From Pseudomonas sp. PDNC002 (GTDB taxonomy: Bacteria; Pseudomonadota; Gammaproteobacteria; Pseudomonadales; Pseudomonadaceae): a stretch of 64,000 nt of DNA. The stretch spans positions 4,281,502 through 4,345,501 of the forward strand of contig NZ_CP070356.1 in the NCBI RefSeq assembly GCF_016919445.1, in the 5' to 3' direction. Of this stretch, positions 1 through 64,000 are shown in pieces. Position 1 is the stretch's first letter. The number at the start of each line of letters is the position of its first letter. The notes under the pieces were generated by a model. It was given only the letters and a program-made list of their open reading frames with translations, was not told the DNA's origin and did no database searches. A program made the position numbers and the translations under genes.

Positions 1-1
1 G

Positions 2-952
2 GAGTGGCCGGAGGAACATGCCCGCTATATACATGACCGGCTGGTAGCCGAGATGCTCAAGGGGCAGCCTTACTCTGTGGACGTCGTGCTGAAGATCCGG
101 GGTGAAGATAGGGTGCTTCGACACTGGGGCAAGCCGTACAGGGACAGCGCGGGCAACCTGCTTGGCCTGATCTGCGGCAACGTGGATGTCACTGACCGGG
201 ATGGCGTGCTGCTCGACCTGAGGGACAGCAGCACACGTCTGGAGGTGGCAATCCAGGCTAAGGAGCGTTTCATGGAGTGGGTGACCGATGAGATGACTGC
301 TCCGCTTAACAATATTGCCGCCATGCTCGATCTCGCTAGCGGTCCGCTGGAGCTGGCGAAGAAAGCCGAGGCTATTGCCATCGCACAGTCCGCGACGCAG
401 GGAATGCAGAATCTGCTCGAAGATTTTCGGAGTTATCTGCGCCTGGAAGCGGGCAAGCACGCTCTTACGCCGGAGCTACTGGACGTCAAGGTGTTAACCC
501 AGAGACTCGTGAATGAATTCCAGCCATCCGCTCAGGCGCGAGGGCTGAGTCTGCAACTCGACACGGTCGGTAGCTTTCAGACTAGCGCCTGGCTCGACCC
601 CCATGCGTTTACACGTATTACCCAGGCCCTGCTGAGCAATGCACTGAGGTTCACAGACCGGGGTGGAGTTACGGTAGAACTCCACTGCATCGGACTTGGC
701 CAAGGGCTGGTAAAGGTTGAGTTGATAGTGCGTGATACCGGCATTGGCATTCCAGAAGAGGACCAGGGACGCATGTTCGAAGCATTCAGTCAGCGGCTGG
801 ACGACCTGCGTATTCGGCGCGGTGGCAGTGGAATTGGTTTGGCCCTCTGCAAGCGCCTAGTAGAGCGAATGAATGGCCAGATTGAATTGCTCAGTAATCC
901 GGGAGAGGGTACGTGTGTCTGTGCAAAACTGATTTTGCCAGCAGTGAAGTAG
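2..952 (+). CDS. PAS/sensor histidine kinase-like protein, 5' partial, degenerate H-box
   Basis: The frame is open to the left edge of the window, so the N-terminus is missing; an internal ATG at 53 is not a convincing start. The visible order is a PAS-like segment ending near GNVDVTDRD, a linker helix, a HisKA-like dimerisation helix, and a full HATPase_c domain. The HATPase motifs are intact: N-box around 638, DTGIGIP around 734, and GGSGIGL around 821. The H-box reads TDEMTAPLNNI, where active kinases have SHEIRTPLN, so the phospho-accepting histidine is aspartate (codon 287-289). The domain set resembles BvgS/hybrid sensor kinases, but no receiver or Hpt domain follows before the stop. 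ATP binding looks possible; autophosphorylation at the usual site does not. Confidence 0.8.
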   Translation, partial: EWPEEHARYIHDRLVAEMLKGQPYSVDVVLKIRGEDRVLRHWGKPYRDSAGNLLGLICGNVDVTDRDGVLLDLRDSSTRLEVAIQAKERFMEWVTDEMTAPLNNIAAMLDLASGPLELAKKAEAIAIAQSATQGMQNLLEDFRSYLRLEAGKHALTPELLDVKVLTQRLVNEFQPSAQARGLSLQLDTVGSFQTSAWLDPHAFTRITQALLSNALRFTDRGGVTVELHCIGLGQGLVKVELIVRDTGIGIPEEDQGRMFEAFSQRLDDLRIRRGGSGIGLALCKRLVERMNGQIELLSNPGEGTCVCAKLILPAVK

Positions 953-1086
953 CTCGAAACTGCATCCTCTGAAACTCGCGGCGGCTGTCGGCAGTTTCCT
1001 ACTTTTAAGTCAGACCATTCCGCTATGGCTTGAGCTATTGCCTTCTTAGAGTAGAGAAAGGTCCACGCCACTCTCAGGTGACAGTC

Positions 1087-1497
1087 ATGTTCGGCTTTTC
1101 TGCAAGGATTCTGGTGCTATGTACACATCCAGGTCGTTTACTCATCTACAGCGCAATATTAAATTACTTGGGATTTTTTAGGATGACGCTGTGTTCGGAA
1201 TTTTCCGAAGCTCAGCGGGCCTGTTCGCAACAACGGTCATCATTTGATTTGTTTCTTCTTGATGACCTCACTCCCGATATTGACTATCTCCTAAAACTCG
1301 AGGCGATGAGTAGGGCAAGGGCTTTCGAAAACGTAGTGTTAGTTAGTAACGTCGTTGATTATGAGCGCTATCGCCTTTTCGAGTGGGCGTGGGAAAAACA
1401 TGTCGGATTGCTTGATGTTATCGCAAAGCCGCTTTCCATTACGCGACTACGCAAAGCGCTGGATGGACTTCTGCTTGCCCCAGGCACCTTGCATTAA
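1087..1497 (+). CDS. Stand-alone response-regulator receiver-like protein
   Basis: A 136-residue product from the ATG at 1087; a TTG at 1030 would add 19 residues without support. The alternating hydrophobic strands and helices fit a CheY-like fold: ILVLCTH (first strand), FDLFLLDD with candidate phospho-acceptor aspartates at 1261-1266, VVLVSN, and DVIAKPLS with the conserved lysine-proline at 1426-1431. The acidic pocket of the first strand, normally DD, is missing (CTH). No DNA-binding output domain follows. It lies 134 bp downstream of the kinase-like gene on the same strand and may be its degenerate partner. The family assignment rests on pattern, not on a search. Confidence 0.55.
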   Translation: MFGFSARILVLCTHPGRLLIYSAILNYLGFFRMTLCSEFSEAQRACSQQRSSFDLFLLDDLTPDIDYLLKLEAMSRARAFENVVLVSNVVDYERYRLFEWAWEKHVGLLDVIAKPLSITRLRKALDGLLLAPGTLH

Positions 1498-1845
1498 TGA
1501 GCTCGCTGTGTGCTCCTCTCTGACGTTCGGTGTCTGATTTCCATGCGTTCAGACAGGTAAAACTCGCTTCCGCGTTTCTTCGAGCGGGCGCAGGCAGGAC
1601 TCCCGGGCTTGCACCTTTTTCCTGCATTATCAAGTTTCGCTGCGAAATTTAGGAGGGCGTAACCCGTGAGCTCATGTTTAGTGATGGACTCCGTGCTAGG
1701 AAAGGTGGCATAAAAATTATCCAGAGCCGCCATAGGAAAGAATAACGGCAAGAAGATTCCTACACGTCGCTACTCTGTTTCCGATATCGACTAGGAAATC
1801 CCTTACATAACCTGTGCACATGTTCAACACATTGTGTACGCGGTC
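1498..1845 (+). other. Intergenic region without a recognisable gene
   Basis: This stretch is noticeably AT-richer than the surrounding genes. No convincing coding frame, terminator or RNA gene was seen. It probably holds the promoter of the adhesin unit that starts downstream. Confidence 0.4.
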
Positions 1846-2724
1846 ATGAAATTTAACCAATCTGTCGTCGAGCCTAGGGAGGCTGGCTCGAAGTTTTGGC
1901 AAGGATCTTCTAAGCCGATCCGCAGTAATTTCTCCTCGACGTCTGTCCGCTCTCTGCTGCGCCAGGCCACTTGTGTTTTGCTGACGGCGTGTCTGCCGCT
2001 GGGTGGCGTTGCATTCGCGGCGACGCCCGCCGCTAGCTTGGCGCAAGAGTCTCATCGGTTGTTCGTCAGTGGCGAGGAGGACGCGGCCAGGACCAAGCTG
2101 CAGCAGGCAACGGCAGTCGATCGTAATGATTCCTCCGTTATCTTCGAACAAGCCCTGCTGGATGATGCGGCCGGTCGGCATAACCAAGCCCGCAAAGGGT
2201 ATGACCGCCTGCAAGCTGGGCCTCTTTCGAAGGCTGCCGCAGTGCCCTCCGCGGTGAATCTCGTAGCCGTCGACCGATTTGATCAAGCCCGCAAAGCCTT
2301 CGCGACACTGGCGACCAGCCAGGATGTCTACGAAGCCGGTTACTCCCAACTCTGGCAGCTGTGGCTGACCGCGCGGACATACAAAGGCAATTCTGCTGCC
2401 CTGCGCGCAACGCTTGCGAACGCCGCAGCCGAGGTCAAGGCCGCCACCCCGCAACAACGCGCGCTCGCCAAGCTCTACGCCGGCAAGGGCAGCGTCGACG
2501 CCGTGTTCTCCGCCATCGACGGCATGGGCCTTGTCGACCCGCTGCAACGGCGTGATGCGCGCACCGAGGCGGCGTTCTTCGCGGGCGGTTATCTGCAATA
2601 CGTGCGCCGGGATCATCCCGCCGCGCTGCGCCTCTACAAGAGGGAGCTGTCGCAGCCCACTGCTTCGATCGAGCGGCCGCTCCTTGAGAAGGCGATCGCC
2701 AAGCGGCCCCGCCCATCCCGCTAA
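1846..2724 (+). CDS. Exported helical-repeat (TPR-like) protein upstream of the adhesin
   Basis: About 292 residues from the ATG at 1846; a GTG four codons earlier (1834) is an alternative, and neither has a good ribosome binding site. A hydrophobic stretch ending GGVAFA, around residues 40-60, looks like a signal sequence preceded by an unusually long polar N-terminus. The rest is alanine-rich helix with a tetratricopeptide-like spacing: repeated A-x-L-x-x-A blocks such as FEQALLDDAAGRHNQARKGYDR and FDQARKAFATLA. No catalytic motif is visible. It ends 72 bp before the large adhesin on the same strand, so a role in adhesin export or periplasmic handling is plausible but is inference. Confidence 0.65.
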   Translation: MKFNQSVVEPREAGSKFWQGSSKPIRSNFSSTSVRSLLRQATCVLLTACLPLGGVAFAATPAASLAQESHRLFVSGEEDAARTKLQQATAVDRNDSSVIFEQALLDDAAGRHNQARKGYDRLQAGPLSKAAAVPSAVNLVAVDRFDQARKAFATLATSQDVYEAGYSQLWQLWLTARTYKGNSAALRATLANAAAEVKAATPQQRALAKLYAGKGSVDAVFSAIDGMGLVDPLQRRDARTEAAFFAGGYLQYVRRDHPAALRLYKRELSQPTASIERPLLEKAIAKRPRPSR

Positions 2725-2796
2725 CGCCATTTAACCCCTTTTCCTCTCTTTTCTTACTGCATTCCGACTCTCTGGGTTGGAAGGAGTTATATCGCC

Positions 2797-5700
2797 ATGA
2801 ATAAGGTATATCGACTGATTTGGAACGCCACGCTCAATACTTGGGTGGCCGCCAGCGAATTTGCCAAGGCGCACCGCAAGGGTGGTAGCCGTGCAGGCCG
2901 TGCGGCGAGTGCCCTAGCGGCGGTGGTGCTAGCGATGGCGGGTGGTGAGGCGGAAGCCTATACCGTGAATCCAAGCTCCATTCTTAATCCGGGTACTGCA
3001 GCCGTTGACGGCGGCCAGGCCAACAACACTGCATTTGGCTCCAGCGCTAGCGCTACTTCGACCAACGGAGGCGCAACTGCAATTGGTCTTGGCACAACGG
3101 CCAGTGGTGACCGCACGACGGCTGTCGGAGCCTACTCCACCGCGAACGCCGCTCACGCCACCGCTGTTGGTGATGCTGCGAATGCAAACGGCCAATACAG
3201 CGTGGCCCTGGGGAGCGGAGTTACCGCGGGAGCGGACAGGTCTGTCTCCATCGGATCCGACTCAACCAACCAGGGCCAATCATCAATGCTGCTCGGCTAT
3301 CAGAGCTCGATCGATGCAGCCAGTAATGGTGCCGTCGCCATCGGCTCGAACGCCACGGTTACGCAAAGCCAGTTCGGCGTAGCCATTGGCTATGGGGCAG
3401 CTGCCTCGACTGGGACAGGTACGACTGCGGTCGGGGACGGTGCCTTGGCCAGAGGCGCCGGATCATCTGCCTTTGGTTACAACGCAAAGGCCAGCAATAA
3501 CCAGGACACCGCACTTGGCGTTGCATCCAGCGCAACAGGTGGTTTGTCGACCGCCATCGGAGGCGCTACCGCCAGCGCGAGCTACGGCGTTGCGCTCGGG
3601 GCGGGTGCCCTCGCCAACCAGGCCCATGCCACCGCCCTAGGCGGCACCGCCATGGCAACGGGGGTCGAATCACTGGCCGCTGGGGACCAGTCCAGCGCAA
3701 GTGGCGCCAACAGTATCGCGATGGGGCTTGCGGCCACAGCGGGCATGAGCAACAGCATTGCTATCGGCACCAACGCGCTGAAGTACTCGCCTGTCAGCGG
3801 GAGTGGCCAGATTGGTATCGGAACGAATACCAATGTCTCGGGCGACCTGGGTACAGCCGTGGGCTATGGTTCGTCCGTCAGCGTTTCTTCCGGCCTCGCA
3901 CTGGGCAGCTCTTCGGTCTCGAATACTGCCGCAGGCGTCGCTGGATTTGTTCCGGCAGGCGCCACCACTGCGCAGCAGACGGCAATCCAGGCCACCAAGA
4001 GTACGCTCGGCGCGGTAAGCGTGGGCGATCCCAATGCCACCACGAAGCAATTCCGCCAAATCACCGGGGTTGCCGCCGGTACCGCGGATTCGGACGCAGT
4101 CAACGTGGCCCAGTTGAAGGCACTGCCAATCTCGCATTACTACAGTGTCAACGACGGTGGTGCCGCAGGTGCCAACTACAACAATGACGGTGCGACCGGT
4201 GTCAACGCATTGGCCGCCGGTGTGAATGCCAAGGCCAGCAGCGATCGCACCGTGGCACTGGGCAGCAACGCGACTGCTGGTAGCGCTACCTACGACCCGC
4301 TGATAACCGGGATGATCGCTATCGGCTCGAATGTCTCGGCTACTGCTAAGGGGGCGACTGCCATCGGTACTGGCGGTACTTCGGCATCCGGCGATATGTC
4401 CATCGCATTGGGAGCCAGCACACAGGCCACTCAGGCTAACGCAATGGCCATGGGGCAGACTGCCGCTGCTACCGCTGGAGGCGCTATGGCGCTCGGTCAG
4501 CAGGCAACGGCCAGTAGCAGCTACGGTGTTGCCATTGGCTACTTGACTCGCGCAGAAGCCGACGCAGGGACGGCGGGCGATATAGGTACAGGTGCCACGG
4601 CGATTGGGGATAGGGCACACGCAGCTGGCACGGGGTCCGCTGCATACGGCTATGAGACTGGGGCCGTAGGTCAGGGGGCTACGGCACTGGGGGCGTACTC
4701 CGGGGCAACTGGGGGTTATTCAACCGCTGTGGGCTTTTCGGCCAAGGCAATCGCTGGCGGAGCCACTGCAGTGGGTAACAACGCCAACGCCGCAGACTAC
4801 GCCACCGCCATTGGCCGCAGTAGCAATGCCTCGGGTAACTCGTCTACTTCCATCGGACGTAGTTCTGCTGCGGCAGGCGTCAATTCTGCTGCAGTTGGCT
4901 CGGGGGCCAAGTCTGCCGCGGATCAGTCGCTTGCGCTCGGCTTCCAGGCAAACAGCACCGTCAAAGATAGCGTAGCACTGGGCTCCAATTCTGTGGCCAG
5001 TGTGGATAAAGGGTTAGCGGGATACGCTCCAGTAGGAGTACCGCAAGCACAAGTGAATGCCATCGCCGCAACCACGAGCACGCTTGCCGCGGTGTCAGTT
5101 GGCGATGTGGCAAACAAGCAGTTCCGTCAGATCAACGGCGTGGCCGCGGGTACGGCCGATAGCGATGCAGTGAACGTGGCTCAGCTTAAGGCCACGCAGA
5201 CGCACTACTACAGCGTAAACGACAACGGCGTGCAGGGCGGCAACTACAACAACGATGGCGCGAGCGGTATCAATGCGCTTGCTGCAGGCGTTGGTGCGGC
5301 TGCCAGTGCTCGCAGCGGCATTGCCGTGGGGGAGGCCGCGAAAGCCTCCAATGCCGACACCATCGCCATAGGCCATAGCGCGACGGCGGCAAACGCCAAT
5401 TCGGCGTATACCGATATGATCGCCATTGGCCTGAGTGCGAGCGCTACCAACGACCATGCGCTGGCCATTGGGACATCTGCCGCCGCAACGAGCAACAACA
5501 CGGTGGCAGCGGGTGCCAATGCTGTGGCAAGTGGAAGCGCGGCTTCGGCCTTCGGCCACAATGCCGCTGCCAGTGGTTCATTTAGCACCGCTCTGGGCGC
5601 GAATGCCACTGCCTCCAAGGGGAGCGGTGTTGCGATTGGCAATGGGTCGAATGCCGCCAGCGATAACTCGGCAGCGATCGGCTATCAGGCCGCCACCCTG

Positions 5701-8700
5701 GCAACCAACTCCCTTGCCATTGGTAATGGCGCACAAGCGCAGACTGGCGCGACCAGTGCCATCGCAATCGGCGCTGCAGCCACGACCGGAGCCATCAACG
5801 CCGTCTCCCTGGGGAGCGGTGCAACGTCTTCGGTCAGTGGCAGTATCGCCCTTGGTTCGGGCTCGGTTGCCAACACCGCTGCCGGGGTCGCGGGGTATGA
5901 CCCTTCGACAAAACTGGCCTCCACCAACACCAGCGCAACCTGGAAGAGCACGCTGGGTGCTGTCAGCGTCGGTGATGCGGCAAAAGGCAATACCCGCCAG
6001 ATCACGAGTGTGGCTGCCGGTACAGTGGACACCGATGCGGTCAACCTGGCCCAGCTGAAAGGGGCGACCAGCAATGCTGTGAAGTACGACGTCAACCCTG
6101 ATGGCAGCGTCAACTACAACAGCGTAACCCTGGGTGGCGCCACCTACGACAGCAGCACGCATACCGGTGGCACCACTGTTACCAACGTGGCGAACGGTGT
6201 AGCTGACAGCGATGCGGTGAACGTTTCGCAGTTGAACGACCTGGCCCATACACCAATCACTTTCGCTGGCAACAGCGGCTCGGTGGAAAAGAAGCTGGGT
6301 GATACCTTCATCATTCAGGGGGCATCCACCACGGCGGGCACCTATTCAGGCAACAACCTGAAGACCGAGGTGGACGCCAGCGGCAACCTGCAATTGCTGA
6401 TGGCCGATAACCCCATCTTCGAATCGATGACCACCGGCAATACCAAGGTCGATTCCAACGGTCTGACCATCAACGGCGGCCCGAGCGTCACCATCACCGG
6501 TGTAGATGCGGCTAACCAGAAGGTCACCAATGTAGCTGCAGGCGATATCAGCGCCAGCTCCTCTGACGCGATCAATGGTTCGCAGTTGCACGAGACCAAC
6601 ACCAATGTCACCAACCTTACTACCAATATCGACAACGGCACGATCGGTCCGGTGCAGCGCACTGGTACAGATCAGCTGTCGCTAATTGCGGCTGGTGGCG
6701 ACTCCTACGCGCCGGGGGCTGCGCAGTTGCTGACCAACGTGGCGGCCGGTGCGGTTAGCGCGAGCTCCGTCGATGCGATCAACGGCTCGCAGCTGTATGG
6801 CCTGGCCAGTTCCACCGCCAATGCGATGGGTGGCGGTTCGGCGGTCAATCCGGACGGCTCGATCTCCGCTCCGACCTATAACGTCGATGGCACCACCGTG
6901 AACAATGTCGGAGATGCCATCACCAACATCGATGGTCGTGTTACTCAGAACACCACCAACATCACCGCCCTGCAGCAGGATGCGCTGCAGTGGAATGGTG
7001 CGTTGGGTGCGTACGATGCCAGCCACGGCACGGCTAATCCGCAGAAGATCACCAATGTCGCCGCGGGTGAAATCAGCACCAGCTCCTCTGACGCGATCAA
7101 TGGCTCGCAACTGTATGCGACCAACCAGCAAGTGGACGCCAACACCACCAACATCACCAACCTCGATGGTCGCGTGACCAACGTTGAAGGCGACGTCACC
7201 ACCCTGCAGGGCGATGTGAGCAACCTAGACGGCCGCGTGACCAACGTCTACGAGACCGGGACCAAGTACTTCCACGCCAACTCCACCGGCACCGACTCGG
7301 TTGCCTCGGGCGTGGACTCAGTGGCCATCGGCATGGGGGCGGTCGCCAGCCATGACGGCAGCATCGCCCTGGGCGCCGGTTCCGTCGCGGATGGCAACAC
7401 CCTGGGCAATCAAGCCTACCTGGTGGGCGGTACCGCCACCGGCGAGGTAAACATCGGCGACCGCCGCATCACCGGCTTGTCGGCCGGTGCGGGCGACACT
7501 GATGCGGTCAACGTCGCTCAATTGAAGGCTGTTACTTCTGCCTCGGTGGCTGATGCGGTGATGTACGACAACAGTACCCACAACAGCATCACCCTGGGTG
7601 GTGATACTTACGACAACAGCACGCACACCGGCGGCACCACCATCACCAATGTGGCCAACGGCGTGAACGACAGCGATGCGGTGAACATGTCTCAGTTGAA
7701 CGAGACCAACACCAGCGTCACCAACCTCAACACCAACATCAATAACCTCACCACCAATATCGACAACGGCACCATCGGCCCGGTACAGCGCACGGGTTCG
7801 GATCAGCTGTCGCTGATCGCCGCCGGCGGTGATGCCAGCAACCCGGGCAGCGCGCAGGTGCTGACCAACGTGGCAGCCGGTGCAGTCAACGCGACCTCCG
7901 TCGATGCGGTCAATGGCTCGCAACTGTATGCGACCAACCAGCAAGTGGACGCCAATACCACCAGCATCACCAACCTCGATGGCCGTGTGACCAACGTCGA
8001 AGGCGACATCACTACCCTGCAGGGCGATGTGACCAACCTCGACGGCCGTGTGACCAACGTCTACGAGACCGGCACCAAGTACTTCCATGCCAACTCCACC
8101 GGCACCGATTCGGTCGCCTCGGGCGTGGACTCGGTGGCTATCGGCATGGGGGCGGTATCCAGCCATGACGGCAGCGTCGCCCTGGGCGCCGGCTCCATCG
8201 CGGATGGCAGCACCCTGGGCAATCAGGCCTACCTGGTGGGCGGTACCGCCACTGGCGAGGTGAACATCGGCGACCGCCGCATCACCGGTCTGTCGGCGGG
8301 TGCGGACGATACCGATGCAGTCAACGTCGCCCAGCTGAAAGCCATCACCAGTGGCTCCGTCGCAGATGCAGTGATGTACGACAACAGCACCCACAACAGC
8401 ATCACCCTGGGAGGTCCTACCTATAACAGCGTGACCAAAGTGGGCGGCACCAAGATCACCAACGTCGCTCGCGGCGTGGATGACAGCGATGCGGTGAACA
8501 TGTCCCAACTCAACGAGACCAATGAGCGTGTCACCAACATCGACGGTCGCGTGACCAATATCGAAGGCAGCATCAGCAACATCAACAACGGCGGCGGCAT
8601 CAAGTACTTCCACGCCAATTCCACCAAAGCCGACTCGGTAGCCAGTGGTGTGGATTCGGTGGCGATCGGCCCGAACGCGCAGGCCAGCGGTAAAGGCTCC

Positions 8701-9666
8701 ATGGCCGTGGGGGACGGTGCCAAAGCTTCGGCCGATGGCAGCATGGCCCTGGGGCAGGGTGCCAGCGACAACGGGCGTGGTGCCGAGACCTACACCGGCA
8801 AGTATTCCAACGCGGCAAATGCCAGCGTCGGCACTGTGTCGGTAGGCAACGCGGTAACTGGCGAGACCCGCACCATCAGTAATGTCGCTGACGGCAAGGA
8901 AGCCACCGACGCCGTGAACCTTCGTCAGCTCGACGGCGCCGTCGCGGAGTCGAAGGCCTACACCGACAACTCGGTGAAGACCATCAACGACACCGTGGTC
9001 AACGTCGATAAGCGCGTGAGCAAGGTCGAGGGCGATGTCACCAACATCCAGAACGGCACGGATGGCATGTTCCAGGTGAACAACACCAACCGTCTGCCCA
9101 AGCCCAAGGTCACCGGCGCAAACTCCACCGCCGGCGGCGCCGGTGCCGAAGCGGTCGCTGACAACAGCACTGCCATCGGCTCCAACGCCAAGGCCAGAAG
9201 CCGCAACTCGGTGGCAATTGGCGCCAATTCGGTGGCTGATCGAGAAAACAGCGTCTCGGTGGGCAGTGCAGGTGCTGAGCGGCAGATCACCAACGTCGCG
9301 GCCGGTACCGTCGAAACCGATGCGGTGAACCTCGGCCAGCTGAACAAGAGCGTGGCGGACATCACCAACAATGCCAACGCCTACACCGATGCCCAGGTTA
9401 ACGGCCTGCGCCATGACCTCAACGAGATGGACGATCATCTCAGTGCGGGCATCGCCGGTGCCATGGCCATGGCCAGTCTGCCGCAACCCTACAGTCCGGG
9501 CGCCAGCATGGCGGCGGCGGGGGTCGGCAACTACCGCGGTCAATCGTCGCTGGCGGTGGGCGTATCGCGGATCTCCGACAACGGCAAATGGGTAACCAAG
9601 CTGCAGGGCAGCGCGGATTCCCAGGGCGAAGTCGGTGTCGCTGTCGGCGTCGGTTATCAGTGGTAA
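2797..9666 (+). CDS. YadA-type trimeric autotransporter adhesin, 2289 aa
   Basis: This is a type Vc secreted adhesin. Residues 1-29 match the extended signal peptide region (MNKVYRLIWNATLNTWVAASE), followed by basic residues and a hydrophobic core ending near AEA at about residue 54. The passenger has long runs of YadA-head repeats (SxAIGxxA, AxALG), several neck motifs (DSDAVNVAQLK) and stalk segments with VTNxxxRVTN heptads. Two HYYSVND modules occur near 4135 and 5203. The C-terminus, after GLRHDLNEMDDHLSAGIA, is a YadA anchor of about 80 residues ending in YQW, an aromatic terminal residue as expected for a beta-barrel. A GGAAGGAG-like binding site lies just upstream of the ATG. Expected location: outer membrane, as a homotrimeric fibre. 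The ligand is unknown. Confidence 0.97.
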   Translation: MNKVYRLIWNATLNTWVAASEFAKAHRKGGSRAGRAASALAAVVLAMAGGEAEAYTVNPSSILNPGTAAVDGGQANNTAFGSSASATSTNGGATAIGLGTTASGDRTTAVGAYSTANAAHATAVGDAANANGQYSVALGSGVTAGADRSVSIGSDSTNQGQSSMLLGYQSSIDAASNGAVAIGSNATVTQSQFGVAIGYGAAASTGTGTTAVGDGALARGAGSSAFGYNAKASNNQDTALGVASSATGGLSTAIGGATASASYGVALGAGALANQAHATALGGTAMATGVESLAAGDQSSASGANSIAMGLAATAGMSNSIAIGTNALKYSPVSGSGQIGIGTNTNVSGDLGTAVGYGSSVSVSSGLALGSSSVSNTAAGVAGFVPAGATTAQQTAIQATKSTLGAVSVGDPNATTKQFRQITGVAAGTADSDAVNVAQLKALPISHYYSVNDGGAAGANYNNDGATGVNALAAGVNAKASSDRTVALGSNATAGSATYDPLITGMIAIGSNVSATAKGATAIGTGGTSASGDMSIALGASTQATQANAMAMGQTAAATAGGAMALGQQATASSSYGVAIGYLTRAEADAGTAGDIGTGATAIGDRAHAAGTGSAAYGYETGAVGQGATALGAYSGATGGYSTAVGFSAKAIAGGATAVGNNANAADYATAIGRSSNASGNSSTSIGRSSAAAGVNSAAVGSGAKSAADQSLALGFQANSTVKDSVALGSNSVASVDKGLAGYAPVGVPQAQVNAIAATTSTLAAVSVGDVANKQFRQINGVAAGTADSDAVNVAQLKATQTHYYSVNDNGVQGGNYNNDGASGINALAAGVGAAASARSGIAVGEAAKASNADTIAIGHSATAANANSAYTDMIAIGLSASATNDHALAIGTSAAATSNNTVAAGANAVASGSAASAFGHNAAASGSFSTALGANATASKGSGVAIGNGSNAASDNSAAIGYQAATLATNSLAIGNGAQAQTGATSAIAIGAAATTGAINAVSLGSGATSSVSGSIALGSGSVANTAAGVAGYDPSTKLASTNTSATWKSTLGAVSVGDAAKGNTRQITSVAAGTVDTDAVNLAQLKGATSNAVKYDVNPDGSVNYNSVTLGGATYDSSTHTGGTTVTNVANGVADSDAVNVSQLNDLAHTPITFAGNSGSVEKKLGDTFIIQGASTTAGTYSGNNLKTEVDASGNLQLLMADNPIFESMTTGNTKVDSNGLTINGGPSVTITGVDAANQKVTNVAAGDISASSSDAINGSQLHETNTNVTNLTTNIDNGTIGPVQRTGTDQLSLIAAGGDSYAPGAAQLLTNVAAGAVSASSVDAINGSQLYGLASSTANAMGGGSAVNPDGSISAPTYNVDGTTVNNVGDAITNIDGRVTQNTTNITALQQDALQWNGALGAYDASHGTANPQKITNVAAGEISTSSSDAINGSQLYATNQQVDANTTNITNLDGRVTNVEGDVTTLQGDVSNLDGRVTNVYETGTKYFHANSTGTDSVASGVDSVAIGMGAVASHDGSIALGAGSVADGNTLGNQAYLVGGTATGEVNIGDRRITGLSAGAGDTDAVNVAQLKAVTSASVADAVMYDNSTHNSITLGGDTYDNSTHTGGTTITNVANGVNDSDAVNMSQLNETNTSVTNLNTNINNLTTNIDNGTIGPVQRTGSDQLSLIAAGGDASNPGSAQVLTNVAAGAVNATSVDAVNGSQLYATNQQVDANTTSITNLDGRVTNVEGDITTLQGDVTNLDGRVTNVYETGTKYFHANSTGTDSVASGVDSVAIGMGAVSSHDGSVALGAGSIADGSTLGNQAYLVGGTATGEVNIGDRRITGLSAGADDTDAVNVAQLKAITSGSVADAVMYDNSTHNSITLGGPTYNSVTKVGGTKITNVARGVDDSDAVNMSQLNETNERVTNIDGRVTNIEGSISNINNGGGIKYFHANSTKADSVASGVDSVAIGPNAQASGKGSMAVGDGAKASADGSMALGQGASDNGRGAETYTGKYSNAANASVGTVSVGNAVTGETRTISNVADGKEATDAVNLRQLDGAVAESKAYTDNSVKTINDTVVNVDKRVSKVEGDVTNIQNGTDGMFQVNNTNRLPKPKVTGANSTAGGAGAEAVADNSTAIGSNAKARSRNSVAIGANSVADRENSVSVGSAGAERQITNVAAGTVETDAVNLGQLNKSVADITNNANAYTDAQVNGLRHDLNEMDDHLSAGIAGAMAMASLPQPYSPGASMAAAGVGNYRGQSSLAVGVSRISDNGKWVTKLQGSADSQGEVGVAVGVGYQW
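7101..8523 (+). repeat. 813-bp tandem duplication inside the adhesin stalk
   Basis: Unit 1 begins at 7101 (TGGCTCGCAACTGTATGC) and the same words recur at 7914, an offset of 813 bp or exactly 271 codons. Homology continues to about 8523. Each unit carries a neck, a VTN-rich coiled-coil segment, a YFHANSTGTDSVASG head-like insert and a DRRITGLSAG neck. Differences are scattered single substitutions, so the duplication is fairly recent and in frame. Confidence 0.9.
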
Positions 9667-9674
9667 TCCCATTC

Positions 9675-9696
9675 GGGCCCGGTGCGAGCCGGGCCC
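9675..9696 (+). terminator. GC-rich hairpin after the adhesin gene
   Basis: A perfect 8-bp stem, GGGCCCGG/CCGGGCCC, with a 6-nt loop lies 9 bp after the adhesin stop. No T-tract follows, so it may reduce read-through into the two lipoprotein genes rather than end transcription fully. Confidence 0.45.
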
Positions 9697-9728
9697 TGTC
9701 CGAGTGATTCGAATTCGAGGTAAGCATC

Positions 9729-10184
9729 ATGACCACATTCTTCCAGCGCACCGTAGTCGTAAGCCTTGTCATGCTGATGGCTGCCGGCCTCAGCGCCTGC
9801 GGCACCCGCATGCTCAGCGATGTCGATACCCAAGGCGCTACCGACAGGCCGGTGTTTCCGGCCGTCCAAGATGCCAACCGCCCCGAAGGCACCTACGTCA
9901 ACCTGGAAAACCTGTCGAAGGTGATGCCGGGCATGACCAAGGCCCAGGTACGAGAGCTCATCGGCCCTCCCCATTTTGCCGAGGGTATGTTCGATGTCCG
10001 TGAATGGGACTACGTGCTCCGCATCCGTCCCTCCGCCAACGCGGCGCAACGTACCTGCCAGTACAAGGTGCTGTTCAACGACCACCTGGTGGCGCGCTCC
10101 TTCTTTGCCCTCCCGCAGGGCTGCCTGGATGGCCTGACGCACATCTCGCCGGCCGTCGAACGGCACCAGGCAATGGCTCACTGA
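9729..10184 (+). CDS. BamE/SmpA-OmlA-like outer-membrane lipoprotein
   Basis: A 151-residue protein with a lipoprotein signal: hydrophobic helix, then LSAC with the lipidated Cys at residue 24 and Gly at +2, compatible with outer-membrane sorting. The central part, VMPGMTKAQVRELIGPPHF followed by WDYVL, matches the SmpA/OmlA (BamE) fold signature. There is no OmpA-like peptidoglycan-binding domain after it. It sits directly downstream of the trimeric autotransporter. BamE-domain proteins linked to such adhesins are known in other Gammaproteobacteria, so an accessory role in adhesin assembly or anchoring is the best inference. The housekeeping BamE is unlikely, since the context and the longer C-terminus differ. 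Confidence 0.82.
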   Translation: MTTFFQRTVVVSLVMLMAAGLSACGTRMLSDVDTQGATDRPVFPAVQDANRPEGTYVNLENLSKVMPGMTKAQVRELIGPPHFAEGMFDVREWDYVLRIRPSANAAQRTCQYKVLFNDHLVARSFFALPQGCLDGLTHISPAVERHQAMAH

Positions 10185-10225
10185 TTCTTCAAACCTATCT
10201 GTTTCGTTTATCGAGGTGTCCCACC

Positions 10226-11095
10226 ATGAACATCAAACCTCTCCTTGGCGCCGTACTTCTGGGCTCCCTTGTCATTTCCGCCGGTTGCAAGCCAGGCTCT
10301 GACGAGCAGGTCGTGCAACGCAACTGGGTCAGCGTGCCGGCGCTGCCGATCATCCAGGACGCGGTCAGCGCCCTGAAGCCGACCTTCAGTGGCAAGCGCG
10401 ATGCAGGCCTGATGACTCAGGTCTGCGGTCTGGCCCGCGGCGAGCTGACCCAGCATCAGGTCGATGAGAATCTGAAGAAGGCTGGAACCAAGCTCGACGA
10501 CAAGGCCAAGGACGCTACCGTTCTCTTGCACAACGGTGACAAGGCAGGCCAGGCGACGTCTTGTGCCGCCTACCTGGCGACGGCCGTGCTGCAGCCAGTG
10601 GACGCCGGAGAGTTCATGAAGAGCGTGACGATGCCGGAAGAGGGGGGGAAGCCAACTCAGCCGACGCTGCAAGTGGACCCTGCTCGCCTGGGCCAAGTGC
10701 TGCCGATTAAGGTGGCCGAGGCCAAGGCCATTGGTGATGTATTCGCGCTGATCGCTGCAGAGTTGCAACGGCGGCCGGGTCTTACAGTGGCTGAGTATCG
10801 CAAGCAGGCTGGTGAGCTCTTCGCCCGACTGGCCCCGCAGTATCTGCAGCGGATCAAGGACCAGTTACCGCCGGATGGAGCGATTTACCAACTGAAACGC
10901 TTGGACACTGAGCGCTTCGCCTTCGGCAGTTCGTTGGGCGTGTACTTCAAGTACGCCACCGACAGCGGCCTGGTCCTCAAGCAGAACGGCATGACTTGGT
11001 ATGGCGACGGCAAGCTGCTTGGGCAGGAGTATCCATTGCAGGTGGCTTACTTCCCCGAGGCGGTGAAACCTCTGCTGGCTGCCGTCAAGCAGTAA
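10226..11095 (+). CDS. Predicted lipoprotein of unknown function, adhesin locus
   Basis: The ATG at 10226 is chosen because it gives a clean lipoprotein signal (LLGAVLLGSLVISAGC, Cys21), with a GAGGTG-like site upstream. The product is 289 residues. The mature part is helical, with two spaced cysteines (QVCGLA and TSCAAYL), and ends in a short beta-rich segment around FAFGSSLGVYFKYATDSG. No catalytic motif or known family was recognised. It follows the BamE-like lipoprotein by 41 bp on the same strand, so the two may be co-expressed with the adhesin. Confidence 0.75.
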   Translation: MNIKPLLGAVLLGSLVISAGCKPGSDEQVVQRNWVSVPALPIIQDAVSALKPTFSGKRDAGLMTQVCGLARGELTQHQVDENLKKAGTKLDDKAKDATVLLHNGDKAGQATSCAAYLATAVLQPVDAGEFMKSVTMPEEGGKPTQPTLQVDPARLGQVLPIKVAEAKAIGDVFALIAAELQRRPGLTVAEYRKQAGELFARLAPQYLQRIKDQLPPDGAIYQLKRLDTERFAFGSSLGVYFKYATDSGLVLKQNGMTWYGDGKLLGQEYPLQVAYFPEAVKPLLAAVKQ

Positions 11096-11134
11096 GCGAC
11101 ATTGCGGCCATTTTTGCCCCCATGTTGGGGCAAT

Positions 11135-11482
11135 GGCTCTAGCAAATCGGCGAAGAACCTGGTTGCCGTGGGCGCCAACGCGGTAGCCAACCGCGAAAAA
11201 AAGCGTTTGCGTAGGCAGTGTGGTAAACGAGCGTCAGATCACCAATGCGACTGCCGGTAGGGCGGACGCCGACGCAGTAAACATGGGTCAACTGGCCAGA
11301 GCCTCGCTGACCTGACCAACAACGTCAGCGCCTACTCCGACAGTCTCTACGCCCTACCTCAGAACGACCTGGACAAGCGGGACTACGTGCTCAGTGTCGG
11401 TTTCGCCGGTGTCCTGGTCCAGACCGGCCTCCCGTAGCCTTACTCCGCGGGTGCCAGCATGGCGGCGGCAGGCGTCGGCAGG
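11135..11482 (+). pseudogene. Decayed C-terminal anchor of a second YadA-type adhesin
   Basis: Reading across frames gives AKNLVAVGANAVANRE, then VGSVVNERQITNATAG, ADADAVNMGQLA, SLTDLTNNVSAYSDSLY and PYSAGASMAAAGVG. These align in order with the last part of the intact adhesin (KARSRNSVAIGANSVADRE through PYSPGASMAAAGVGNYRG). At least two frameshifts, near 11200 and 11300, and an in-frame stop (CCGTAGCC, near 11435) break it, and the extreme C-terminus is lost. No start or upstream passenger remains. It is probably the remnant of a duplicated or recombined adhesin gene. Confidence 0.85.
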
Positions 11483-11839
11483 TGATGGAGCCTCACGACC
11501 TCGCTTAAGCCGCAGAAGGGCTGTTCGTTGGCATTTCGTGTTTGAGCTGATGAGCTGCGATGGAAGGGCCACGTCGCATGGTCTATTTCTGATACCTGGA
11601 TTCAGGACAGCTGAGATTGCACATATCCACCTGACAACGGGCAGACCAGGACCGATCAGCTACGCCCACCCGATCGATGCGAAAACGCTCAGCGAATTTG
11701 AGAAGGGTTCTCTGGCGTTCTGGTGCCACCCGAAGTGTTGATAAAAGCTTCGGAGCAGATTGTTTGCTTAGCAACAGGATCCTAAGAAGCTAAGAACGCT
11801 CTTTGAAAGAACTTAAGACAGTCCCATAGAGGTGTTGAA
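11483..11839 (+). other. Gene-poor, lower-GC region after the adhesin remnant
   Basis: No coding frame here has a credible start, composition or family resemblance. The short frames that can be drawn overlap the pseudogene or lack a ribosome site. It may be further decayed adhesin-locus DNA. Confidence 0.4.
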
Positions 11840-12052
11840 TTGAATGCAGCTGAATTGCAAATGCTGAAGACTCTGCGGACGACGTCGTTCAACAACGCCT
11901 TAATTGCTGAAAGGCTAAAGTCGTTTGCTTACATGATGCCCGGGCTTACTAAGGAGCTTTGGGCTTTGGCTGCACAACTGGAGCTAGACGCCGATATGCT
12001 CGAAGACCTAATAACAGAAATCGACGAAGGGCGCATAGTTCGCTCGTCTTAG
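11840..12052 (+). CDS. Small hypothetical protein, 70 aa
   Basis: A short frame from a TTG at 11840, preceded by AGAGGT at suitable spacing. The product is almost entirely amphipathic helix, with an acidic C-terminal half (LELDADMLEDLITEIDEGRIV) and no signal peptide or membrane segment. It is isolated between two gene-poor stretches of lower GC. No family is recognised. It could be a genuine small regulator-like protein or a chance frame. Confidence 0.45.
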   Translation: MNAAELQMLKTLRTTSFNNALIAERLKSFAYMMPGLTKELWALAAQLELDADMLEDLITEIDEGRIVRSS

Positions 12053-12415
12053 CCGGTGCGCTCGCTGATTACTGGCTTTAACGATGGTTAACGGCCGCTT
12101 CCCTGCTTTGGGTTCAACCGGTAGATGCAACAGCGACATACTGTTTTTGAGGGCCGGCTGCTTCCGACCCATAGCGGACGTGCACTTCTAGACTATTGGG
12201 CTTGCCCATTGGCAGCGTTGCATGGTCCCCAACCAACCAGACGCTTGTCATTCATCGCTCTTATTCTCTCTCATCGCGCCGTTAATAACTCTCAAGGCTC
12301 CTTGACCTTAAAGCTAACTTTAATCTTAGGGTTCCGCACAGACACCGCCAACTGAGTCGGTGCACAGATGCTGCCTCCTCTGACGGAGCCAGCCCAACAC
12401 GCGGAGACCTTCGAT
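12053..12415 (+). other. Intergenic region upstream of the exported ADC-fold gene
   Basis: AT-richer DNA with no supported gene. It presumably contains the promoter for the three-gene unit beginning at 12416. No clear operator or terminator was recognised. Confidence 0.4.
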
Positions 12416-13420
12416 ATGAAACCTGTTTCACTTGCCCTTGCTTGTGGCCTTCTTAGCGCCGCCATAGCGGTGCCTTCCTGGGCTTCACAACCAACCGATC
12501 CAGCGGCCGCCCAGGCCGCCACGACGATTGCCGGGCAAGTCATCCCTGTCGTGAAAGGGGGATTGTACGATCGCTACCACTCCAATCCGCCACTCTCGGT
12601 GATTGCTCAGGAGGCTCCGGATATCGACCTGAGCTGGTTCAAGACCCTGACAAAGACCAAGGTCGACATGGGCTTTGAGTCCTATTCCCCGAATTTCTAT
12701 TACAACAACAGCCGGGTCACCTTGGTCTTCACAGCCGATCTGGACAGACTCCGGGGTCTGATGCCCGCCAAGGTCCTGGAGCAGGTGCAGCCACTGCAGA
12801 TCTGGCCTGGCCGAGGTCTGGTGGCGCTGACTGCCTACGCCTATCACTACTGCGACAACGACAGTTACAACGAAATTGCCTTGTCCATCGTCACCAACAA
12901 GCCAGGCCGCAGCAACCTGGGGCCCATCAGCCTGATCAGCCAGTCGATGAGCAGGGACCTGTGGGGGTATGTGTTGAAGCTGCCGGTCAACACCGAGCTG
13001 GCCAGAGTGCGCGGCGTGGTCGGCTACAACCTGCCCAAATGGCTGACACCTATCGACTATCGTGAGACGGACAAATCGGTGGTGGTGAGCATCAGCGATA
13101 GCCAGACCGGCAAGGTCGACGTGACCCTGGAAACAGCGAAGCTTGCTGATCTGTCGCAGGACGTCGAACTGGTCACCAACAGTTTCACTAATCTCGATCA
13201 CAAGGCAGAGCTCAGCTACGGCTATGCGGTCTCCCGGCAGCTGCGCCATGCCTCCACGACAAGCTCGGACGCCGTCAAGCTGAGCCTGAGCGACGGCAGC
13301 CTGTCGACCTACATCAAGTCACTGAAACTGGGGTCGATGCTGAAGTACGAGTATGTGCCGCAGTTCCAGAGTGCCTTGTATGCGCCGGAACCGCTGCAGA
13401 CGATGCTGCCGCGCGATTGA
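12416..13420 (+). CDS. Exported acetoacetate-decarboxylase-fold protein
   Basis: The ATG at 12416 starts directly at a signal peptide (MKPVSLALACGLLSAAIAVPSWAS, about 24 residues); the upstream in-frame ATG would bury it. The 334-residue product resembles the acetoacetate decarboxylase (ADC) superfamily: the FYYNNSRVTLVFTADLDRLRGLMP block, then GRGLVALTAYAYHYCDNDSYNEIAL, and VVGYNLPKWLTPI, where ADC enzymes carry the Schiff-base lysine in a G-[FY]-P-K-like motif. A periplasmic location is unusual for true ADC. It leads a unit with the epimerase-like gene (36 bp) and the DJ-1 gene (6 bp). The substrate is unknown; a lactonase- or cyclase-like role, as in other ADC-fold proteins, is possible. 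Confidence 0.7.
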   Translation: MKPVSLALACGLLSAAIAVPSWASQPTDPAAAQAATTIAGQVIPVVKGGLYDRYHSNPPLSVIAQEAPDIDLSWFKTLTKTKVDMGFESYSPNFYYNNSRVTLVFTADLDRLRGLMPAKVLEQVQPLQIWPGRGLVALTAYAYHYCDNDSYNEIALSIVTNKPGRSNLGPISLISQSMSRDLWGYVLKLPVNTELARVRGVVGYNLPKWLTPIDYRETDKSVVVSISDSQTGKVDVTLETAKLADLSQDVELVTNSFTNLDHKAELSYGYAVSRQLRHASTTSSDAVKLSLSDGSLSTYIKSLKLGSMLKYEYVPQFQSALYAPEPLQTMLPRD

Positions 13421-13456
13421 GTGTTGCGGGTTCCCAGGGCCAAGTGAGGAAATCGC

Positions 13457-14401
13457 ATGCAGACCATCTTGGGCGCCACCGGCCAGATTGCGGTGGAACT
13501 GGCGCTAGAGCTTAACCGCGCCTATACAACAAATCTGCGACTTGTGAGCCGCCGACCTGAGAAGGTCAACGACTCCGACTCCCTGGTGCCGGCCGACCTG
13601 CTTGATGCCGGCCAGGCTGCCAGGGCGGTAGAGGGTAGCAGCATCGTCTACTTCACTGCGGGGCTGCCGCCGGATACGCGGCTGTGGGAAGAGCAGTTTC
13701 CAACGATGCTCAAGAACGCGCTGGATGCGACCCGAGCAGCAAAGGCCAAGTTCGTCTATTTCGACAACACCTACATGTACCCGCAGGATGGCCGTGTACT
13801 GACCGAAGCATCCGTATTCGAACCCCTAGGCCGCAAAGGCAAGGTGCGTGCTGCGATGGCGTCGATGGTCCTGCAGGAGGCGGCACGGGGCGAAATCCCC
13901 GTCGTTATCGGACGAGCCCCCGAGTTCTACGGTCCTGACAAGACGCAGAGCATTACCAATACGTTGGTCATCGACAAGATCAAGTTGGGCCAGACGCCGC
14001 GAGTGCCGGTGCGCGACGACACCCGGCGCACGCTCATCTGGACTCCCGACGCGAGCCGCGCGCTGGCGGCCTTGGGTAACGCCGCGGACACGTTCGGGCA
14101 AACCTGGCATTTGCCCTGCGACGATGATCGCCTGACCTACCGACAGATCGTGGCGTTGGCATCCGAACTGGTCGGTCGTGAGCCCTCTTATCGAGTGCTC
14201 GGCAAGTGGACTTTGATAGCCGCCGGCCTGCTATCCCGGCAGGTCCGCGAACTTCGCGAGCTACTGCCGCGCTATGAGCGCGACAACCTGTTCGACTCGG
14301 CGAAATTCAAGCGGCGCTTCCCGGAGTTCAAGGTGACCACTTATCGCCGAGGGCTCGAGCAGCTCTTTGCAGAATCCAGCCCGAATCCGTTTGAAAGGTA
14401 A
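13457..14401 (+). CDS. NAD-dependent epimerase/dehydratase-like atypical SDR
   Basis: A 314-residue protein beginning with a Rossmann nucleotide-binding motif (ILGATGQIAVELA). It continues with the usual strand ending VYFTAGL, the YFDNTYMYP segment and RAPEFYGPDKT, as in NAD(P)-dependent epimerases and NmrA-like extended SDRs. The classical YxxxK pair is not clear. A GAGGA site at 13445-13449 supports the start. It lies between the exported ADC-fold gene and the DJ-1 gene, with close spacing suggesting one transcript. Its substrate cannot be named. Confidence 0.75.
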   Translation: MQTILGATGQIAVELALELNRAYTTNLRLVSRRPEKVNDSDSLVPADLLDAGQAARAVEGSSIVYFTAGLPPDTRLWEEQFPTMLKNALDATRAAKAKFVYFDNTYMYPQDGRVLTEASVFEPLGRKGKVRAAMASMVLQEAARGEIPVVIGRAPEFYGPDKTQSITNTLVIDKIKLGQTPRVPVRDDTRRTLIWTPDASRALAALGNAADTFGQTWHLPCDDDRLTYRQIVALASELVGREPSYRVLGKWTLIAAGLLSRQVRELRELLPRYERDNLFDSAKFKRRFPEFKVTTYRRGLEQLFAESSPNPFER

Positions 14402-14407
14402 ACCGTC

Positions 14408-15097
14408 ATGCCCCGTCGCATTCTCCATGTCGTCTCCAACGTGGCTCACTTCGACAATCCCGACGAGCCAACCGGCTTGTGGCTGTCGGAGCTCTCTCAC
14501 GCTTACGACCTCTTTGCTGCCCAGGGCTACGAGCAGCGGTTGGTAAGCCCCAAGGGGGGAGCAATACCTCTGGAGCCACGCTCACTCAAATGGCCGAACG
14601 CCGATGCCTCCGCTAAACGTTGGTTGGCTGACCCCGCCAGCATGGCGTTGCTCTCGCACACCGCCTCGCCGGGAGAGTTATGCGGCAAGGATTTCGATGC
14701 GATCTACTTCACCGGCGGTCACGCCGTGATGTACGACTATCCGGATGATGAAGGGCTGCAGCGACTCGCCCGCGAGGTCTATGAGCATGGAGGCATCGTT
14801 GCCTCCGTATGCCATGGCTACTGCGGCCTTTTGAACACTCGGCTATCGGACGGCTCGTTGCTCGTCGCAGGGCGACGCGTGACCGGCTTTACCTGGATGG
14901 AAGAGATCCTGGCAGGGGTGGCTAAACAGGTGCCTTACAACGCCGAGGAAGAGATGAAGCGACGTGGCGCCCGATTCGAAAAGGCGCTGGTTCCCTTTAC
15001 GCCGAAGGCTGTGGTGGATGGCCGCCTGGTGACAGGGCAGAACCCTCAGTCAGCCAAGGTCACTGCCAAACGGGTCATTTCAGTACTGAGCGCCTGA
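14408..15097 (+). CDS. DJ-1/PfpI (Hsp31-like) type 1 glutamine amidotransferase-fold protein
   Basis: A 229-residue protein with the Hsp31/glyoxalase III-like layout: HVVSNV at the first strand, SPKGG, DAIYFTGGHAVMYD, and the nucleophile elbow SVCHGYCG with Cys135-His136, then GRRVTGFTWMEE. Relatives act as chaperones, deglycases or glutathione-independent glyoxalase III. The ATG at 14408 follows the upstream stop by 6 bp, so translation is probably coupled. With the epimerase-like and ADC-fold neighbours this may be a carbonyl-compound handling unit; that grouping is inference. Confidence 0.85.
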   Translation: MPRRILHVVSNVAHFDNPDEPTGLWLSELSHAYDLFAAQGYEQRLVSPKGGAIPLEPRSLKWPNADASAKRWLADPASMALLSHTASPGELCGKDFDAIYFTGGHAVMYDYPDDEGLQRLAREVYEHGGIVASVCHGYCGLLNTRLSDGSLLVAGRRVTGFTWMEEILAGVAKQVPYNAEEEMKRRGARFEKALVPFTPKAVVDGRLVTGQNPQSAKVTAKRVISVLSA

Positions 15098-15435
15098 AGA
15101 CAACCAATTGTTGGCCCTGGAGACCCGATGAACCCTCAGATGGGTTTTGCTCCTGGAATAACCGAACAGCGGTGCGTGGTAGTCGGACGCGCAATTTCGG
15201 AGGTAACGCTGCCGCTGTGATTGACGCGAAGGAGGCTCCGCATGGTGGCGGTCGTTCGTGCATCGGACGGCACGCTGCGGAGCAGCCAGTACAAGGGGCG
15301 TAGTGGTATCGCTGCAGAGTCAGTCTGGGTCGATTTTCGCCTCTCGTTCCGGCCGACGGATGGAATAACGCTCCCGGCCACAGCACGTGTGCAGGCGCCG
15401 GTTCATCGATCTACACATAATCCGGAGACACGAAC
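15098..15435 (+). other. Intergenic region, 338 bp, no supported gene
   Basis: Short frames exist on both strands but have no ribosome site, start context or family resemblance. It separates the DJ-1 gene from the alpha/beta hydrolase gene and probably contains the latter's promoter. Confidence 0.4.
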
Positions 15436-16266
15436 ATGGGATACGTCACGACCAAAGATGGTGTCGAGATCTTCTACAAGGATTGGGGCCCCCGGAACGC
15501 CCCAGTCATCCACTTTCATCATGGCTGGCCGCTCAGTGCCGACGACTGGGACGCCCAGATGCTGTTCTTCGTGGCGAACGGCTTCCGAGTCGTTGCTCAC
15601 GATCGCCGCGGGCATGGACGATCGAGCCAGGTGTGGGATGGACATGACATGGACCACTACGCTGACGACGTGGCCGCGGTAGTCAATCACCTTGGTAGCC
15701 AGGGGGCGGTACATGTGGGCCACTCGACCGGCGGCGGAGAGGTCATCCACTACATCGCCCGTCACGGCGAGGACCGTGTGTCCAAGGCCGCGATCATCAG
15801 CGCGGTTCCTCCGCTGATGGTCAAGACCCAGAGCAATCCTGGCGGCCTGCCCAAGGAGGTGTTTGACGACCTTCAGGCCCAGCTCAAGGCCAATCGCGCC
15901 CAGTTCTATTATGACGTGCCGGCCGGGCCGTTCTACGGCTACAACCGCCCGGGTGCGAAACCCTCCGAAGGCATCATCTGGAACTGGTGGCGCCAAGGCA
16001 TGATGGGTTGTGCCCAGGCTCACTATGACGGAATCGTGGCATTCTCCCAGACGGACTTCACGGAAGATCTCAAGAGCATCACCATTCCCGTGCTGGTGAT
16101 GCATGGGGATGACGACCAGATCGTACCCTACGAGGATTCCGGGCCGCTTTCAGCAAAGTTGCTCAAGAACGGGACTCTCAAAACCTATTCTGGCTTCCCC
16201 CACGGGATGCCAACCACCGAAGCTGAGACAATCAACGCAGACTTGCTGGCGTTCATTCGCGGCTAA
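15436..16266 (+). CDS. Alpha/beta hydrolase of the non-haem chloroperoxidase/esterase type
   Basis: A 276-residue cytoplasmic protein with no signal peptide. It shows the alpha/beta hydrolase set: HHGWPLSADDWD (oxyanion region), HDRRGHGRSS, nucleophile elbow GHSTGGG with Ser97, acid HGDDDQIVP around Asp226-227, and base FPHGMPT with His256. This pattern is characteristic of cofactor-free chloroperoxidase-like hydrolases and related esterases, whose natural substrates are mostly unknown. It is monocistronic: flanked by a 338-bp gap upstream and a strong terminator hairpin immediately downstream. Confidence 0.9.
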   Translation: MGYVTTKDGVEIFYKDWGPRNAPVIHFHHGWPLSADDWDAQMLFFVANGFRVVAHDRRGHGRSSQVWDGHDMDHYADDVAAVVNHLGSQGAVHVGHSTGGGEVIHYIARHGEDRVSKAAIISAVPPLMVKTQSNPGGLPKEVFDDLQAQLKANRAQFYYDVPAGPFYGYNRPGAKPSEGIIWNWWRQGMMGCAQAHYDGIVAFSQTDFTEDLKSITIPVLVMHGDDDQIVPYEDSGPLSAKLLKNGTLKTYSGFPHGMPTTEAETINADLLAFIRG

Positions 16267-16274
16267 CCGCGCCA

Positions 16275-16298
16275 GGGAGCCAGGTATTTCTGGCTCCC
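16275..16298 (+). terminator. Rho-independent terminator after the alpha/beta hydrolase
   Basis: A perfect 9-bp stem GGGAGCCAG/CTGGCTCCC with a 6-nt loop, followed by TTCCTTTCC, begins 8 bp after the stop codon. Confidence 0.8.
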
Positions 16299-16560
16299 TT
16301 CCTTTCCATGGGCGCGACGGCATGGCGTTCCGTTTAATTAGCCGTCGGAGCGACGGTCAGAGCCTTTAACCGGAGCATCGCTCCACTAGTGCGAAGATCG
16401 CAGTTTCAGCCTCATTTGTCCGCTGTTGGCCGGAAGCTGCCCTTGGTCAATGTCCGTTCCCGACTCTAAACAGACGTTTCAGGCAGCTGCGAGGTACCTT
16501 GCCAGTGATCTAAACGGTCGGTCACGCGACGCAGGGTGCGACCGAGTTCGGCTCCGAAAG

Positions 16561-17058
16561 TTACTTCACCACGGTATCGGGTGCGGGAGCCGCGCCGGCA
16601 GTTTCTACCTTCGCACGATTTCGTCGGTCCAGGGCGCGCTGCCGAGAAGCCTGCTGCTTCGCGTACGACGCTTGAGCAGATGTCACAGTGCCGGCTACCT
16701 GGCCGTTCAAGTCCAGGCGCGGTGCATTCTCCACCATGCTGGCCCAGTATCGAATTCCTCGGCACCAGGTGGCGATGCCCAGCTTGAGCTGTTCGCTGGT
16801 TATTCCGAGCAGCTGCAGGTGTTGCTCAGCATCCTTGAGAATGCCCTCCTTGAGCGGCACCTTGGGATGCGGATTGACAGGGAAGGCCAATGGAAAGTGC
16901 TTCTGCAATCTCCAGATCGCTTCCACCGCAGGATCTTGGTCACGAGGCTTTACCTGAGGGGAAGACTTCCGCTGGTGGTGCTTGGCGCTTTCGGCTTTTG
17001 CCTGCTCTTTTTCAGCCCGCAGGCGGTCGCGGAGCACAGCTAGTTGTTCAAAACCCAT
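16561..17058 (-). CDS. ProQ/FinO-domain RNA-binding protein
   Basis: A 165-residue protein. The basic N-terminal linker leads into a ProQ/FinO domain: AIWRLQKHFPLAFPVNPHPKVPLKEGILKDA, then LGITSEQLKLGIATWCRGIRYWASM and RLDLNGQVAG. The tail (ASYAKQQASRQRALDRRNRAK) is basic and disordered, typical for the family. Such proteins bind structured RNAs and act as RNA chaperones affecting sRNA-mRNA pairing and stability. The gene stands alone on the minus strand between the hydrolase and the arylsulfatase operon, and has no evident link to the catabolic genes. Confidence 0.9.
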   Translation of the reverse strand: MGFEQLAVLRDRLRAEKEQAKAESAKHHQRKSSPQVKPRDQDPAVEAIWRLQKHFPLAFPVNPHPKVPLKEGILKDAEQHLQLLGITSEQLKLGIATWCRGIRYWASMVENAPRLDLNGQVAGTVTSAQASYAKQQASRQRALDRRNRAKVETAGAAPAPDTVVK

Positions 17059-17182
17059 CGTTCAGTTCACAGCTTTTTGGTTGATTGCTTGGTGCAAGAT
17101 TATTCCATGTATCCCTTGGGAGCATCCTGATCAGTGTAAATCGCCTTTGATTCAAGGGGCCCGCGATGCCCACTCCTGAGCG

Positions 17183-17205
17183 ATAGCTGCCGCGACGGCA
17201 GCTAT
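17183..17205. promoter_or_regulatory. Perfect 10-bp palindromic hairpin between proQ and the arylsulfatase gene
   Basis: ATAGCTGCCG-CGA-CGGCAGCTAT lies between the proQ start (17058) and the arylsulfatase stop (17299). No T-tract follows on either strand. It could be a factor-assisted terminator for the minus-strand operon or an operator upstream of proQ. Confidence 0.5.
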
Positions 17206-17298
17206 TGGATCTGGATCTGCGTTTCAGGATGCGACTGACCGCAATGCTATTTCAGGCCTCGGCGAACTGTGCGTGGTCGTAGCAGTTCTGCTGCCTCG

Positions 17299-18897
17299 TT
17301 ATTGCGCTTTTTTCTGTGCCTGCAACGTCTCCTGAACCAGATTAGAGCGATCGAACGATCGGGGGGATTGCACGGGTGGATAGTCAATCAGCGTCTTCAG
17401 GTGCGCGCTGACCAGTTCGCCCATCGGGCCGGCGATCCAGGAGGACTTCTGGATCAGGTGGCCATAGGAGTCCTTGCTGTCGTAGCTCTCGAAGGGGTCG
17501 CTGCGCAGGTTGAACATGAGCGGAGCGAAACGCGGCAACACCGGGGCGTAGTAATCCTCCTTGGTGGAGAAGTGCAGCTTCCACGGCCCCATCCGTACCG
17601 CGGTCAGCTTGCCTTCGATGTAGTAGAGGATGCTGGTGCGCTTGCTCTCCGGCGCCTTGCCGGTCCAGTAGTCGAGGTTGTCGATGCCATCGATGTACTG
17701 TTTCTTCTCGGTCTTCATTCGTTCAACCACATCGGGCACGCCGGCGATGCTGGCGAAGGTGGTGAACATGTCCTGGTGTGCCTGGATGCCATTGAGGATC
17801 TGCCCGGGCTTCACCACACCTGGCCAGCGCAGCATGGAAGGCACACGGACGCCGCCCTCGTAGGTGGTCATCTTCTCGCCGCGGAACGGTGTGGTCGCGC
17901 CATCCGGCCAGGACGAGTGCTCGGGGCCATTGTCGGTGGAATACCAGACAACAGTGCTGTCCTCCAGGCCGTTTGCCTTGAGGAAGTCGAGTACCTGGCC
18001 GATGTCGTGATCATGCTGAAGCATGCCGCTGCCCTGGGCATCCTCTTCGTGCGTGTACTTGGCTGCAGCGTGGCGCCATTGCTCGTTGAGATGCGTATAG
18101 AGGTGCATACGGCTGGTGTTGAGCCAGACGAAGAATGGCTTGTCGTCCTTCTGCGCCTTGCGCATGAACTCGATTGCCCGAGGAATCACCTCGCCGCCGT
18201 CGAAATCTTCCATGCGTGCCATGGTCAGCGGTCCAGTGTCCTCGATGGTCTGTTTGCCAACACGGCCGAATCGCGGGTCTACCGTCGGATCGTCCTTGTC
18301 GCTGGCAAAGGTGTGGAGAACGCCACGGGTCTGGAACTTCTTCGCGAAGGCTTCCGGTCCGCCGGGATAAGTGCTGGCGAAGTTCTGGTAGTCGACATGC
18401 TCGCGCTGCTCCTCGGTATTGAGGTGGTACAGGTTGCCGTAGAACTCGTCGAAGCCATGCACCGTGGGCAGGTTGGGGTTGTTGTCGCCCAGGTGGTTCT
18501 TGCCGAACTGGCCAGTGCGATAGCCGACCTGTTTCAGGACTTCCGCAAGGCTCGGCGAGGCCGCCTGCAGGCCGAGCTTGTCGCCCGGTTGCCCCACGGT
18601 GGTCATGCCGGAGCGGATGGGGTACTGCCCGGTAATGAAGGCCGCGCGGCCGGCAGTACAGGAAGGCTGCCCGTAATGGTCGGTGAAACGGATGCCGGCC
18701 ATGCCGATGCTGTCGATGTTCGGCGTGGTATAGCCCATGGTGCCCATGCCGTAGGCGCTCACGTTCTGCCAGCCGATGTCGTCGCCCCAGATCACCAGGA
18801 TGTTGGGCTTGGCCGGCCCGGCCTGGGCCAGGGAACTCGCCAGTAGAGTTGTGCAGACGCTCAGTAGGGTAATCAGCCACTTGATGGGATGAATCAT
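17299..18897 (-). CDS. Exported type I (formylglycine) arylsulfatase
   Basis: A 532-residue sulfatase with a signal peptide ending SLAQA (about residue 26). The metal-binding start VIWGDDIGW carries the paired aspartates (39-40). The activation motif SC-TAGRA (Cys80) fits C-x-[PA]-x-R, so Cys80 should be converted to formylglycine. GKNHLGD and [10 protein letters not shown] supply further active-site residues. It is the last gene of an apparent six-gene minus-strand operon beginning with the LacI regulator, and follows the SDR by 42 bp. Expected role: hydrolysis of an organic sulfate ester outside the cytoplasm. No formylglycine-generating enzyme is present in the window. Confidence 0.92.
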
Positions 18898-18939
18898 GAT
18901 CAGCCTCGTTATTGTTCTGGAGTTGAATGGAACGATGTT

Positions 18940-19842
18940 TCAGCTGCGCAGGGACTCGACCAACTGGCGGCGTAGCTCCGGGTGCTCGGCGAAGGGGTCG
19001 GGCGGGTTACGCTGCTCGACGATGGCTTCAAGGCGGGCGCGCACCGCCCCCATGGCATGTGGGTGCGAGTAGATGTAGAAATCGCGACGGCCGATGGCCT
19101 CGAAGGTCAGCCTGGCAATCTGCTCGGCACTTACCCGCCCGGCGCCGGTGGCCTTGCGGTTCTGCTCTATGGCGGCCAGCTGGGAACGGGTGGGTGCCGT
19201 GGCATCGCTGAGCTCGTTGGGTCGGTTGCGGGCGGACTGGCTGATACCGGTCGGTACGAAGTAGGGGCACAACACCGAGCAATGAACCTGATCGCCGACC
19301 AGGGCGAGATCGTGATAAAGCGTCTCGCTGAGCGATACCACCGCATGCTTGCTCAGGTTGTAGACGCCCTGGGCCGGCGCATTGAGCAAGCCGGCCATCG
19401 AGGCACTGTTGACGATATGCGCCTCGAAGGCCGCGTCGGAGGCAGCTGCCGCCAGCATTAACGGGGTGAAGATGCGTACTGCATGGATCACGCTGCGGAC
19501 GTTCACACCCAGCACCCAGTCCCAGTCCTTCTCGCTGTTCTCCCAGACCAGGCCGCCGACCAGCACTCCGGCATTGTTGAACAACAAGTGGACCGCGCCG
19601 AACTCAGCCAGCGCGCCGTCAGCCAGGGCCTGAACCTGATCGGCACGGGAAACATCCGTGCGCAGGCCGATGACACTGGCTCCGCGCTCCCGCAGTTCGG
19701 TGACCGTTGCATCGAGCACATCGGCCTGGATGTCGGCCAGTACCAGCTTCATGCCCAGCTCGAAGCCTCTCTCGGCAAAAGCCTTGCCCAGCCCTGATGC
19801 TGCTCCGGTGATCACCGCCACGCGCCCCTCGAAGTCGATCAT
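18940..19842 (-). CDS. Short-chain dehydrogenase/reductase (classical SDR)
   Basis: A 300-residue classical SDR: TGAASGLG cofactor loop at residues 13-20, NNAG strand, catalytic serine in VNSASMAG, and YNLSK with Tyr and Lys about 35 residues before CPYFVPTGI. Asp in VLADIQ suggests NAD preference. The start overlaps the stop of the upstream thioesterase gene by 4 bp (ATGA), so translation is coupled. In an operon with an arylsulfatase and a HisD-like dehydrogenase it most likely oxidises an alcohol formed from a desulfated or degraded substrate; the substrate is not evident. Confidence 0.9.
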   Translation of the reverse strand: MIDFEGRVAVITGAASGLGKAFAERGFELGMKLVLADIQADVLDATVTELRERGASVIGLRTDVSRADQVQALADGALAEFGAVHLLFNNAGVLVGGLVWENSEKDWDWVLGVNVRSVIHAVRIFTPLMLAAAASDAAFEAHIVNSASMAGLLNAPAQGVYNLSKHAVVSLSETLYHDLALVGDQVHCSVLCPYFVPTGISQSARNRPNELSDATAPTRSQLAAIEQNRKATGAGRVSAEQIARLTFEAIGRRDFYIYSHPHAMGAVRARLEAIVEQRNPPDPFAEHPELRRQLVESLRS

Positions 19843-20279
19843 GGCGCCACCTGGATGCTTTCCAGGGCCTGGCGCAGCGCCACCGGCAGCGCTACCGGAC
19901 GCCGCGTCACACGGTCGACGTAGACGTGCACGAAATGCCCCTGTGCCGACGCGTCGCTATTGTCGTTGGCGAACAGGCCAACCTCGTAGCGCACGCTCGA
20001 GGTGCCCAGGTGCGTGACCCGCAGGCCGGCTCGCACCAGATCGGGGAAGGCGATGGAGGAGAAGTAGCTGCAGGTGGTTTCGACCACTAGACCAACCGTT
20101 GGGCTCTCGACGAAGTCCAGCAGGTCGCGCTCCAGCAGCCAGCCATTCACCACGGTGTCGAACCAGCTGTAGTAGACGACGTTGTTGACGTGGGCATAGA
20201 CGTCGTTGTCCATCCAGCGCGTGGTGATGTCGCGGAAATAGCGGTAGTCGGTGCGCTCATTCGGTGTGGGTTTGCCCAT
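19839..20279 (-). CDS. Hotdog-fold acyl-CoA thioesterase (4HBT/YbgC type)
   Basis: A 146-residue single hotdog domain with RDITTRWMDNDVYAHVNNVVYYSWFDT, the family signature in which the Asp in WMDND is the catalytic acid and HVNN marks the long helix. It lies 4 bp after the HisD-like gene stop and overlaps the SDR start. A clear paralogue (same TTRW-D-D-YxHVxNVVYYSxFD pattern) lies at 47617-48051 in the catabolic block, suggesting the two operons process related CoA esters. Confidence 0.9.
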   Translation of the reverse strand: MGKPTPNERTDYRYFRDITTRWMDNDVYAHVNNVVYYSWFDTVVNGWLLERDLLDFVESPTVGLVVETTCSYFSSIAFPDLVRAGLRVTHLGTSSVRYEVGLFANDNSDASAQGHFVHVYVDRVTRRPVALPVALRQALESIQVAP

Positions 20280-20283
20280 GGCA

Positions 20284-21567
20284 TCAGGCCTCCTGCTTCA
20301 GGCGGCGCACGCGGATGTCCGCCTGCTCCTTGTGCCCGGACATGTGCTCGTAGCCGCAAAGGCGCGAGCAGTATTCGCCGACCATCACGCTTGCTGCGTC
20401 GGTGAGCACCCGCTGGTAGGTATGGGTCTTGATGAACTTGCCGACCCACAGCCCGCCGGTGTAGCGCCCGGCCCCCATGGTCGGCAGTGTATGGTTGGTG
20501 CCGATCACCTTGTCGCCGTAGCTGACATTGGTGCGGTGGCCGAGGAACAGCGCGCCGTAGCGGGTCATGCGGGCGTGATACCAGTCCGGGTCGCGGGTCA
20601 TCACCTGTACATGTTCCGAGCACAGGCGCTCGGCGACCTCCAGGGCTTCCTCGTCGCTGTCGCACAGATGGATCTCGCCGAAATCGCGCCAGGCCACGCT
20701 GGCGATCGGCGCGGTGTCCAAGCGCGACAGTACCTTCTCAATGGCGGCCGGCAGTTCCTCGGCGATCTGCCGGCTGGTCGTGATGCAGTAGGCCGGTGAG
20801 GTTGGGCCGTGCTCGGCCTGGCCCAGCAGGTCAACGGCGACCAGTTCGGCGTCGACACTGTCGTCGCAGATCACCAGGGTCTCGGTCGGGCCGGCGAACA
20901 GGTCGATGCCGACGCGCCCGAACAATTGGCGCTTGGCTTCGGCGACATAGGCGTTGCCGGGGCCGACCAGCATGTCCACCGGCTCGATGCTTTCAGTGCC
21001 GATGGCCATCGCCGCTACAGCCTGTACGCCACCCAGGCAGTAGATCTCGTCCGCGCCCGCGAGGTGCATGGCTGCGACGATCTCGGGGCAGGGCTGGCCT
21101 TCGAACGGCGGCGCACAGGCGATCACGCGCTTCACCCCGGCCACCTTGGCCGTCAGCACGCTCATGTGCGCGCTGGCGATCAGCGGGTACTTGCCGCCGG
21201 GGATGTAGCAGCCCACCGAGTTGACCGGGATATTGCGATGGCCGAGCACCACGCCCGGCAGAGTTTCCACCTCGACATCGTGCAGAGAGTCCTTCTGCAC
21301 CTGGGCGAAACGGCGGATCTGCGCCTGGGCGAAGCGGATGTCCTCGAGCGTCTGCTGCGGCAGGCCGGCGATGCAGGCGGCGATCTGCTCCGGCGTCAGG
21401 CGGAAGCTGCTCGGCGTCCAGCGGTCGAACTTGCCGGAATAGTCGCGCACCGCTGCGTCGCCGCGCGCCTCGATGTCGGCGAGGATGGCTTCGACGGTGC
21501 TGCGCACCTGTGCCTGGTCGGAGGCCTTGGCCTGGGCCGACTGGCCTTTCTTGAGTTGTTGGATCAT
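20284..21567 (-). CDS. Histidinol-dehydrogenase-family (HpsN-like) NAD-dependent dehydrogenase
   Basis: A 427-residue protein of the HisD fold. It retains the Zn-site words GQAEHG and NHTLPT, the catalytic Glu-His of CSEHVQVM, and a C-terminal GHKEQADIR equivalent of the HisD zinc histidine. The blocks [32 protein letters not shown] and [12 protein letters not shown] are as I recall them for catabolic HisD homologues such as sulfopropanediol dehydrogenase HpsN. It is not in a his operon but between an MFS transporter and a thioesterase/SDR/arylsulfatase set, so a catabolic alcohol dehydrogenase is favoured over histidine synthesis. An AGGAG site precedes the ATG. Confidence 0.85.
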
Positions 21568-21597
21568 TTAGGGCTCCTATGGGCAGTGGTCGCCGCC

Positions 21598-22902
21598 TCA
21601 GGCGGCGCGAAGAGGGATGGCGGCCGGTCGCACAACCGTCAGGACGATGCAGGTGGCCAGCAGGTAGAGCCCCATCACGAACAGCAGGCTGTAGCTGGTG
21701 CCGCCGCTGGCGGTATTCAGGGCGGTAGTGATCGGCGGGCTAATGGCGCCGCCCAGGTTGCCGATGCTGCTGATCAGGGCGATGCCGGCAGCTACCGAGG
21801 CGCGCGGCAGGTACTCGGATGCGAGGGCGAAGAACACCGGCGTGACCGCGGCGATCCCCAGGATCGCCAGGCACAGGCCGGCCAGGGAGATGCCCAGCTG
21901 ACCCTGGCCAAGGGTGATGACGAGCAGGCCGGTCATGGCCGTCAGCGCCCCGAAGCCGAAGTGCCAGCGCCGTTCGCGGTGGCGATCCGAGCTGCGGCCG
22001 AGCAGCAGCACCCCAGCGATGGCGAAGAGTTGTGGAACGGTGGCGTATACGCCGATCTGCAAGACGTCGGAGACGCCCCAACTGCGAATCAGGGTCGGGG
22101 TCCAGAACACCATGCTGTAGGTACCGGCGACCATCAGCAGATAGACCAGCGACAACGCCCAGACCTTGAAATCGCCTAGAAGGCCAAGCAACGAGCCATG
22201 GCGAGCGCTGCCTGGTGCCTCGGCCTGCTCGTCGAACTGCTGGCGCAGCCGGGCCTTTTCATCAGCGCTCAGCCAGTTGGCCTGTTCGGGGCGGTCGACC
22301 AGCACGTACCAGGCCAGCAGGCCGAGCAGCGGGGCAGGCAGACCCTGCAGGAGGAACAGCCACTGCCAGCCATGCCAATCGTTGGTGCCGTGCAGGTACT
22401 TCATGATGGCGCCCGACAACGGGCCGGCAACCAGCGCGGCGATGATGGCGCCAAGCAGGAACACGGCGATCATCCGCGCACGCCGTGCCGGCGGGTACCA
22501 GTAGGTCAGATAGAGAAGGGCGCCCGGGGTAAAGCCGGCTTCGAACGCGCCCAGGAGGAAGCGCAGGACGTAGAACTGCAAGGGTGTGCGCACGAACATC
22601 ATCGCCATCGCCACCAAACCCCAGCAGACCATGATGCGCAGGAGCGTGCGGCGCACGCCGACCCGTTCCAGCATCAGGTTGCTCGGTACCTCGAACAGCA
22701 GGTAGCCGATGAAGAACACCCCGGCGCCCATGGCATAGACGGTATCGCTGAATGCCAGCGTTTCCTTCATCTGCAACTGCGCGTAGCCGACGTTGATCCG
22801 GTCTAGGAAGGCCACCACGTAAGCCACCAGCAGCAGCGGCATAATCCGCCAGCTGATCTTCAGGTACATCGCGTTGTCGTCCTGGGACACTTGTGTGTTC
22901 AT
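21598..22902 (-). CDS. MFS transporter, anion:cation symporter type
   Basis: 434 residues from the ATG at 22902, chosen for its AAGGAGACA ribosome site; an upstream in-frame start would add a 35-residue polar leader. About twelve hydrophobic segments are visible. The first loop reads AFLDRINVGYAQLQM, typical of the ACS (hexuronate/tartrate/phthalate-type organic anion) family. It lies between the LacI-family regulator and the HisD-like dehydrogenase, so it probably imports the acidic or polar substrate of this operon across the inner membrane. Confidence 0.88.
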   Translation of the reverse strand: MNTQVSQDDNAMYLKISWRIMPLLLVAYVVAFLDRINVGYAQLQMKETLAFSDTVYAMGAGVFFIGYLLFEVPSNLMLERVGVRRTLLRIMVCWGLVAMAMMFVRTPLQFYVLRFLLGAFEAGFTPGALLYLTYWYPPARRARMIAVFLLGAIIAALVAGPLSGAIMKYLHGTNDWHGWQWLFLLQGLPAPLLGLLAWYVLVDRPEQANWLSADEKARLRQQFDEQAEAPGSARHGSLLGLLGDFKVWALSLVYLLMVAGTYSMVFWTPTLIRSWGVSDVLQIGVYATVPQLFAIAGVLLLGRSSDRHRERRWHFGFGALTAMTGLLVITLGQGQLGISLAGLCLAILGIAAVTPVFFALASEYLPRASVAAGIALISSIGNLGGAISPPITTALNTASGGTSYSLLFVMGLYLLATCIVLTVVRPAAIPLRAA

Positions 22903-22957
22903 GCCTGTCTCCTTGTTGTCGTTGTTGGGTAGGCGTGACGGGAAATGCGATGAAGCT

Positions 22958-23980
22958 TCAGGCGCTGGAGCGCAGTACCAGGCGCCCTGGCACCTCGCGC
23001 AGCGCATCGGTGAGGCTGCCGTTGGGGCGCCCTGCGCCGAGCAGCTCGATGGCGCAATCGATCATCCTGTCCAGCGGCTGGTGCACCGTGGTCAGCGAGT
23101 GCTCCGGATAGGCCGCGTCGCGGATGTCATCGAAACCGACCAGCGCCACGTCCTCCGGGACCCGCAGGGATGTGTTCTGGCGAACGTGGGCGAGTACGCC
23201 GAGGGCCATCACGTCGTTGGCGCAGAACACCGCGTCGATGGCGGGCGCGGTTTTGCTGAAAAGCTGGCCGGCGGCTTGTCGTGCGCCGTCGTACGTGTAG
23301 CCACCCGCAATGCAGGCAACGAGCTGTTGGCCGTGCTCCGCGAGGCCCTGCTTGAACCCGTACAGGCGGTCGGCGGTGGTGGAAATTCCAGGGTCACCGG
23401 AGACGAATGCGCAGGCTCGGCGACCGCTGCCGGCCAGGTAAACGGCGACTTCGCGGCCCATGCGCTGGTTGTCACAGCAGACCGACCAGACGCTCGGGTC
23501 TTCCACACGCCGGTTGAGGAACACCACCGCGATGCCTTGTTGCGCGCAGAGTTCGGACATGCGCGAGGAGAGCTTCGCGGCGGTCACCACGATGGCGTCG
23601 ACCTGGTACTGCAGGAGTTGCGGCATCGACTGGTCGGCATCGCCGCCCGGCGGCACGACGAACATCAGCAACTGCCGGCCGTCCTGGCGCAGGCGCAGGG
23701 CAAAGGTTTCAAGTAGTGCCGGGTAGAAAGGATTGCCCAGACTGCCGATCACCAGCGCGACGATGCCAGTCTTGCGCCGGTTCAAGGAGCGGGCGATGGC
23801 GTTAGGTCGATAGCCCAGCTCATCGGCGATGGCGAGGATTCGCCCGCGTAGTTCAGGCGATATCCGCGAGTTTTCGTCGAATGCGCGCGTGATGGTGGAG
23901 GTCGCCACGCCCAGGCGCACGGCGAGGTCTTTGGCGGTGGTCCGCGTGGTCGCGAAAGGGGGCGGGGTGACACGCGACAT
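22958..23980 (-). CDS. LacI/GalR-family transcriptional regulator
   Basis: 340 residues from the ATG at 23980; an upstream GTG at 24013 would add 11 residues and run into the palindrome GTGTGCACAC (24006-24015). The N-terminal helix-turn-helix (TTAKDLAVRLGVATSTITRAFDENSRISPELRGRIL, then hinge LGYRPNAIARSLNRRKTG) is followed by a periplasmic-binding-like effector domain ending VPEDVALVGFDDIRDAAYPEHSLTTVHQP. It is the first gene of the minus-strand operon and is probably a local repressor of the transporter/dehydrogenase/sulfatase genes. The palindrome just upstream is a candidate autoregulatory site. Confidence 0.9.
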   Translation of the reverse strand: MSRVTPPPFATTRTTAKDLAVRLGVATSTITRAFDENSRISPELRGRILAIADELGYRPNAIARSLNRRKTGIVALVIGSLGNPFYPALLETFALRLRQDGRQLLMFVVPPGGDADQSMPQLLQYQVDAIVVTAAKLSSRMSELCAQQGIAVVFLNRRVEDPSVWSVCCDNQRMGREVAVYLAGSGRRACAFVSGDPGISTTADRLYGFKQGLAEHGQQLVACIAGGYTYDGARQAAGQLFSKTAPAIDAVFCANDVMALGVLAHVRQNTSLRVPEDVALVGFDDIRDAAYPEHSLTTVHQPLDRMIDCAIELLGAGRPNGSLTDALREVPGRLVLRSSA

Positions 23981-24024
23981 GAGCGAATCCAGTGGCCGTG
24001 CAACCGTGTGCACACATGGCCTGG

Positions 24025-24074
24025 ATGCTACCCGCGCCCTTCGGGAGACGAGACCTCCCCCCTATGAGGGGGGA
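24025..24074 (-). promoter_or_regulatory. GC palindrome with -10-like hexamer upstream of the LacI operon
   Basis: TCCCCCCT-ATG-AGGGGGGA (24056-24074) is a perfect 8-bp inverted repeat. On the minus strand a TAGCAT hexamer begins 35 bp from its centre, at 24030. The same palindrome-to-hexamer spacing recurs at other operons in this window. Confidence 0.55.
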
Positions 24075-24113
24075 AGCCATGCAGCGACCGCAAGACGGGC
24101 TTCAGGTAGCGGA

Positions 24114-25907
24114 TCAGAAGCTCTCGTCGTCCATCTCCAGTGCCGACTCGCCTCCGTCGGTGAGCACCCGCGCCAGACCGTCCGCCATGGGTAGCAGGTG
24201 GCAGGCATAGAACTGCGCCGTGTGCAGCTTGGCGCGATAGAACGCGGGATCGCCCGTGCCGTCCTGCAGGCGCTGCCAGGCCACAAGGGCTGAACTGGCC
24301 AGTTGCCAACCACCAGCTACCAGACCGAACAGTTGCAGGAAAGGCACTGCGCCGAGGGCAATCTCGCGTGGTTGCTGGTCGTAGCGCTGGACGATGCAGG
24401 ACACGCCACGCTCCAGGGCGTCCAGCGCCAGGTCGAGCGCATGGCCGATCGGCTCCAGGGCGTCCTCGCTGCGCGGCAGGCGACGGGCGCAATCGCGCAT
24501 CCGAGCAATCAGCGCCAGTGCCGCGACACCGCGATCCCGTGCGATCTTGCGGCCGACCAGGTCATTGGCCTGGATGCCGGTGGTGCCTTCGTAGATCGTT
24601 GTGATGCGGGCATCGCGTAGGTGCTGGGCTGCGCCGGTTTCCTCGATGAAGCCCATGCCACCATGGATCTGCACGCCCAGCGAGGCGATGTCGATGGCGT
24701 TCTCCGTGCTCCAGGCTTTGACCACCGGGATCAGCAAGTCGACGAAGGCCTGCTGTTCCCGGCGCACCTCCGGATCCGGGTGGCCGCTGGCGACGTCCAT
24801 CGCCAGAGCGACCTCGCAGCCCAGTGCACGCATCGCTTCGACGCGGGATTTCATCGACAGCAGCATGCGGCGCACATCCGGATGGCGGAGGATTGCGACC
24901 TTCTCGCGGCTCGCACTGCCCAGTTCGCTACCCTGGCGGCGCTCGCGGGCATAGGCCAGGGCGCGCTGATAGGCCCGCTCCGAGAGGCCAATGCCCTCGA
25001 TGCCGACCGAGAACCGCGCAGCGTTCATCATGCTGAACATGTATTCCAGGCCGCGGTTTTCCTCGCCTACCAGCCAGCCGACGGCACCGTCGCGGTCGCC
25101 GAAGGCGAGGACTGCGGTGGGGCTGCCATGGATGCCGAGCTTGTGCTCGATGGACACGCAGCGCACATCGTTGCGCGCATCCGGCTTGCCCGAGGCGTCG
25201 AGCAGCACCTTCGGTACCAGGAATAGCGAAATGCCCTTGACCCCCTCGGGCGCACCAGGAACCCGTGCCAGGACCAGGTGCACGATGTTCTCGGTGAGAT
25301 CGTGCTCGCCGTAGGTAATGAAGATCTTCTGGCCGAAGACCCGATAGGTGCCGTCGCCGTTGCGTTCGGCACGACTGCGCACGGCGGCGAGGTCGGAACC
25401 GGCCTGCGGCTCGGTCAGGTTCATGGTGCCGGTCCACTCGCCGCTGATCAGCTTCGGCAGCCAGGTTTCCTTGAGTGCAGCGCTGCCGTGCAGTTCGACG
25501 GCCTCGATGGCGCCGCGGGTGAGCATCGGGCAGAGGCCGAAAGCGACGTTGGCGGCGTTCCACATTTCCTCCACCGCTGCCGACAGCAGCCGGGCGATAC
25601 CCTGGCCACCGAACTCCGGCGAGCAGGAGAGGGCATTCCAACCGCCTTCGACAAATTGCTCGTAGGCATGCTTCCAGCCATCGGCGGTGCGCACGGCCCC
25701 GTCATTCCAGCGCGCACCCTGGCGGTCACCGACACTGTTGAGCGGCGCCAGAACACCACTGGCGAAGCGCCCGGCCTCGGCCAGAATGGCCTGGGCTAGG
25801 TCGCTGCCGATCTCTTCCTGGCCAGGCAGCGCCTGGAGGCGTGCGAGCAGACCGAGATCGTCGAGGATGAATTGCATGTCGCGCAGGGGGGCTGAGTACT
25901 CGCTCAT
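24114..25907 (-). CDS. Large acyl-CoA dehydrogenase (about 600-aa, DmdC-like class)
   Basis: 597 residues from the ATG at 25907, matching the usual length of this long acyl-CoA dehydrogenase class. Visible blocks are FGGQGIARLLSAAVEEM, MNLTEPQAGSDLAAVRSRA (FAD/substrate loop), and RITTIYEGTTGIQANDLVGRK with the catalytic glutamate of YEGT. The extra C-terminal helical domain of about 130 residues is typical of DmdC/FadE5-type enzymes. It is transcribed away from the MalT-type activator gene, with a palindrome between them. It probably performs an alpha,beta-dehydrogenation step on an acyl-CoA in the block. Confidence 0.92.
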   Translation of the reverse strand: MSEYSAPLRDMQFILDDLGLLARLQALPGQEEIGSDLAQAILAEAGRFASGVLAPLNSVGDRQGARWNDGAVRTADGWKHAYEQFVEGGWNALSCSPEFGGQGIARLLSAAVEEMWNAANVAFGLCPMLTRGAIEAVELHGSAALKETWLPKLISGEWTGTMNLTEPQAGSDLAAVRSRAERNGDGTYRVFGQKIFITYGEHDLTENIVHLVLARVPGAPEGVKGISLFLVPKVLLDASGKPDARNDVRCVSIEHKLGIHGSPTAVLAFGDRDGAVGWLVGEENRGLEYMFSMMNAARFSVGIEGIGLSERAYQRALAYARERRQGSELGSASREKVAILRHPDVRRMLLSMKSRVEAMRALGCEVALAMDVASGHPDPEVRREQQAFVDLLIPVVKAWSTENAIDIASLGVQIHGGMGFIEETGAAQHLRDARITTIYEGTTGIQANDLVGRKIARDRGVAALALIARMRDCARRLPRSEDALEPIGHALDLALDALERGVSCIVQRYDQQPREIALGAVPFLQLFGLVAGGWQLASSALVAWQRLQDGTGDPAFYRAKLHTAQFYACHLLPMADGLARVLTDGGESALEMDDESF

Positions 25908-25938
25908 GGTGGGGCTCCGGGGGGATAAGGTGGCCGGA

Positions 25939-25986
25939 ATTGAATCCCAATCCATCGCCCGACGGCCCCCACCCCGCTGGGGTGGG
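25939..25986 (-). promoter_or_regulatory. GC palindrome upstream of the large acyl-CoA dehydrogenase
   Basis: CCCACCCC-GCT-GGGGTGGG (25968-25986) is a perfect 8-bp inverted repeat 61 bp upstream of the start. On the minus strand a TTCAAT hexamer (4 of 6 match to a sigma-70 -10) begins 33 bp from its centre. Confidence 0.5.
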
Positions 25987-26038
25987 CTCATTGGTCGGAT
26001 CGCCTATCGCCTGGCGTGGCGCAGCGGGTAATGTCTCT

Positions 26039-26083
26039 CCCCGTAGCGAGGGGGGTGTGCTTTGCGCGGAGGGGGGGCAATAT
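26039..26083 (+). promoter_or_regulatory. GC palindrome and -10-like hexamer upstream of the MalT-type regulator
   Basis: CCCC-GTAGCGA-GGGG (26039-26053, with further G residues) is an imperfect member of the palindrome family. A CAATAT hexamer starts at 26078, 32 bp from the centre. It may mediate autoregulation of the regulator gene. Confidence 0.45.
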
Positions 26084-26165
26084 CGATCCCGGTACACCCG
26101 AGGCTCCTCGCGTCCATGACGCCGGGCAACGGCGCGCCAGTTATGCAGAAAGGCCAAGAATAACA

Positions 26166-28823
26166 ATGCATCCAGACAAACTGCTCGTGACCACCAAGCT
26201 GGCGCCGCCGCGCGTCAGCCCTAACGCCATCACCCGCCAACGCCTGCTGGAGCAACTGCAGCGCATGGAGCATTGCACCGTCGGTGTGGTCATCGGCGGC
26301 CCCGGCTTCGGCAAGACCACCCTGCTGGTGCAGTGGCGGCAGACTATGCTCAAGGCGCGCGCGGAGGTGGCCTGGTTGACGCTCAGCACCGAAGACCGCC
26401 ACCTGGCTTCCTTTTTCGTCTACCTGCGTGCGGCGCTGAACCACCTCGGTATTGCCCTGGAAAACGACATTCCGCTGGAAGGTGCCAGTGGCGAGTCCCT
26501 CGATGGCCTGGTTGCAAGCATCGTCGAAGGCGCCGCAGCAGTCAGCAAGCAGCTTTACCTGGTGCTGGACGACTACCACCTGGTGAGCGACTCGCGTGCC
26601 CATCGCCTCGTCCAGCGCCTGCTGGACCATTGCCCGCAGAACCTGCATTTCATCATTGCCTCGCGCGCCGACCCGCCCTTGAGCCTGAGCCGCCTGCGCC
26701 TGCAGGACCAGGTGCTGGAGCTGGATTGCGCGGGCCTGCCGTTCGACCTCGCGGAAACCCGCAGCTTCCTCGAAACCAACCTGCCGTCGCTCAAGTTGAG
26801 CAGCGAAGAGTCCCACCTGATCCAGGACCTCACCAGTGGCTGGCCCGCCAGCCTGCAACTGATCGTGCTCCTGCTGCGCGCCCGCCCGGAGGCACGCAAC
26901 AGCCTGCGCGACCTGGGCTGGATGTCCGATGACCTGCAGACCTACCTGGCCGAAGACGTGATGGTGCATTTGCCTCCCGAGCTGGCCGGCTTCATGGAAC
27001 GGGTCAGCTTGTGCCGGCGTTTCAATGCATCGCTGGCAGCGCACCTGACCGGCCACGACAATGCAGGCGAACTGCTGGCGCGAATGGAGGAAGAGAACCT
27101 GCTGGTGTTCCGCATCGTCGGCGACGACCGCCAGCCGTGGTACCGCTTCCACCCCCTGTTCGGTGAATTCCTTGCCGCGCGCCTGGAGCGCCGCGATCCC
27201 ACTCTGGTCAATGACCTGCATCGTCGCGCTGCACGCTGGTTCGCTGAGCGCAAGCTGCTGGCCGAGGGACTGCGACATGCGACCGAGAGCGGTGATCTGG
27301 AGTTCGCAGCCGAAGTGGTGGAGCGCTCGGCGCCCACCAGTTGGGGCCTGGACCAGGTCGGGCCGTTGCTGCGCCTGCTCGACCGATTGCCCCAGGAAAC
27401 CCTGTTCAGCCACCCGCGGCTGTTCTTCCGTGGCTGCCTGGCCTATGCGTTGACCGCCCGCCCGGCCAAGGCCGAGTCCTGGCTCGAGGAGTACAAGCGC
27501 AGCGGGGCCAGCCAGGAAGGAGACTTGCTCCAGCACTTGCGCCTGGTCCAGGCGTCCATCGCCATTCAACGTGATCGCACGGATCAGATCGTCTCGGTTC
27601 TGGAGGGGGCTGAGCGCTTCGACGACGATTACTCGGTGGTCCGCTATGGCCCTTCGGCGTTGCTGGCCATCGCCTACGCGGCGGAGGGCCGGCACATCGA
27701 CGCCTTGCGCTACCTGGACGAACACCCCATCGCCGAGGCCGACCGAAACGACGAGATGGCCCTGGTGGTCGAGGGTGCCCGTACGCTCTGCCACCTGCTG
27801 GAAGGGCGCATGGCGGATGCCCTGCGCGTCGGCCAGGACCTGTTCTCCCGATCGGTGTCCGCCCATGGCCACCGGTCCGCCAGCGCTTACCTGTGTGCGG
27901 CCTCGCTGGCCGTGGTGTACTGCGAACTCGACCGCATCGACGAAGCGCGCGAAGTACTCGCCAACCGCGTTGGCCTTCTGCAGTGGGCAATGCCCGACAC
28001 CATGATCCGCGGCACTATTTGCCGCGCCCGTCTGGACCTCCTGCAGGAATCCGCGGCGACTGCCCTGGCGTTCCTGGAGCGCCAGGAGCGGCATTTCCGC
28101 AGCATCGGCCTGGAGCGCGGAATTGCCCACAGCCTGGCCGAGCAGCTGCGTATCCGTCTGCTGGAGGGTGACGGCGATGGTGCACAAGCCTGCTTCTCCC
28201 GCCTGGAACCGCTGGAAATCACACATCAGGGCGAGAGGGGCTTCCTCAGCGAAATCCCCATGCTGGTGCAACTGTCGCGCGGGCGCCTGGCACTGGCCGC
28301 TGGCGAGCACGAACTGGCGCAGACGGCACTGGAGGCGGTGCGCGAGTACGCCCAGGCCCTGGGGCGTGGTCAGCTGGAAGTCACTGCATTGTTGCTGATG
28401 GCATTGGGGCGCAGCGCACAACGCCAGCAAGTGGCAGCCGAGTCCCTGCTGGTCGAGGCGCTGCAACTGGGGCGGCGTGGCGGGCTGGTGCGGACCTTCG
28501 TCGACGAAGGGGCCGGGGTGGTCAAGCTGCTCTCCACCCAGCGTGCCCGGCAGTCCTCCCAGGGCGATGTAACTGCATACCTGGACGACCTGCTGGCGCG
28601 TTTCCGCCGTGAGGAGGTGACCGACCGCGCCTCGCTGTCGCCCCGGGAGCTGGCGATCATCCAGCTGGTGGCTCAGGCGATGTCGAACAAGCGTATCGCC
28701 CTGACCTTGAACATTTCCCAGGAAACGGTGAAGTGGAACCTGAAGAACGTCTACGCCAAGCTTGGGGTTTCCAGCCGTTATGACGCCATGTCCTGGGCGC
28801 GCAAGCACGGCCTGATCCGCTGA
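26166..28823 (+). CDS. MalT-type (LAL) LuxR-family ATP-dependent transcriptional activator
   Basis: 885 residues from the ATG at 26166; the upstream in-frame ATGs lie in non-coding-like sequence. The N-terminal ATPase has Walker A GGPGFGKTT (residues 44-52) and Walker B LYLVLDDYHLV, followed by a winged-helix/TPR-like helical region of about 450 residues. The C-terminal LuxR HTH reads LSPRELAIIQLVAQAMSNKRIALTLNISQETVKWNLKNVYAKLGVSSR. This is the MalT/AlkS layout: a large ATPase activator responding to a small ligand. It lies centrally between two divergent acyl-CoA dehydrogenase units, so it is the best candidate for the pathway activator of the surrounding block. Confidence 0.95.
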   Translation: MHPDKLLVTTKLAPPRVSPNAITRQRLLEQLQRMEHCTVGVVIGGPGFGKTTLLVQWRQTMLKARAEVAWLTLSTEDRHLASFFVYLRAALNHLGIALENDIPLEGASGESLDGLVASIVEGAAAVSKQLYLVLDDYHLVSDSRAHRLVQRLLDHCPQNLHFIIASRADPPLSLSRLRLQDQVLELDCAGLPFDLAETRSFLETNLPSLKLSSEESHLIQDLTSGWPASLQLIVLLLRARPEARNSLRDLGWMSDDLQTYLAEDVMVHLPPELAGFMERVSLCRRFNASLAAHLTGHDNAGELLARMEEENLLVFRIVGDDRQPWYRFHPLFGEFLAARLERRDPTLVNDLHRRAARWFAERKLLAEGLRHATESGDLEFAAEVVERSAPTSWGLDQVGPLLRLLDRLPQETLFSHPRLFFRGCLAYALTARPAKAESWLEEYKRSGASQEGDLLQHLRLVQASIAIQRDRTDQIVSVLEGAERFDDDYSVVRYGPSALLAIAYAAEGRHIDALRYLDEHPIAEADRNDEMALVVEGARTLCHLLEGRMADALRVGQDLFSRSVSAHGHRSASAYLCAASLAVVYCELDRIDEAREVLANRVGLLQWAMPDTMIRGTICRARLDLLQESAATALAFLERQERHFRSIGLERGIAHSLAEQLRIRLLEGDGDGAQACFSRLEPLEITHQGERGFLSEIPMLVQLSRGRLALAAGEHELAQTALEAVREYAQALGRGQLEVTALLLMALGRSAQRQQVAAESLLVEALQLGRRGGLVRTFVDEGAGVVKLLSTQRARQSSQGDVTAYLDDLLARFRREEVTDRASLSPRELAIIQLVAQAMSNKRIALTLNISQETVKWNLKNVYAKLGVSSRYDAMSWARKHGLIR

Positions 28824-28826
28824 GAT

Positions 28827-28885
28827 CGATGGCCCCACCGGGTATGCGAGCGGTGCGTGGCCGCTTAGTACCCGGTGGTCCATCG
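28827..28885 (+). terminator. Long inverted repeat after the MalT-type regulator gene
   Basis: Arms CGATGGCCCCACCGGGTA (28827-28844) and TACCCGGTGGTCCATCG (28869-28885) pair over nearly their whole length, with one bulge. The 24-nt loop contains its own GCGG/CCGC stem, giving a branched hairpin. It starts 4 bp after the stop codon and is followed by short T-rich DNA, so it is probably a terminator. Confidence 0.55.
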
Positions 28886-28920
28886 TAGCCGCAGCATAAA
28901 GCCTTCTTGTCCACCGTTCG

Positions 28921-29016
28921 CCCCTTGTATCGAGGGGGCTCGCCCGAGTCTTCGTCACCCCCCTCGAAGTGAGGGTGGGGGAGGGGGTACAACCCCTCCG
29001 GCCCCGCACCTATCGT
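28921..29016 (+). promoter_or_regulatory. Cluster of GC palindromes upstream of the tandem acyl-CoA dehydrogenases
   Basis: Three inverted repeats are packed here: CCCCT/AGGGG (28921-28937), CCCTC-GAAGT-GAGGG (28961-28975) and, in opposite polarity, GAGGGG/CCCCTC (28981-28998). A TATCGT hexamer at 29011-29016 is 43 bp from the centre of the second repeat, about one helical turn more than at the other promoters. Confidence 0.5.
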
Positions 29017-29073
29017 CACCTCAAGCCAGCCGCGCCCAGCGCAGCCCCATATCGGCACCGAGGAGACGCCCGC

Positions 29074-30216
29074 ATGATCCCCCGCACGTTGTTCGAGCAC
29101 GAGCACGAAGAGTTCCGCAACACCGTCCGCCGCTTCCTGGCCGACGAGTGCGTGCCGCACCATGAATACTGGGAGGAGCAGCACCGTGTTCCCCGTGAGA
29201 TCTGGTCGCGCGCAGGCGAGCTGGGCATGCTCAACGCCACCACGCCGGAGGTCTACGGTGGGCTGGGTCTGGACCGGCGCTTCTCGATGATCGCGGTCGA
29301 AGAGGTGGCCCGCGCTGGCACCTCGGGGCTGAACGGCTTCAACGTGCACGATATCGTCGCCGGCTACTTCATCAACTTCGGCACCGAAGAGCAGAAGCAT
29401 CGGTGGTTGCCGTCCATGGCCACCGGCGAAGTGATCTCCGCCGTAGCGATGACCGAGCCTAATACCGGCTCCGACCTGCAGGCGGTGAAGACCCGTGCGG
29501 TGCTGGACGGTGACGAATACGTCATCAACGGCGCCAAGACTTTCATCTCCAACGGTACCAATTGCGATGTGATCGTGGTCGTCGCCCGCACCGGCGACAG
29601 CGGCAAGGGCTCCCGCGACCTGTCGCTGATCTTGGTCGAGGCTGAGCGCGCTGGCGTGGTCAAGTCCAAGCCGCTGCGCAAGGTCGGCCTGCACGCCCAG
29701 GACACCACCATGGTGTTCTTCGAGGACGTCCGGGTGCCCAAGGACGCGATCCTCGGCGGCGTGCCGGGCCAGGGTTTCATCCAGCTCATGAAGGAACTGG
29801 CCTGGGAGCGCCTGAGCATCGGCATCCTCGGTATCGCCGCGAGCCAGGCCGTGCTGGAGCAGACCGTCGATTACACCCGCGGTCGCTCGGTATTCGGCAA
29901 GCCGATCATCGACTTCCAGAATTCGCGCTTCCGCCTCGCCGACCTGAAGACCGAGATCGCCATTGGCCAGGCTTACGTCGACCGCTGCATGGAGCTGTGC
30001 CTGCGGCACGAGCTCAGCAGCGAGGCGGCAGCCGCCGCCAAGCTCTGGGGCACCGAACTGTATTCGAAGGTGGTCGACCAGTGCCTGCAGCTGCATGGCG
30101 GCAATGGCTACATGCTCGAGTACCCGGTGGCACGCCACTACCTCGACAGCCGCGTCAACCGCATCTACGGCGGCGCCAACGACATCATGCGCGAACTCGT
30201 CGCGCGAACCCTTTAA
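29074..30216 (+). CDS. Acyl-CoA dehydrogenase, long-chain/isovaleryl-like subtype (copy 1)
   Basis: 380 residues from the ATG at 29074. The motifs AVAMTEPNTGSDLQAVKTRA, NGAKTFISNG and RGRSVFGKPIIDFQNSRFRLADLKTE define the family. The C-terminal YEGT glutamate is absent (RIYGGANDIMRE). Instead a glutamate in LMKELAWERLS occupies the helix-G position used as base by long-chain and isovaleryl-CoA dehydrogenases. It is the first gene of a plus-strand operon (acyl-CoA dehydrogenase twice, MFE-2-type protein, thiolase-like protein, acyl-CoA synthetase), and is closely paralogous to the next gene. Confidence 0.93.
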   Translation: MIPRTLFEHEHEEFRNTVRRFLADECVPHHEYWEEQHRVPREIWSRAGELGMLNATTPEVYGGLGLDRRFSMIAVEEVARAGTSGLNGFNVHDIVAGYFINFGTEEQKHRWLPSMATGEVISAVAMTEPNTGSDLQAVKTRAVLDGDEYVINGAKTFISNGTNCDVIVVVARTGDSGKGSRDLSLILVEAERAGVVKSKPLRKVGLHAQDTTMVFFEDVRVPKDAILGGVPGQGFIQLMKELAWERLSIGILGIAASQAVLEQTVDYTRGRSVFGKPIIDFQNSRFRLADLKTEIAIGQAYVDRCMELCLRHELSSEAAAAAKLWGTELYSKVVDQCLQLHGGNGYMLEYPVARHYLDSRVNRIYGGANDIMRELVARTL

Positions 30217-30238
30217 GCCTGCCGTTAGGAGTCCACCG

Positions 30239-31393
<1,155 letters not shown>

Positions 31394-31449
31394 TCCCCTG
31401 GCCCGGCCGGGAATAAACGACAAGAAAGAGCTATCCAAGGAGAACGAAC

Positions 31450-33270
31450 GTGTCACAAGAACTGCGTTTCGACGGCAAAGTCGCCATCGTCACCGGCGCC
31501 GGCAATGGCCTCGGCCGTGCCCATGCGCTGCTGCTGGGCTCCCGCGGCGCCAAGGTCGTGGTCAACGATCTGGGCGTCACCACCGAAGGCCTGGGCAGCT
31601 CTTCCGCCGCAGCTGACGCGGTAGTGGAGGAAATCCGCGCCCTGGGCGGCGAGGCCGTGGCCGACTATCACTCGGTGACCGAGGGCGACAAGATCGTCGC
31701 CACCGCTCTGAAGGCGTTCGGCACCGTCGATATCCTGATCAATAACGCCGGCGTGCTGCGCGACACCTCGTTCCACAAGATGACCGAGGAGCAGTGGGAC
31801 CTGATCCAGGCCGTGCACGTCAAGGGCGCCTTCCTACTGACCCACGCTGTGTGGCCGATCATGCGCGAGAAAGGCTACGGCCGTATCGTCATGACCTCCT
31901 CGGGTGCAGGGATCTTCGGCAACTTCGGCCAGTGCAACTACTCCACCGCCAAGGCGGGGCTGATCGGCTTCGCCAACTCTCTGGCCATCGAAGGCGCGAG
32001 TAAGAACATCCGCGTCAACACCATCGCCCCGATCGCCGCCTCGCGCATGGTCATCGCCAGTGGCATCTTCACCGAGGAGATGCAGGCCAAGCTGCGCGTG
32101 GAGGACGTTGCGCCGCTGGTGGGTTGGCTGTGCCACGAGGATTGCCAGGACAGTGGCGAACTGATCGAAGTGGGTGGCGGCTTCCACGCCAAGTACCGCT
32201 GGGAACGTTCGCAAGGCCGCTTCCTGCACACCGACGGTCTCAGCCCGGAGCTGGTACGTGACAACTGGGAGCGCATCGGTCGCTTCGACGAGCACGCTGT
32301 GCACCCGGCGAACGGCGCGGAAAGCTTCAAGGAACTCTTCGAGCGCATGGACACGGCGGCCACCAAGGGCGGCAACCAATTCATCGACATGGAAGTGGCC
32401 GGCAAGGCCGTTTCCTACTTGGAAACCGAGTACGACCAGAACGACGCCGCGCTCTACGCGCTGGCCGTGGGCGCCGCCAAGGACCCGCTGGATCGCGCTG
32501 AACTGCGCTACGTCAACGAATTCGTCGGCGACGAGTTCCGCGTCCTGCCGACCATGGCCGTGCTGCCGGCCACTGAGGTGTTCCTGCGCGCCGCCAAGTC
32601 CGGCGAGCCGCAACTGGAGGGTCTCAACGTGCCGTTCGGCAAGGGGCTGCACGGCGAGCAGTACACCGTCATGTACCGCCCGCTGCCGCCGGCCGCCAAG
32701 CTCAAGCACACCATGCGCCTGAAGACCTCGATCGATAAAGGCAAGAGCACCGTCACCGTTCTGGCCATCGAGACCACCGACGAGCACGGCACGCCGCTGT
32801 TCTACAACGAGGTCACTGGCTTCTATCCGGGCGTACCGGGCGCCGGGTTGGCGAAGGTCGCCAACGAAGAGGTCAACGTACCGCCGGCCCGTGAGCCCGA
32901 CATCGTGCTGTCCGACAAGACCGAGGTGAACCAGGCTTTGCTGTACCGCCTGTGTGGTGACTGGAACCCGATGCACGTCGATCCGGATTACGCCGCCAAG
33001 GCGGGCTACGAGAAGCCGTTCCTGCACGGCCTGTGCACCTTCGGCTATCTCGGCCGCCACGTGATCAAGGCGTTCTGCGACAACGACTCGCGCCTGTTCA
33101 AGAGCGTGCGTGCGCGCTTCGCGGCCATCGTCATGCCTGGCGACACCCTGGAAACCCGCATGTGGCGCGAGTCGCCGACGCGGATCATTGTCGAGATGCG
33201 CGCCGTGGAACGTGACGTGGTGGTGCTGAAGAACGCCGCTGTCGAACTGTTCGAGCAGGTGCCGGCGTAA
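31450..33270 (+). CDS. MFE-2-type fusion: (3R)-hydroxyacyl-CoA dehydrogenase + enoyl-CoA hydratase 2
   Basis: A 606-residue two-domain protein. Residues 1-300 form an SDR (TGAGNGLGRAHALLLGSRGAKVVVNDLG, NNAG, SSGAG, YSTAK). Residues from about 320 form a double-hotdog MaoC-type hydratase with the hydratase-2 signature LCGDWNPMHVDPDYAAKAGYEKPFLHG. This is the architecture of peroxisomal multifunctional enzyme 2 without its SCP2 tail. It would hydrate a trans-2-enoyl-CoA to the (3R)-hydroxy form and oxidise it to 3-ketoacyl-CoA. It sits between the acyl-CoA dehydrogenase pair and a thiolase-like gene, so one operon encodes a nearly complete (3R)-type beta-oxidation cycle. Confidence 0.93.
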   Translation: MSQELRFDGKVAIVTGAGNGLGRAHALLLGSRGAKVVVNDLGVTTEGLGSSSAAADAVVEEIRALGGEAVADYHSVTEGDKIVATALKAFGTVDILINNAGVLRDTSFHKMTEEQWDLIQAVHVKGAFLLTHAVWPIMREKGYGRIVMTSSGAGIFGNFGQCNYSTAKAGLIGFANSLAIEGASKNIRVNTIAPIAASRMVIASGIFTEEMQAKLRVEDVAPLVGWLCHEDCQDSGELIEVGGGFHAKYRWERSQGRFLHTDGLSPELVRDNWERIGRFDEHAVHPANGAESFKELFERMDTAATKGGNQFIDMEVAGKAVSYLETEYDQNDAALYALAVGAAKDPLDRAELRYVNEFVGDEFRVLPTMAVLPATEVFLRAAKSGEPQLEGLNVPFGKGLHGEQYTVMYRPLPPAAKLKHTMRLKTSIDKGKSTVTVLAIETTDEHGTPLFYNEVTGFYPGVPGAGLAKVANEEVNVPPAREPDIVLSDKTEVNQALLYRLCGDWNPMHVDPDYAAKAGYEKPFLHGLCTFGYLGRHVIKAFCDNDSRLFKSVRARFAAIVMPGDTLETRMWRESPTRIIVEMRAVERDVVVLKNAAVELFEQVPA

Positions 33271-33311
33271 CCGGCGATGGGGGGCACTGCGGTGCCCTCC
33301 ATCGGCTTCGG

Positions 33312-33331
33312 ACCGCCGCTCTGGCGGCGGT
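33312..33331 (+). terminator. Intra-operon hairpin before the thiolase-like gene
   Basis: A perfect 8-bp stem ACCGCCGC/GCGGCGGT with a 4-nt loop, preceded by a smaller GGGCAC/GTGCCC hairpin, lies between the MFE-2-type gene and the next gene. It is followed only by TCCC, so attenuation or mRNA stabilisation is likelier than full termination. Confidence 0.4.
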
Positions 33332-33355
33332 TCCCGTCTCAGGAGAGACCAACAG

Positions 33356-34468
33356 ATGAATCGTCGCGTCAATGTGATTGGCGTTGGCTTGACCCCGTTC
33401 CGCCTGGCGGGCGCCAGTGGGGCCGGCGCGGACTCGGCCGTTGCGGTCGTGCGCCTGGCCCTGGCGGACGCGGGGATCGATTTCGCCCTGGTCGGCGCGC
33501 TTTACTGCGCTGCCGCCGGCGCGGCGCCCCATGCCGGGCAGGAAGCCTGGCGATCGCTGGGGCTGACCGGCATCCCCGTGTTCAACCTGCAAAGCGACGG
33601 CGCCGGGGGGGCCAGCGCATTGTTGCTGGCGCGCCAGGCGGTGGAGACAGGTGCGGCCGAATGCGTGCTGGTACTCGGCGTGGAGCCGGCCATGGCCCAT
33701 GCCGCCAGCGCTGAAGTCGCCCTGGGCAATGCGCTGCATGGCGCTGCTGCCGAAGAGTACCTGGCGCGCTACGCTGCGCGCCGCGAAAGTCTGGCGATGC
33801 TGGCGGTGAAGGCCCGTGAGCACGCCGCTCGCAATCCCGACGCGCTGCTGCGCGCCCCCCTCAGCCTGGAGCAAGTCCTGCTCGAACCGCAGACTTTCGG
33901 CCCGCTCAGCGCCTCGCAGTGCTGCACTCCCGCCGAGGGCGCCGCCGCGGTGGTGCTGTGCTCCGACGCATTCGCCCGCAAGCGCGGCAACAAGCGCGCG
34001 GTGCGGATTATCGCCCAGGCGCAGTGCGGCGAACTGACGGCAGGGGCCTGTGGGGAGACGGCAATCCGTGCGGCAGGCTATGACATCGCCGCGACCGCCG
34101 CCCGCCTGGTCTATGAGCGCGCCGGCCTGGGGCCGGAGGAAATCGACCTGTGCGAACTTCAGGACGCCACCGGCAGCGCCGAGCTTCTGCTGTATGAGGC
34201 CCTGGGTTTCTGCCGCGAAGGTGACGCGGAGAAGCTCATCGAGGATGGCGACAACACCTATGGCGGCAATCTCGTGGTGAATCCGTCCGGCGGCTTGCTG
34301 GGCCGGGGGCATGCCCTGGGCGCCAGCGGGCTGGCACAATGCGTCGAGCTGGTCCGCCAACTGCGCGGTGCCGCCGATACCCGCCAGGTGCCGGGCGCGC
34401 GCTACGCGCTGCAGCACAGCCAGGGCGTGCAGGGCGACGCTGTGGTGACCCTCTATGCTCGCGACTGA
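33356..34468 (+). CDS. SCP2-type thiolase-like protein lacking the catalytic cysteine
   Basis: 370 residues with the SCP2-thiolase fold: NVIGVGLTPFRLAGA at the start, LIEDGDNTYGGNLVVNPSGGLLGRGHALGASGLAQCVEL near the end. The nucleophile position reads NLQSDGAGGASAL, where the two paralogues in this window have NVNNNC-[SG]-SGS; cysteine is replaced by glycine. The second catalytic block ELHDCF is ELQDAT here, so the histidine and cysteine are also gone; only the GHxxGA histidine remains. Standard thiolysis is therefore unlikely. It could be a retro-aldolase like the Ltp2 group, a structural partner, or a degenerating copy. The frame is intact and within the operon. Confidence 0.88.
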   Translation: MNRRVNVIGVGLTPFRLAGASGAGADSAVAVVRLALADAGIDFALVGALYCAAAGAAPHAGQEAWRSLGLTGIPVFNLQSDGAGGASALLLARQAVETGAAECVLVLGVEPAMAHAASAEVALGNALHGAAAEEYLARYAARRESLAMLAVKAREHAARNPDALLRAPLSLEQVLLEPQTFGPLSASQCCTPAEGAAAVVLCSDAFARKRGNKRAVRIIAQAQCGELTAGACGETAIRAAGYDIAATAARLVYERAGLGPEEIDLCELQDATGSAELLLYEALGFCREGDAEKLIEDGDNTYGGNLVVNPSGGLLGRGHALGASGLAQCVELVRQLRGAADTRQVPGARYALQHSQGVQGDAVVTLYARD

Positions 34469-34545
34469 GCGCGCTATCGGGAAGGACCGTCAAGAACAAT
34501 AATCCGAAGGGCGCGCCTGCGCCCTCAAGTCCGTAGGACCCCGCA

Positions 34546-36243
34546 ATGAACGATCAACAAGAAAAACCGACATTGCTACAGCGCTTCCTGCACTGGGAAC
34601 GCCTTATGCCTGACGCCCCCTACCTGCACCAACCGCAAGGCCAGGGACACAATGAAAGCTACAGTTGGCACGCGGTAGGCGAACAGGCCCGGCGCATGGC
34701 CGCGTACCTGCAATCGCTGGATCTGCCCGCGCGCTCCAGCATCGCTATCCTCGGCAAGAACAGCGCGCACTGGATCATCGCCGACCTGGCGATCTGGATG
34801 GCCGGGCACGTCAGCGTTCCGCTGTACCCCTCAGCCAACCGCGATACCGTGGCATATGTACTGGAGCACGCCGAAGTGCGCCTGTTGTTCCTCGGCCACC
34901 TGGACGGCGGCGCCGCGGGCTGGGAGAAACTGCGCGACAGCGTGCCGGCGAGCCTGCCGGTGATCGAATTGCCATTGCTGGCAATTGGCGAAGGGCAATC
35001 CTGGCAGTCCCTGATGGATACCTGGGAGCCGTTGCAGACGGTGGCGCAAACCCGTCGTGCTGACCTGGCCACCATCATCTACACCTCTGGCAGCACCGGT
35101 CGACCCAAGGGGGTGATGCACACCTTCGACAGCATGTGTTCCAGCTGCGAATCGACTGTTGGCATGTATGCAGGCGGAGCTGGCGTGGCGCCGACCGACC
35201 GGCTGCTGTCCTACCTGCCTCTGGCGCACACCGCCGAGCGCGCGGTGGTCGAAGCGCTGTCGTTGCTCAATGGCTGCCAAGTGTTCTTCAACGAAGGACT
35301 GGAGACCTTCGCCGACGACCTGCGCCGGGCGCGGCCGACCATCTTCATGTCGGTGCCGCGGCTGTGGGGCAAGTTCTACCACGGTATCAGCGAGCGCATT
35401 CCACAGTCAGTGCAGCAGGCTGCCTTCGCCGATCCGCAACGCAGCGAGGCGATGCGTCAGCAGATCCTCGGCGCGCTCGGACTGGACCAGGTGCATACCG
35501 CGCTGTCCGGCTCGGCGCCGCTGCCAGTCGCAGTGCTGGAGTGGTATCGCCAGCTCGGCCTGGAGCTGCTGGAGGGCTACGGCATGTCGGAGAACTTCGG
35601 TTGCTCCCACTTCAACCAGCCTGGCGAGGTACGTGTCGGCTACGTTGGTTCGAGTGTGCGCGACGTGCAGTGCAGGATCGCCGAGAACAACGAGATCCTG
35701 GTGAAGAGTCCAGGACAGATGCTCGGCTACTACAAGGAGCCGGAGCTGACCCGCGACAGCTACACCGAGGACGGTTTCTTCCGCACCGGTGACCGTGGCG
35801 AACTGGACGAAGCGGGACGCCTGCGCATCACCGGGCGGGTGAAGGAACTGTTCAAGACCGCCAAGGGTAAGTACGTGGCGCCTGTTCCGATCGAGGCACG
35901 CCTGGGCAACAACGAGCATGTGGAGGGTGCCTGTGTTACCGGCGTTGGTCTGGCGCAACCGGTGGCGCTGATCAATGTCTCGCCGGACACGCGTAACGCG
36001 CTGGCCGCCCCGGAACGGCGGGCGACTCTGGAAGCCGAGCTGGAAGCCTTCCTGGAATCGACCAACCAGCAGCTGGAAGCGCATGAGCGGCTGGCCTGCC
36101 TGGTTCTGGTAAGCGAACCCTGGAACGTCGACAACGGCCTGCTGACGCCGACCCTCAAGATCCGCCGCAACCTCATCGAAGAGCATTACCAGGCGCGCCT
36201 GGACGCCTGGTGTGCGAGCCGTCGCGCGGTAATCGTCGAGTAA
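34546..36243 (+). CDS. Long-chain acyl-CoA synthetase (AMP-forming, FadD-like)
   Basis: A 565-residue ANL-superfamily ligase. The adenylation motifs are YTSGSTGRPKGVMH (P-loop, about residues 180-194), LLEGYGMSE, and the hinge FFRTGDRGELDEAGRLRITGRVKELFKTAKGKYVAPVPIE, with the C-terminal lysine in TPTLKIRR. This fits long-chain fatty or related bulky carboxylate activation. It is the last gene of the operon that begins at 29074 and would supply the acyl-CoA for the dehydrogenases. A small GGGCGC/GCGCCC hairpin lies in the 77-bp gap before it. Confidence 0.92.
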   Translation: MNDQQEKPTLLQRFLHWERLMPDAPYLHQPQGQGHNESYSWHAVGEQARRMAAYLQSLDLPARSSIAILGKNSAHWIIADLAIWMAGHVSVPLYPSANRDTVAYVLEHAEVRLLFLGHLDGGAAGWEKLRDSVPASLPVIELPLLAIGEGQSWQSLMDTWEPLQTVAQTRRADLATIIYTSGSTGRPKGVMHTFDSMCSSCESTVGMYAGGAGVAPTDRLLSYLPLAHTAERAVVEALSLLNGCQVFFNEGLETFADDLRRARPTIFMSVPRLWGKFYHGISERIPQSVQQAAFADPQRSEAMRQQILGALGLDQVHTALSGSAPLPVAVLEWYRQLGLELLEGYGMSENFGCSHFNQPGEVRVGYVGSSVRDVQCRIAENNEILVKSPGQMLGYYKEPELTRDSYTEDGFFRTGDRGELDEAGRLRITGRVKELFKTAKGKYVAPVPIEARLGNNEHVEGACVTGVGLAQPVALINVSPDTRNALAAPERRATLEAELEAFLESTNQQLEAHERLACLVLVSEPWNVDNGLLTPTLKIRRNLIEEHYQARLDAWCASRRAVIVE

Positions 36244-36260
36244 CTCCAGCCCCCTCTTGC

Positions 36261-36289
36261 CGGCCCTTGCCGGCCCTTGCGGGGCCGGC
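36261..36289 (+). terminator. Hairpin and 10-bp direct repeat after the acyl-CoA synthetase gene
   Basis: CGGCCCTTGC occurs twice in tandem (36261-36280). The second copy forms an 8-bp stem GCCGGCCC/GGGCCGGC (36269-36276 with 36282-36289). There is no T-tract. It probably marks the end of the operon. Confidence 0.4.
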
Positions 36290-36304
36290 GAGCCCCTCGC
36301 CACT

Positions 36305-36351
36305 CCCCCTGACACGGGGGGCTCAGCGCCTTCCGTGATCCTCCCTACCAT
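36305..36351 (+). promoter_or_regulatory. GC palindrome and -10-like hexamer upstream of the thiolase/ACAD/sulfatase operon
   Basis: CCCCC-TGACAC-GGGGG (36305-36320) is followed by TACCAT (36346-36351), 33-34 bp from the palindrome centre. The hexamer lies about 50 bp upstream of the thiolase start. Confidence 0.55.
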
Positions 36352-36402
36352 GCCGGTACAAGCAAGGCACGGTGAAACCGGGCCACCATGGGAGGAATGG
36401 AA

Positions 36403-37581
36403 ATGACGAACAAAGTCGTGGTCGCCGGAGTCGGCATGATCCCCTTCACCAAGCCGGGGGCGAGCCTGAGCTACGACCTGATGGGCGCCCAGGCCGCGCG
36501 CCTGGCGCTGGAAGACGCGGGGGTGAAGTACAGTGCCATCCAGCAGGCCTATGCCGGCTACATCTACGGCGACTCCTGCTGCGGTCAGCGCGCGCTGTAC
36601 CACGTCGGCCTGAGTGGCATCGCACTGTTCAACGTCAACAACAACTGCTCCAGTGGCTCGACCGCATTGTTCCTGGCTCGCCAGGCGATTCAGAGCGGCG
36701 CCATCGACGTGGCCCTGGTGCTGGGCTTCGAACAGATGAATCCAGGCGCGCTGAGCAGTCACTACAGCGACCGGCCGAACGCCGCCGACCCCTTCATCGA
36801 ACGCTGCGACGCGCTTCTGGACGTCGCCGAGTTGCCCACCGCGTTGCGCATCTTCGGCGGTGCGGGGCTGGCTCACATGCAGCGCTTCGGCACGCCGCTG
36901 CAAAGTTTCGCGAAGATTCGCGCCAAGGCCAGCCGGCATGCCGCGCGCAACCCGCTGGCGGTGTTCCGCAAGGAAGTCAGCCCCGAGGACGTGCTCAACG
37001 ACCAACTGCTCTGGCCGGGCGTGATGACCCGCCTGATGGCCTGCCCGCCGACTTGCGGGGCCGCCGCCGCGGTGCTCTGCAGCGAGGACTACGCGCGCCG
37101 CCATGGTCTGGATGCGCGGGTCTGGATCGCCGCCCAGGCGATGACTACCGACGACGGCCGCAGTTTCGAGGAAGACCTGCGCTATGCCGCCGGCTACGGC
37201 ATGGCTCTGAGCGCCTCGAAGCAGGTCTACGAGGCGGCCGGCATCGGCGCGGAAGACATCGACGTGGTCGAGTTGCACGACTGCTTCGCGCACAACGAAT
37301 TGGTCACCTATGAAGGCCTCGGCCTGTGCCCCGAAGGTGGCGCAGCGAAGTTCATCGACGACGGCGACAACACCTACGGCGGCCGCTACGTGGTCAATCC
37401 GTCCGGTGGCCTGCTGTCGAAGGGCCATCCGATCGGCGCTACCGGCCTTGCCCAGTGCTACGAGCTGACCCAGCAACTGCGCGGCAATGCCGAGCAGCGC
37501 CAGGTCGAGGGCGCCCGCGTTGCCCTCCAGCATAACGTCGGCATCGGCGGCGCCTGCGTCGTCACCCTGTACCGCAACTGA
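36403..37581 (+). CDS. SCP2-type thiolase (acetyl-CoA acyltransferase-like)
   Basis: 392 residues from the ATG at 36403, preferred because GGAGG at 36392-36396 lies at proper distance; two ATGs slightly upstream are in frame. The catalytic set is complete: NVNNNCSSGSTAL (nucleophilic Cys), ELHDCFAHNE and GHPIGATG. This should cleave a 3-ketoacyl-CoA. It opens an operon with a two-gene acyl-CoA dehydrogenase and an alkyl sulfatase. It is closely related to the thiolase at 52455 and more distantly to the inactive-looking one at 33356. No DUF35 partner is present. Confidence 0.93.
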   Translation: MTNKVVVAGVGMIPFTKPGASLSYDLMGAQAARLALEDAGVKYSAIQQAYAGYIYGDSCCGQRALYHVGLSGIALFNVNNNCSSGSTALFLARQAIQSGAIDVALVLGFEQMNPGALSSHYSDRPNAADPFIERCDALLDVAELPTALRIFGGAGLAHMQRFGTPLQSFAKIRAKASRHAARNPLAVFRKEVSPEDVLNDQLLWPGVMTRLMACPPTCGAAAAVLCSEDYARRHGLDARVWIAAQAMTTDDGRSFEEDLRYAAGYGMALSASKQVYEAAGIGAEDIDVVELHDCFAHNELVTYEGLGLCPEGGAAKFIDDGDNTYGGRYVVNPSGGLLSKGHPIGATGLAQCYELTQQLRGNAEQRQVEGARVALQHNVGIGGACVVTLYRN

Positions 37582-37591
37582 GGACGCCGCC

Positions 37592-38806
37592 ATGGATTTT
37601 CTTCCCGACGCCGGCCTGGACCAGTTCCGCCAGGAGATCCGCGAGTTCCTGCGCCTGCACCTGCCGGCTGAATTGGCGGGCAAACCGAGCTCCAGCATCC
37701 GTTCCGCGCTGCCCGACCTGGTGCGCTGGCAACGCATCCTCGATGAGCGCGGCTGGGGCGCGCCGTACTGGCCGAAAGAGCATGGCGGCACCGGTTGGAG
37801 TGTGCTGCAACGCCTGGTTTTCGACGAGGAATGCGTCGCTGCCGGTGCACCAACCCTCGACGGCTTCGCGCACAAGTTGCTCGGGCCGGTGATCAATCAC
37901 TTCGCCAGCGCCGAACAAAAGGCCGCGCAGATTCCACTGATCCTCAAGGCCGAGCGCCTGTGGTGCCAGGGCTTCTCCGAGCCGGGCTCGGGCTCGGACC
38001 TGGCGTCGCTGCGTACCCGCGCTGATCTGGATGGCGATCACTACGTGATCAATGGCCAGAAGATCTGGACCAGCTATGCCCACCAGGCCGACTGGATCTT
38101 CCTGCTGGTGCGCACTGACTCCAGCGCCCGCAAGCAAGCCGGCATCAGCTTCCTGCTGGTGGACATGAAGACCGCGGGCATCACCGTACGACCGATCCAC
38201 AGCATCGACGGCTGCCATCACCTCAACGAGACCTTCTTCGACAACGTCCGTGTGCCGGTGACTCACCGCATCGGCAACGAAGGCGATGGCTGGAAGATCA
38301 CCAAGTTCCTGCTCAACAACGAACACGCCACCGCCGCCGACCTGCCGATCCTGCGCCGCTACCTGATGCAACTGCGCCAGTTGGCGCGCAGCCTGCCGGC
38401 AGGTGACGGGTGGCTCGGCGAACAGACAGGGTTCGCCCGGCAACTCGCAGGTTTTGAGGCCGAGGTCGATGCGGTCGCCATGCTGGTCAAGCGCGTGGCG
38501 GCGATGGAGCAGGCCGGCGACCACAGCCCGGCGGCCCACGCCTTGGGGTCGATCCTGAAGGTGCGTGGTACCGAACTGCAGCAGCGCATCACTGAGTTCA
38601 TGGTGCAGGCGCTGGGTGACTCCGGCGCCATCGCCTATCCGACTCCTGAGGATCAGCCCGAGGCCCCCCCCGGCGCGGAACTGCCGCAGGAAGCGCTGGC
38701 CCGTGGCATCGCCATGGAAATGTTCTTCCGCCGCGCCTCGACCATCTACGGCGGCACCAGCGAGGTCCAGCGCGGGATCATCGCCAAGATGCTGTTTCAA
38801 CTCTGA
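37592..38806 (+). CDS. Acyl-CoA dehydrogenase, subunit of a probable heteromeric enzyme (A)
   Basis: 404 residues, starting 10 bp after the thiolase stop. The motifs GFSEPGSGSDLASLRTRADLDGDHYVINGQKIWTSYAHQADW and FFRRASTIYGGTSEVQRGIIAKML are those of the FadE17/FadE28-like group. The YEGT glutamate is glycine, but a glutamate in KFLLNNEHATA may serve. It is followed after 15 bp by a second, divergent acyl-CoA dehydrogenase gene; such adjacent pairs form alpha2beta2 enzymes in steroid side-chain degradation. That suggests a bulky or branched acyl-CoA substrate. Confidence 0.9.
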   Translation: MDFLPDAGLDQFRQEIREFLRLHLPAELAGKPSSSIRSALPDLVRWQRILDERGWGAPYWPKEHGGTGWSVLQRLVFDEECVAAGAPTLDGFAHKLLGPVINHFASAEQKAAQIPLILKAERLWCQGFSEPGSGSDLASLRTRADLDGDHYVINGQKIWTSYAHQADWIFLLVRTDSSARKQAGISFLLVDMKTAGITVRPIHSIDGCHHLNETFFDNVRVPVTHRIGNEGDGWKITKFLLNNEHATAADLPILRRYLMQLRQLARSLPAGDGWLGEQTGFARQLAGFEAEVDAVAMLVKRVAAMEQAGDHSPAAHALGSILKVRGTELQQRITEFMVQALGDSGAIAYPTPEDQPEAPPGAELPQEALARGIAMEMFFRRASTIYGGTSEVQRGIIAKMLFQL

Positions 38807-38821
38807 ACGGGCCCAGCAACC

Positions 38822-39997
38822 ATGAATTTCGAACTTTCTTCCGAGCAGCAGATGCTGCAGGACAGCGTGCGCCGCTTCATCGACAAGGAGTACAGCTTCG
38901 AGACTCGCGTCGCCCGCCTGCAGGCGGGTGAAGGTAGCGATTCCAGCTGGACTACCTTTGCCGAACAGGGCTGGCTCTGTGCCGCACTTCCGGAGGCCCA
39001 TGGCGGCCTTGGCGGCAACATAGTCGACAGTGTGGTGATCGCCCAGGAACTGGGTCGCGGACTGGTTCTCGCGCCTTATGCCGGCTGCGCCGTGCTGGCC
39101 GCGCAGACCCTGGTCGCCGCGGCAGCACCTGAACATCAGGAGCGCTGGTTGCCGGCCCTGGCCGATGGCTCTGCACGGCTGGCCCTGGCTTATGCCGAGG
39201 TGCAGACCCGTGGGCTGGTGGAGAGGCAACGCGCTAGCGCGAAACGCCATCCTGGCGGCTATCGGCTGAACGGCCGCAAGACGCTGGTAATGGGCGGCAC
39301 GCAGGCCAATGCGTTCATCATTTCCGCGCAGGCGGAGGAGGGCTGCACGCTGTTCCTGGTGGAGGCTGACCTCCCAGGTCTGGGCCTGATCCCGGTACCG
39401 CTGCACGACGGCAGCTGGGTGGTGGAGTTGCAACTGTCGCAGGTCGACGTCAGCGAAGCCGCCGTACTGGGACGACCGGGCGAGGGCCTGGCTGCGCTGC
39501 GCCAGGGCGTGGCCCAGGCCACTGCCTGCCTCTGCGCCGAGCTGGTGGGCGGCATGGAGCGGGTCATCGAGATCAGCGCTGACTATCTCAAGGTGCGCCA
39601 GCAGTTCGGAGTACCCATCGGCAGCTTCCAATCCCTGCAGCATCGCATGGCCGACATGGCAGCTCAGCTTGAGCTGGCACGATCGGCCTTGTTCGTCCTG
39701 CTCGATGCCATCGACAACCCGCAGATCCACGACCTGCAGCTGCGGACCTCGCAGATCAAGGCGCAGGTCGGCCGCGCGGCTAAGTTCGTCTGCGGGCAGG
39801 CCATCCAGTTGCATGGCGGGATCGGTACTACCGAGGAGTGCAGCGTTGGCCACTACTTCAAGCGCGCGGTAGTCGCAGACCTGCTCCTGGGCAGCGCTGA
39901 CAGCCATGAAGCTTACTGCACCCAGCGGCAGCAGGCGGCCCTCGCGGACGCTGCCATGTCGGCGACGATGAATTCAATGACTTACGGAGAACAATAA
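38822..39997 (+). CDS. Acyl-CoA dehydrogenase, subunit of a probable heteromeric enzyme (B)
   Basis: 391 residues. The C-terminal half is well conserved (RQQFGVPIGSFQSLQHRMADMAAQLELARSALF, QLHGGIGTTEECSVGHYFKRA), while the usual TEPxxGSD loop in the middle is replaced by YAEVQTRGLVERQRASAKRH, so FAD or substrate binding in this subunit is probably incomplete. This asymmetry is typical of the second chain in heteromeric acyl-CoA dehydrogenases. Its TAA stop overlaps the ATG of the alkyl sulfatase gene (TAATG), giving translational coupling. Confidence 0.88.
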   Translation: MNFELSSEQQMLQDSVRRFIDKEYSFETRVARLQAGEGSDSSWTTFAEQGWLCAALPEAHGGLGGNIVDSVVIAQELGRGLVLAPYAGCAVLAAQTLVAAAAPEHQERWLPALADGSARLALAYAEVQTRGLVERQRASAKRHPGGYRLNGRKTLVMGGTQANAFIISAQAEEGCTLFLVEADLPGLGLIPVPLHDGSWVVELQLSQVDVSEAAVLGRPGEGLAALRQGVAQATACLCAELVGGMERVIEISADYLKVRQQFGVPIGSFQSLQHRMADMAAQLELARSALFVLLDAIDNPQIHDLQLRTSQIKAQVGRAAKFVCGQAIQLHGGIGTTEECSVGHYFKRAVVADLLLGSADSHEAYCTQRQQAALADAAMSATMNSMTYGEQ

Positions 39998-42000
39998 TGA
40001 TTTCCCTCACTACCTCGGGCATGTGCCGCCGAAATGCCCTGGCGCTCGCCGTCCTGCTGGCATGCACGGGTATGGCCAGCGCAGCGGAGGCGGACAACGG
40101 CCAGGCCCTGGCAAAACCGGCCAGCGCGGCGACCCGTGCCAGCAACGCAGCAGTGCTGCAGGCGCTGCCGTTCACCGACCGGCAGGACTACGAAGATGCC
40201 AGCCGCGGCTTGGTCGCTGCATTCTCCGGTCAGATCAAGGACGCCAACGGCAAGGTGGTCTGGGATACCCACCAGTACGACTTCCTCAACGCCGAGCAGG
40301 CCCCGGATTCGGTGAACCCGAGTCTCTGGCGGATGGCCCAGCTCAACAGCAACGCCGGGCTGTTCCAGGTTGCCGAGCGCCTCTACCAGGTGCGCGGGAT
40401 GGACCTGGCGAACATGACGATTATCGAGGGCGACAAGGGCCTGGTGATCATCGATCCGCTGATGACCAGCGAAACGGCGCGTGCCGCCCTTGACCTGTAC
40501 TACCGTAATCGCCCGCAGCGTCCGGTGACGGCGGTGATCTATACGCACAGCCATATCGATCACTTCGGTGGCGTTCGCGGAGTCATCGACGAGGCCGATG
40601 TGGTCGCCGGCAAGGTGCAGGTATACGCGCCCAGCGGCTTCATGGAAGAGGCGGCGAGCGAAAACGTCTTCGCCGGCACCGCGATGTTCCGCCGTGCCCA
40701 ATACCAGTCAGGCGGCCTGGTGCCGCGAGGGGACAAAGGGCAGGTGGATACGGGTATCGGCAAGGGCGGCCCAACCGGCGGCAGCATTGGCCTGATCGCC
40801 CCGACCGTGCTGATCGACAAGTCCAATCAGCAGGTGCGCGTCGATGGCATCGACATCGAGTTTCAGCTGACCCCCGGCAGCGAAGCGCCGGCGGAGATGA
40901 ACCTGTACCTACCGCAGATGCGCGCGCTGTGCATGGCCGAGAATGCCACCCACACCCAGCACAACATCCTCACCCCACGGGGTGCGCTGGTACGTGACGC
41001 CAAGGCCTGGGGCCGCTACCTCGACGACAGCCTGGTGCGCTATGGCAACCGTGCCGACGTGATGTTCGCCCAGCACAACTGGCCGACCTGGGGCGGCGAG
41101 CGGATCCGCACGCTGCTGGCCGACCAGCGCGACATGTATACCTACATCAACGACCACACCCTGCACCTGCTCAACCAGGGCCTGACCCCGACAGAGATTG
41201 CAGCAGCGATGCAGAAGCTGCCGGGCGACCTGGAACGCAAATGGTACAACCGAGGCTACTACGGCTCGCTCAGCTTCAACTCGCGTGCGGTGTACCAGCG
41301 CTACATGGGTTTCTATGACGGCAACCCGGCCAACCTCGACCCATTGCCGCCGCAGGACGCCGGCACTCGCTATGTCGAGGCGCTGGGAGGCGCGGAGCAC
41401 GTGCTGGAGCTGATGCGCGCTGCGATGGACAAGGGCGATTACCGCTGGGCGGTAGAGCTGGGTAACCACCTGGTTTTCGCCCAACCGGACAATCGTGCGG
41501 CCCGTGACGCACAGGCCGACGCGCTGGAACAGCTGGGCTACCAGGCCGAGAGTTCGTTGTGGCGCAACATGTACCTGTCGGCAGCCGTCGAGCTGCGCAA
41601 TGGGGTGCGCCAGGCGAGCCTTCGCAAGCCTTCGGCAGATTTGGTCAAGGCGCTGGAGCCGTCGATGTTCTTCGACTACATGGCGGTGCGCCTGAATGCC
41701 GAACGGGCGCAAGGCCACGACATGCAATTGAACTGGACCTTCACCGATCGCCAGCAGAGCTTTGCCCTGACCCTGCGCAACGGCGTGCTGACCTATCGCG
41801 AGAACAGTAGCCACGCGCACCCCGATGCGACGCTGAGCATCGACAAGGCTACGCTGGACCGCATCAGCCTCAAGGAGCTGGATTTCCCCTCCGCGCTCAA
41901 GCAGGGCCTGGCCAAGGTGGAGGGGGACCCGCGCAAGCTGGGCGAGCTGATGAGCATGCTGGATGCCTTCACGCCGGACTTCAATATCGCCACGCCCTGA
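39997..42000 (+). CDS. SdsA1-like alkyl sulfatase (metallo-beta-lactamase fold), exported
   Basis: A 667-residue protein with a signal sequence (ALAVLLACTGMASA). The metallo-beta-lactamase motif THSHIDHFGG gives the zinc ligands His184, His186, Asp188 and His189; AENATHTQHN supplies further ligands. The middle helical dimerisation region and the C-terminal SCP2-like domain (NWTFTDRQQSFALTLRNGVLTYREN) match SdsA1, the enzyme that hydrolyses primary alkyl sulfates such as dodecyl sulfate; a secondary-alkyl (Pisa1-like) specificity is possible. It is the last gene of the thiolase/acyl-CoA dehydrogenase operon, which directly links sulfate-ester hydrolysis to beta-oxidation. The product would be an alcohol plus sulfate. 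Confidence 0.95.
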   Translation: MISLTTSGMCRRNALALAVLLACTGMASAAEADNGQALAKPASAATRASNAAVLQALPFTDRQDYEDASRGLVAAFSGQIKDANGKVVWDTHQYDFLNAEQAPDSVNPSLWRMAQLNSNAGLFQVAERLYQVRGMDLANMTIIEGDKGLVIIDPLMTSETARAALDLYYRNRPQRPVTAVIYTHSHIDHFGGVRGVIDEADVVAGKVQVYAPSGFMEEAASENVFAGTAMFRRAQYQSGGLVPRGDKGQVDTGIGKGGPTGGSIGLIAPTVLIDKSNQQVRVDGIDIEFQLTPGSEAPAEMNLYLPQMRALCMAENATHTQHNILTPRGALVRDAKAWGRYLDDSLVRYGNRADVMFAQHNWPTWGGERIRTLLADQRDMYTYINDHTLHLLNQGLTPTEIAAAMQKLPGDLERKWYNRGYYGSLSFNSRAVYQRYMGFYDGNPANLDPLPPQDAGTRYVEALGGAEHVLELMRAAMDKGDYRWAVELGNHLVFAQPDNRAARDAQADALEQLGYQAESSLWRNMYLSAAVELRNGVRQASLRKPSADLVKALEPSMFFDYMAVRLNAERAQGHDMQLNWTFTDRQQSFALTLRNGVLTYRENSSHAHPDATLSIDKATLDRISLKELDFPSALKQGLAKVEGDPRKLGELMSMLDAFTPDFNIATP

Positions 42001-42016
42001 TCGTTGCAGGCAAAAC

Positions 42017-42042
42017 AAAGGCCACCCCAGGGTGGCCTTTTT
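42017..42042. terminator. Bidirectional rho-independent terminator
   Basis: AAAGGCCACC-CCAG-GGTGGCCTTTTT follows the alkyl sulfatase stop by 16 bp. With A residues on the left and T residues on the right it can serve both this operon and the converging alcohol dehydrogenase gene ending at 42055. Confidence 0.9.
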
Positions 42043-42054
42043 CATGCCTGCCGA

Positions 42055-43116
42055 TCAGCGCTGCGCTTCGCCTTGCAGGCTGCCCATGTCGATGACGAAG
42101 CGGTACTTCACGTCGTTCTTCTGCAGGCGCTCCAGAGCCGTGTTGATATCCTGCATGGCGATGGTCTCGCACTCCGGCAGGACCTGGTGCTCGGCGCAGA
42201 AGTCCAGCAGCTCCTGAGTGGCCGGCAGGCCGCCCATCAGCGAGCCGGCGATGGACCGGTCATTGATCATCAGCAGCGCACCGTGGATCGGCTCCAGCGG
42301 CTCCAGCGCGCCGATCAGCACCAGCTTACCGCCACGGGCCAGCAGCATCAGGTAGGGATTGACGTCGTGTCGGCTGGGAATGGTGTCGAGGATGATGTCG
42401 AAGCTGGCGTAGGCAGCCTTCACTGCGGCCGCGTCCTTCGACAGCAGCACGTGCTGGGCACCCAGCGCGCGGGCGTCGTCGGCCTTGTGCGGGGATGTGG
42501 TGAGCACCGTCACCTCGGCGCCCATCGCCCGTGCCAGCTTGACCGCCAGATGACCGAGCCCGCCCAGGCCGACCACCGCGAGGCGGGTGCCAGCTTGCAC
42601 GGCATATTTGCGCAGTGGCTGCCAGACGGTGATGCCGGCGCATAGCAGCGGCGCGGCCCTGGCGGGGTCGAGCGACTCCGGCAGGCGCAGGACGAACTTC
42701 TCGCGCACCACGATGGATTGCGAGTAGCCGCCGTAGGTCAGGTCGCCGCTGATTCGATCCTTGCCGTTATAAGTCGGGGTGAACATCATCGCGCAGAGCT
42801 GCTCCTGGCCTTCCTCGCAGGCCGCGCAGTGCTGGCAGCTGTCGACCATACAGCCGACCGCCACGCTGTCGCCTACCTGGTAGCGGCTGACCGTCGGGCC
42901 CACGGCGGTGACCCGGCCGATGATCTCGTGGCCCGGAACACAGGGAAACACGCTGCTGTTCCAGTCGTTGTGCAGGTAGTGGAGATCCGAGTGGCAGACC
43001 CCGCAATGGCTGATGGCAATCTGCACGTCATCGTCGCGCAGGTCACGGCGTTGCAGGCGCGTTGGTGCAAGTGGAGCGTGGGCAGCGGGGGCGGCGTAGG
43101 CGAGGCAATGGCTCAT
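42055..43116 (-). CDS. Zinc-dependent alcohol dehydrogenase (YahK/CAD type)
   Basis: 353 residues from the ATG at 43116 with a GGAGAAATCC ribosome site. Catalytic zinc ligands are in GVCHSDLH and GHEIIG; the structural zinc site is CQHCAACEEGQEQLC; the coenzyme loop is VVGLGGLGHLAVKLARAMGAEVTV. This subgroup usually reduces or oxidises aldehydes and primary alcohols with NADP(H). It is the third gene of a minus-strand unit after the adenylate-forming and LuxC-like genes, so interconversion of a long or bulky alcohol and its aldehyde is the natural role. Confidence 0.92.
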   Translation of the reverse strand: MSHCLAYAAPAAHAPLAPTRLQRRDLRDDDVQIAISHCGVCHSDLHYLHNDWNSSVFPCVPGHEIIGRVTAVGPTVSRYQVGDSVAVGCMVDSCQHCAACEEGQEQLCAMMFTPTYNGKDRISGDLTYGGYSQSIVVREKFVLRLPESLDPARAAPLLCAGITVWQPLRKYAVQAGTRLAVVGLGGLGHLAVKLARAMGAEVTVLTTSPHKADDARALGAQHVLLSKDAAAVKAAYASFDIILDTIPSRHDVNPYLMLLARGGKLVLIGALEPLEPIHGALLMINDRSIAGSLMGGLPATQELLDFCAEHQVLPECETIAMQDINTALERLQKNDVKYRFVIDMGSLQGEAQR

Positions 43117-43196
43117 GGATTTCTCCGGGCAGGGGATGCGTGTGCCCGGCTTGCCGGGCACGCTGGATTCAAAGGGTGAGAGTCAAGGGGGGAGAG

Positions 43197-44654
43197 TCAA
43201 AGGGAAGGGCGCAGCCAGGGCGCGGCGGTAGTTTCCGGCGAGGCGATCTGGTTGGAGATCCACTTGCCCATGCGTCGCATCGGCTCAATGGCATCCTGCG
43301 GCGCCTGCCATTTCATCGCCGCCGCATAACCCAGCGAAACGATGCGCTGGGCGCCATACAGCGGCAGGATGTTCTTCAGCTCGTCCTTGACCGCTTCGGG
43401 ATAGACGCCGACGGTCTGGGTGTAGGCATCCACTGCATCCAGCACCTCGTTCAGCTCGTCGACGGGGACCAGGTTGGCGGTGCGGTCATCGAGCAGGGGG
43501 GCAAAGGACACGGGCTCGGGCAGCTGCGAGCAGATGATCGCGCCTTCGCCGTCCTGGCCGCCGATCACTCGGTACCATTCGTCATCTAGACGCAGCGCGT
43601 CGACGTGTGCCTTCAGCCCCTGGTCGTAGCGCTTGGGCGCAGTGCTCAGGGTATTGGGTAGCGTCTGCAGCGCATCGTAGACATAGCGGCCGAAGGTGTT
43701 GAGCCGCTCCAGACCTGATTCGTCGGTGCCGCTCTGCACGTAGATGACCCGCGCGCAGACACAGCCTTTCTGGTTCAGCGCGCCGATATCGGTGGCCAGG
43801 CGCAGAGCCGCTTCGCGCATGCACACTTCGCTGGCGAAGGTGTCCTCGCCGATTACACTCGCGCTGCGCTTCGGATCAAGGGAGATCAGCTCCAGACCCG
43901 GCTGGATGTAACGGGTTACATGCTTGAGTGCGGCGAAGCCACCCCAGGCGACGATCTTCTCGATGTTCTGCGGCTGGTAAAGGCGTTGTTCCAGGGCCTG
44001 GTCGCCACCTTTCCAGTAGGCGACCGACAGGTGTTTGGTGAGCGGGTGCTCCGGCGCCATCTCGACCATGGTGCGGGCGATGGCCAGCGCGGTGAACGGG
44101 TCGTTGGACGGTGCCTTGATGATGGCGTCGCTGCGCAGCACCATGTTGCGCAGGATGGTCACCAGCGACAGTGGGGCGGCATTGCCGGCGACGATGTGCA
44201 GGGTGCGGGAGCCGAAGCAACGGGTCTCGAGTTCGGTGCCATCGAGTAGGCGCTGGTGGACCCAGCCTTCGAGGTACTTGATGCCGACGGTGCTTTCGAC
44301 CATTTCCACGATGAAGTTGCGGTCCAGGTACTGACGCAGGCTCATGTAGGCGGCCTTGACCATGGTCGGGGTCACCGGCGCGGTCTGGTAGGAAAGTTCG
44401 CAGGCTTCCTGGAGAAACGGGTTGGTCGACAGGTCAAGTCGCTCGGCCAGGGCGCCGGCGTAGTCGAGGATGTCCTCGAAGCTGAGCTGGTACAGATCGG
44501 CCAGCTTGGCTGGATTGCCCAGTGGCAGCCTGTCGATGTACTGGTGTGCGTCCGGGGTCAGGAAGCTCAGGTCGCCGCCACGGCCACCGACTTCGACCAG
44601 GTTGTCAGTAATGACTTCGCCGCGAATGATCATCGGCGCAATGGGTTTGCTCAT
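43197..44654 (-). CDS. LuxC-like acyl-CoA reductase (NADPH/NADH-dependent)
   Basis: 485 residues from the ATG at 44654, 4 bp after the stop of the upstream adenylate-forming gene. It resembles the LuxC/acyl-CoA reductase family of the aldehyde dehydrogenase superfamily: FGSRTLHIVAGNAAPLSLVTILRNMVLRSDAIIKAPSNDP (coenzyme side) and GALNQKGCVCARVIYVQ with the nucleophilic cysteine. LuxC reduces fatty acyl groups to aldehyde; in a catabolic setting the reverse, aldehyde plus CoA to acyl-CoA, is equally possible. No luxAB genes are present, so this is not a light operon. Confidence 0.88.
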   Translation of the reverse strand: MSKPIAPMIIRGEVITDNLVEVGGRGGDLSFLTPDAHQYIDRLPLGNPAKLADLYQLSFEDILDYAGALAERLDLSTNPFLQEACELSYQTAPVTPTMVKAAYMSLRQYLDRNFIVEMVESTVGIKYLEGWVHQRLLDGTELETRCFGSRTLHIVAGNAAPLSLVTILRNMVLRSDAIIKAPSNDPFTALAIARTMVEMAPEHPLTKHLSVAYWKGGDQALEQRLYQPQNIEKIVAWGGFAALKHVTRYIQPGLELISLDPKRSASVIGEDTFASEVCMREAALRLATDIGALNQKGCVCARVIYVQSGTDESGLERLNTFGRYVYDALQTLPNTLSTAPKRYDQGLKAHVDALRLDDEWYRVIGGQDGEGAIICSQLPEPVSFAPLLDDRTANLVPVDELNEVLDAVDAYTQTVGVYPEAVKDELKNILPLYGAQRIVSLGYAAAMKWQAPQDAIEPMRRMGKWISNQIASPETTAAPWLRPSL

Positions 44655-44658
44655 CGGC

Positions 44659-46089
44659 TTAGCCCTCAAAGGAATTCAGGAAGTCCATGGCCTCGCGGTG
44701 CGAGTTGTCCGACGCGGCGCAGGTGATCTTGTCGTCGCCGCCGTTTTTCTCGCTGTAGCGCTGGATCGCGCCGACCACGTAGCGGCTGGGCCGGCCGCAG
44801 GTGCAGGGCTGGTCCCATTCGACGGTGATTTCGTCACCGGTGATGAAACCACCCCAGTGCACATCGGCGCCCAGGTCATAGAAGGCCGCACGGCCGGTCT
44901 GCTGCCCGCTACGCGGTAGCGGCTTGCTGGTCTGCGGATCGAGCACGAAGGGGATCACGGTGTGGGCGAAGTGGTAGTTGCCCTGCTCGCAGCGCAAGTG
45001 CGAGCCGCTGACCACTTCGGACATGGCGTAGGACTCGTTGATGCGCCGCGCACCGGTGAACCGCAGCACCTCCTCACGCCAGCCTTCAGGCTGCACCACG
45101 CCCTTGGCGCCACCGGTGGTGGCGATGTAGGAGTCCGAATGGAATACGCCTTCCAGCCCCCGTTCCAGACCGGCCTTGGCCATGTTGTGCAGCAGGCTCC
45201 AGGTGCCGCCGATATACACCCGCTTGCCTTGCAGCTCGCTGGCCATGCGGTCGAAGAAGGTGGCCAGGTGCTGGGGCATCTGCGCCTGCTGTTCGTCGAA
45301 GGACTTCTTCTTGGCCAGCAGGGCCGGGTTGATCACCAGCCGATCGAGGGTGCCGCGTGCTTGCGCCGCACGAACCTTGGCACCCAGGTGCAGCACGTCG
45401 CTGGAGAGGGTGTCGGGATAGGCGGCATGGAAGTTCGCCTCGCTCGGCAGCAACTGCTGCATCAGCGCCACGTTGCCGCGCAGATGACTCAGGTAGCCAT
45501 TGCGGTAGTACGGGTAGGCAGTGTGCATCTCGGGGCGCGGCGAATCGGGGCCCTGCAGGTTCCAGGCGAACATGCTGCGCACCGCGCAGGCCTTTTCGAA
45601 TTCGCGGTTGCTGTTGGGCAGGAAGGAGAGGGTGCCCGAGGTACCGGAGGTATGGCTGATGCACAGTTGCGGCAGTGCCGCATCCATGGTCTCAAACCAG
45701 TCGTCGAGTCCCTGGCAGGCACTGACGTCCACGGCGCAGATCGCCTCGCCGATTTCGGGCGTGACCAGCTTGGCCAGCCATTTGTTGATCGCGGCGAAGT
45801 TGTTCTTCTCCAGCAGCGACGGCGGGTAGGACTTGAACACCGTATGCTCGAAGAGCAACGGCACCACATCTTCAACCGTATCGATGCGCTCCAGCCCTTC
45901 GCCATCGGCCAGTTTCTTCAGCACCGGAATTCGTCCGCGCAACTGGGCGAAACGCAGCTTCAGTCCTGCGAGTTGCAGGGCATCGACCTCTTCGCGCGGC
46001 AAGTGGCTCCAGGTCTGGCAGGAATGCCCAGCAAGGGCGACGGGGTCGTTCAGCAGCAGCTGCGTTCTTTGTTCCAGCGATGCAGTCAT
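44659..46089 (-). CDS. LuxE/phenylacetate-CoA-ligase-like adenylate-forming protein
   Basis: A 476-residue protein with an ANL-type phosphate loop (SHTSGTSGTLSFLP), a middle ESYAMSE motif, and ITVEWDQPCTCGRPSRYVVGAIQRYSEKNGGDDKI, where aryl-CoA ligases carry GDxxR-like and hinge residues. The layout is closer to PaaK/LuxE-type enzymes than to FadD. It is the first gene of the unit with the LuxC-like reductase and Zn alcohol dehydrogenase, and probably activates a carboxylate (or transfers an acyl group) for that reductase. Whether it forms a CoA ester or an acyl-protein is not clear. Confidence 0.82.
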   Translation of the reverse strand: MTASLEQRTQLLLNDPVALAGHSCQTWSHLPREEVDALQLAGLKLRFAQLRGRIPVLKKLADGEGLERIDTVEDVVPLLFEHTVFKSYPPSLLEKNNFAAINKWLAKLVTPEIGEAICAVDVSACQGLDDWFETMDAALPQLCISHTSGTSGTLSFLPNSNREFEKACAVRSMFAWNLQGPDSPRPEMHTAYPYYRNGYLSHLRGNVALMQQLLPSEANFHAAYPDTLSSDVLHLGAKVRAAQARGTLDRLVINPALLAKKKSFDEQQAQMPQHLATFFDRMASELQGKRVYIGGTWSLLHNMAKAGLERGLEGVFHSDSYIATTGGAKGVVQPEGWREEVLRFTGARRINESYAMSEVVSGSHLRCEQGNYHFAHTVIPFVLDPQTSKPLPRSGQQTGRAAFYDLGADVHWGGFITGDEITVEWDQPCTCGRPSRYVVGAIQRYSEKNGGDDKITCAASDNSHREAMDFLNSFEG

Positions 46090-46468
46090 CGATTGACTCG
46101 CTACTCCAATGACAGGGCCGGCGAGGGGCGCCGGAGCGTTTCGACAAGGCGGCGGCCGGGGCCGGCAGAGGCCGTATCGAGGGGCCAGTATAGGGACGAA
46201 AACTGCCCATCACGTTCCGGGTTCGTTGTAGCGAGTTAATTCGTAACGCACTGTTTATAAAGGGTTTTCAGAAGGCAAAAAAATCCTTGCCAGGGGCATT
46301 CTGGATTTGCCGGCTAAGTGTCCGCGAGCCATGAACGCCCCCTCCGGATGAGGGGGACCGATGGCGTGTCGAGGTCCCTATGCTGGCTGTGGGAGCGGGG
46401 AGCGCCGTCCGGCGCCGACACGCCTCGGCGCCTTCGCAAAGCGACAGACCAGCCGGAACGAAGACACC
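46090..46468. other. Divergent promoter region, luxE/C-like unit versus Fe-alcohol dehydrogenase
   Basis: 379 bp with no gene. On the minus strand TATACT (46194-46189) is a good -10 for the adenylate-forming unit, though no -35 consensus lies 17 bp away. An AT-rich patch near 46250-46290 separates it from the plus-strand promoter described at 46338. Confidence 0.5.
46338..46384 (+). promoter_or_regulatory. GC palindrome and -10 hexamer upstream of the Fe-alcohol dehydrogenase
   Basis: CCCCCTC-CGGAT-GAGGGGG (46338-46356) is a perfect 7-bp inverted repeat, the cleanest of the family. TATGCT (46379-46384) follows 32 bp from its centre, placing the palindrome near -44 as expected for an activator site. 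Confidence 0.6.
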
Positions 46469-47620
46469 ATGGCGACGCTGACTTTCAATACGACTCCATC
46501 CATTCACATCGAGCGCGGCGCGTCCGCGCGATTGGCCGAACGTGTGCGCAGCATGGGCTGCCGCTCGGTACTGCTGGTCACTGATCCGGGCGTCCTGGGC
46601 GCCGGACTGCTGCAGCCAGTGATTGACGATTTCGCCCGCAGTCAGCTATCGCTGCGCGTGTTCGCTGAAGTCCAGGCCGACCCGCCGGAGAGCGTGATCG
46701 AGGCTGCGGTATCCACGGCGCTGGAATGCGAGGCCGATTGCGTGATCGGTCTGGGCGGCGGTAGCTCTCTGGACGCTGCGAAGCTGGCGGCACTGCTGGC
46801 GCGCAGCGGCGAGTCGCTGGCTTGCGTCTACGGCACCGAGGTGGCGCGCGGGCCCCGCCTGCCGCTGATCCTGGTGCCGACCACGGCGGGTACCGGCTCT
46901 GAGGTGACCGCGGTATCCGTGGTCACCAATGGCGACGGGCAGAAGAGCGTGGTTATCTCGCCCTTGTTGCTGCCGGACCTCGCGGTACTTGATGCCGACC
47001 TGACTATCGGCTTGCCGTCGCATGTCACGGCGGCCACCGGGATCGATGCGATGGTCCATGCCATCGAGGCCTTCACCAGCCGCCACCGCAAGAATCCGAT
47101 TTCCGATTGCCTGGCGCGTGAAGCCCTGCGCCTGCTGTCTGGAAGTATCGAGCGCGCGTGCAGCAGCGGTGCAGATATCCAGGCCCGCGAAGACATGCTC
47201 ATGGGCGCCTGCCTGGCCGGCATGGCGTTCGCCAATTCGCCGGTGGCGGCGGTGCATGCGCTGGCCTACCCGTTGGGTGCGCGCTTCCATGTGCCTCACG
47301 GCCTGTCCAATTCGCTGATGCTGCCCGGTGTGCTGCGCTTCAACCAGGACGCTGCGGCGCCTCTCTATGCCGAACTGGCGGATATCGTCCTGCCGGGGCT
47401 GGAGGGTGACGCACGAAGCAGGACACAGGCGCTGATCGAGTACTTCACCGACCTGCCGCTGCGCTTGCGCCTGCCGACTCGCCTGCGAGAGGTCGGGGTA
47501 GCCGAGAATGACCTTGAGGGGTTGGCCGAGGACGCGCTGAAACAGGGTCGCCTGCTCGCCAACAACCCGCGCGAGGTCAGCCTGAATGCGGCGCTTGCAC
47601 TGTATCAGGCGGTACTGTGA
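46469..47620 (+). CDS. Iron-containing alcohol dehydrogenase (group III)
   Basis: 383 residues from the ATG at 46469. Family motifs are GLGGGSSLDAAKLAALLA (NAD loop), PTTAGTGSEVTAVSVV, ATGIDAMVHAIEAF, and the iron-ligand region AVHALAYPLGARFHVPHGLSNSLMLP. It oxidises a primary alcohol or reduces an aldehyde. It is divergent from the LuxC-like unit, with which it may share the substrate, and its stop overlaps the GTG of the next thioesterase gene. This gives the block two unrelated alcohol dehydrogenases. Confidence 0.93.
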   Translation: MATLTFNTTPSIHIERGASARLAERVRSMGCRSVLLVTDPGVLGAGLLQPVIDDFARSQLSLRVFAEVQADPPESVIEAAVSTALECEADCVIGLGGGSSLDAAKLAALLARSGESLACVYGTEVARGPRLPLILVPTTAGTGSEVTAVSVVTNGDGQKSVVISPLLLPDLAVLDADLTIGLPSHVTAATGIDAMVHAIEAFTSRHRKNPISDCLAREALRLLSGSIERACSSGADIQAREDMLMGACLAGMAFANSPVAAVHALAYPLGARFHVPHGLSNSLMLPGVLRFNQDAAAPLYAELADIVLPGLEGDARSRTQALIEYFTDLPLRLRLPTRLREVGVAENDLEGLAEDALKQGRLLANNPREVSLNAALALYQAVL

Positions 47621-48051
47621 AGCCGGCAGGGCGCCCGCGTCGGGCCGACTATGTGCGTTTCTACCCGGTGACCACGCGTTGGGGCGACCATGACTCCTAT
47701 GGCCATGTGCATAACGTGGTCTATTACTCCTTCTATGATTCCGCGATCAGCCAGTTCCTGGTGGAAAGCGGCACGCTGGATATCGGCAACAGCCCGGTGA
47801 TCGGGCTGATCGTGGCCTCGAACTGCACGTACTTCGCATCGATCACCTTTCCCGAGCGGGTCAGCATCGGGTTGCGTATCGTCCACCTGGGGCATAGCAG
47901 TGCGCGTTACGAGCTGGGTGTGTTCCGTGAAGATGAAGACGAGGCCTGCGCCTGCGGCGAAGTGGTCTATGTCTATGTCGACCGTGAGAGCCGCAGTTCG
48001 GCGAGCATTCCGGGTGTGGTCCGTCGCGAGTTGTCGACCCTGATCGTCTGA
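47617..48051 (+). CDS. Hotdog-fold acyl-CoA thioesterase (4HBT/YbgC type)
   Basis: 144 residues from a GTG that overlaps the preceding stop by 4 bp (GTGA). Signature YPVTTRWGDHDSYGHVHNVVYYSFYD includes the catalytic Asp. It is paralogous to the thioesterase at 19839-20279 through its full length (NSPVIGLIVASNCTYFASITFPERV versus ESPTVGLVVETTCSYFSSIAFPDLV). It may release CoA from dead-end acyl intermediates during alcohol or aldehyde oxidation. Confidence 0.9.
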   Translation: MKPAGRPRRADYVRFYPVTTRWGDHDSYGHVHNVVYYSFYDSAISQFLVESGTLDIGNSPVIGLIVASNCTYFASITFPERVSIGLRIVHLGHSSARYELGVFREDEDEACACGEVVYVYVDRESRSSASIPGVVRRELSTLIV

Positions 48052-48110
48052 AGCGCCTTGGCACCGTGCAGCCTCGGCGCGGTGCCAAGTCAGCCGGAGG
48101 GCTGGAAACC

Positions 48111-48797
48111 ATGGGCAAACCGCCGAAAGACCAGGAACACCACGATGCGGATCCTGCGCTGATACCGCTGGGCATGCCGCCGCAACCGCGCAAGCAACCG
48201 CGACAGGCGCGCTCCATTGCCCTGGTGGAGGCGCTCAAGCAGGCCGGGCGGCAGATTCTCGAGGAAGAGGGCCGCGAGGCCCTTACAGCTCTGCGGCTCG
48301 CGGATGTATCCGGAGTGGCCATCAGCTCGATCTACGAATACTTTCCGGCGATGGAATCGCTGATTGCCGCGGTGTTCGAAGATTACCGCCGCGAGGCGGG
48401 CGAGCAGTTGCTGGCCGCCATTGATGCCCTGCCCGAAGCGGCGACGTTGCTCGACGGGTTGCTTTTGGTGCTGCGTAGGGGGCTGGCGGTGCATCACCGC
48501 AAGTCCTGCCTGGACCCGGAATTCAGCGAGCGGGTGACCCGCTACGACGAATTGGTCCGCCTGGACTTGGTGGACTCCCGGCAATGCTGGTCTGCCGGCG
48601 CGACGCCTGCGCTGTTCGAGCGGTTCGCGGCGCAAATCCGCGTGAAGGACCGTGAGAAGGCACGGTTTTTCGTGTACCAGACACTCCTGACCCTGCCACG
48701 GGCCATGCGCCTGGAGCGCCCGCACTACCTGGCGGAAGACGAGAGCGCCGCGATGATCGCGCGGATGCTCCACGGGCTGCTGACCAGCGAAGCATAG
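48111..48797 (+). CDS. TetR-family transcriptional regulator
   Basis: 228 residues from the ATG at 48111, which has a GGAGG site upstream; an earlier in-frame ATG at 48066 is less likely. The N-terminal helix-turn-helix is LKQAGRQILEEEGREALTALRLADVSGVAISSIYEYFPAMESLIAAVFEDY, followed by a helical ligand domain. It lies 59 bp after the thioesterase and may be co-transcribed with the Fe-alcohol dehydrogenase. It is a probable repressor sensing an acyl or alcohol effector; targets are unknown. Confidence 0.9.
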   Translation: MGKPPKDQEHHDADPALIPLGMPPQPRKQPRQARSIALVEALKQAGRQILEEEGREALTALRLADVSGVAISSIYEYFPAMESLIAAVFEDYRREAGEQLLAAIDALPEAATLLDGLLLVLRRGLAVHHRKSCLDPEFSERVTRYDELVRLDLVDSRQCWSAGATPALFERFAAQIRVKDREKARFFVYQTLLTLPRAMRLERPHYLAEDESAAMIARMLHGLLTSEA

Positions 48798-48816
48798 CGA
48801 CCGCAGCAGAAACGAC

Positions 48817-48837
48817 ACGCCCCGCAGAGCGGGGCGT
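48817..48837. terminator. Convergent terminator hairpin
   Basis: A perfect 9-bp stem ACGCCCCGC-AGA-GCGGGGCGT lies between the TetR stop (48797) and the DUF1329 stop (48859) of converging genes and can serve both. T-tracts are weak. Confidence 0.7.
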
Positions 48838-48858
48838 GCGTATTGCAGCAGATCTGAC

Positions 48859-50223
48859 TCAGCGGATGCCTGCGTTGCGCAAGGCGGCAGGCGTGAAGTC
48901 GTTGGTGGTGAACTTCTGGTCGTACTGCGTACCCTGCTTGGCCTCGTTGATCAGGCCCAGCACCACGTAGCGGCCGGCGATCAGGTCATACAGCGTCTGC
49001 GCGGCATAGCTGGCGATGCCGTGCTGGTAGTCGCTGACCAGATGCCCTTCGGCGACCCGCCAGAGTTGACCACGGCTGTCGTAGTGGTCGACCCCAACCA
49101 GCGCCCAGCTGTCCTCGTCGAAATACATGTGGCGCTTGGCGTAGATGTGCCGCTCGTTGGGCTTGAGCGTCGCCTCGACCTCCCAGACGCGGTGCAGTTC
49201 GTAGCGGGTCAGGTCCTGGTTGATGTGGCCCGGCTTGATGATGTCGGCGTACTTCACCGACGGTGACCAAAGCCGGTAGTTGTTGTACGGGATGTACATC
49301 TCCTTCTTGCCCACCAGCTTCCAGGTGTAGCGATCCGGCGAGCCGTTGTAGAGGTCGGTGTTGTCCGTGGTGCGCATGCCGTCCGCAGCGGTGCCTGGGC
49401 CGTCGTAGGCAATCTCGGGGGCGCGTCGCACACGGCGCTGGCCGGCGTTGTAGGTCCAGGCCTGACGCGGGTCCTTGAGCTGGTCGATGGTCTCGTAGGC
49501 GAGGTTGACCGTGCCGGTCAGGCGCGCCGGGGAAATCACTTCCTGCTTGAAGTAGTACAGCGTATTGGCCGTCTTCGCCGGATCGGCGTCGGGCAGGTAC
49601 TGCGGCAGCCCCATGGTTTCGCGGAAGCCGACCAGCATGTAGTCGCCTTTGGCCTGCGGAACGGCCTGGGCGGTGGTGCGCTGGTAGTTGGTGCCGCGAT
49701 AGCGCGTCTCGTGGTTCCACACGACCTCGACGCCGCTCTTGGGAATCGGGAACGCATAGTTGCGTGCGGTGAAGTGCGCCAACCCGTTGCCATCGTTGAC
49801 CAGTTCGGTCGAGGTGGCGCTGGTCTTGGCTGCGTCATACAGCGCCTGTGGGTTGGAGACGCTCCGGTGGCTGGGGTAGACCGGAATTCGGTAGGTATCC
49901 GGGTAGCGCTTGAACAGCGCGAGCTGCCCTTCGCTCAGCTTGTCCTTGTACTGTGCGGCGGTGGCCGCAGTAATGACGAACAGCGGTTTTTCCTGGGCGT
50001 AGGGATCACCCAGGAAACCATTCTGCACGGGAGCTGCGTCAGGCTTCAGGCCACCGGTCCAGGCAGGGATGCTGCCATCGGCGTTGCCTTCCTTCTGTGC
50101 ACCCAGCGGTGTGAGGGTGGTTCCCAGTTGCGCGGCTTCCTGGGGCGATACAGCCGCCATGACGCTGGAGGCCAGCAGGGTCAGCGCCAGTGCGCCAGTG
50201 CTCATCAACATCGAGTTTTTCAT
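48859..50223 (-). CDS. DUF1329 (LolB-like fold) exported protein, copy 1
   Basis: 454 residues with a signal peptide ending SSVMA. The family words are ELGTTLTPLGAQKEGNADGSIPAWTGGL-type sequence near the N-terminus, KYADIIKPGHINQDLTRYELHRVWEVEATLKPNERHIYAKRHMYFDEDSWA in the middle, and FTTNDFTPAALRNAGIR at the end. DUF1329 proteins are periplasmic or outer-membrane-associated, with a lipoprotein-carrier-like fold, and almost always pair with DUF1302. It follows the DUF1302 gene by 15 bp. A role in handling hydrophobic substrate at the envelope is inferred. A paralogue lies at 58613-59989. Confidence 0.93.
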   Translation of the reverse strand: MKNSMLMSTGALALTLLASSVMAAVSPQEAAQLGTTLTPLGAQKEGNADGSIPAWTGGLKPDAAPVQNGFLGDPYAQEKPLFVITAATAAQYKDKLSEGQLALFKRYPDTYRIPVYPSHRSVSNPQALYDAAKTSATSTELVNDGNGLAHFTARNYAFPIPKSGVEVVWNHETRYRGTNYQRTTAQAVPQAKGDYMLVGFRETMGLPQYLPDADPAKTANTLYYFKQEVISPARLTGTVNLAYETIDQLKDPRQAWTYNAGQRRVRRAPEIAYDGPGTAADGMRTTDNTDLYNGSPDRYTWKLVGKKEMYIPYNNYRLWSPSVKYADIIKPGHINQDLTRYELHRVWEVEATLKPNERHIYAKRHMYFDEDSWALVGVDHYDSRGQLWRVAEGHLVSDYQHGIASYAAQTLYDLIAGRYVVLGLINEAKQGTQYDQKFTTNDFTPAALRNAGIR

Positions 50224-50238
50224 GATCGGTTACCTGCG

Positions 50239-52053
50239 TCAGAAGTTCACGCCGAAACTCAGGGCGACGAAATCGCGGTCGGTCTGGGTGTTGAAGTGGC
50301 CGCCGAAGTAGTCGGTGTAGGCGAGGCTGGCGGTGTAGGTGTTCAGGTAATCGGCGTTGAGGCCGACGCTGATTGCTTTCTGGCCTTCCTCGAAGTTCGG
50401 ACCGTAGCCGCTGACGTCCTGCGACCAGGCCAGGTTCGGCGCGAGGTTGATGCCGGCGAACACGTTCGGGTAGTCGAGTTGCGCACGCAGGCGATAGCCC
50501 CAGGAGCTACTGGTGTAGAAGCCGTTGTCGTTGCATTCCTGCTGCGGGTTGCTGGCGTTGGCCGTGCCCACCGCGCTGCCCCGGCAGACGGCCTGGTTGG
50601 ACAGCTGGCCGGCGCCGAACACCGGGTTGCGGCCGAAACGGATGTCGCTGCCGTCGGCGTCGCCGACACCGCCGATGTGGTTGTAGCCGACCTCGCCGAC
50701 GACGGTCAGGCGTTCGGCAGCCAGGACCTGGTTGAACAGCTTGGTGGCGGTGAGCTGTGCCTGGGTGACCGGCATGCGCTTGTAGCCCGGGATGTCGGCG
50801 CCGGCGCTCAGGCGTTGCTCGCCGCTGACGTAGATCGGCGACGCTGCGCTGCCCAGGGCTGCGAGGTTGAGGTCAGCGGTGTTGATCTGCAGCGGCATGT
50901 TGGGGCGGAAGCTCAATTCGCCACCCAGCGAGACGCCTTCCAGGTTGGTGGCGAAACTCAGGCCGTAGAGGCGGATGTCCTCGGGGTAGTCGATGTAGTA
51001 GCGCGCGCTGCGGATGGCCGCCAACTGGTTGGACAGGTTGGTGGCGGTGGTCAGGCTGAGCACCGGTGAACGGCTGTGGTAGTTCATCGCGTAGGCGGCG
51101 AACTCGGTGTCGTTGAGCTCCGGCACGAACCAGCGCAAGGCGATGCCGTACTGACCGCCGTCGCGGGCGTCGTGGTCCTTGCTGCGCGGAATATAGGCAT
51201 CGTCGGTGCCACCACGCACCAGTGTGGCCGGGCCGCCGGTGTTGTTCGCCTGGCCAGGGGCGAGGTCGTCGCCGGTCACCACCAGGCGGTCGTAGCAGCC
51301 GGCTGCAATGCCGTCCACGCCGAAGAAGGTGCCGCAGTTGTCGACGACGGTGTGATCCCACTCGATCTGATAAAAGCCCTCGGCGGTGAGGTTCTCCGTC
51401 AGACCCTGGGACAGGTAGAACATGTTCACCGGTACCAGGGCTTCCTTTACCTCGGAACCGGGCCGGCGCAGAGCGGCCACGTCCACCGGGTTGATCGAAC
51501 TGATGCCGTTCTGGATGAAGGTGCTCTCGCCCCAGTTCACCACCTGTTTGCCCAGGCGCACGTTGCCCGGCAGATCGCCCAGGTTGTAGTTGTGGTAGAC
51601 GAACGCATCGAGGAACTGCCCACCCTTGGTCCGCGCGGCCTCGTCGCGACCCTTGTCGTCGATGTCGTAGAAATGCTGGTTGCCGTCGGCCTGCTCGAAG
51701 TCGTACCAGTACTTGCCGCGCAGGAAGGCGCCGCTGTCGCCGTACCTGAGCTCCAGGTCATGGATGCCCTTGAAGATGGTCGAGAAGTTTTCCCCGGAGC
51801 GGAAGTTCAGACGGCCGTCGTCGGCAGTGCGCGAGGCGGCCTTGCCCTTGGCGCCCTGGGAGTTGAAGTTGGAGATGAAGTTCGGGTTGGCGCCTGTGGT
51901 GGACCAACTGCCACCAATGGACAGCGACGAGTCGAACTTGCCCTCGATTTCGCCGATGTTGAAGTCGACGGCGGCAGCCTGCGTGGCCACGCCCAGAGCG
52001 ACGGCGGCGGCGAGCAGGTGCGGTTGGAAGACTCCGGTTTTTCTTATTGTCAT
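50239..52053 (-). CDS. DUF1302 outer-membrane beta-barrel-like protein, copy 1
   Basis: 604 residues from the ATG at 52053. The signal peptide ends QAAA; the N-terminal DFNIGEIEGKFDSSLSIGGSWST and LRGKYWYDFE blocks define DUF1302. Alternating beta-strand pattern runs through the protein, and it ends DRDFVALSFGVNF, with the terminal phenylalanine expected of a BAM-inserted barrel. Two Cys residues in NCGTFFGVDGIAAGC may form a loop disulfide. It is probably an outer-membrane channel or receptor for a hydrophobic growth substrate, paired with the DUF1329 partner. A paralogue lies at 60007-61773. Confidence 0.92.
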   Translation of the reverse strand: MTIRKTGVFQPHLLAAAVALGVATQAAAVDFNIGEIEGKFDSSLSIGGSWSTTGANPNFISNFNSQGAKGKAASRTADDGRLNFRSGENFSTIFKGIHDLELRYGDSGAFLRGKYWYDFEQADGNQHFYDIDDKGRDEAARTKGGQFLDAFVYHNYNLGDLPGNVRLGKQVVNWGESTFIQNGISSINPVDVAALRRPGSEVKEALVPVNMFYLSQGLTENLTAEGFYQIEWDHTVVDNCGTFFGVDGIAAGCYDRLVVTGDDLAPGQANNTGGPATLVRGGTDDAYIPRSKDHDARDGGQYGIALRWFVPELNDTEFAAYAMNYHSRSPVLSLTTATNLSNQLAAIRSARYYIDYPEDIRLYGLSFATNLEGVSLGGELSFRPNMPLQINTADLNLAALGSAASPIYVSGEQRLSAGADIPGYKRMPVTQAQLTATKLFNQVLAAERLTVVGEVGYNHIGGVGDADGSDIRFGRNPVFGAGQLSNQAVCRGSAVGTANASNPQQECNDNGFYTSSSWGYRLRAQLDYPNVFAGINLAPNLAWSQDVSGYGPNFEEGQKAISVGLNADYLNTYTASLAYTDYFGGHFNTQTDRDFVALSFGVNF

Positions 52054-52454
52054 GCGGTTCTCCAGTGCGTGTTTCCCCGACATCGGAAGCGGCCAGGAGC
52101 CCATCCGACGCGGGAATTGACAGTGCCGGGGCGGCTGACGGTGAGGTGGCTTGCGCGGCTATTGCGCCCCGGCTGCTGTGGCTTGCGCCGTCCTACGACG
52201 GCGAGCTCATCCTGTACCTGCCGGGTAGCTACCTCCTCCCCTCGGAGGGGCGCAATCCCCCCTCCCTGATGGGGGGGTGGCCAGCGAGAGTGCCTGGAGC
52301 GCCTTCCAACGGTTCCCCCCTCGTCGGGAGGGGGCGCCATCGGCGAGGGGAGGGGATGGCGCCCCGCATGCACTGCGCAACCATCGAATCCAGCCTGGCC
52401 TGTTCGCCGCATGCCGCGGCGGCTGGCCACCGTCCAATGACTCTGGAGAGAGTG
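52054..52454. promoter_or_regulatory. Divergent control region rich in GC palindromes
   Basis: 401 bp without a gene, between the DUF1302 pair (minus) and a thiolase operon (plus). It holds CCCC-TCGGA-GGGG (52238-52250), CCCCCC/GGGGGG (52257-52276), CCCCTC-GTCGG-GAGGGG (52317-52333) and a 9-bp inverted repeat GGCGCCATC/GATGGCGCC (52333-52363, 13-bp spacer). On the minus strand TAGCTA (52231-52226) is 35 bp from the centre of the second palindrome. This is the densest palindrome cluster in the window and probably controls both operons. Confidence 0.55.
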
Positions 52455-53642
52455 ATGTCGCAGAAAACCTACGTCGCCGGTGTCGGCATGATTCAGTTCG
52501 CGAAGCCCGGCGCCAGCGCCAGCTACATCGAGATGGGCGCCCAGGCCGTACGCCTGGCCCTGCAGGACGCCGGAATCGACTACCACCTGGTGCAGCAGGC
52601 TTACGCCGGCTACGTCTACGGCGACTCCACCAGTGGCCAGTCGGCCCTCTATGAAGTGGGCCTGACCGGTATCCCGGTGCTCAACGTCAATAACAACTGC
52701 GGCAGCGGCTCCTCGGCACTGTGGCTGGCGCGCCAGGCGGTGGAAAGCGGCGCGGTGGACTGTGCGCTGGCCTTCGGCTTCGAGCAGATGCAGCCTGGCG
52801 CCCTGAAGGACCATTGGACCGACCGCCCGGCCACGGTTGGCAAAGGGTGCGCGGTGGCCGACATCGTCTTCCCCGAAGGCGCCGGCATGCCCAACGCACT
52901 GCGCTTCTTCGGTGGCGCGGGCCTGGAGCACATGCAGAAGTACGGCACGAAGATGGAAACCTTCGCGGCGATCCGCGCCAAGGCCAGCCGCCATGCAGCG
53001 AACAACCCGCTCGCGGTGTTCAAGAAGGTGGTCAGCGTCGAGGATGTGATGGCCGACCAGGTCATCTTCCCCGGCGTGATGACGCGCCTGATGGCCTGCC
53101 CGCCGACCTGCGGTGGCGCCGCGGCGATCATCGTCTCCGAGCGCTTCGCGAAAAAGCATGGCCTGCGCACCGACGTCACCATCCTTGCCCAGTCCCTGGT
53201 GACCGACCAGCCCGAGGCCTTCGACCCGCCGTCGATGATCAGCGCGGTAGGTGTCGGCATGACCCGTCAGGCTGCCAGCGAGGTATACGAGAAAGCCGGC
53301 GTCGGCCCAGAGGATATCCGTGTCTGCGAACTGCATGACTGCTTCGCCCAGAACGAGCTGCTGACCTACGAAGGTCTGGGCTTCTGTGCCGAAGGCGAGG
53401 GCGAGAAGTTCGTTCTCGACGGCGACAACACCTACGGTGGCCGCGTGGTCACCAACCCCTCCGGCGGCCTGCTCTCCAAAGGCCATCCGCTGGGTGCCAC
53501 GGGCCTTGCGCAGTGCTATGAGCTGACCAACCAGCTGCGCGGCACCGCCGGTGCACGCCAGGTAGAAGGCCTGCAGCACGCCTTGCAGCACAACCTGGGC
53601 CTGGGCGGTGCGGGCATCGTCACCCTGTTCGGTCGCGGCTGA
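52455..53642 (+). CDS. SCP2-type thiolase (acetyl-CoA acyltransferase-like)
   Basis: 395 residues from the ATG at 52455, with a GGAGAGAG site upstream. Catalytic residues are present: NVNNNCGSGSSAL, ELHDCFAQNE and GHPLGATG. It closely parallels the thiolase at 36403 (AKPGASASYIEMGAQAVRLALQDAGI, MTRLMACPPTCGGAAAIIVSE). It heads an operon with a two-gene hydratase and an SDR, which together supply hydration, oxidation and thiolysis. Confidence 0.93.
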   Translation: MSQKTYVAGVGMIQFAKPGASASYIEMGAQAVRLALQDAGIDYHLVQQAYAGYVYGDSTSGQSALYEVGLTGIPVLNVNNNCGSGSSALWLARQAVESGAVDCALAFGFEQMQPGALKDHWTDRPATVGKGCAVADIVFPEGAGMPNALRFFGGAGLEHMQKYGTKMETFAAIRAKASRHAANNPLAVFKKVVSVEDVMADQVIFPGVMTRLMACPPTCGGAAAIIVSERFAKKHGLRTDVTILAQSLVTDQPEAFDPPSMISAVGVGMTRQAASEVYEKAGVGPEDIRVCELHDCFAQNELLTYEGLGFCAEGEGEKFVLDGDNTYGGRVVTNPSGGLLSKGHPLGATGLAQCYELTNQLRGTAGARQVEGLQHALQHNLGLGGAGIVTLFGRG

Positions 53643-53650
53643 TGGCTCGG

Positions 53651-53680
53651 ACGCCCCCGCCGCACAGGCGCGGGGCGTCT
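53651..53680 (+). terminator. Hairpin between the thiolase and hydratase genes
   Basis: An 8-bp stem GACGCCCC/GGGGCGTC with an inner GCC/GGC pairing sits 8 bp after the thiolase stop, with no T-tract. It is probably an attenuator or mRNA-processing element inside the operon. Confidence 0.35.
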
Positions 53681-53700
53681 CCTTGCGGAGGAAATAGCAG

Positions 53701-54141
53701 ATGCCAGACAAGAGCCTGATCGGCCGGTCACTGGGCGTCACCGTGGCCGAAGTGGAGAAGGGGCGCCTGCGCTTCTTCGCCAAGGCCATCGGCGAAACCG
53801 ATCCGGTCTACACGGACGAAACCGCTGCGCGCGCGGCCGGCCATCCCTCGTTGCCGGTGCCGCCCAGCTTTCTCATGTGCCTGGAGTGCGAAGGACGCGA
53901 TAGCGACCATATCGTCGAGGACATCTTCGGCTTCGACCTCGGCCGCATCCTGCATGCCGAGCAGGGATTCGTGTACCACCGGCTGGCGTTCGCCGGCGAC
54001 CTGCTGACTTTCGACACGCGGGTGGTCGACGTGTACGAGAAGAAGGGTGGAGCGCTGACTTTCGTGGTCCAGGAAACCCGCGTCACCAACCAGCGCGGCG
54101 AGCATGTCGCGGACATCCGTTCGTCCCTGGTGCAACGCTGA
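53701..54141 (+). CDS. MaoC-like enoyl-CoA hydratase, FAS1-like dehydratase subunit
   Basis: A 146-residue single hotdog domain of the MaoC N-terminal/FAS1-like dehydratase type: FFAKAIGETDPVYTDETAARAAGHPSLPVPPSFLMCLE and GRILHAEQGFVYHRLAFAGDLLTFDTRV. These proteins lack the catalytic Asp-His motif themselves and pair with a MaoC partner, as in HadAB or ChsH1-ChsH2-type heteromeric hydratases. The partner gene follows after 10 bp. Two-chain hydratases are common where the enoyl-CoA is bulky. Confidence 0.88.
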   Translation: MPDKSLIGRSLGVTVAEVEKGRLRFFAKAIGETDPVYTDETAARAAGHPSLPVPPSFLMCLECEGRDSDHIVEDIFGFDLGRILHAEQGFVYHRLAFAGDLLTFDTRVVDVYEKKGGALTFVVQETRVTNQRGEHVADIRSSLVQR

Positions 54142-54151
54142 GGAGAGAGCC

Positions 54152-54571
54152 GTGCAGCAACCCTGTTACAACGACCTGCAGGTCGGCGACGAAATTCCGC
54201 CGCTGTCACTTCCAGCCGTTGATCGCACCACGCTGGCCCTGTACGCCGGTGCCTCCGGCGACCACAACCAGGTGCACATCGATCTCGATTTCGCTCGCCG
54301 CGCGCGTCAGCCCGACGTTTTTGCCCACGGCATGCTCTCGGTCGCCTACCTGGGCCGAATGCTCACCCGCTGGGTCCCGCAGGCGCAGATCCGCGCGCTG
54401 TCAGTGCGCTTCACCGGCATTACCCAACTGGGCCATGTCCCCACCTGCCGGGGACGGGTCATCGACAAGTACGAGGCCGACGGTGAATGCCTTGTGCGCC
54501 TGGCGCTGCGCTGCAGCAACCAGTACGGCGAAGACAAGCTGATCGGCGAGGCCGTCGTCGCGCTGGCCTGA
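54152..54571 (+). CDS. MaoC-like enoyl-CoA hydratase, catalytic subunit
   Basis: 139 residues from a GTG at 54152 with an AGGAGAGAG site; the next upstream start would overlap the preceding gene. The hydratase-2 motif YAGASGDHNQVHIDLDFARRARQPDVFAHGM carries the catalytic Asp and His. With the FAS1-like subunit it should form the (R)-specific hydration enzyme of this operon, independent of the hydratase domain in the MFE-2-type protein at 31450. Confidence 0.9.
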   Translation: MQQPCYNDLQVGDEIPPLSLPAVDRTTLALYAGASGDHNQVHIDLDFARRARQPDVFAHGMLSVAYLGRMLTRWVPQAQIRALSVRFTGITQLGHVPTCRGRVIDKYEADGECLVRLALRCSNQYGEDKLIGEAVVALA

Positions 54572-54600
54572 TTCCAATGACAAGAAACAAGGAAACCCCG

Positions 54601-55428
54601 ATGAAGAAACTCGAAGGCAAGGTGGCGCTGGTCACCGGCTCCGGTCGTGGCATTGGCCGCAGCGTCGCGCTGAAACTGGCCCGCGAGGGCGCCCGCGTGG
54701 TCGTCAACGATCTCGATGCGACCCCGGCCGAGGAGGTCGTCGCACAGATTCGTAGCGAGGGTGGCGACGCCGTTGCCTGTATCGGCAGCGTCACCGCCGT
54801 GGACTTCGCCGATCGTTTCGTGAAGACCGCCATGGATGCCTACGGCACGCTGGACATCATCGTCAATAATGCCGGCTACACCTGGGACAGCGTGATCCAG
54901 AAGATGAGCGACGAGCAGTGGTACGCCATCATCGACTGCCACATCACCGCGCCATTCCGCATCCTGCGTGCTGCCCAGCCGATCATCAGCGCCCTGGCCA
55001 AGCAGGAGGCAGCGGAGGGCAGGGTGGTCAACCGCAAGGTGGTGAACATCTCCTCGGTATCGGCCGCCGGCAACCCGGGCCAGATGAACTATTCCACCGC
55101 CAAGGCGGGCGTGCTGGGCATGACCAAGGCCCTGTCCAAGGAGTGGGGGCGCTACAAGGTCAACGTCAACGCCGTGGCTTTCGGCCACATCGAGACCCGC
55201 CAGACCCAGCCGGTGGAGGGCGATCCGACCTTCATCGACATCGAAGGCCGGCAGATCAAGGTGGGTATCAGCCCAGCGACCGTCGAGGCATCGAAGACGC
55301 TGATCCCACTGGGCCGTCCGGGCACCCCGGACGAAGCGGCCGATGCGGTGTACCTGTTCTGCATTCCGGAGTCCGACTATGTCTCCGGGCAGGTCCTGGT
55401 CTGCGGTGGCGGCCTGGGCACCGTGTGA
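54601..55428 (+). CDS. SDR, 3-oxoacyl/3-hydroxyacyl-CoA dehydrogenase-like
   Basis: 275 residues from the ATG at 54601, with AAGGA upstream; an ATG eight codons earlier (54577) is less likely. SDR motifs are TGSGRGIGRS, VVNDLDA, NNAG, NISSVSAAG and YSTAK. The VVND sequence after the second strand favours NAD. It follows the hydratase pair by 29 bp and precedes a good terminator, so it most likely oxidises the hydroxyacyl-CoA made by that hydratase before thiolysis. Confidence 0.92.
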   Translation: MKKLEGKVALVTGSGRGIGRSVALKLAREGARVVVNDLDATPAEEVVAQIRSEGGDAVACIGSVTAVDFADRFVKTAMDAYGTLDIIVNNAGYTWDSVIQKMSDEQWYAIIDCHITAPFRILRAAQPIISALAKQEAAEGRVVNRKVVNISSVSAAGNPGQMNYSTAKAGVLGMTKALSKEWGRYKVNVNAVAFGHIETRQTQPVEGDPTFIDIEGRQIKVGISPATVEASKTLIPLGRPGTPDEAADAVYLFCIPESDYVSGQVLVCGGGLGTV

Positions 55429-55432
55429 ATGA

Positions 55433-55461
55433 CAGGGGCGCCACGGCGCCCCTGGTCTTTT
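55433..55461 (+). terminator. Rho-independent terminator after the SDR gene
   Basis: A 9-bp stem CAGGGGCGC-CACG-GCGCCCCTG is followed by GTCTTTT, 4 bp after the SDR stop. It ends or reduces transcription before the DUF2889 gene. Confidence 0.8.
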
Positions 55462-55481
55462 GCTCAAGCGGAGAAATTTCC

Positions 55482-56060
55482 ATGCAAGACTCACGACCGC
55501 CACGTCGCCTGCTGCATGACCGCCAGGTGCAGTGCCGTGGCTACCATCGCGAGGACGGGCTGTTCGAAATCGAAGGCTGCCTGATCGACACCAAGGGCGA
55601 AGAGACACAATTCATCTACGGCAAGGTGGCTGCCAGCGGCGTGCTGCACCAGATGCGTCTGGTGATGGTGCTGGACTGGGACCTGGTGATCCACAGCGTC
55701 GAGGCCTTCAGCGAGCAGGCTCCGACCCCCGAATGCGGCCAGGTTACTGAGGCTTACCGCGCACTGGCAGGGGTGCGCATCGGCGCTGGTTTCAAACGAC
55801 GAGTAGCCGAACGGGTTGGCGGAACCGTCGGTTGCACGCACCTGACCGAACTGCTCGGCCCCATGGCCACCACTGCCATTCAGACGCTCGCACCCCTGCA
55901 ACAGAAGCGCCTGCGCGAACGTGCGGCCGCAGATCCATCGTTCCAGATGCCAAGCCATTGGGTCCTCAATACCTGCCATGCCTACCGCGAGGAGGGCGAG
56001 GCTGCCCGGCGCATTCGTACCTGGAAACCTGACGTTCCGGCTATCGATCCCGCGAAATAG
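55482..56060 (+). CDS. DUF2889 domain protein
   Basis: 192 residues from the ATG at 55482 with a GGAGA site. The N-terminal beta-rich part (RQVQCRGYHREDGLFEIEGCLIDTKG, LVMVLDWDLVIHSVEAFSEQAPTPECGQVTEAYRALAGVRIGAGFKRRV) and the TVGCTHLTELLGPMATTAIQTL block match DUF2889. It has no signal peptide. Conserved Cys and His in GCTHL could bind metal or act catalytically, but function is unknown. Its association with a thiolase/hydratase/SDR operon suggests a CoA-ester-related role. Confidence 0.85.
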   Translation: MQDSRPPRRLLHDRQVQCRGYHREDGLFEIEGCLIDTKGEETQFIYGKVAASGVLHQMRLVMVLDWDLVIHSVEAFSEQAPTPECGQVTEAYRALAGVRIGAGFKRRVAERVGGTVGCTHLTELLGPMATTAIQTLAPLQQKRLRERAAADPSFQMPSHWVLNTCHAYREEGEAARRIRTWKPDVPAIDPAK

Positions 56061-56117
56061 ACAGACTCAAGCCTTCCCACCATGCCGGTCGTCGCTGGCC
56101 GGCTCCAGGAGACGAAC

Positions 56118-57515
56118 GTGAACAACAAGAAACGTCCCTTTTTCCTCATTGCCATGCTGCTGACGGCGTTCTCGGGCGCCCACGCCGCAGCACCATCGCC
56201 GCAGGAGGCCCGGGCCATCGCCAGGGAGGCCTATATCTACGGCTTCCCATTGGTGGACAACTACCGGGTGCAGTACACCTATTTCCAGGACCGCCAGCAT
56301 CCGGAATTCAAGGCACCCTGGAACACTCTGCACAACACCGCGCGCATCTACACCCCGGAAGACAAGGCATACCCGACGCCCAATGCCGATACTCCGTACT
56401 CCCAGCTCGGCGCCGACTTGCGCCGCGAGCCGCTGGTACTGACCCTGCCGGTAATCGAGGACGGGCGCTACTACTCGGCGCAGTTCGTCGATGCCTACAC
56501 CTACAACTTCGGCTACGTCGGCAGCCGCACCACCGGCAATGGTGGTGGGCGCTTTCTGCTCGCCGGTCCGGACTGGGACGGCGCTGTACCGCCGGGCATC
56601 GATCGCGTATTCCGCTCGGAAACCGAGTTCGCTTTCGTCTTCTATCGCACCCAGCTCAAGGGGACTGACGACCTGGAAAATGTCAAGCAGGTCCAGGCGG
56701 GTTACAAGGTGCAGACGCTCTCGGCGTTCCTTGGTCAGCCTGCGCCGCCTGCCGTACCGCCGGTGGACTTCCGTGTGCCGCTCAGCGCCGAGGCGGAGCG
56801 CAGCAGTCTCGAGTTCTTCGAGCAGCTCAACTTCGTGCTCGGGTACTGCCCGACTCATCCATCCGAGAAGGCTCTGATGGCCCGCTTCGCCAGGCTGGGG
56901 ATAGGTTCGGGCCAGCATTTCGATGCGGACAATCTGCCGGCGGACTTGCGCGAGGCGATCAAAGCAGGCATGGCCGACGCCTGGCGCGATTTCGAAGCCC
57001 TGGGCCAGCGCGTGGCGCGCGGCGAGGTCGCCACCAGCAACTTCCTCGGCAGCCGCGCCTTCCTGGGCGACAACTATCTTTATCGGATGCGGGCGACCGT
57101 CACTGGGCTGTACGGCAACGACAAGGAAGAAACCCTCTATCCGCCGTTCTACCTCGACAGCAGCGGCGAAAAGCTGGATGCCTCGCGCCATCGCTACACC
57201 TTGCGCTTCGCTCCCGGCCAACTGCCGCCGGTCAACGCCTTCTGGTCGCTGACGATGTACGACTCGGCTCGCCTACTGGTAGCCAACCCGCTGAATCGCT
57301 ACCTGATCAACTCGGCGATGCTGCCAACGCTGCAGCACGATGCCGATGGCGGCCTGACCCTTTACATCCAGCACCAGCCGCCGGCTGGACCGCTGCAGGC
57401 GAACTGGCTACCCGCTCCCGATGGGCCGTTCTACATCGCCGGTCGGCTCTACTGGCCCAGGCCTGCAGCGCTCGACGGCCACTGGCAGGCTCCCCGCGTG
57501 CAACGCATTGACTGA
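56118..57515 (+). CDS. Exported DUF1254/DUF1214 protein, longer copy
   Basis: 465 residues from a GTG at 56118, preceded by AGGAGACG; an upstream ATG at 56082 adds 12 residues. The signal peptide ends GAHAA. DUF1254 follows (AREAYIYGFPLVDNYRVQYTYF, ADTPYSQLGADLRREPLVLTLPVIEDGRYYSAQFVDAYTYNFGYVGSR). The C-terminal DUF1214 has SGEKLDASRHRYTLRFAPGQLPPVNAFWSLTMYDSARLLVANPLNRYLI. Function is unknown; the family is periplasmic. It precedes a shorter relative by 22 bp. Confidence 0.92.
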   Translation: MNNKKRPFFLIAMLLTAFSGAHAAAPSPQEARAIAREAYIYGFPLVDNYRVQYTYFQDRQHPEFKAPWNTLHNTARIYTPEDKAYPTPNADTPYSQLGADLRREPLVLTLPVIEDGRYYSAQFVDAYTYNFGYVGSRTTGNGGGRFLLAGPDWDGAVPPGIDRVFRSETEFAFVFYRTQLKGTDDLENVKQVQAGYKVQTLSAFLGQPAPPAVPPVDFRVPLSAEAERSSLEFFEQLNFVLGYCPTHPSEKALMARFARLGIGSGQHFDADNLPADLREAIKAGMADAWRDFEALGQRVARGEVATSNFLGSRAFLGDNYLYRMRATVTGLYGNDKEETLYPPFYLDSSGEKLDASRHRYTLRFAPGQLPPVNAFWSLTMYDSARLLVANPLNRYLINSAMLPTLQHDADGGLTLYIQHQPPAGPLQANWLPAPDGPFYIAGRLYWPRPAALDGHWQAPRVQRID

Positions 57516-57537
57516 ATACAACAACAAGGAAACCGCA

Positions 57538-58557
57538 ATGTCCGCATTCAAGGCCACTTTCCTGGTCCTGGCGGTCGCCACTGCCCAGGCGCCCGCGCTG
57601 GCCGCCGAAACGACGGTGACCATCGACAACTTCACCCGTGCCGAATCGACGCGCTTCTTCGATCTGACCGTCAAACGCGGCGGTTTTGGCCAGTTCGTGC
57701 ACAACGCCGCACTGGTACCGATCGACAGCCAGGTGATTGTCCGCCCTAACCGCGACACGCTGTATTCTTCGGCGGTGTTCGACCTCGACGCCGGCCCGGT
57801 GAGCATCACGCTGCCCGATGCCGGCAAGCGCTACTTCTCGCTGGTTGCCTATAGCCAGGACCAGTACACCTCACCGATGGGCTACGGCGCTGGCACCTAT
57901 CGCTTCGATCGTCAGCAGGTCGGCACGCGCTATGTGCTCGTCGGTATCCGTACTCTGGTCGACCCCACCGATGCCAGTGACCTGCAGGCTGCCCATGCGC
58001 TGCAGCAGCAGGTACGGGTGAGCCAACCGGGAGGGCCCGGACGCTATGAGGAGACCTCGTGGGATACAGCCAGTCAGCAACGTGTTCGCACTGCGTTGTT
58101 AGGCCTGGCGGCGACCTTGCCGGATTCGCGCGGCATGTTCGGCGCGCGCGGTCAGGTCGATCCGCTGCGGCACCTGATCGGCAGTGCCTCGGCCTGGGGC
58201 GGTAACCCGGAGCGCGATGCGCTGTACCTGAATGTCACGCCGGAGCGAAATGACGGCACCACGCGCTACGGGCTGACGGTCGGACGGGTACCGGTGGATG
58301 CCTTCTGGTCGATCAGTGTGTACAACGCCGCAGGCTACTTCCAGGCCAACCCGCAGAACGCCTACACCCTGAACAACCTCACGGCCAAGCGCGCCGCCGA
58401 TGGTTCGGTGCAGGTGCTGTTTGGCGGTTGCGATGGCAAGCAGGCGAACTGCCTGCCGATCACTCCGGGCTGGAACTACATGGTGCGTCTGTATCGTCCC
58501 CAGGCCGAGTTGCTGGACGGCAGCTGGAAGTTCCCCGAGGCGAAGCCGTTGCCTTGA
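57538..58557 (+). CDS. Exported DUF1254/DUF1214 protein, shorter copy
   Basis: 339 residues from the ATG at 57538 with AAGGAAACC upstream. The signal peptide ends PALAA. It has a reduced DUF1254 part (RPNRDTLYSSAVFDLDAGPVSITLPDAGKRYFSLVAYSQDQY) and a DUF1214 tail (RYGLTVGRVPVDAFWSISVYNAAGYFQANPQNAYTLNN). The two adjacent genes of unequal length may form a complex. They close the plus-strand half of the block, just before the convergent DUF1329/DUF1302 pair. Confidence 0.92.
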   Translation: MSAFKATFLVLAVATAQAPALAAETTVTIDNFTRAESTRFFDLTVKRGGFGQFVHNAALVPIDSQVIVRPNRDTLYSSAVFDLDAGPVSITLPDAGKRYFSLVAYSQDQYTSPMGYGAGTYRFDRQQVGTRYVLVGIRTLVDPTDASDLQAAHALQQQVRVSQPGGPGRYEETSWDTASQQRVRTALLGLAATLPDSRGMFGARGQVDPLRHLIGSASAWGGNPERDALYLNVTPERNDGTTRYGLTVGRVPVDAFWSISVYNAAGYFQANPQNAYTLNNLTAKRAADGSVQVLFGGCDGKQANCLPITPGWNYMVRLYRPQAELLDGSWKFPEAKPLP

Positions 58558-58570
58558 TCTGCAAACCTGA

Positions 58571-58593
58571 AGCGGGGCCCGCCGGGCCCCGCT
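58571..58593. terminator. Shared terminator hairpin of converging operons
   Basis: A perfect 10-bp stem AGCGGGGCCC-GCC-GGGCCCCGCT lies between the DUF1254 stop (58557) and the DUF1329 stop (58613). T-tracts are short on both strands. Confidence 0.7.
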
Positions 58594-58612
58594 CTCCAGG
58601 TGCGGCGCTGAC

Positions 58613-59989
58613 TCAGCGCAGACCATCGTTGCGCAAGGCAGCGGGGGTGTAGTCGAACGCCTTGGCGGTGAACCCGTACTGGGTATTGCGCGGCTCCTCG
58701 TTGCGCAGGCCCACCACCATATAGCGTCCGGACTGCAGGTCATACAGCGTTTCCGCCGCTGCGTAGGAAGCCTGCTGGTCGTAGCGATAGAGAATATGCC
58801 CTTCACCGACGCGCCAGAGCTGGCCGCGGCCGTCGTAGCGATCTTCTTCGACGATCTGCCAGGTGTCTTCGTCGAGGTAGAAGTGCCGCTGTGAGTAGAG
58901 ATGTCGGGCGCCGGGCTTGAGCGTGGCGACTACCTCCCAGACCCGGTGCAGCTCATAGCGCGTATGGTCCTGGTTGATGTGTCCGGCCTTGACGATGTCG
59001 TCGTATTTCAGCTGCGGCGACTCCAGGCGGTAGCTGTTGTAGGGAATGTACATCTCCTTCTTGCCAACGAGTTTCCAGTCGTAGCGGTCCGGCGCGCCGT
59101 TGAACATATCCAGGTCATCGGAAGTGCGCAGGCCGTCCGAGGCCGTGCCCGGGCCGTCATACGCCAGCTGTGGCGCGCGTCTTACTCGGCGCTGGCCAGC
59201 GTTATAGACCCAGGCCAGGCGCGGCTCCTTCACCTGGTCGATGGTTTCATGCACCACTGCCACGGTGCCGGCCAGGCGTGCCGGCGCGGTGACCCACTGC
59301 TTGTAGTAGTAGAGAAGGTTGTCCGCTTCGTCCTTGGGCAGGCCGGAAATCTGTGGCGGGAAGACCTGCTCCTCCTCGAAACGCACCGGGGTGAAACCGC
59401 CGTTTTCCTGGGGAGTTGCCTGGATGTAGCTGCGTTTGAAGCTGCCGCCCAGGTAGCGGGTGACGTGGTTCCATACCACCTCGACGCCGTTCTTCGGGAT
59501 CGGGAAGGCGTAGTAGCCCGTGCTGGAGAATTCGGCCAGACCGTTGCCATCATTGATCGACTGGGTCTTGAGCGCGCTCTGCTTGGCCAGGGCTGCGATC
59601 TGCTGGGGAACCGCGGCACTGCGGTGGGTCGGATACACAGGGATCCGGTAGCTGTCCGGGTAGCGCTTGAGCATCGCCAACTGGCCGACGCTGAGCTTGT
59701 CCTTGTACTGCTCGGCGTTCGCAGCGGTGATGACGAAAAGCGGCTTTTCAGCGGCGAAAGGATCACTGAGGAAGCCGCCGGCATCCACTTGCCCCGCGCT
59801 CTTCGGCAGGCCGCCGGTCCAGGCGGGAATGCTGCCTTCGGCATTGCCTTCCTTTTGCGCGCCAATCGGCGTCAGCTTGGTGCCCAATAGTTCGGCTTCC
59901 TGAGGGCTGACGGCTGCCGTCACGCTACTGGCCAACAGTGAGAGTGCGACTGCGAGGGCGCCGGTTTGCATCAGTTTGCGGTTTTTCAT
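58613..59989 (-). CDS. DUF1329 (LolB-like fold) exported protein, copy 2
   Basis: 458 residues, signal peptide ending SSVTA. It parallels copy 1 throughout: LLGTKLTPIGAQKEGNAEGSIPAWTGGLPKS, MYIPYNSYRLESPQLKYDDIVKAGHINQDHTRYELHRVWEVVATLKPGARHLYSQRHFYLDEDTW and KAFDYTPAALRNDGLR. It follows its DUF1302 partner by 17 bp. The two pairs differ enough to suggest different substrates or induction rather than recent duplication. Confidence 0.93.
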   Translation of the reverse strand: MKNRKLMQTGALAVALSLLASSVTAAVSPQEAELLGTKLTPIGAQKEGNAEGSIPAWTGGLPKSAGQVDAGGFLSDPFAAEKPLFVITAANAEQYKDKLSVGQLAMLKRYPDSYRIPVYPTHRSAAVPQQIAALAKQSALKTQSINDGNGLAEFSSTGYYAFPIPKNGVEVVWNHVTRYLGGSFKRSYIQATPQENGGFTPVRFEEEQVFPPQISGLPKDEADNLLYYYKQWVTAPARLAGTVAVVHETIDQVKEPRLAWVYNAGQRRVRRAPQLAYDGPGTASDGLRTSDDLDMFNGAPDRYDWKLVGKKEMYIPYNSYRLESPQLKYDDIVKAGHINQDHTRYELHRVWEVVATLKPGARHLYSQRHFYLDEDTWQIVEEDRYDGRGQLWRVGEGHILYRYDQQASYAAAETLYDLQSGRYMVVGLRNEEPRNTQYGFTAKAFDYTPAALRNDGLR

Positions 59990-60006
59990 GCTGCTCGTTT
60001 TCCTAT

Positions 60007-61773
60007 TCAGAAGTTAACGCCGAAGCTCAGCGAGACGAAATCGCGGTCGACGTTGGTGTTGAAGTCGCCGCCGAAGAAATTGGTGTAAGCCAGGCTGGCG
60101 GTGTAGGTGCTGCGGTAGTCCGCGTCGACGCCGACGCTGATGGCTTTCGAGCCCTCGTTAAACACCGGGCCGTAGCCATGCACGTCGTGACTCCAGCCCA
60201 GATTGGGCTTGAGGTTGATGCCGGCGAAGACGTCGCTGTAGTCGAGTTGGGCGCTGACCGTGTAGCCCCAGGAGGTCGCGCTGTAGTAACCGTGGCGCGA
60301 GTTGGTGACATCGCCGTACACCGAGTCCCGGCCGTAGCGCTGGCGGTCCAGGGATTCCAGGCCACCGATATGGGTGATGGCCGCCTCGCCAACCAGCACC
60401 AGGGACTCCGCGCCAAGCATGGGGTCGAAGATGTGCAGCAGGGTGCTCTGCAGCTGGGTCACTTCCTTGCGCTTGTAGCCTTCGTTGACCTGACCTTCGA
60501 CGCTCGGAACGGTGGGCTCCGCGGCGGCTCCGGTCAGTGCGGTGTAGACCGGGTTGAGTACCGCAGCGCCGACGTCGGTGCCGTTGATGTCGACGGGAGC
60601 GTTGGGGCGGTAGCTGATCTCGCCGCTCCAGGCCGTGCCGGTGGGCAGGGTGGTGGCGAAGCTGGCACCGAACAGGTGGATGTCTTCTGGGTAGGTCAGG
60701 TAATAGCTGCTGTTGCCCAGGGTGCTGGCGATGGCCAGCTCGCCGCTGGGATCGGCGGCGAGCAGGGCATCGAGCTGGCCGACCACGCCCTTGGCTGTGC
60801 GGGTGTTGGCGAAGGGAATCCGCGAATGGTAGTTGAGGTAATAGACGCCGTACTCCGCGCCATCGTCGAGCCAGTGCATGGCCAGGCCATACTGGCCGCT
60901 GTCGCCGGGCTCGCGGTTCTTCTCCCGCGGCACGTAGACGCCTTCGCGACCGTTGACGCCGAAGCCCAGGCCAAGGGCGGCCGCCTGGGCTTCGAGCGCC
61001 TCTGCATCGGCGAAGCCCACGGTCATGTTGGTATTGCAGCCCTTGGCGACTACATCGCTGCCGAAGAAGGTGCCGCAGTTGTCGAAGGCGTAGGGCTTCC
61101 ACTGCAACTGGTAGAAGCCCTCCACGCTCACCTTTTCGTTCACGCTCTGCGAGACATACAGCGCGTTGACCGGAATCAGCCCTTCCTTGAGTTCCGCGCC
61201 GGGGCGGCGCAAGGCGGCGACATCCAGCGGGTTGATGGCATTGATCGAGTTGCCATAGAAAGTGCTTTCGCCCCAGCTGATGACCTGCTTGCCCAGGCGC
61301 ACGTTACCTGGCCGCTCCGCCAGCTCGTATTTCTGCGAAACGTAGGCGTCGAGGAACTCGGCACCGGAGGATCGCGAGGCCATCTCGCGGCCGTGGTCGC
61401 TGATTTCCTTGAAAGGATGGTTCTCATCCTTCAGCTGGAAGTCGTACCAGTACTTGCCGCGCAAGAAGAAGCTGGTGTCGTCGTAGGTGAGCTGCAGGTC
61501 GTGCACGCCCTTGAAGATTTTCGAGAAGGCGTCGCCCTTGCTGAAATTCAGGCGCCCGTCATCACCGGTGGACGAGTGACCGGTTCCGCCGTTGCTCACG
61601 TCGATCAGTTTCTTGTCGGGGCTGGCCGTCGACCAGCTCTCGCCGATGGACAGACTCGAGTCGAACTGGCCCTTGATCTCGCCCAGCGTGAAGGCGGCTG
61701 CGCCGGCCTGGCCGGCCGCGGCGAGGGAGACCGCGCCGGCCAGCAGGCAACGGGTGAAGGTGTTGGCGTGCAT
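60007..61773 (-). CDS. DUF1302 outer-membrane beta-barrel-like protein, copy 2
   Basis: 588 residues from the ATG at 61773. The signal peptide ends AGAAA. The FTLGEIKGQFDSSLSIGESWST and FFLRGKYWYDFQLKDENHPF blocks match copy 1, and the protein ends DRDFVSLSFGVNF with the terminal Phe of an outer-membrane barrel. The NCGTFFGSDVVAKGC loop cysteines are conserved. It follows a c-type cytochrome gene by 53 bp on the same strand. Confidence 0.92.
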   Translation of the reverse strand: MHANTFTRCLLAGAVSLAAAGQAGAAAFTLGEIKGQFDSSLSIGESWSTASPDKKLIDVSNGGTGHSSTGDDGRLNFSKGDAFSKIFKGVHDLQLTYDDTSFFLRGKYWYDFQLKDENHPFKEISDHGREMASRSSGAEFLDAYVSQKYELAERPGNVRLGKQVISWGESTFYGNSINAINPLDVAALRRPGAELKEGLIPVNALYVSQSVNEKVSVEGFYQLQWKPYAFDNCGTFFGSDVVAKGCNTNMTVGFADAEALEAQAAALGLGFGVNGREGVYVPREKNREPGDSGQYGLAMHWLDDGAEYGVYYLNYHSRIPFANTRTAKGVVGQLDALLAADPSGELAIASTLGNSSYYLTYPEDIHLFGASFATTLPTGTAWSGEISYRPNAPVDINGTDVGAAVLNPVYTALTGAAAEPTVPSVEGQVNEGYKRKEVTQLQSTLLHIFDPMLGAESLVLVGEAAITHIGGLESLDRQRYGRDSVYGDVTNSRHGYYSATSWGYTVSAQLDYSDVFAGINLKPNLGWSHDVHGYGPVFNEGSKAISVGVDADYRSTYTASLAYTNFFGGDFNTNVDRDFVSLSFGVNF

Positions 61774-61826
61774 TGATTGTTTTCCTTGTTGTCATGCCAT
61801 ACGGGTGAGGAAGTGCAGGTAAAGGC

Positions 61827-62216
61827 TCAGTGCTGTTGCTGGAGGAAACACAGCAGGGCCTGGCGATCGGCTGGATTACGGATGCCGCCGAAGGCCATTG
61901 CCGTACCGGGGTAGAGTCGGGCGGGGCTGCTCAGCCACTGGTCGAGGCGTTCCAGCGACCAGTCGGTACCGGCCGAGGCCAGGTCGGCCGAATAGGTGTA
62001 ACCGGCAACCGAACCGACTCGCCGGCCGACCACGCCGGAAAGGTGCGGGCCCACGCGGTCCTCGCCGAGGGCATGGCAGGCGCTGCACTTGTTTTCGAAG
62101 ACCCGCTGGCCGGGGGTGGCATCGCAGTTGGCGGCCTGCGCAAGGTCAGCCAGGAGCAGTGCTCCCGCGAACAGACTGGTCAGAGCCAGTGGTGAAAGGT
62201 TTCTGGGCATTGTCAT
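61827..62216 (-). CDS. Small class I c-type cytochrome, exported
   Basis: About 129 residues from the ATG at 62216; an ATG two codons later is equally possible. The signal peptide ends LAQA. The haem motif CSACH follows GQRVFENK, and the distal methionine is in YPGTAMAFGGI, giving a soluble periplasmic cytochrome of the c550/c2 type. It is first in a unit with DUF1302 and DUF1329. It could accept electrons from a periplasmic dehydrogenase, but none is encoded in the window. Confidence 0.9.
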   Translation of the reverse strand: MTMPRNLSPLALTSLFAGALLLADLAQAANCDATPGQRVFENKCSACHALGEDRVGPHLSGVVGRRVGSVAGYTYSADLASAGTDWSLERLDQWLSSPARLYPGTAMAFGGIRNPADRQALLCFLQQQH

Positions 62217-62375
62217 CAGGGCTCTGCGCGCCTTGGCGCGCGACAGGAGGTTCAGGGGAGTGCGGCGCTGTGAACGCCGTTGCCTGAAAAATCGCAGTTC
62301 CGGTGCCCGGGTGGATCGCTGAAGCACGCCACCGTCTTGTCATTGGGTGCCAATTTGCGGAGGCGACGTGCAGGC

Positions 62376-62399
62376 AAAAAAAGACCGGGCAAAGCCCGG
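62376..62399 (-). terminator. Rho-independent terminator of the second arylsulfatase gene
   Basis: On the minus strand CCGGGC-TTT-GCCCGG is followed by TCTTTTTTT, 26 bp after the arylsulfatase stop. It separates that gene from the cytochrome/DUF1302/DUF1329 unit. Confidence 0.9.
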
Positions 62400-62424
62400 C
62401 CCAAAGGAGCAGCACCTTCTCGGT

Positions 62425-63873
62425 TCAGCGGGGAGGCTGATAGGGATCAGGACTGCCGGGGGGAATCGGCGGGTACTGCTTGAGGCTGGCATTGAGCGCG
62501 CCGATCATTTTCATTACCGGGTGAGCGACCCAGGAATTGGTGGCGGCGACGTTGTGCTCTTCGCGCAGGTCAGTCAGCAGATTGATGATCTTGGGTACTG
62601 GCAGCTGCTGAGGCGGGTCGTACATGTTTTCCTGCCAGATGAAATGGACCTTCCAGTTGCGCCACTTCACCGCGTACAAACGCTCGCCCACATAGGCCGG
62701 AACACTGTCACGCGCGGAGTGCGGTTGCTGCCCGGTGAGGAAGGGCAGTTGGTCGACCCCATCGATCGGGCGGTCACTGGGCAGCTCGGCGCCTGCTGCA
62801 TGCCCCAGGGTGGTGAACAGGTCGGATATCTGCACGATGTCGTTGCTGACCATGCCAATGGGCGCCTTGCCAGGCCAGCGGAGGATGAAAGGTGCGCGCA
62901 GCGAGGCCTCCATGGCAGTGAAGTAGGTGCCGCGCCAGGGACCGTTGGCGCCTTCCCACGGGCTGGTCGCCTCGCCACCGTTGTCGCTGGTGAAGATCAC
63001 CAGCGTGTTGTCGGCCACACCGGCCTCGCGCAGCGCATCAAGGATGCGTCCGGTGTTGTCGTCCATCTCCGCCAGACCATCGGCCCAGGAGCCATTACCG
63101 GTGCGCCCTTCGAAAGCCGGATTGGGCATGACCGGCATGTGTACGAGTGAGTAGGGGATGTAAGCGAAGAACGGCTTGCCTACTTTGGCGTTGCGCTGGA
63201 TGAAGTCGGTTGCCCGGCGGGTGATCTCAGCATCCAGGGTGCGTCGTGTCTGCAAGGTCAGCTCTGCCACTTTCTTCGCTGGCTCGCCCGCACGCGCCTC
63301 GTAGATGTATTGCGGTGGCACCAGCGACGGGCTCCATCCCTGCTGGCTGCCAATGGCCGGCGTCAGCCCCTCCATGTGATCGGAGCCGGACCACATCGCT
63401 TCATCGTAGGTGCGCGGCACGCCGTACCATTCGTCGAAGCCCTGGTGTGTCGGGAAGCGCGCTTCGCTGCTGCCCAGATGCCATTTTCCCCAGATACCGG
63501 TGGCGTAGCCACGCCTGGACAGGACTTCGGCGAGGGTTACCTCCCACAGGGTGAGCCCATCCGGCGCTCCGCCCGAGGGGATGCGAGAGGTACCGGAGCG
63601 AATCGGATAGCGGCCGGTCATCAGGGCCGAGCGCGACGGTGTGCACTGCGCCTCGACGTTGAAGTTGGTCAGGCGCACCCCCTCTGCAGCGAGCTGGTCG
63701 ATCCGCGGAGTCGCTGCACCGCGCAGGACGCCACCGCCATAAGCGCCGAGCTCGCCATAGCCGAGGTTGTCCATCAGGATCAGCACGATGTTCGGCTTGT
63801 CGGTGGACGAAGCGAGTGCCCAGGGGCAGATCAGCGTGCAGACGAACAGGCACAGCAGCGACTGGCGGGTCAT
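62425..63873 (-). CDS. Exported type I (formylglycine) arylsulfatase, second copy
   Basis: 482 residues, signal peptide ending PWALAS. The activation motif QCTPSRSAL (Cys77) is the classical C-T-P-S-R, and GIWGKWHLG and FTSDNGGEATSPWEGANGPWRG supply conserved active-site residues. The first metal motif is LILMDNLGYG, with Asp35-Asn36 in place of the usual Asp pair; this variant occurs in some sulfatases. It is distinct from the arylsulfatase at 17299 and is monocistronic, with its own terminator and an upstream direct-repeat site. It should hydrolyse an organic sulfate ester in the periplasm. Confidence 0.93.
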   Translation of the reverse strand: MTRQSLLCLFVCTLICPWALASSTDKPNIVLILMDNLGYGELGAYGGGVLRGAATPRIDQLAAEGVRLTNFNVEAQCTPSRSALMTGRYPIRSGTSRIPSGGAPDGLTLWEVTLAEVLSRRGYATGIWGKWHLGSSEARFPTHQGFDEWYGVPRTYDEAMWSGSDHMEGLTPAIGSQQGWSPSLVPPQYIYEARAGEPAKKVAELTLQTRRTLDAEITRRATDFIQRNAKVGKPFFAYIPYSLVHMPVMPNPAFEGRTGNGSWADGLAEMDDNTGRILDALREAGVADNTLVIFTSDNGGEATSPWEGANGPWRGTYFTAMEASLRAPFILRWPGKAPIGMVSNDIVQISDLFTTLGHAAGAELPSDRPIDGVDQLPFLTGQQPHSARDSVPAYVGERLYAVKWRNWKVHFIWQENMYDPPQQLPVPKIINLLTDLREEHNVAATNSWVAHPVMKMIGALNASLKQYPPIPPGSPDPYQPPR

Positions 63874-63930
63874 GGCGTTCCTCGGGATGGCTTGCCGGAT
63901 GAGGCCAAACGATCCCAGAACGGGGGGTAT

Positions 63931-63969
63931 GCATATCGTCCTTGCGTGTCAGCATATTGTCCTTGCACG
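63931..63969 (-). promoter_or_regulatory. Tandem direct repeats upstream of the second arylsulfatase, likely operator
   Basis: GCATATCGTCCTTGCGTG (63931-63948) and GCATATTGTCCTTGCACG (63952-63969) match at 15 of 18 positions and are 21 bp apart, two helical turns. They lie 58-96 bp upstream of the start codon. Direct repeats with this phasing are typical of AraC/XylS-family activators. No such regulator gene is seen in the window; it may lie beyond the right edge. Confidence 0.65.
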
Positions 63970-64000
63970 CCAATCGACGAAGTGCCACTGCTCTTTATCC

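Follow-up and report, generated by a model that had tools for sequence, protein, structure and literature searches.

Why should the gene for a putatively exported sulfatase begin inside the stop codon of an acyl-CoA dehydrogenase (ACAD) gene? The junction lies in a 64,000-nucleotide stretch of Pseudomonas sp. PDNC002 (contig NZ_CP070356.1), hereafter the window, where a thiolase, two acyl-CoA dehydrogenase chains (ACDa and ACDb) and an alkylsulfatase are encoded by four tightly packed plus-strand genes at 36403-42000. The gaps are 10 nt between thiolase and ACDa and 15 nt between ACDa and ACDb, the starts of thiolase and ACDa being ATGs chosen within longer listed open reading frames. At the third boundary (39986..39999, plus strand) a GGAG at 39986-39989 is followed by a TAATG at 39995-39999, in which the last A of the ACDb stop codon TAA (39995-39997) is the first A of the sulfatase ATG (39997-39999). 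The sequence thus confirms the preliminary description of this DNA, which had the sulfatase start at the TAATG overlap of a two-gene acyl-CoA dehydrogenase behind an SCP2-type thiolase. The overlap is identical in two further genomes, G006 and G007 (loci L116 and L117), and the exact ACDb-sulfatase junction was seen only in these three near-identical genomes of one lineage, intact in all of them. The overlap makes the translational coupling also proposed at the outset plausible, although a separate GGAG precedes the sulfatase start; in this lineage the two genes probably share one transcript and may be coupled in translation. A terminator-like hairpin (42017..42040) between the convergent operons is weak alone, as six such sites occur in the scanned stretch against 9.7 expected in shuffles, and a scan for sigma-70-type promoters gave no excess (2 found, 2.4 expected).

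What kind of sulfatase is it? Judged by its domains, alignments and position in the tree, the product of 39997..42000 (plus strand) is a type III alkylsulfatase, with metallo-β-lactamase (PF00753), Alkyl_sulf_dimr (PF14863) and SCP2-like Alkyl_sulf_C (PF14864) domains in Pfam. Its zinc ligands are all present (THxHxDH...E...AE...H; H184, H186, D188, H189, E296, E315 and H360), and the strict zinc-site spacing given in PMC3346939 goes unmatched by pattern because the first Glu lies one residue further on. The N terminus is Sec-type in appearance, which suggests export. The closest solved relatives are two entries for Pisa1, 2yhe (914 bits) and 4av7 (915 bits), whose sequences differ from each other at both gate positions; SdsA1 (2cfu) follows at 666 bits, and identity is 62% to Pisa1 and 50% to SdsA1. 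We therefore dropped the initial label "SdsA1-like", which belongs to a separate gene of the same genome (L115, 76% identity to SdsA1).

At the gate, Ser238 aligns with Ser233 of Pisa1, where SdsA1 has Tyr, and Gly255 aligns with Phe250 of Pisa1, where SdsA1 also has Gly. All 89 aligned rows share Gly255 and Glu315, which are thus usual for the family, and by alignment only position 238 distinguishes what we call the small-gate clade; Pisa1 also carries Ser there. In the tree this clade is supported at 98/94, with Pisa1 outside it in a sister branch of F/L-gate sequences. Within the clade the window sulfatase clusters with sequences from Massilia, Cupriavidus and Sphingomonas, apart from other Pseudomonas (100/98), and its relatives in those three genera share 68-73% identity among the best 80 of 590 matches, from which the named sulfatase loci are drawn. 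At a threshold of 1e-270 the sulfatase turned up in four of the 398 genomes of the phylum draw, each of them from the Pseudomonadaceae, and the best places in a search of 171 plasmid records were all below 60% identity, with no plasmid carrier of the clade seen.

The dehydrogenase upstream has the look of a heteromeric enzyme. ACDa (37592..38806, plus strand) is the chain bearing the predicted catalytic Glu, aligned with that of 4x28_A, and its top solved matches are 4x28_A and 6wy9_A. ACDb (38822..39997, plus strand) finds 6wy8_A first and 4x28_D fourth among solved matches and has Ala at one known Glu position and Leu at the other. Compared with the seven relative loci that we examined, its C-terminal tail is longer by 12 residues, and in every one of the seven another gene comes after ACDb; in one of them (G022) that gene is MaoC-like by its motif, and a CaiB-family protein is encoded next beyond it. 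That heteromeric acyl-CoA dehydrogenases keep the catalytic Glu in one chain only is a rule given in PMC8399759. Adjacent genes with ACAD domains in both products, the Glu in ACDa only and two-chain solved matches all agree with the two-chain dehydrogenase first proposed for this locus.

The four genes sit in a larger block. Upstream on the plus strand, a MalT-type LuxR-family regulator (26016..28823; AAA, TPR_MalT and GerE domains in Pfam), with homologues near relatives' clusters, is followed by two acyl-CoA dehydrogenases assigned by Pfam: ACD1 (29074..30216, start set at ATG 29074 within ORF 28969-30216) and ACD2 (30239..31393), aligned at 79% identity to ACD1. An MFE-2-type fusion of an SDR 3-hydroxyacyl-CoA dehydrogenase and a MaoC hydratase 2 (31450..33270; Pfam, top solved matches 2et6 and 3oml), thl1 (33356..34468) and an AMP-forming acyl-CoA ligase (34546..36243; Pfam, NCBIfam) lead to thl2 (36403..37581), the thiolase of the four-gene unit. 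Its family match, PRK08256 at 654 bits (6hsj, 452 bits), bears out the SCP2-type assignment, more fully an SCPx/SCP2-type 3-ketoacyl-CoA thiolase, and its motifs NNNC (nucleophile Cys), ELHDCF (HDCF His) and GHPIGATG (GHP) are intact. The SCP2-thiolase-like thl1, aligned to 6hsj, lacks the first two of these, that is, the catalytic Cys and the HDCF His, and is probably not a thiolase. Beyond the sulfatase, the minus strand encodes an Ahr-like zinc alcohol dehydrogenase/aldehyde reductase (42055..43116; NCBIfam AldhRedAhr at 337 bits, below the 470 cut-off), a LuxC-type acyl-CoA reductase (43197..44654; PF05893, 128 bits) and a LuxE/PaaK-like adenylate-forming enzyme (44659..46089), which lacks a Pfam match and was placed by its AlphaFold model (pLDDT 85; best Foldseek matches PaaK1/PaaK2, TM about 0.5). 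Three plus-strand genes follow: an iron-dependent alcohol dehydrogenase (46469..47620; Pfam on ORF 46361-47620, NCBIfam) and, by domain search, a 4HBT thioesterase (47617..48051) and a TetR-type regulator (48066..48797) whose homologue comes after the sulfatase in several relatives. Domain search also gave minus-strand DUF1329 and DUF1302 genes (48859..52104) and, nearer the window's ends on the same strand, two type I sulfatases with formylglycine motifs CTAGR (17299..18897) and CTPSR (62425..63873), the latter with homologues in several relatives' clusters.

Does the association reach beyond one lineage? ACDa orthologues occur in 10 of 338 Pseudomonadaceae genomes and LuxC orthologues in 15 of 398, and all ten ACDa carriers are among those 15, the two draws being different and the smaller one perhaps not holding all 15. 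ACDa lies 5.6-17.2 kb from LuxC in every one of the ten carriers and 2.4-21.6 kb from a clade sulfatase in eight. Much of the window's gene set surrounds the sulfatase in G022 (L176, L156, L118, L177), with parts of it in G141 (L222) and G153 (L223); in G017 and G020 the ACDa and LuxC modules are present without a clade sulfatase, and the rest of the set can therefore exist alone. We give no weight to a Fisher test of sulfatase against LuxC, since it counts sulfatase hits of unread gate (13 of 46 places) as lying outside the clade. A different ACAD pair, ACx-ACy, with one Glu between both chains, precedes the small-gate sulfatase clade in other Pseudomonas. Counted over rows, one genome possibly appearing under two locus ids and no row dropped, a same-strand ACAD ends less than 400 nt upstream of 19 of 30 small-gate sulfatases versus 0 of 111 others. 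Among the 16 rows of the clade tree an ACAD stands directly upstream in nine and is missing in seven, which include all three rows from other genera (at L005 there was little room). The statement that such sulfatases usually occur without β-oxidation genes proved too strong and we abandoned it: homologues of the window's β-oxidation genes lie within 5 kb at 14 of 31 non-clade loci versus 9 of 13 clade loci, eight loci with short flanks having been dropped beforehand. The distinctive feature is the ACAD directly upstream of the sulfatase.

The recurring proximity of ACDa, LuxC and sulfatase, together with a second ACAD pair before the same sulfatase clade, therefore supports a single sulfate-ester pathway, and we hold with moderate confidence that the block encodes one catabolic route for a sulfated alcohol of bulky or methyl-branched structure, this substrate class being our best guess. 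Read from gene content, order, recurrence and residue patterns, the route would begin with the zinc sulfatase, if exported, stripping sulfate in the periplasm by a chemistry like that of Pisa1 and SdsA1. The freed alcohol would enter the cell and be oxidised by the alcohol dehydrogenases; the CoA thioester could then be made by the LuxC-type enzyme, should it run in that direction, and/or by the acyl-CoA ligase and the LuxE-like ligase; and chain shortening would fall to the two-chain dehydrogenase together with the MFE-2-type hydratase/dehydrogenase and an SCPx-type thiolase, enzymes that as a group resemble those of peroxisomal branched-chain oxidation. The earlier idea of a dedicated block for sulfated bulky alcohols thus survives in part: sulfatase, two-chain dehydrogenase, LuxC, alcohol dehydrogenases and arylsulfatases recur, rearranged, in other Pseudomonas, but a specific steroid link is not supported. 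A bolder version, which we advance tentatively and think somewhat doubtful as a whole, sees a distinct, undescribed type III branch with an enlarged gate (the small residue 238 plus the family-typical Gly255) whose dedicated substrates would be branched or isoprenoid alcohols in sulfated form, which passes between alpha-, beta- and gammaproteobacteria and has on two occasions come to lie immediately after a two-chain acyl-CoA dehydrogenase, within a conserved sulfate-ester supercluster that has a LuxE-LuxC-Ahr cassette.

Could the sulfatase instead serve a surfactant pathway, in which alkyl sulfates with a linear chain, secondary (or primary), are its substrates and supply ordinary fatty-acid oxidation, while the enzymes downstream look suited to branched chains by coincidence? 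Its closest solved relative, Pisa1, whose Ser233 is matched by Ser238, acts on secondary alkyl sulfates according to PMC3920027, and SdsAP1 and SdsAP2, which PMC6107682 describes as closest to Pisa1 and as degrading SDS, may or may not belong to the small-gate clade. Gly255 and Glu315 are nevertheless unlike Pisa1, the sulfatase clade lies outside the Pisa1 branch, and in the window and some relatives the sulfatase stands alongside genes for MFE-2-like and SCPx-like enzymes and a two-chain ACAD. Moreover the window's sulfatase type is present (L010) in the genome of P. umsongensis DSM 16611, a strain that PMC6107682 reports as unable to degrade SDS, though this failure may stem from regulation or uptake. 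On balance we consider a surfactant pathway unlikely.

A recent accident, in which a sulfatase gained by horizontal transfer came to lie after ACDb and works in sulfur scavenging, unconnected to the pathway, would fit the tree, which sets the window sulfatase beside Massilia, Cupriavidus and Sphingomonas and apart from the other Pseudomonas, and the finding that ACDb is 12 residues shorter and followed by a different gene in seven of seven relative loci. Yet five of those seven relatives carry the same sulfatase clade at most 22 kb from ACDa, the other ACAD pair precedes the sulfatase in those five (only ACx being detected in G127), and the junction is kept in three genomes, which leaves an accident improbable.

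Likewise improbable is a pathway for steroid or bile-alcohol sulfates (fish bile alcohol sulfates, for example) whose two-chain dehydrogenase would process the side chain of a sterol. Of the three genomes that share the exact arrangement, neither G006 nor G007 has a KstD orthologue (E<=1e-180) or a KshA_C match, G007 having only a 42% KstD relative, and within the genus KstD is present in 3 of the 8 carriers and in 9 of the 17 non-carriers (p=0.67). Steroid ACADs are among the top solved matches of ACDa and ACDb, and the MFE-2-type and SCPx-type enzymes resemble those for sterol side chains. A KshA_C protein of this genome also scores above the cut-off (in 14 control genomes one match, below it), and a KstD-like gene lies in a cluster at 3.48 Mb. 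A protein of this genome whose best NCBIfam model is 3-ketosteroid-delta-1-dehydrogenase scores 611 bits against a cut-off of 789; that model matches weakly in all 14 control genomes and exceeds the cut-off in none, nor here. Across the family KstD turns up more often where LuxC is present (10/15 vs 59/383, p=2e-5), an excess that we set aside because it is confounded by kinship. KshA_C by itself does not decide the matter: of five ORFs scanned near it, none matched a steroid gene at E<=1e-30. Proteobacterial steroid side-chain clusters have a hydratase and an aldolase linked to DUF35, and the part of the window's ORFs given to Pfam gave no DUF35 match. Steroid specificity of the cluster, and with it the steroid-like substrate first suggested, is not supported.

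What would a single pathway for bulky alcohol sulfates mean for this enzyme family? SDS is man-made. For bacterial type III alkylsulfatases the natural substrate is largely an open matter, as PMC3346939 says of SlfS and SdsA1. Gene order links the present clade to a defined set of β-oxidation and acyl-reductase genes, which gives a definite lead to a natural substrate and to where sulfated branched or terpenoid alcohols might be turned over in the environment. Our literature search, mostly without subscription papers, found no description of such a cluster, which may still exist in print; the sulfatase and the genes for bulky or branched-chain degradation probably form one little-studied pathway for sulfated bulky alcohols.

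Among known systems, the slf operon of Psychrobacter plasmid pP62BP1 is alike in that its alkylsulfatase is co-operonic with alcohol and aldehyde dehydrogenases and an acyl-CoA ligase, and it is proposed to convert an alkyl sulfate to acyl-CoA; it differs in that SlfS is 57% identical to SdsA1 and that a term search of its description (PMC3346939) found neither an acyl-CoA dehydrogenase nor a thiolase. With Pisa1, the sec-alkylsulfatase of Pseudomonas sp. DSM 6611 (2yhe), the window enzyme shares the type III family, 62% identity and a Ser at the first gate position, but it has Gly for Phe250, Glu for Asp at the corresponding zinc ligand and another supported clade. SdsA1 of P. aeruginosa (2cfu), likewise of type III, shares the second-gate Gly and the Glu ligand, whereas identity is 50% and its gate Tyr is replaced by Ser. 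ACDa and ACDb resemble the steroid ACADs ChsE4-ChsE5 (4x28) and Tcur3481/Tcur3483 (6wy8/9) in having two chains with Glu in one only; similarity is only moderate, however, ACDa scoring 178 bits and ACDb 105, and no steroid gene set was recognised beside them. Peroxisomal branched-chain β-oxidation runs via MFE-2 and SCPx, and an SDR-hydratase-2 fusion and an SCP2-thiolase type 1 are the top solved matches here too; in the window, by contrast, the set forms a bacterial operon, a two-chain dehydrogenase stands in for the oxidase, and a sulfatase is attached.

The cluster is chromosomal. Its host is a Pseudomonas very near P. nicosulfuronedens (the sulfatase of this relative, L004, is 99% identical among the matches listed) with a 6.39-Mb genome assembled as one contig, and two sister genomes (G006 and G007) carry cluster proteins 98-99% identical to its own. 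A packed set of four plus-strand genes opens with the thiolase thl2 (36403-37581), continues, 10 nt on, with the acyl-CoA dehydrogenase (ACAD) gene ACDa (37592-38806) and, after 15 nt more, with a second one, ACDb (38822-39997), and ends with an alkylsulfatase (39997-42000) that shares a one-base TAATG overlap with ACDb and has GGAG seven bases 5' of its ATG. The junction of sulfatase and two-gene dehydrogenase behind an SCP2-type thiolase, as noted in the preliminary description, is thus present, and it is identical in both sister genomes. Upstream on the same strand are two further ACAD genes (ACD1 and ACD2, 79% identical to each other), an MFE-2-type fusion, a second thiolase-like gene and an acyl-CoA ligase; because about 160 bp separate the ligase from thl2, a single transcript over all these genes is only putative. 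Among solved structures the fusion comes closest to 2et6 and to 3oml, which is a peroxisomal MFE-2. thl2 matches SCP2-thiolase type 1 (452 bits) with its motifs kept. The second thiolase-like gene, thl1 (33356-34468), is 43% identical to thl2, has Gly aligned at the catalytic Cys and lacks the HDCF His, with an intact paralogue nearby; its product may serve as a structural partner or work like an aldolase.

The best solved matches of ACDa are 4x28_A, 6wy9_A and 6wy8_B; for ACDb, 6wy8_A heads the list and 4x28_D takes fourth place, and single-chain enzymes reach similar scores. The 4x28 and 6wy8/6wy9 entries represent two-chain steroid enzymes. ACDa retains a Glu aligned with that of 4x28_A, and in ACDb the two positions known to hold Glu are occupied by Ala and Leu, which agrees with the rule, described in PMC8399759, that only one chain of a two-chain dehydrogenase carries the catalytic Glu; the sequences therefore predict a pair of the heteromeric type first proposed.

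The sulfatase carries all three type III domains and the zinc residues. It had been called SdsA1-like, a label that does not hold: its closest solved relative by sequence is Pisa1 (914 bits, against 666 for SdsA1), and the SdsA1 relative of this genome is a separate third copy (L115, 76% identical). At the gate it has Ser238 and Gly255, and its Glu315 aligns with an Asp of Pisa1. All of the 89 aligned rows share Gly255 and Glu315, so these residues are usual for the family and Pisa1 is the exception at both places. The variable position is 238, which is small (S, G, A or T) in 30 of 141 rows; the remaining 111 have F, Y or L. The small-residue sequences, 16 of the 53 rows in each of two maximum-likelihood trees, form one clade (support 98/94 and 97/94). 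Pisa1, with Ser at the first gate place and Phe at the second, falls outside it among the F/L-gate sequences, as does the second copy of this genome (L114) beside it. That copy, which has an F gate, is accompanied at its locus (4505000-4524900 of the chromosome) by separate homologues of the SDR, SCP2-type thiolase, ACAD and FadE, an arrangement that recurs with gaps in L170, L171 and L178-L181. Within the clade the window's sulfatase groups with Massilia, Cupriavidus and Sphingomonas (100/98) and not with other Pseudomonas, which suggests acquisition by horizontal transfer.

Is the coupling of sulfatase and dehydrogenase peculiar to this lineage? In all seven relative loci examined, ACDb ends 12 residues earlier, without the longer C-terminal tail that here lies right at the sulfatase junction, and a different gene comes behind it (in G022 a presumably MaoC-like gene, judged by motif, and then a CaiB-family protein), so the TAATG fusion is specific to the window lineage. 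The pairing of the sulfatase clade with ACAD genes is wider: a different ACAD gene, ACx, precedes the sulfatase in seven of the clade's 11 other Pseudomonas rows, and six of these seven also showed a second such gene, ACy (L160 gave no ACy, L163 a partial one). Genes there are usually arranged as BNR, MMPL, ACx, ACy, sulfatase, TetR, LuxE, LuxC and Ahr (TetR not detected in L010), and in the alignment ACx has the MCAD-type Glu and ACy none. Of 30 small-gate rows, 19 have a same-strand ACAD ending fewer than 400 nt before the sulfatase, against none of the 111 others, counts that include duplicate rows (9 of 16 among the clade's tree rows). A close orthologue of ACx is absent from the window lineage, which has only a relative of 54-55% elsewhere.

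Beside the sulfatase lies a minus-strand cassette of an Ahr-like alcohol dehydrogenase (Ahr, 42055-43116), a LuxC-type acyl-CoA reductase (LuxC, 43197-44654) and a LuxE-like protein (44659-46089). The last has no Pfam match; its predicted model (pLDDT 85) matches PaaK ligases at TM of about 0.5, and some of its homologues bear the name LuxE or phenylacetate-CoA ligase in their source records. The cassette is proposed to run in the catabolic direction, toward acyl-CoA rather than toward alcohol. ACDa orthologues (at least 67%) occur in 10 of 338 Pseudomonadaceae genomes, all among the 15 of 398 with a LuxC orthologue (at least 81%), and in each of the ten the two genes are 5.6-17.2 kb apart. 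Eight of these ten also hold a clade sulfatase, at 2.4-21.6 kb from ACDa; for the five outside the window lineage (G022, G127, G145, G237 and G299) the distance is 19-22 kb. By simple arithmetic, a 22-kb radius covers about 0.7% of a genome of this kind. Clade sulfatases were found in 11 of 398 genomes (gate read for 33 of 46 matches), all with LuxC, and LuxC is near the sulfatase at 10 of 13 clade loci versus 0 of 31 others, among loci with enough flank (8 with short flanks dropped). G017 and G020 have both modules and no clade sulfatase that we could find, the match in G020 being F-gate; there (L216, L217) a TetR gene directly follows ACx-ACy. Nor was one seen in the LuxC carriers G014 (gate of its match unread) and G295.

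Other content recurs too. Within about 76 kb, G022 has an arylsulfatase (70%), DUF1302/DUF1329, LuxE-LuxC-Ahr, thl2-ACDa-ACDb, a ligase (56%) and FeADH with a thioesterase (78/79%); G141 has ACD1, ACD2, MFE-2 (83%), thl1 (50%) and ligase (68%) at distances of about 12-23 kb from the sulfatase, and G153 the other arylsulfatase (89%) and a HisD-family gene (91%) at about 11-13 kb. In content the window resembles a mosaic that combines the two cluster flavours. Separately, parts of a minus-strand set (17299-24013: LacI regulator, MFS transporter, histidinol-dehydrogenase-family protein, SDR and type I sulfatase) recur in G153 (L223) and G299 (L220), and actinobacterial alkylsulfatases (L040, L041, L063) have ACDa/ACDb-like genes about 2-3 kb away (ACDa only in L041, where the contig ends). 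A 2289-residue trimeric autotransporter with YadA head, stalk and anchor (2797-9666) lies within the first 20 kb, where GC (58-61%) is below the rest of the window.

A specific steroid link fares less well. The steroid-ring marker KshA_C occurs in 12 of 25 genus genomes and a KstD orthologue in the same 12, including this one; the sister genomes have neither. Within the genus KstD is found in 3 of 8 LuxC carriers and 9 of 17 non-carriers (p=0.67). Family-wide, 10 of 15 carriers have it against 59 of 383 others, an excess we regard as confounded by kinship. Given the markers' absence from the sisters and the lack of a within-genus association, a steroid substrate is a minority reading. The best NCBIfam models of the KstD-like protein are 3-ketosteroid dehydrogenases, below cut-offs (611 of 789 bits); its gene lies with SDRs, two enoyl-CoA hydratases, a FabK-like protein and a PimC-like ACAD (L199, chromosome 3483800-3503700), possibly a steroid-type ring-degradation cluster.

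An alkylsulfatase sharing a single operon with enzymes that lead to acyl-CoA is already described, in the Psychrobacter slf locus (PMC3346939). Among the literature matches listed, we found no description of one joined to a two-chain acyl-CoA dehydrogenase or to LuxC. P. aeruginosa laoABC oxidises dodecanol derived from SDS (as cited in PMC6107682); P. umsongensis DSM 16611 (L010), which has the small-gate type, is there reported unable to degrade SDS. For Castellaniella, PMC6394551 connects monoterpene metabolism with a cluster that contains DUF1302, DUF1329 and an RND transporter. A crystallographic paper (PMC5426288) singles out Ser233 and Phe250 of Pisa1 as residues that matter for the enzyme's preference; SdsAP and SdsA1 have Tyr and Gly there. 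The window's enzyme shares the Ser of Pisa1 but has Gly for Phe250 and Glu for the Asp, and belongs to another clade; it shares the gate Gly of SdsA1 but has Ser where SdsA1 has Tyr. With both gate positions small, its substrate pocket should be wider than that of either.
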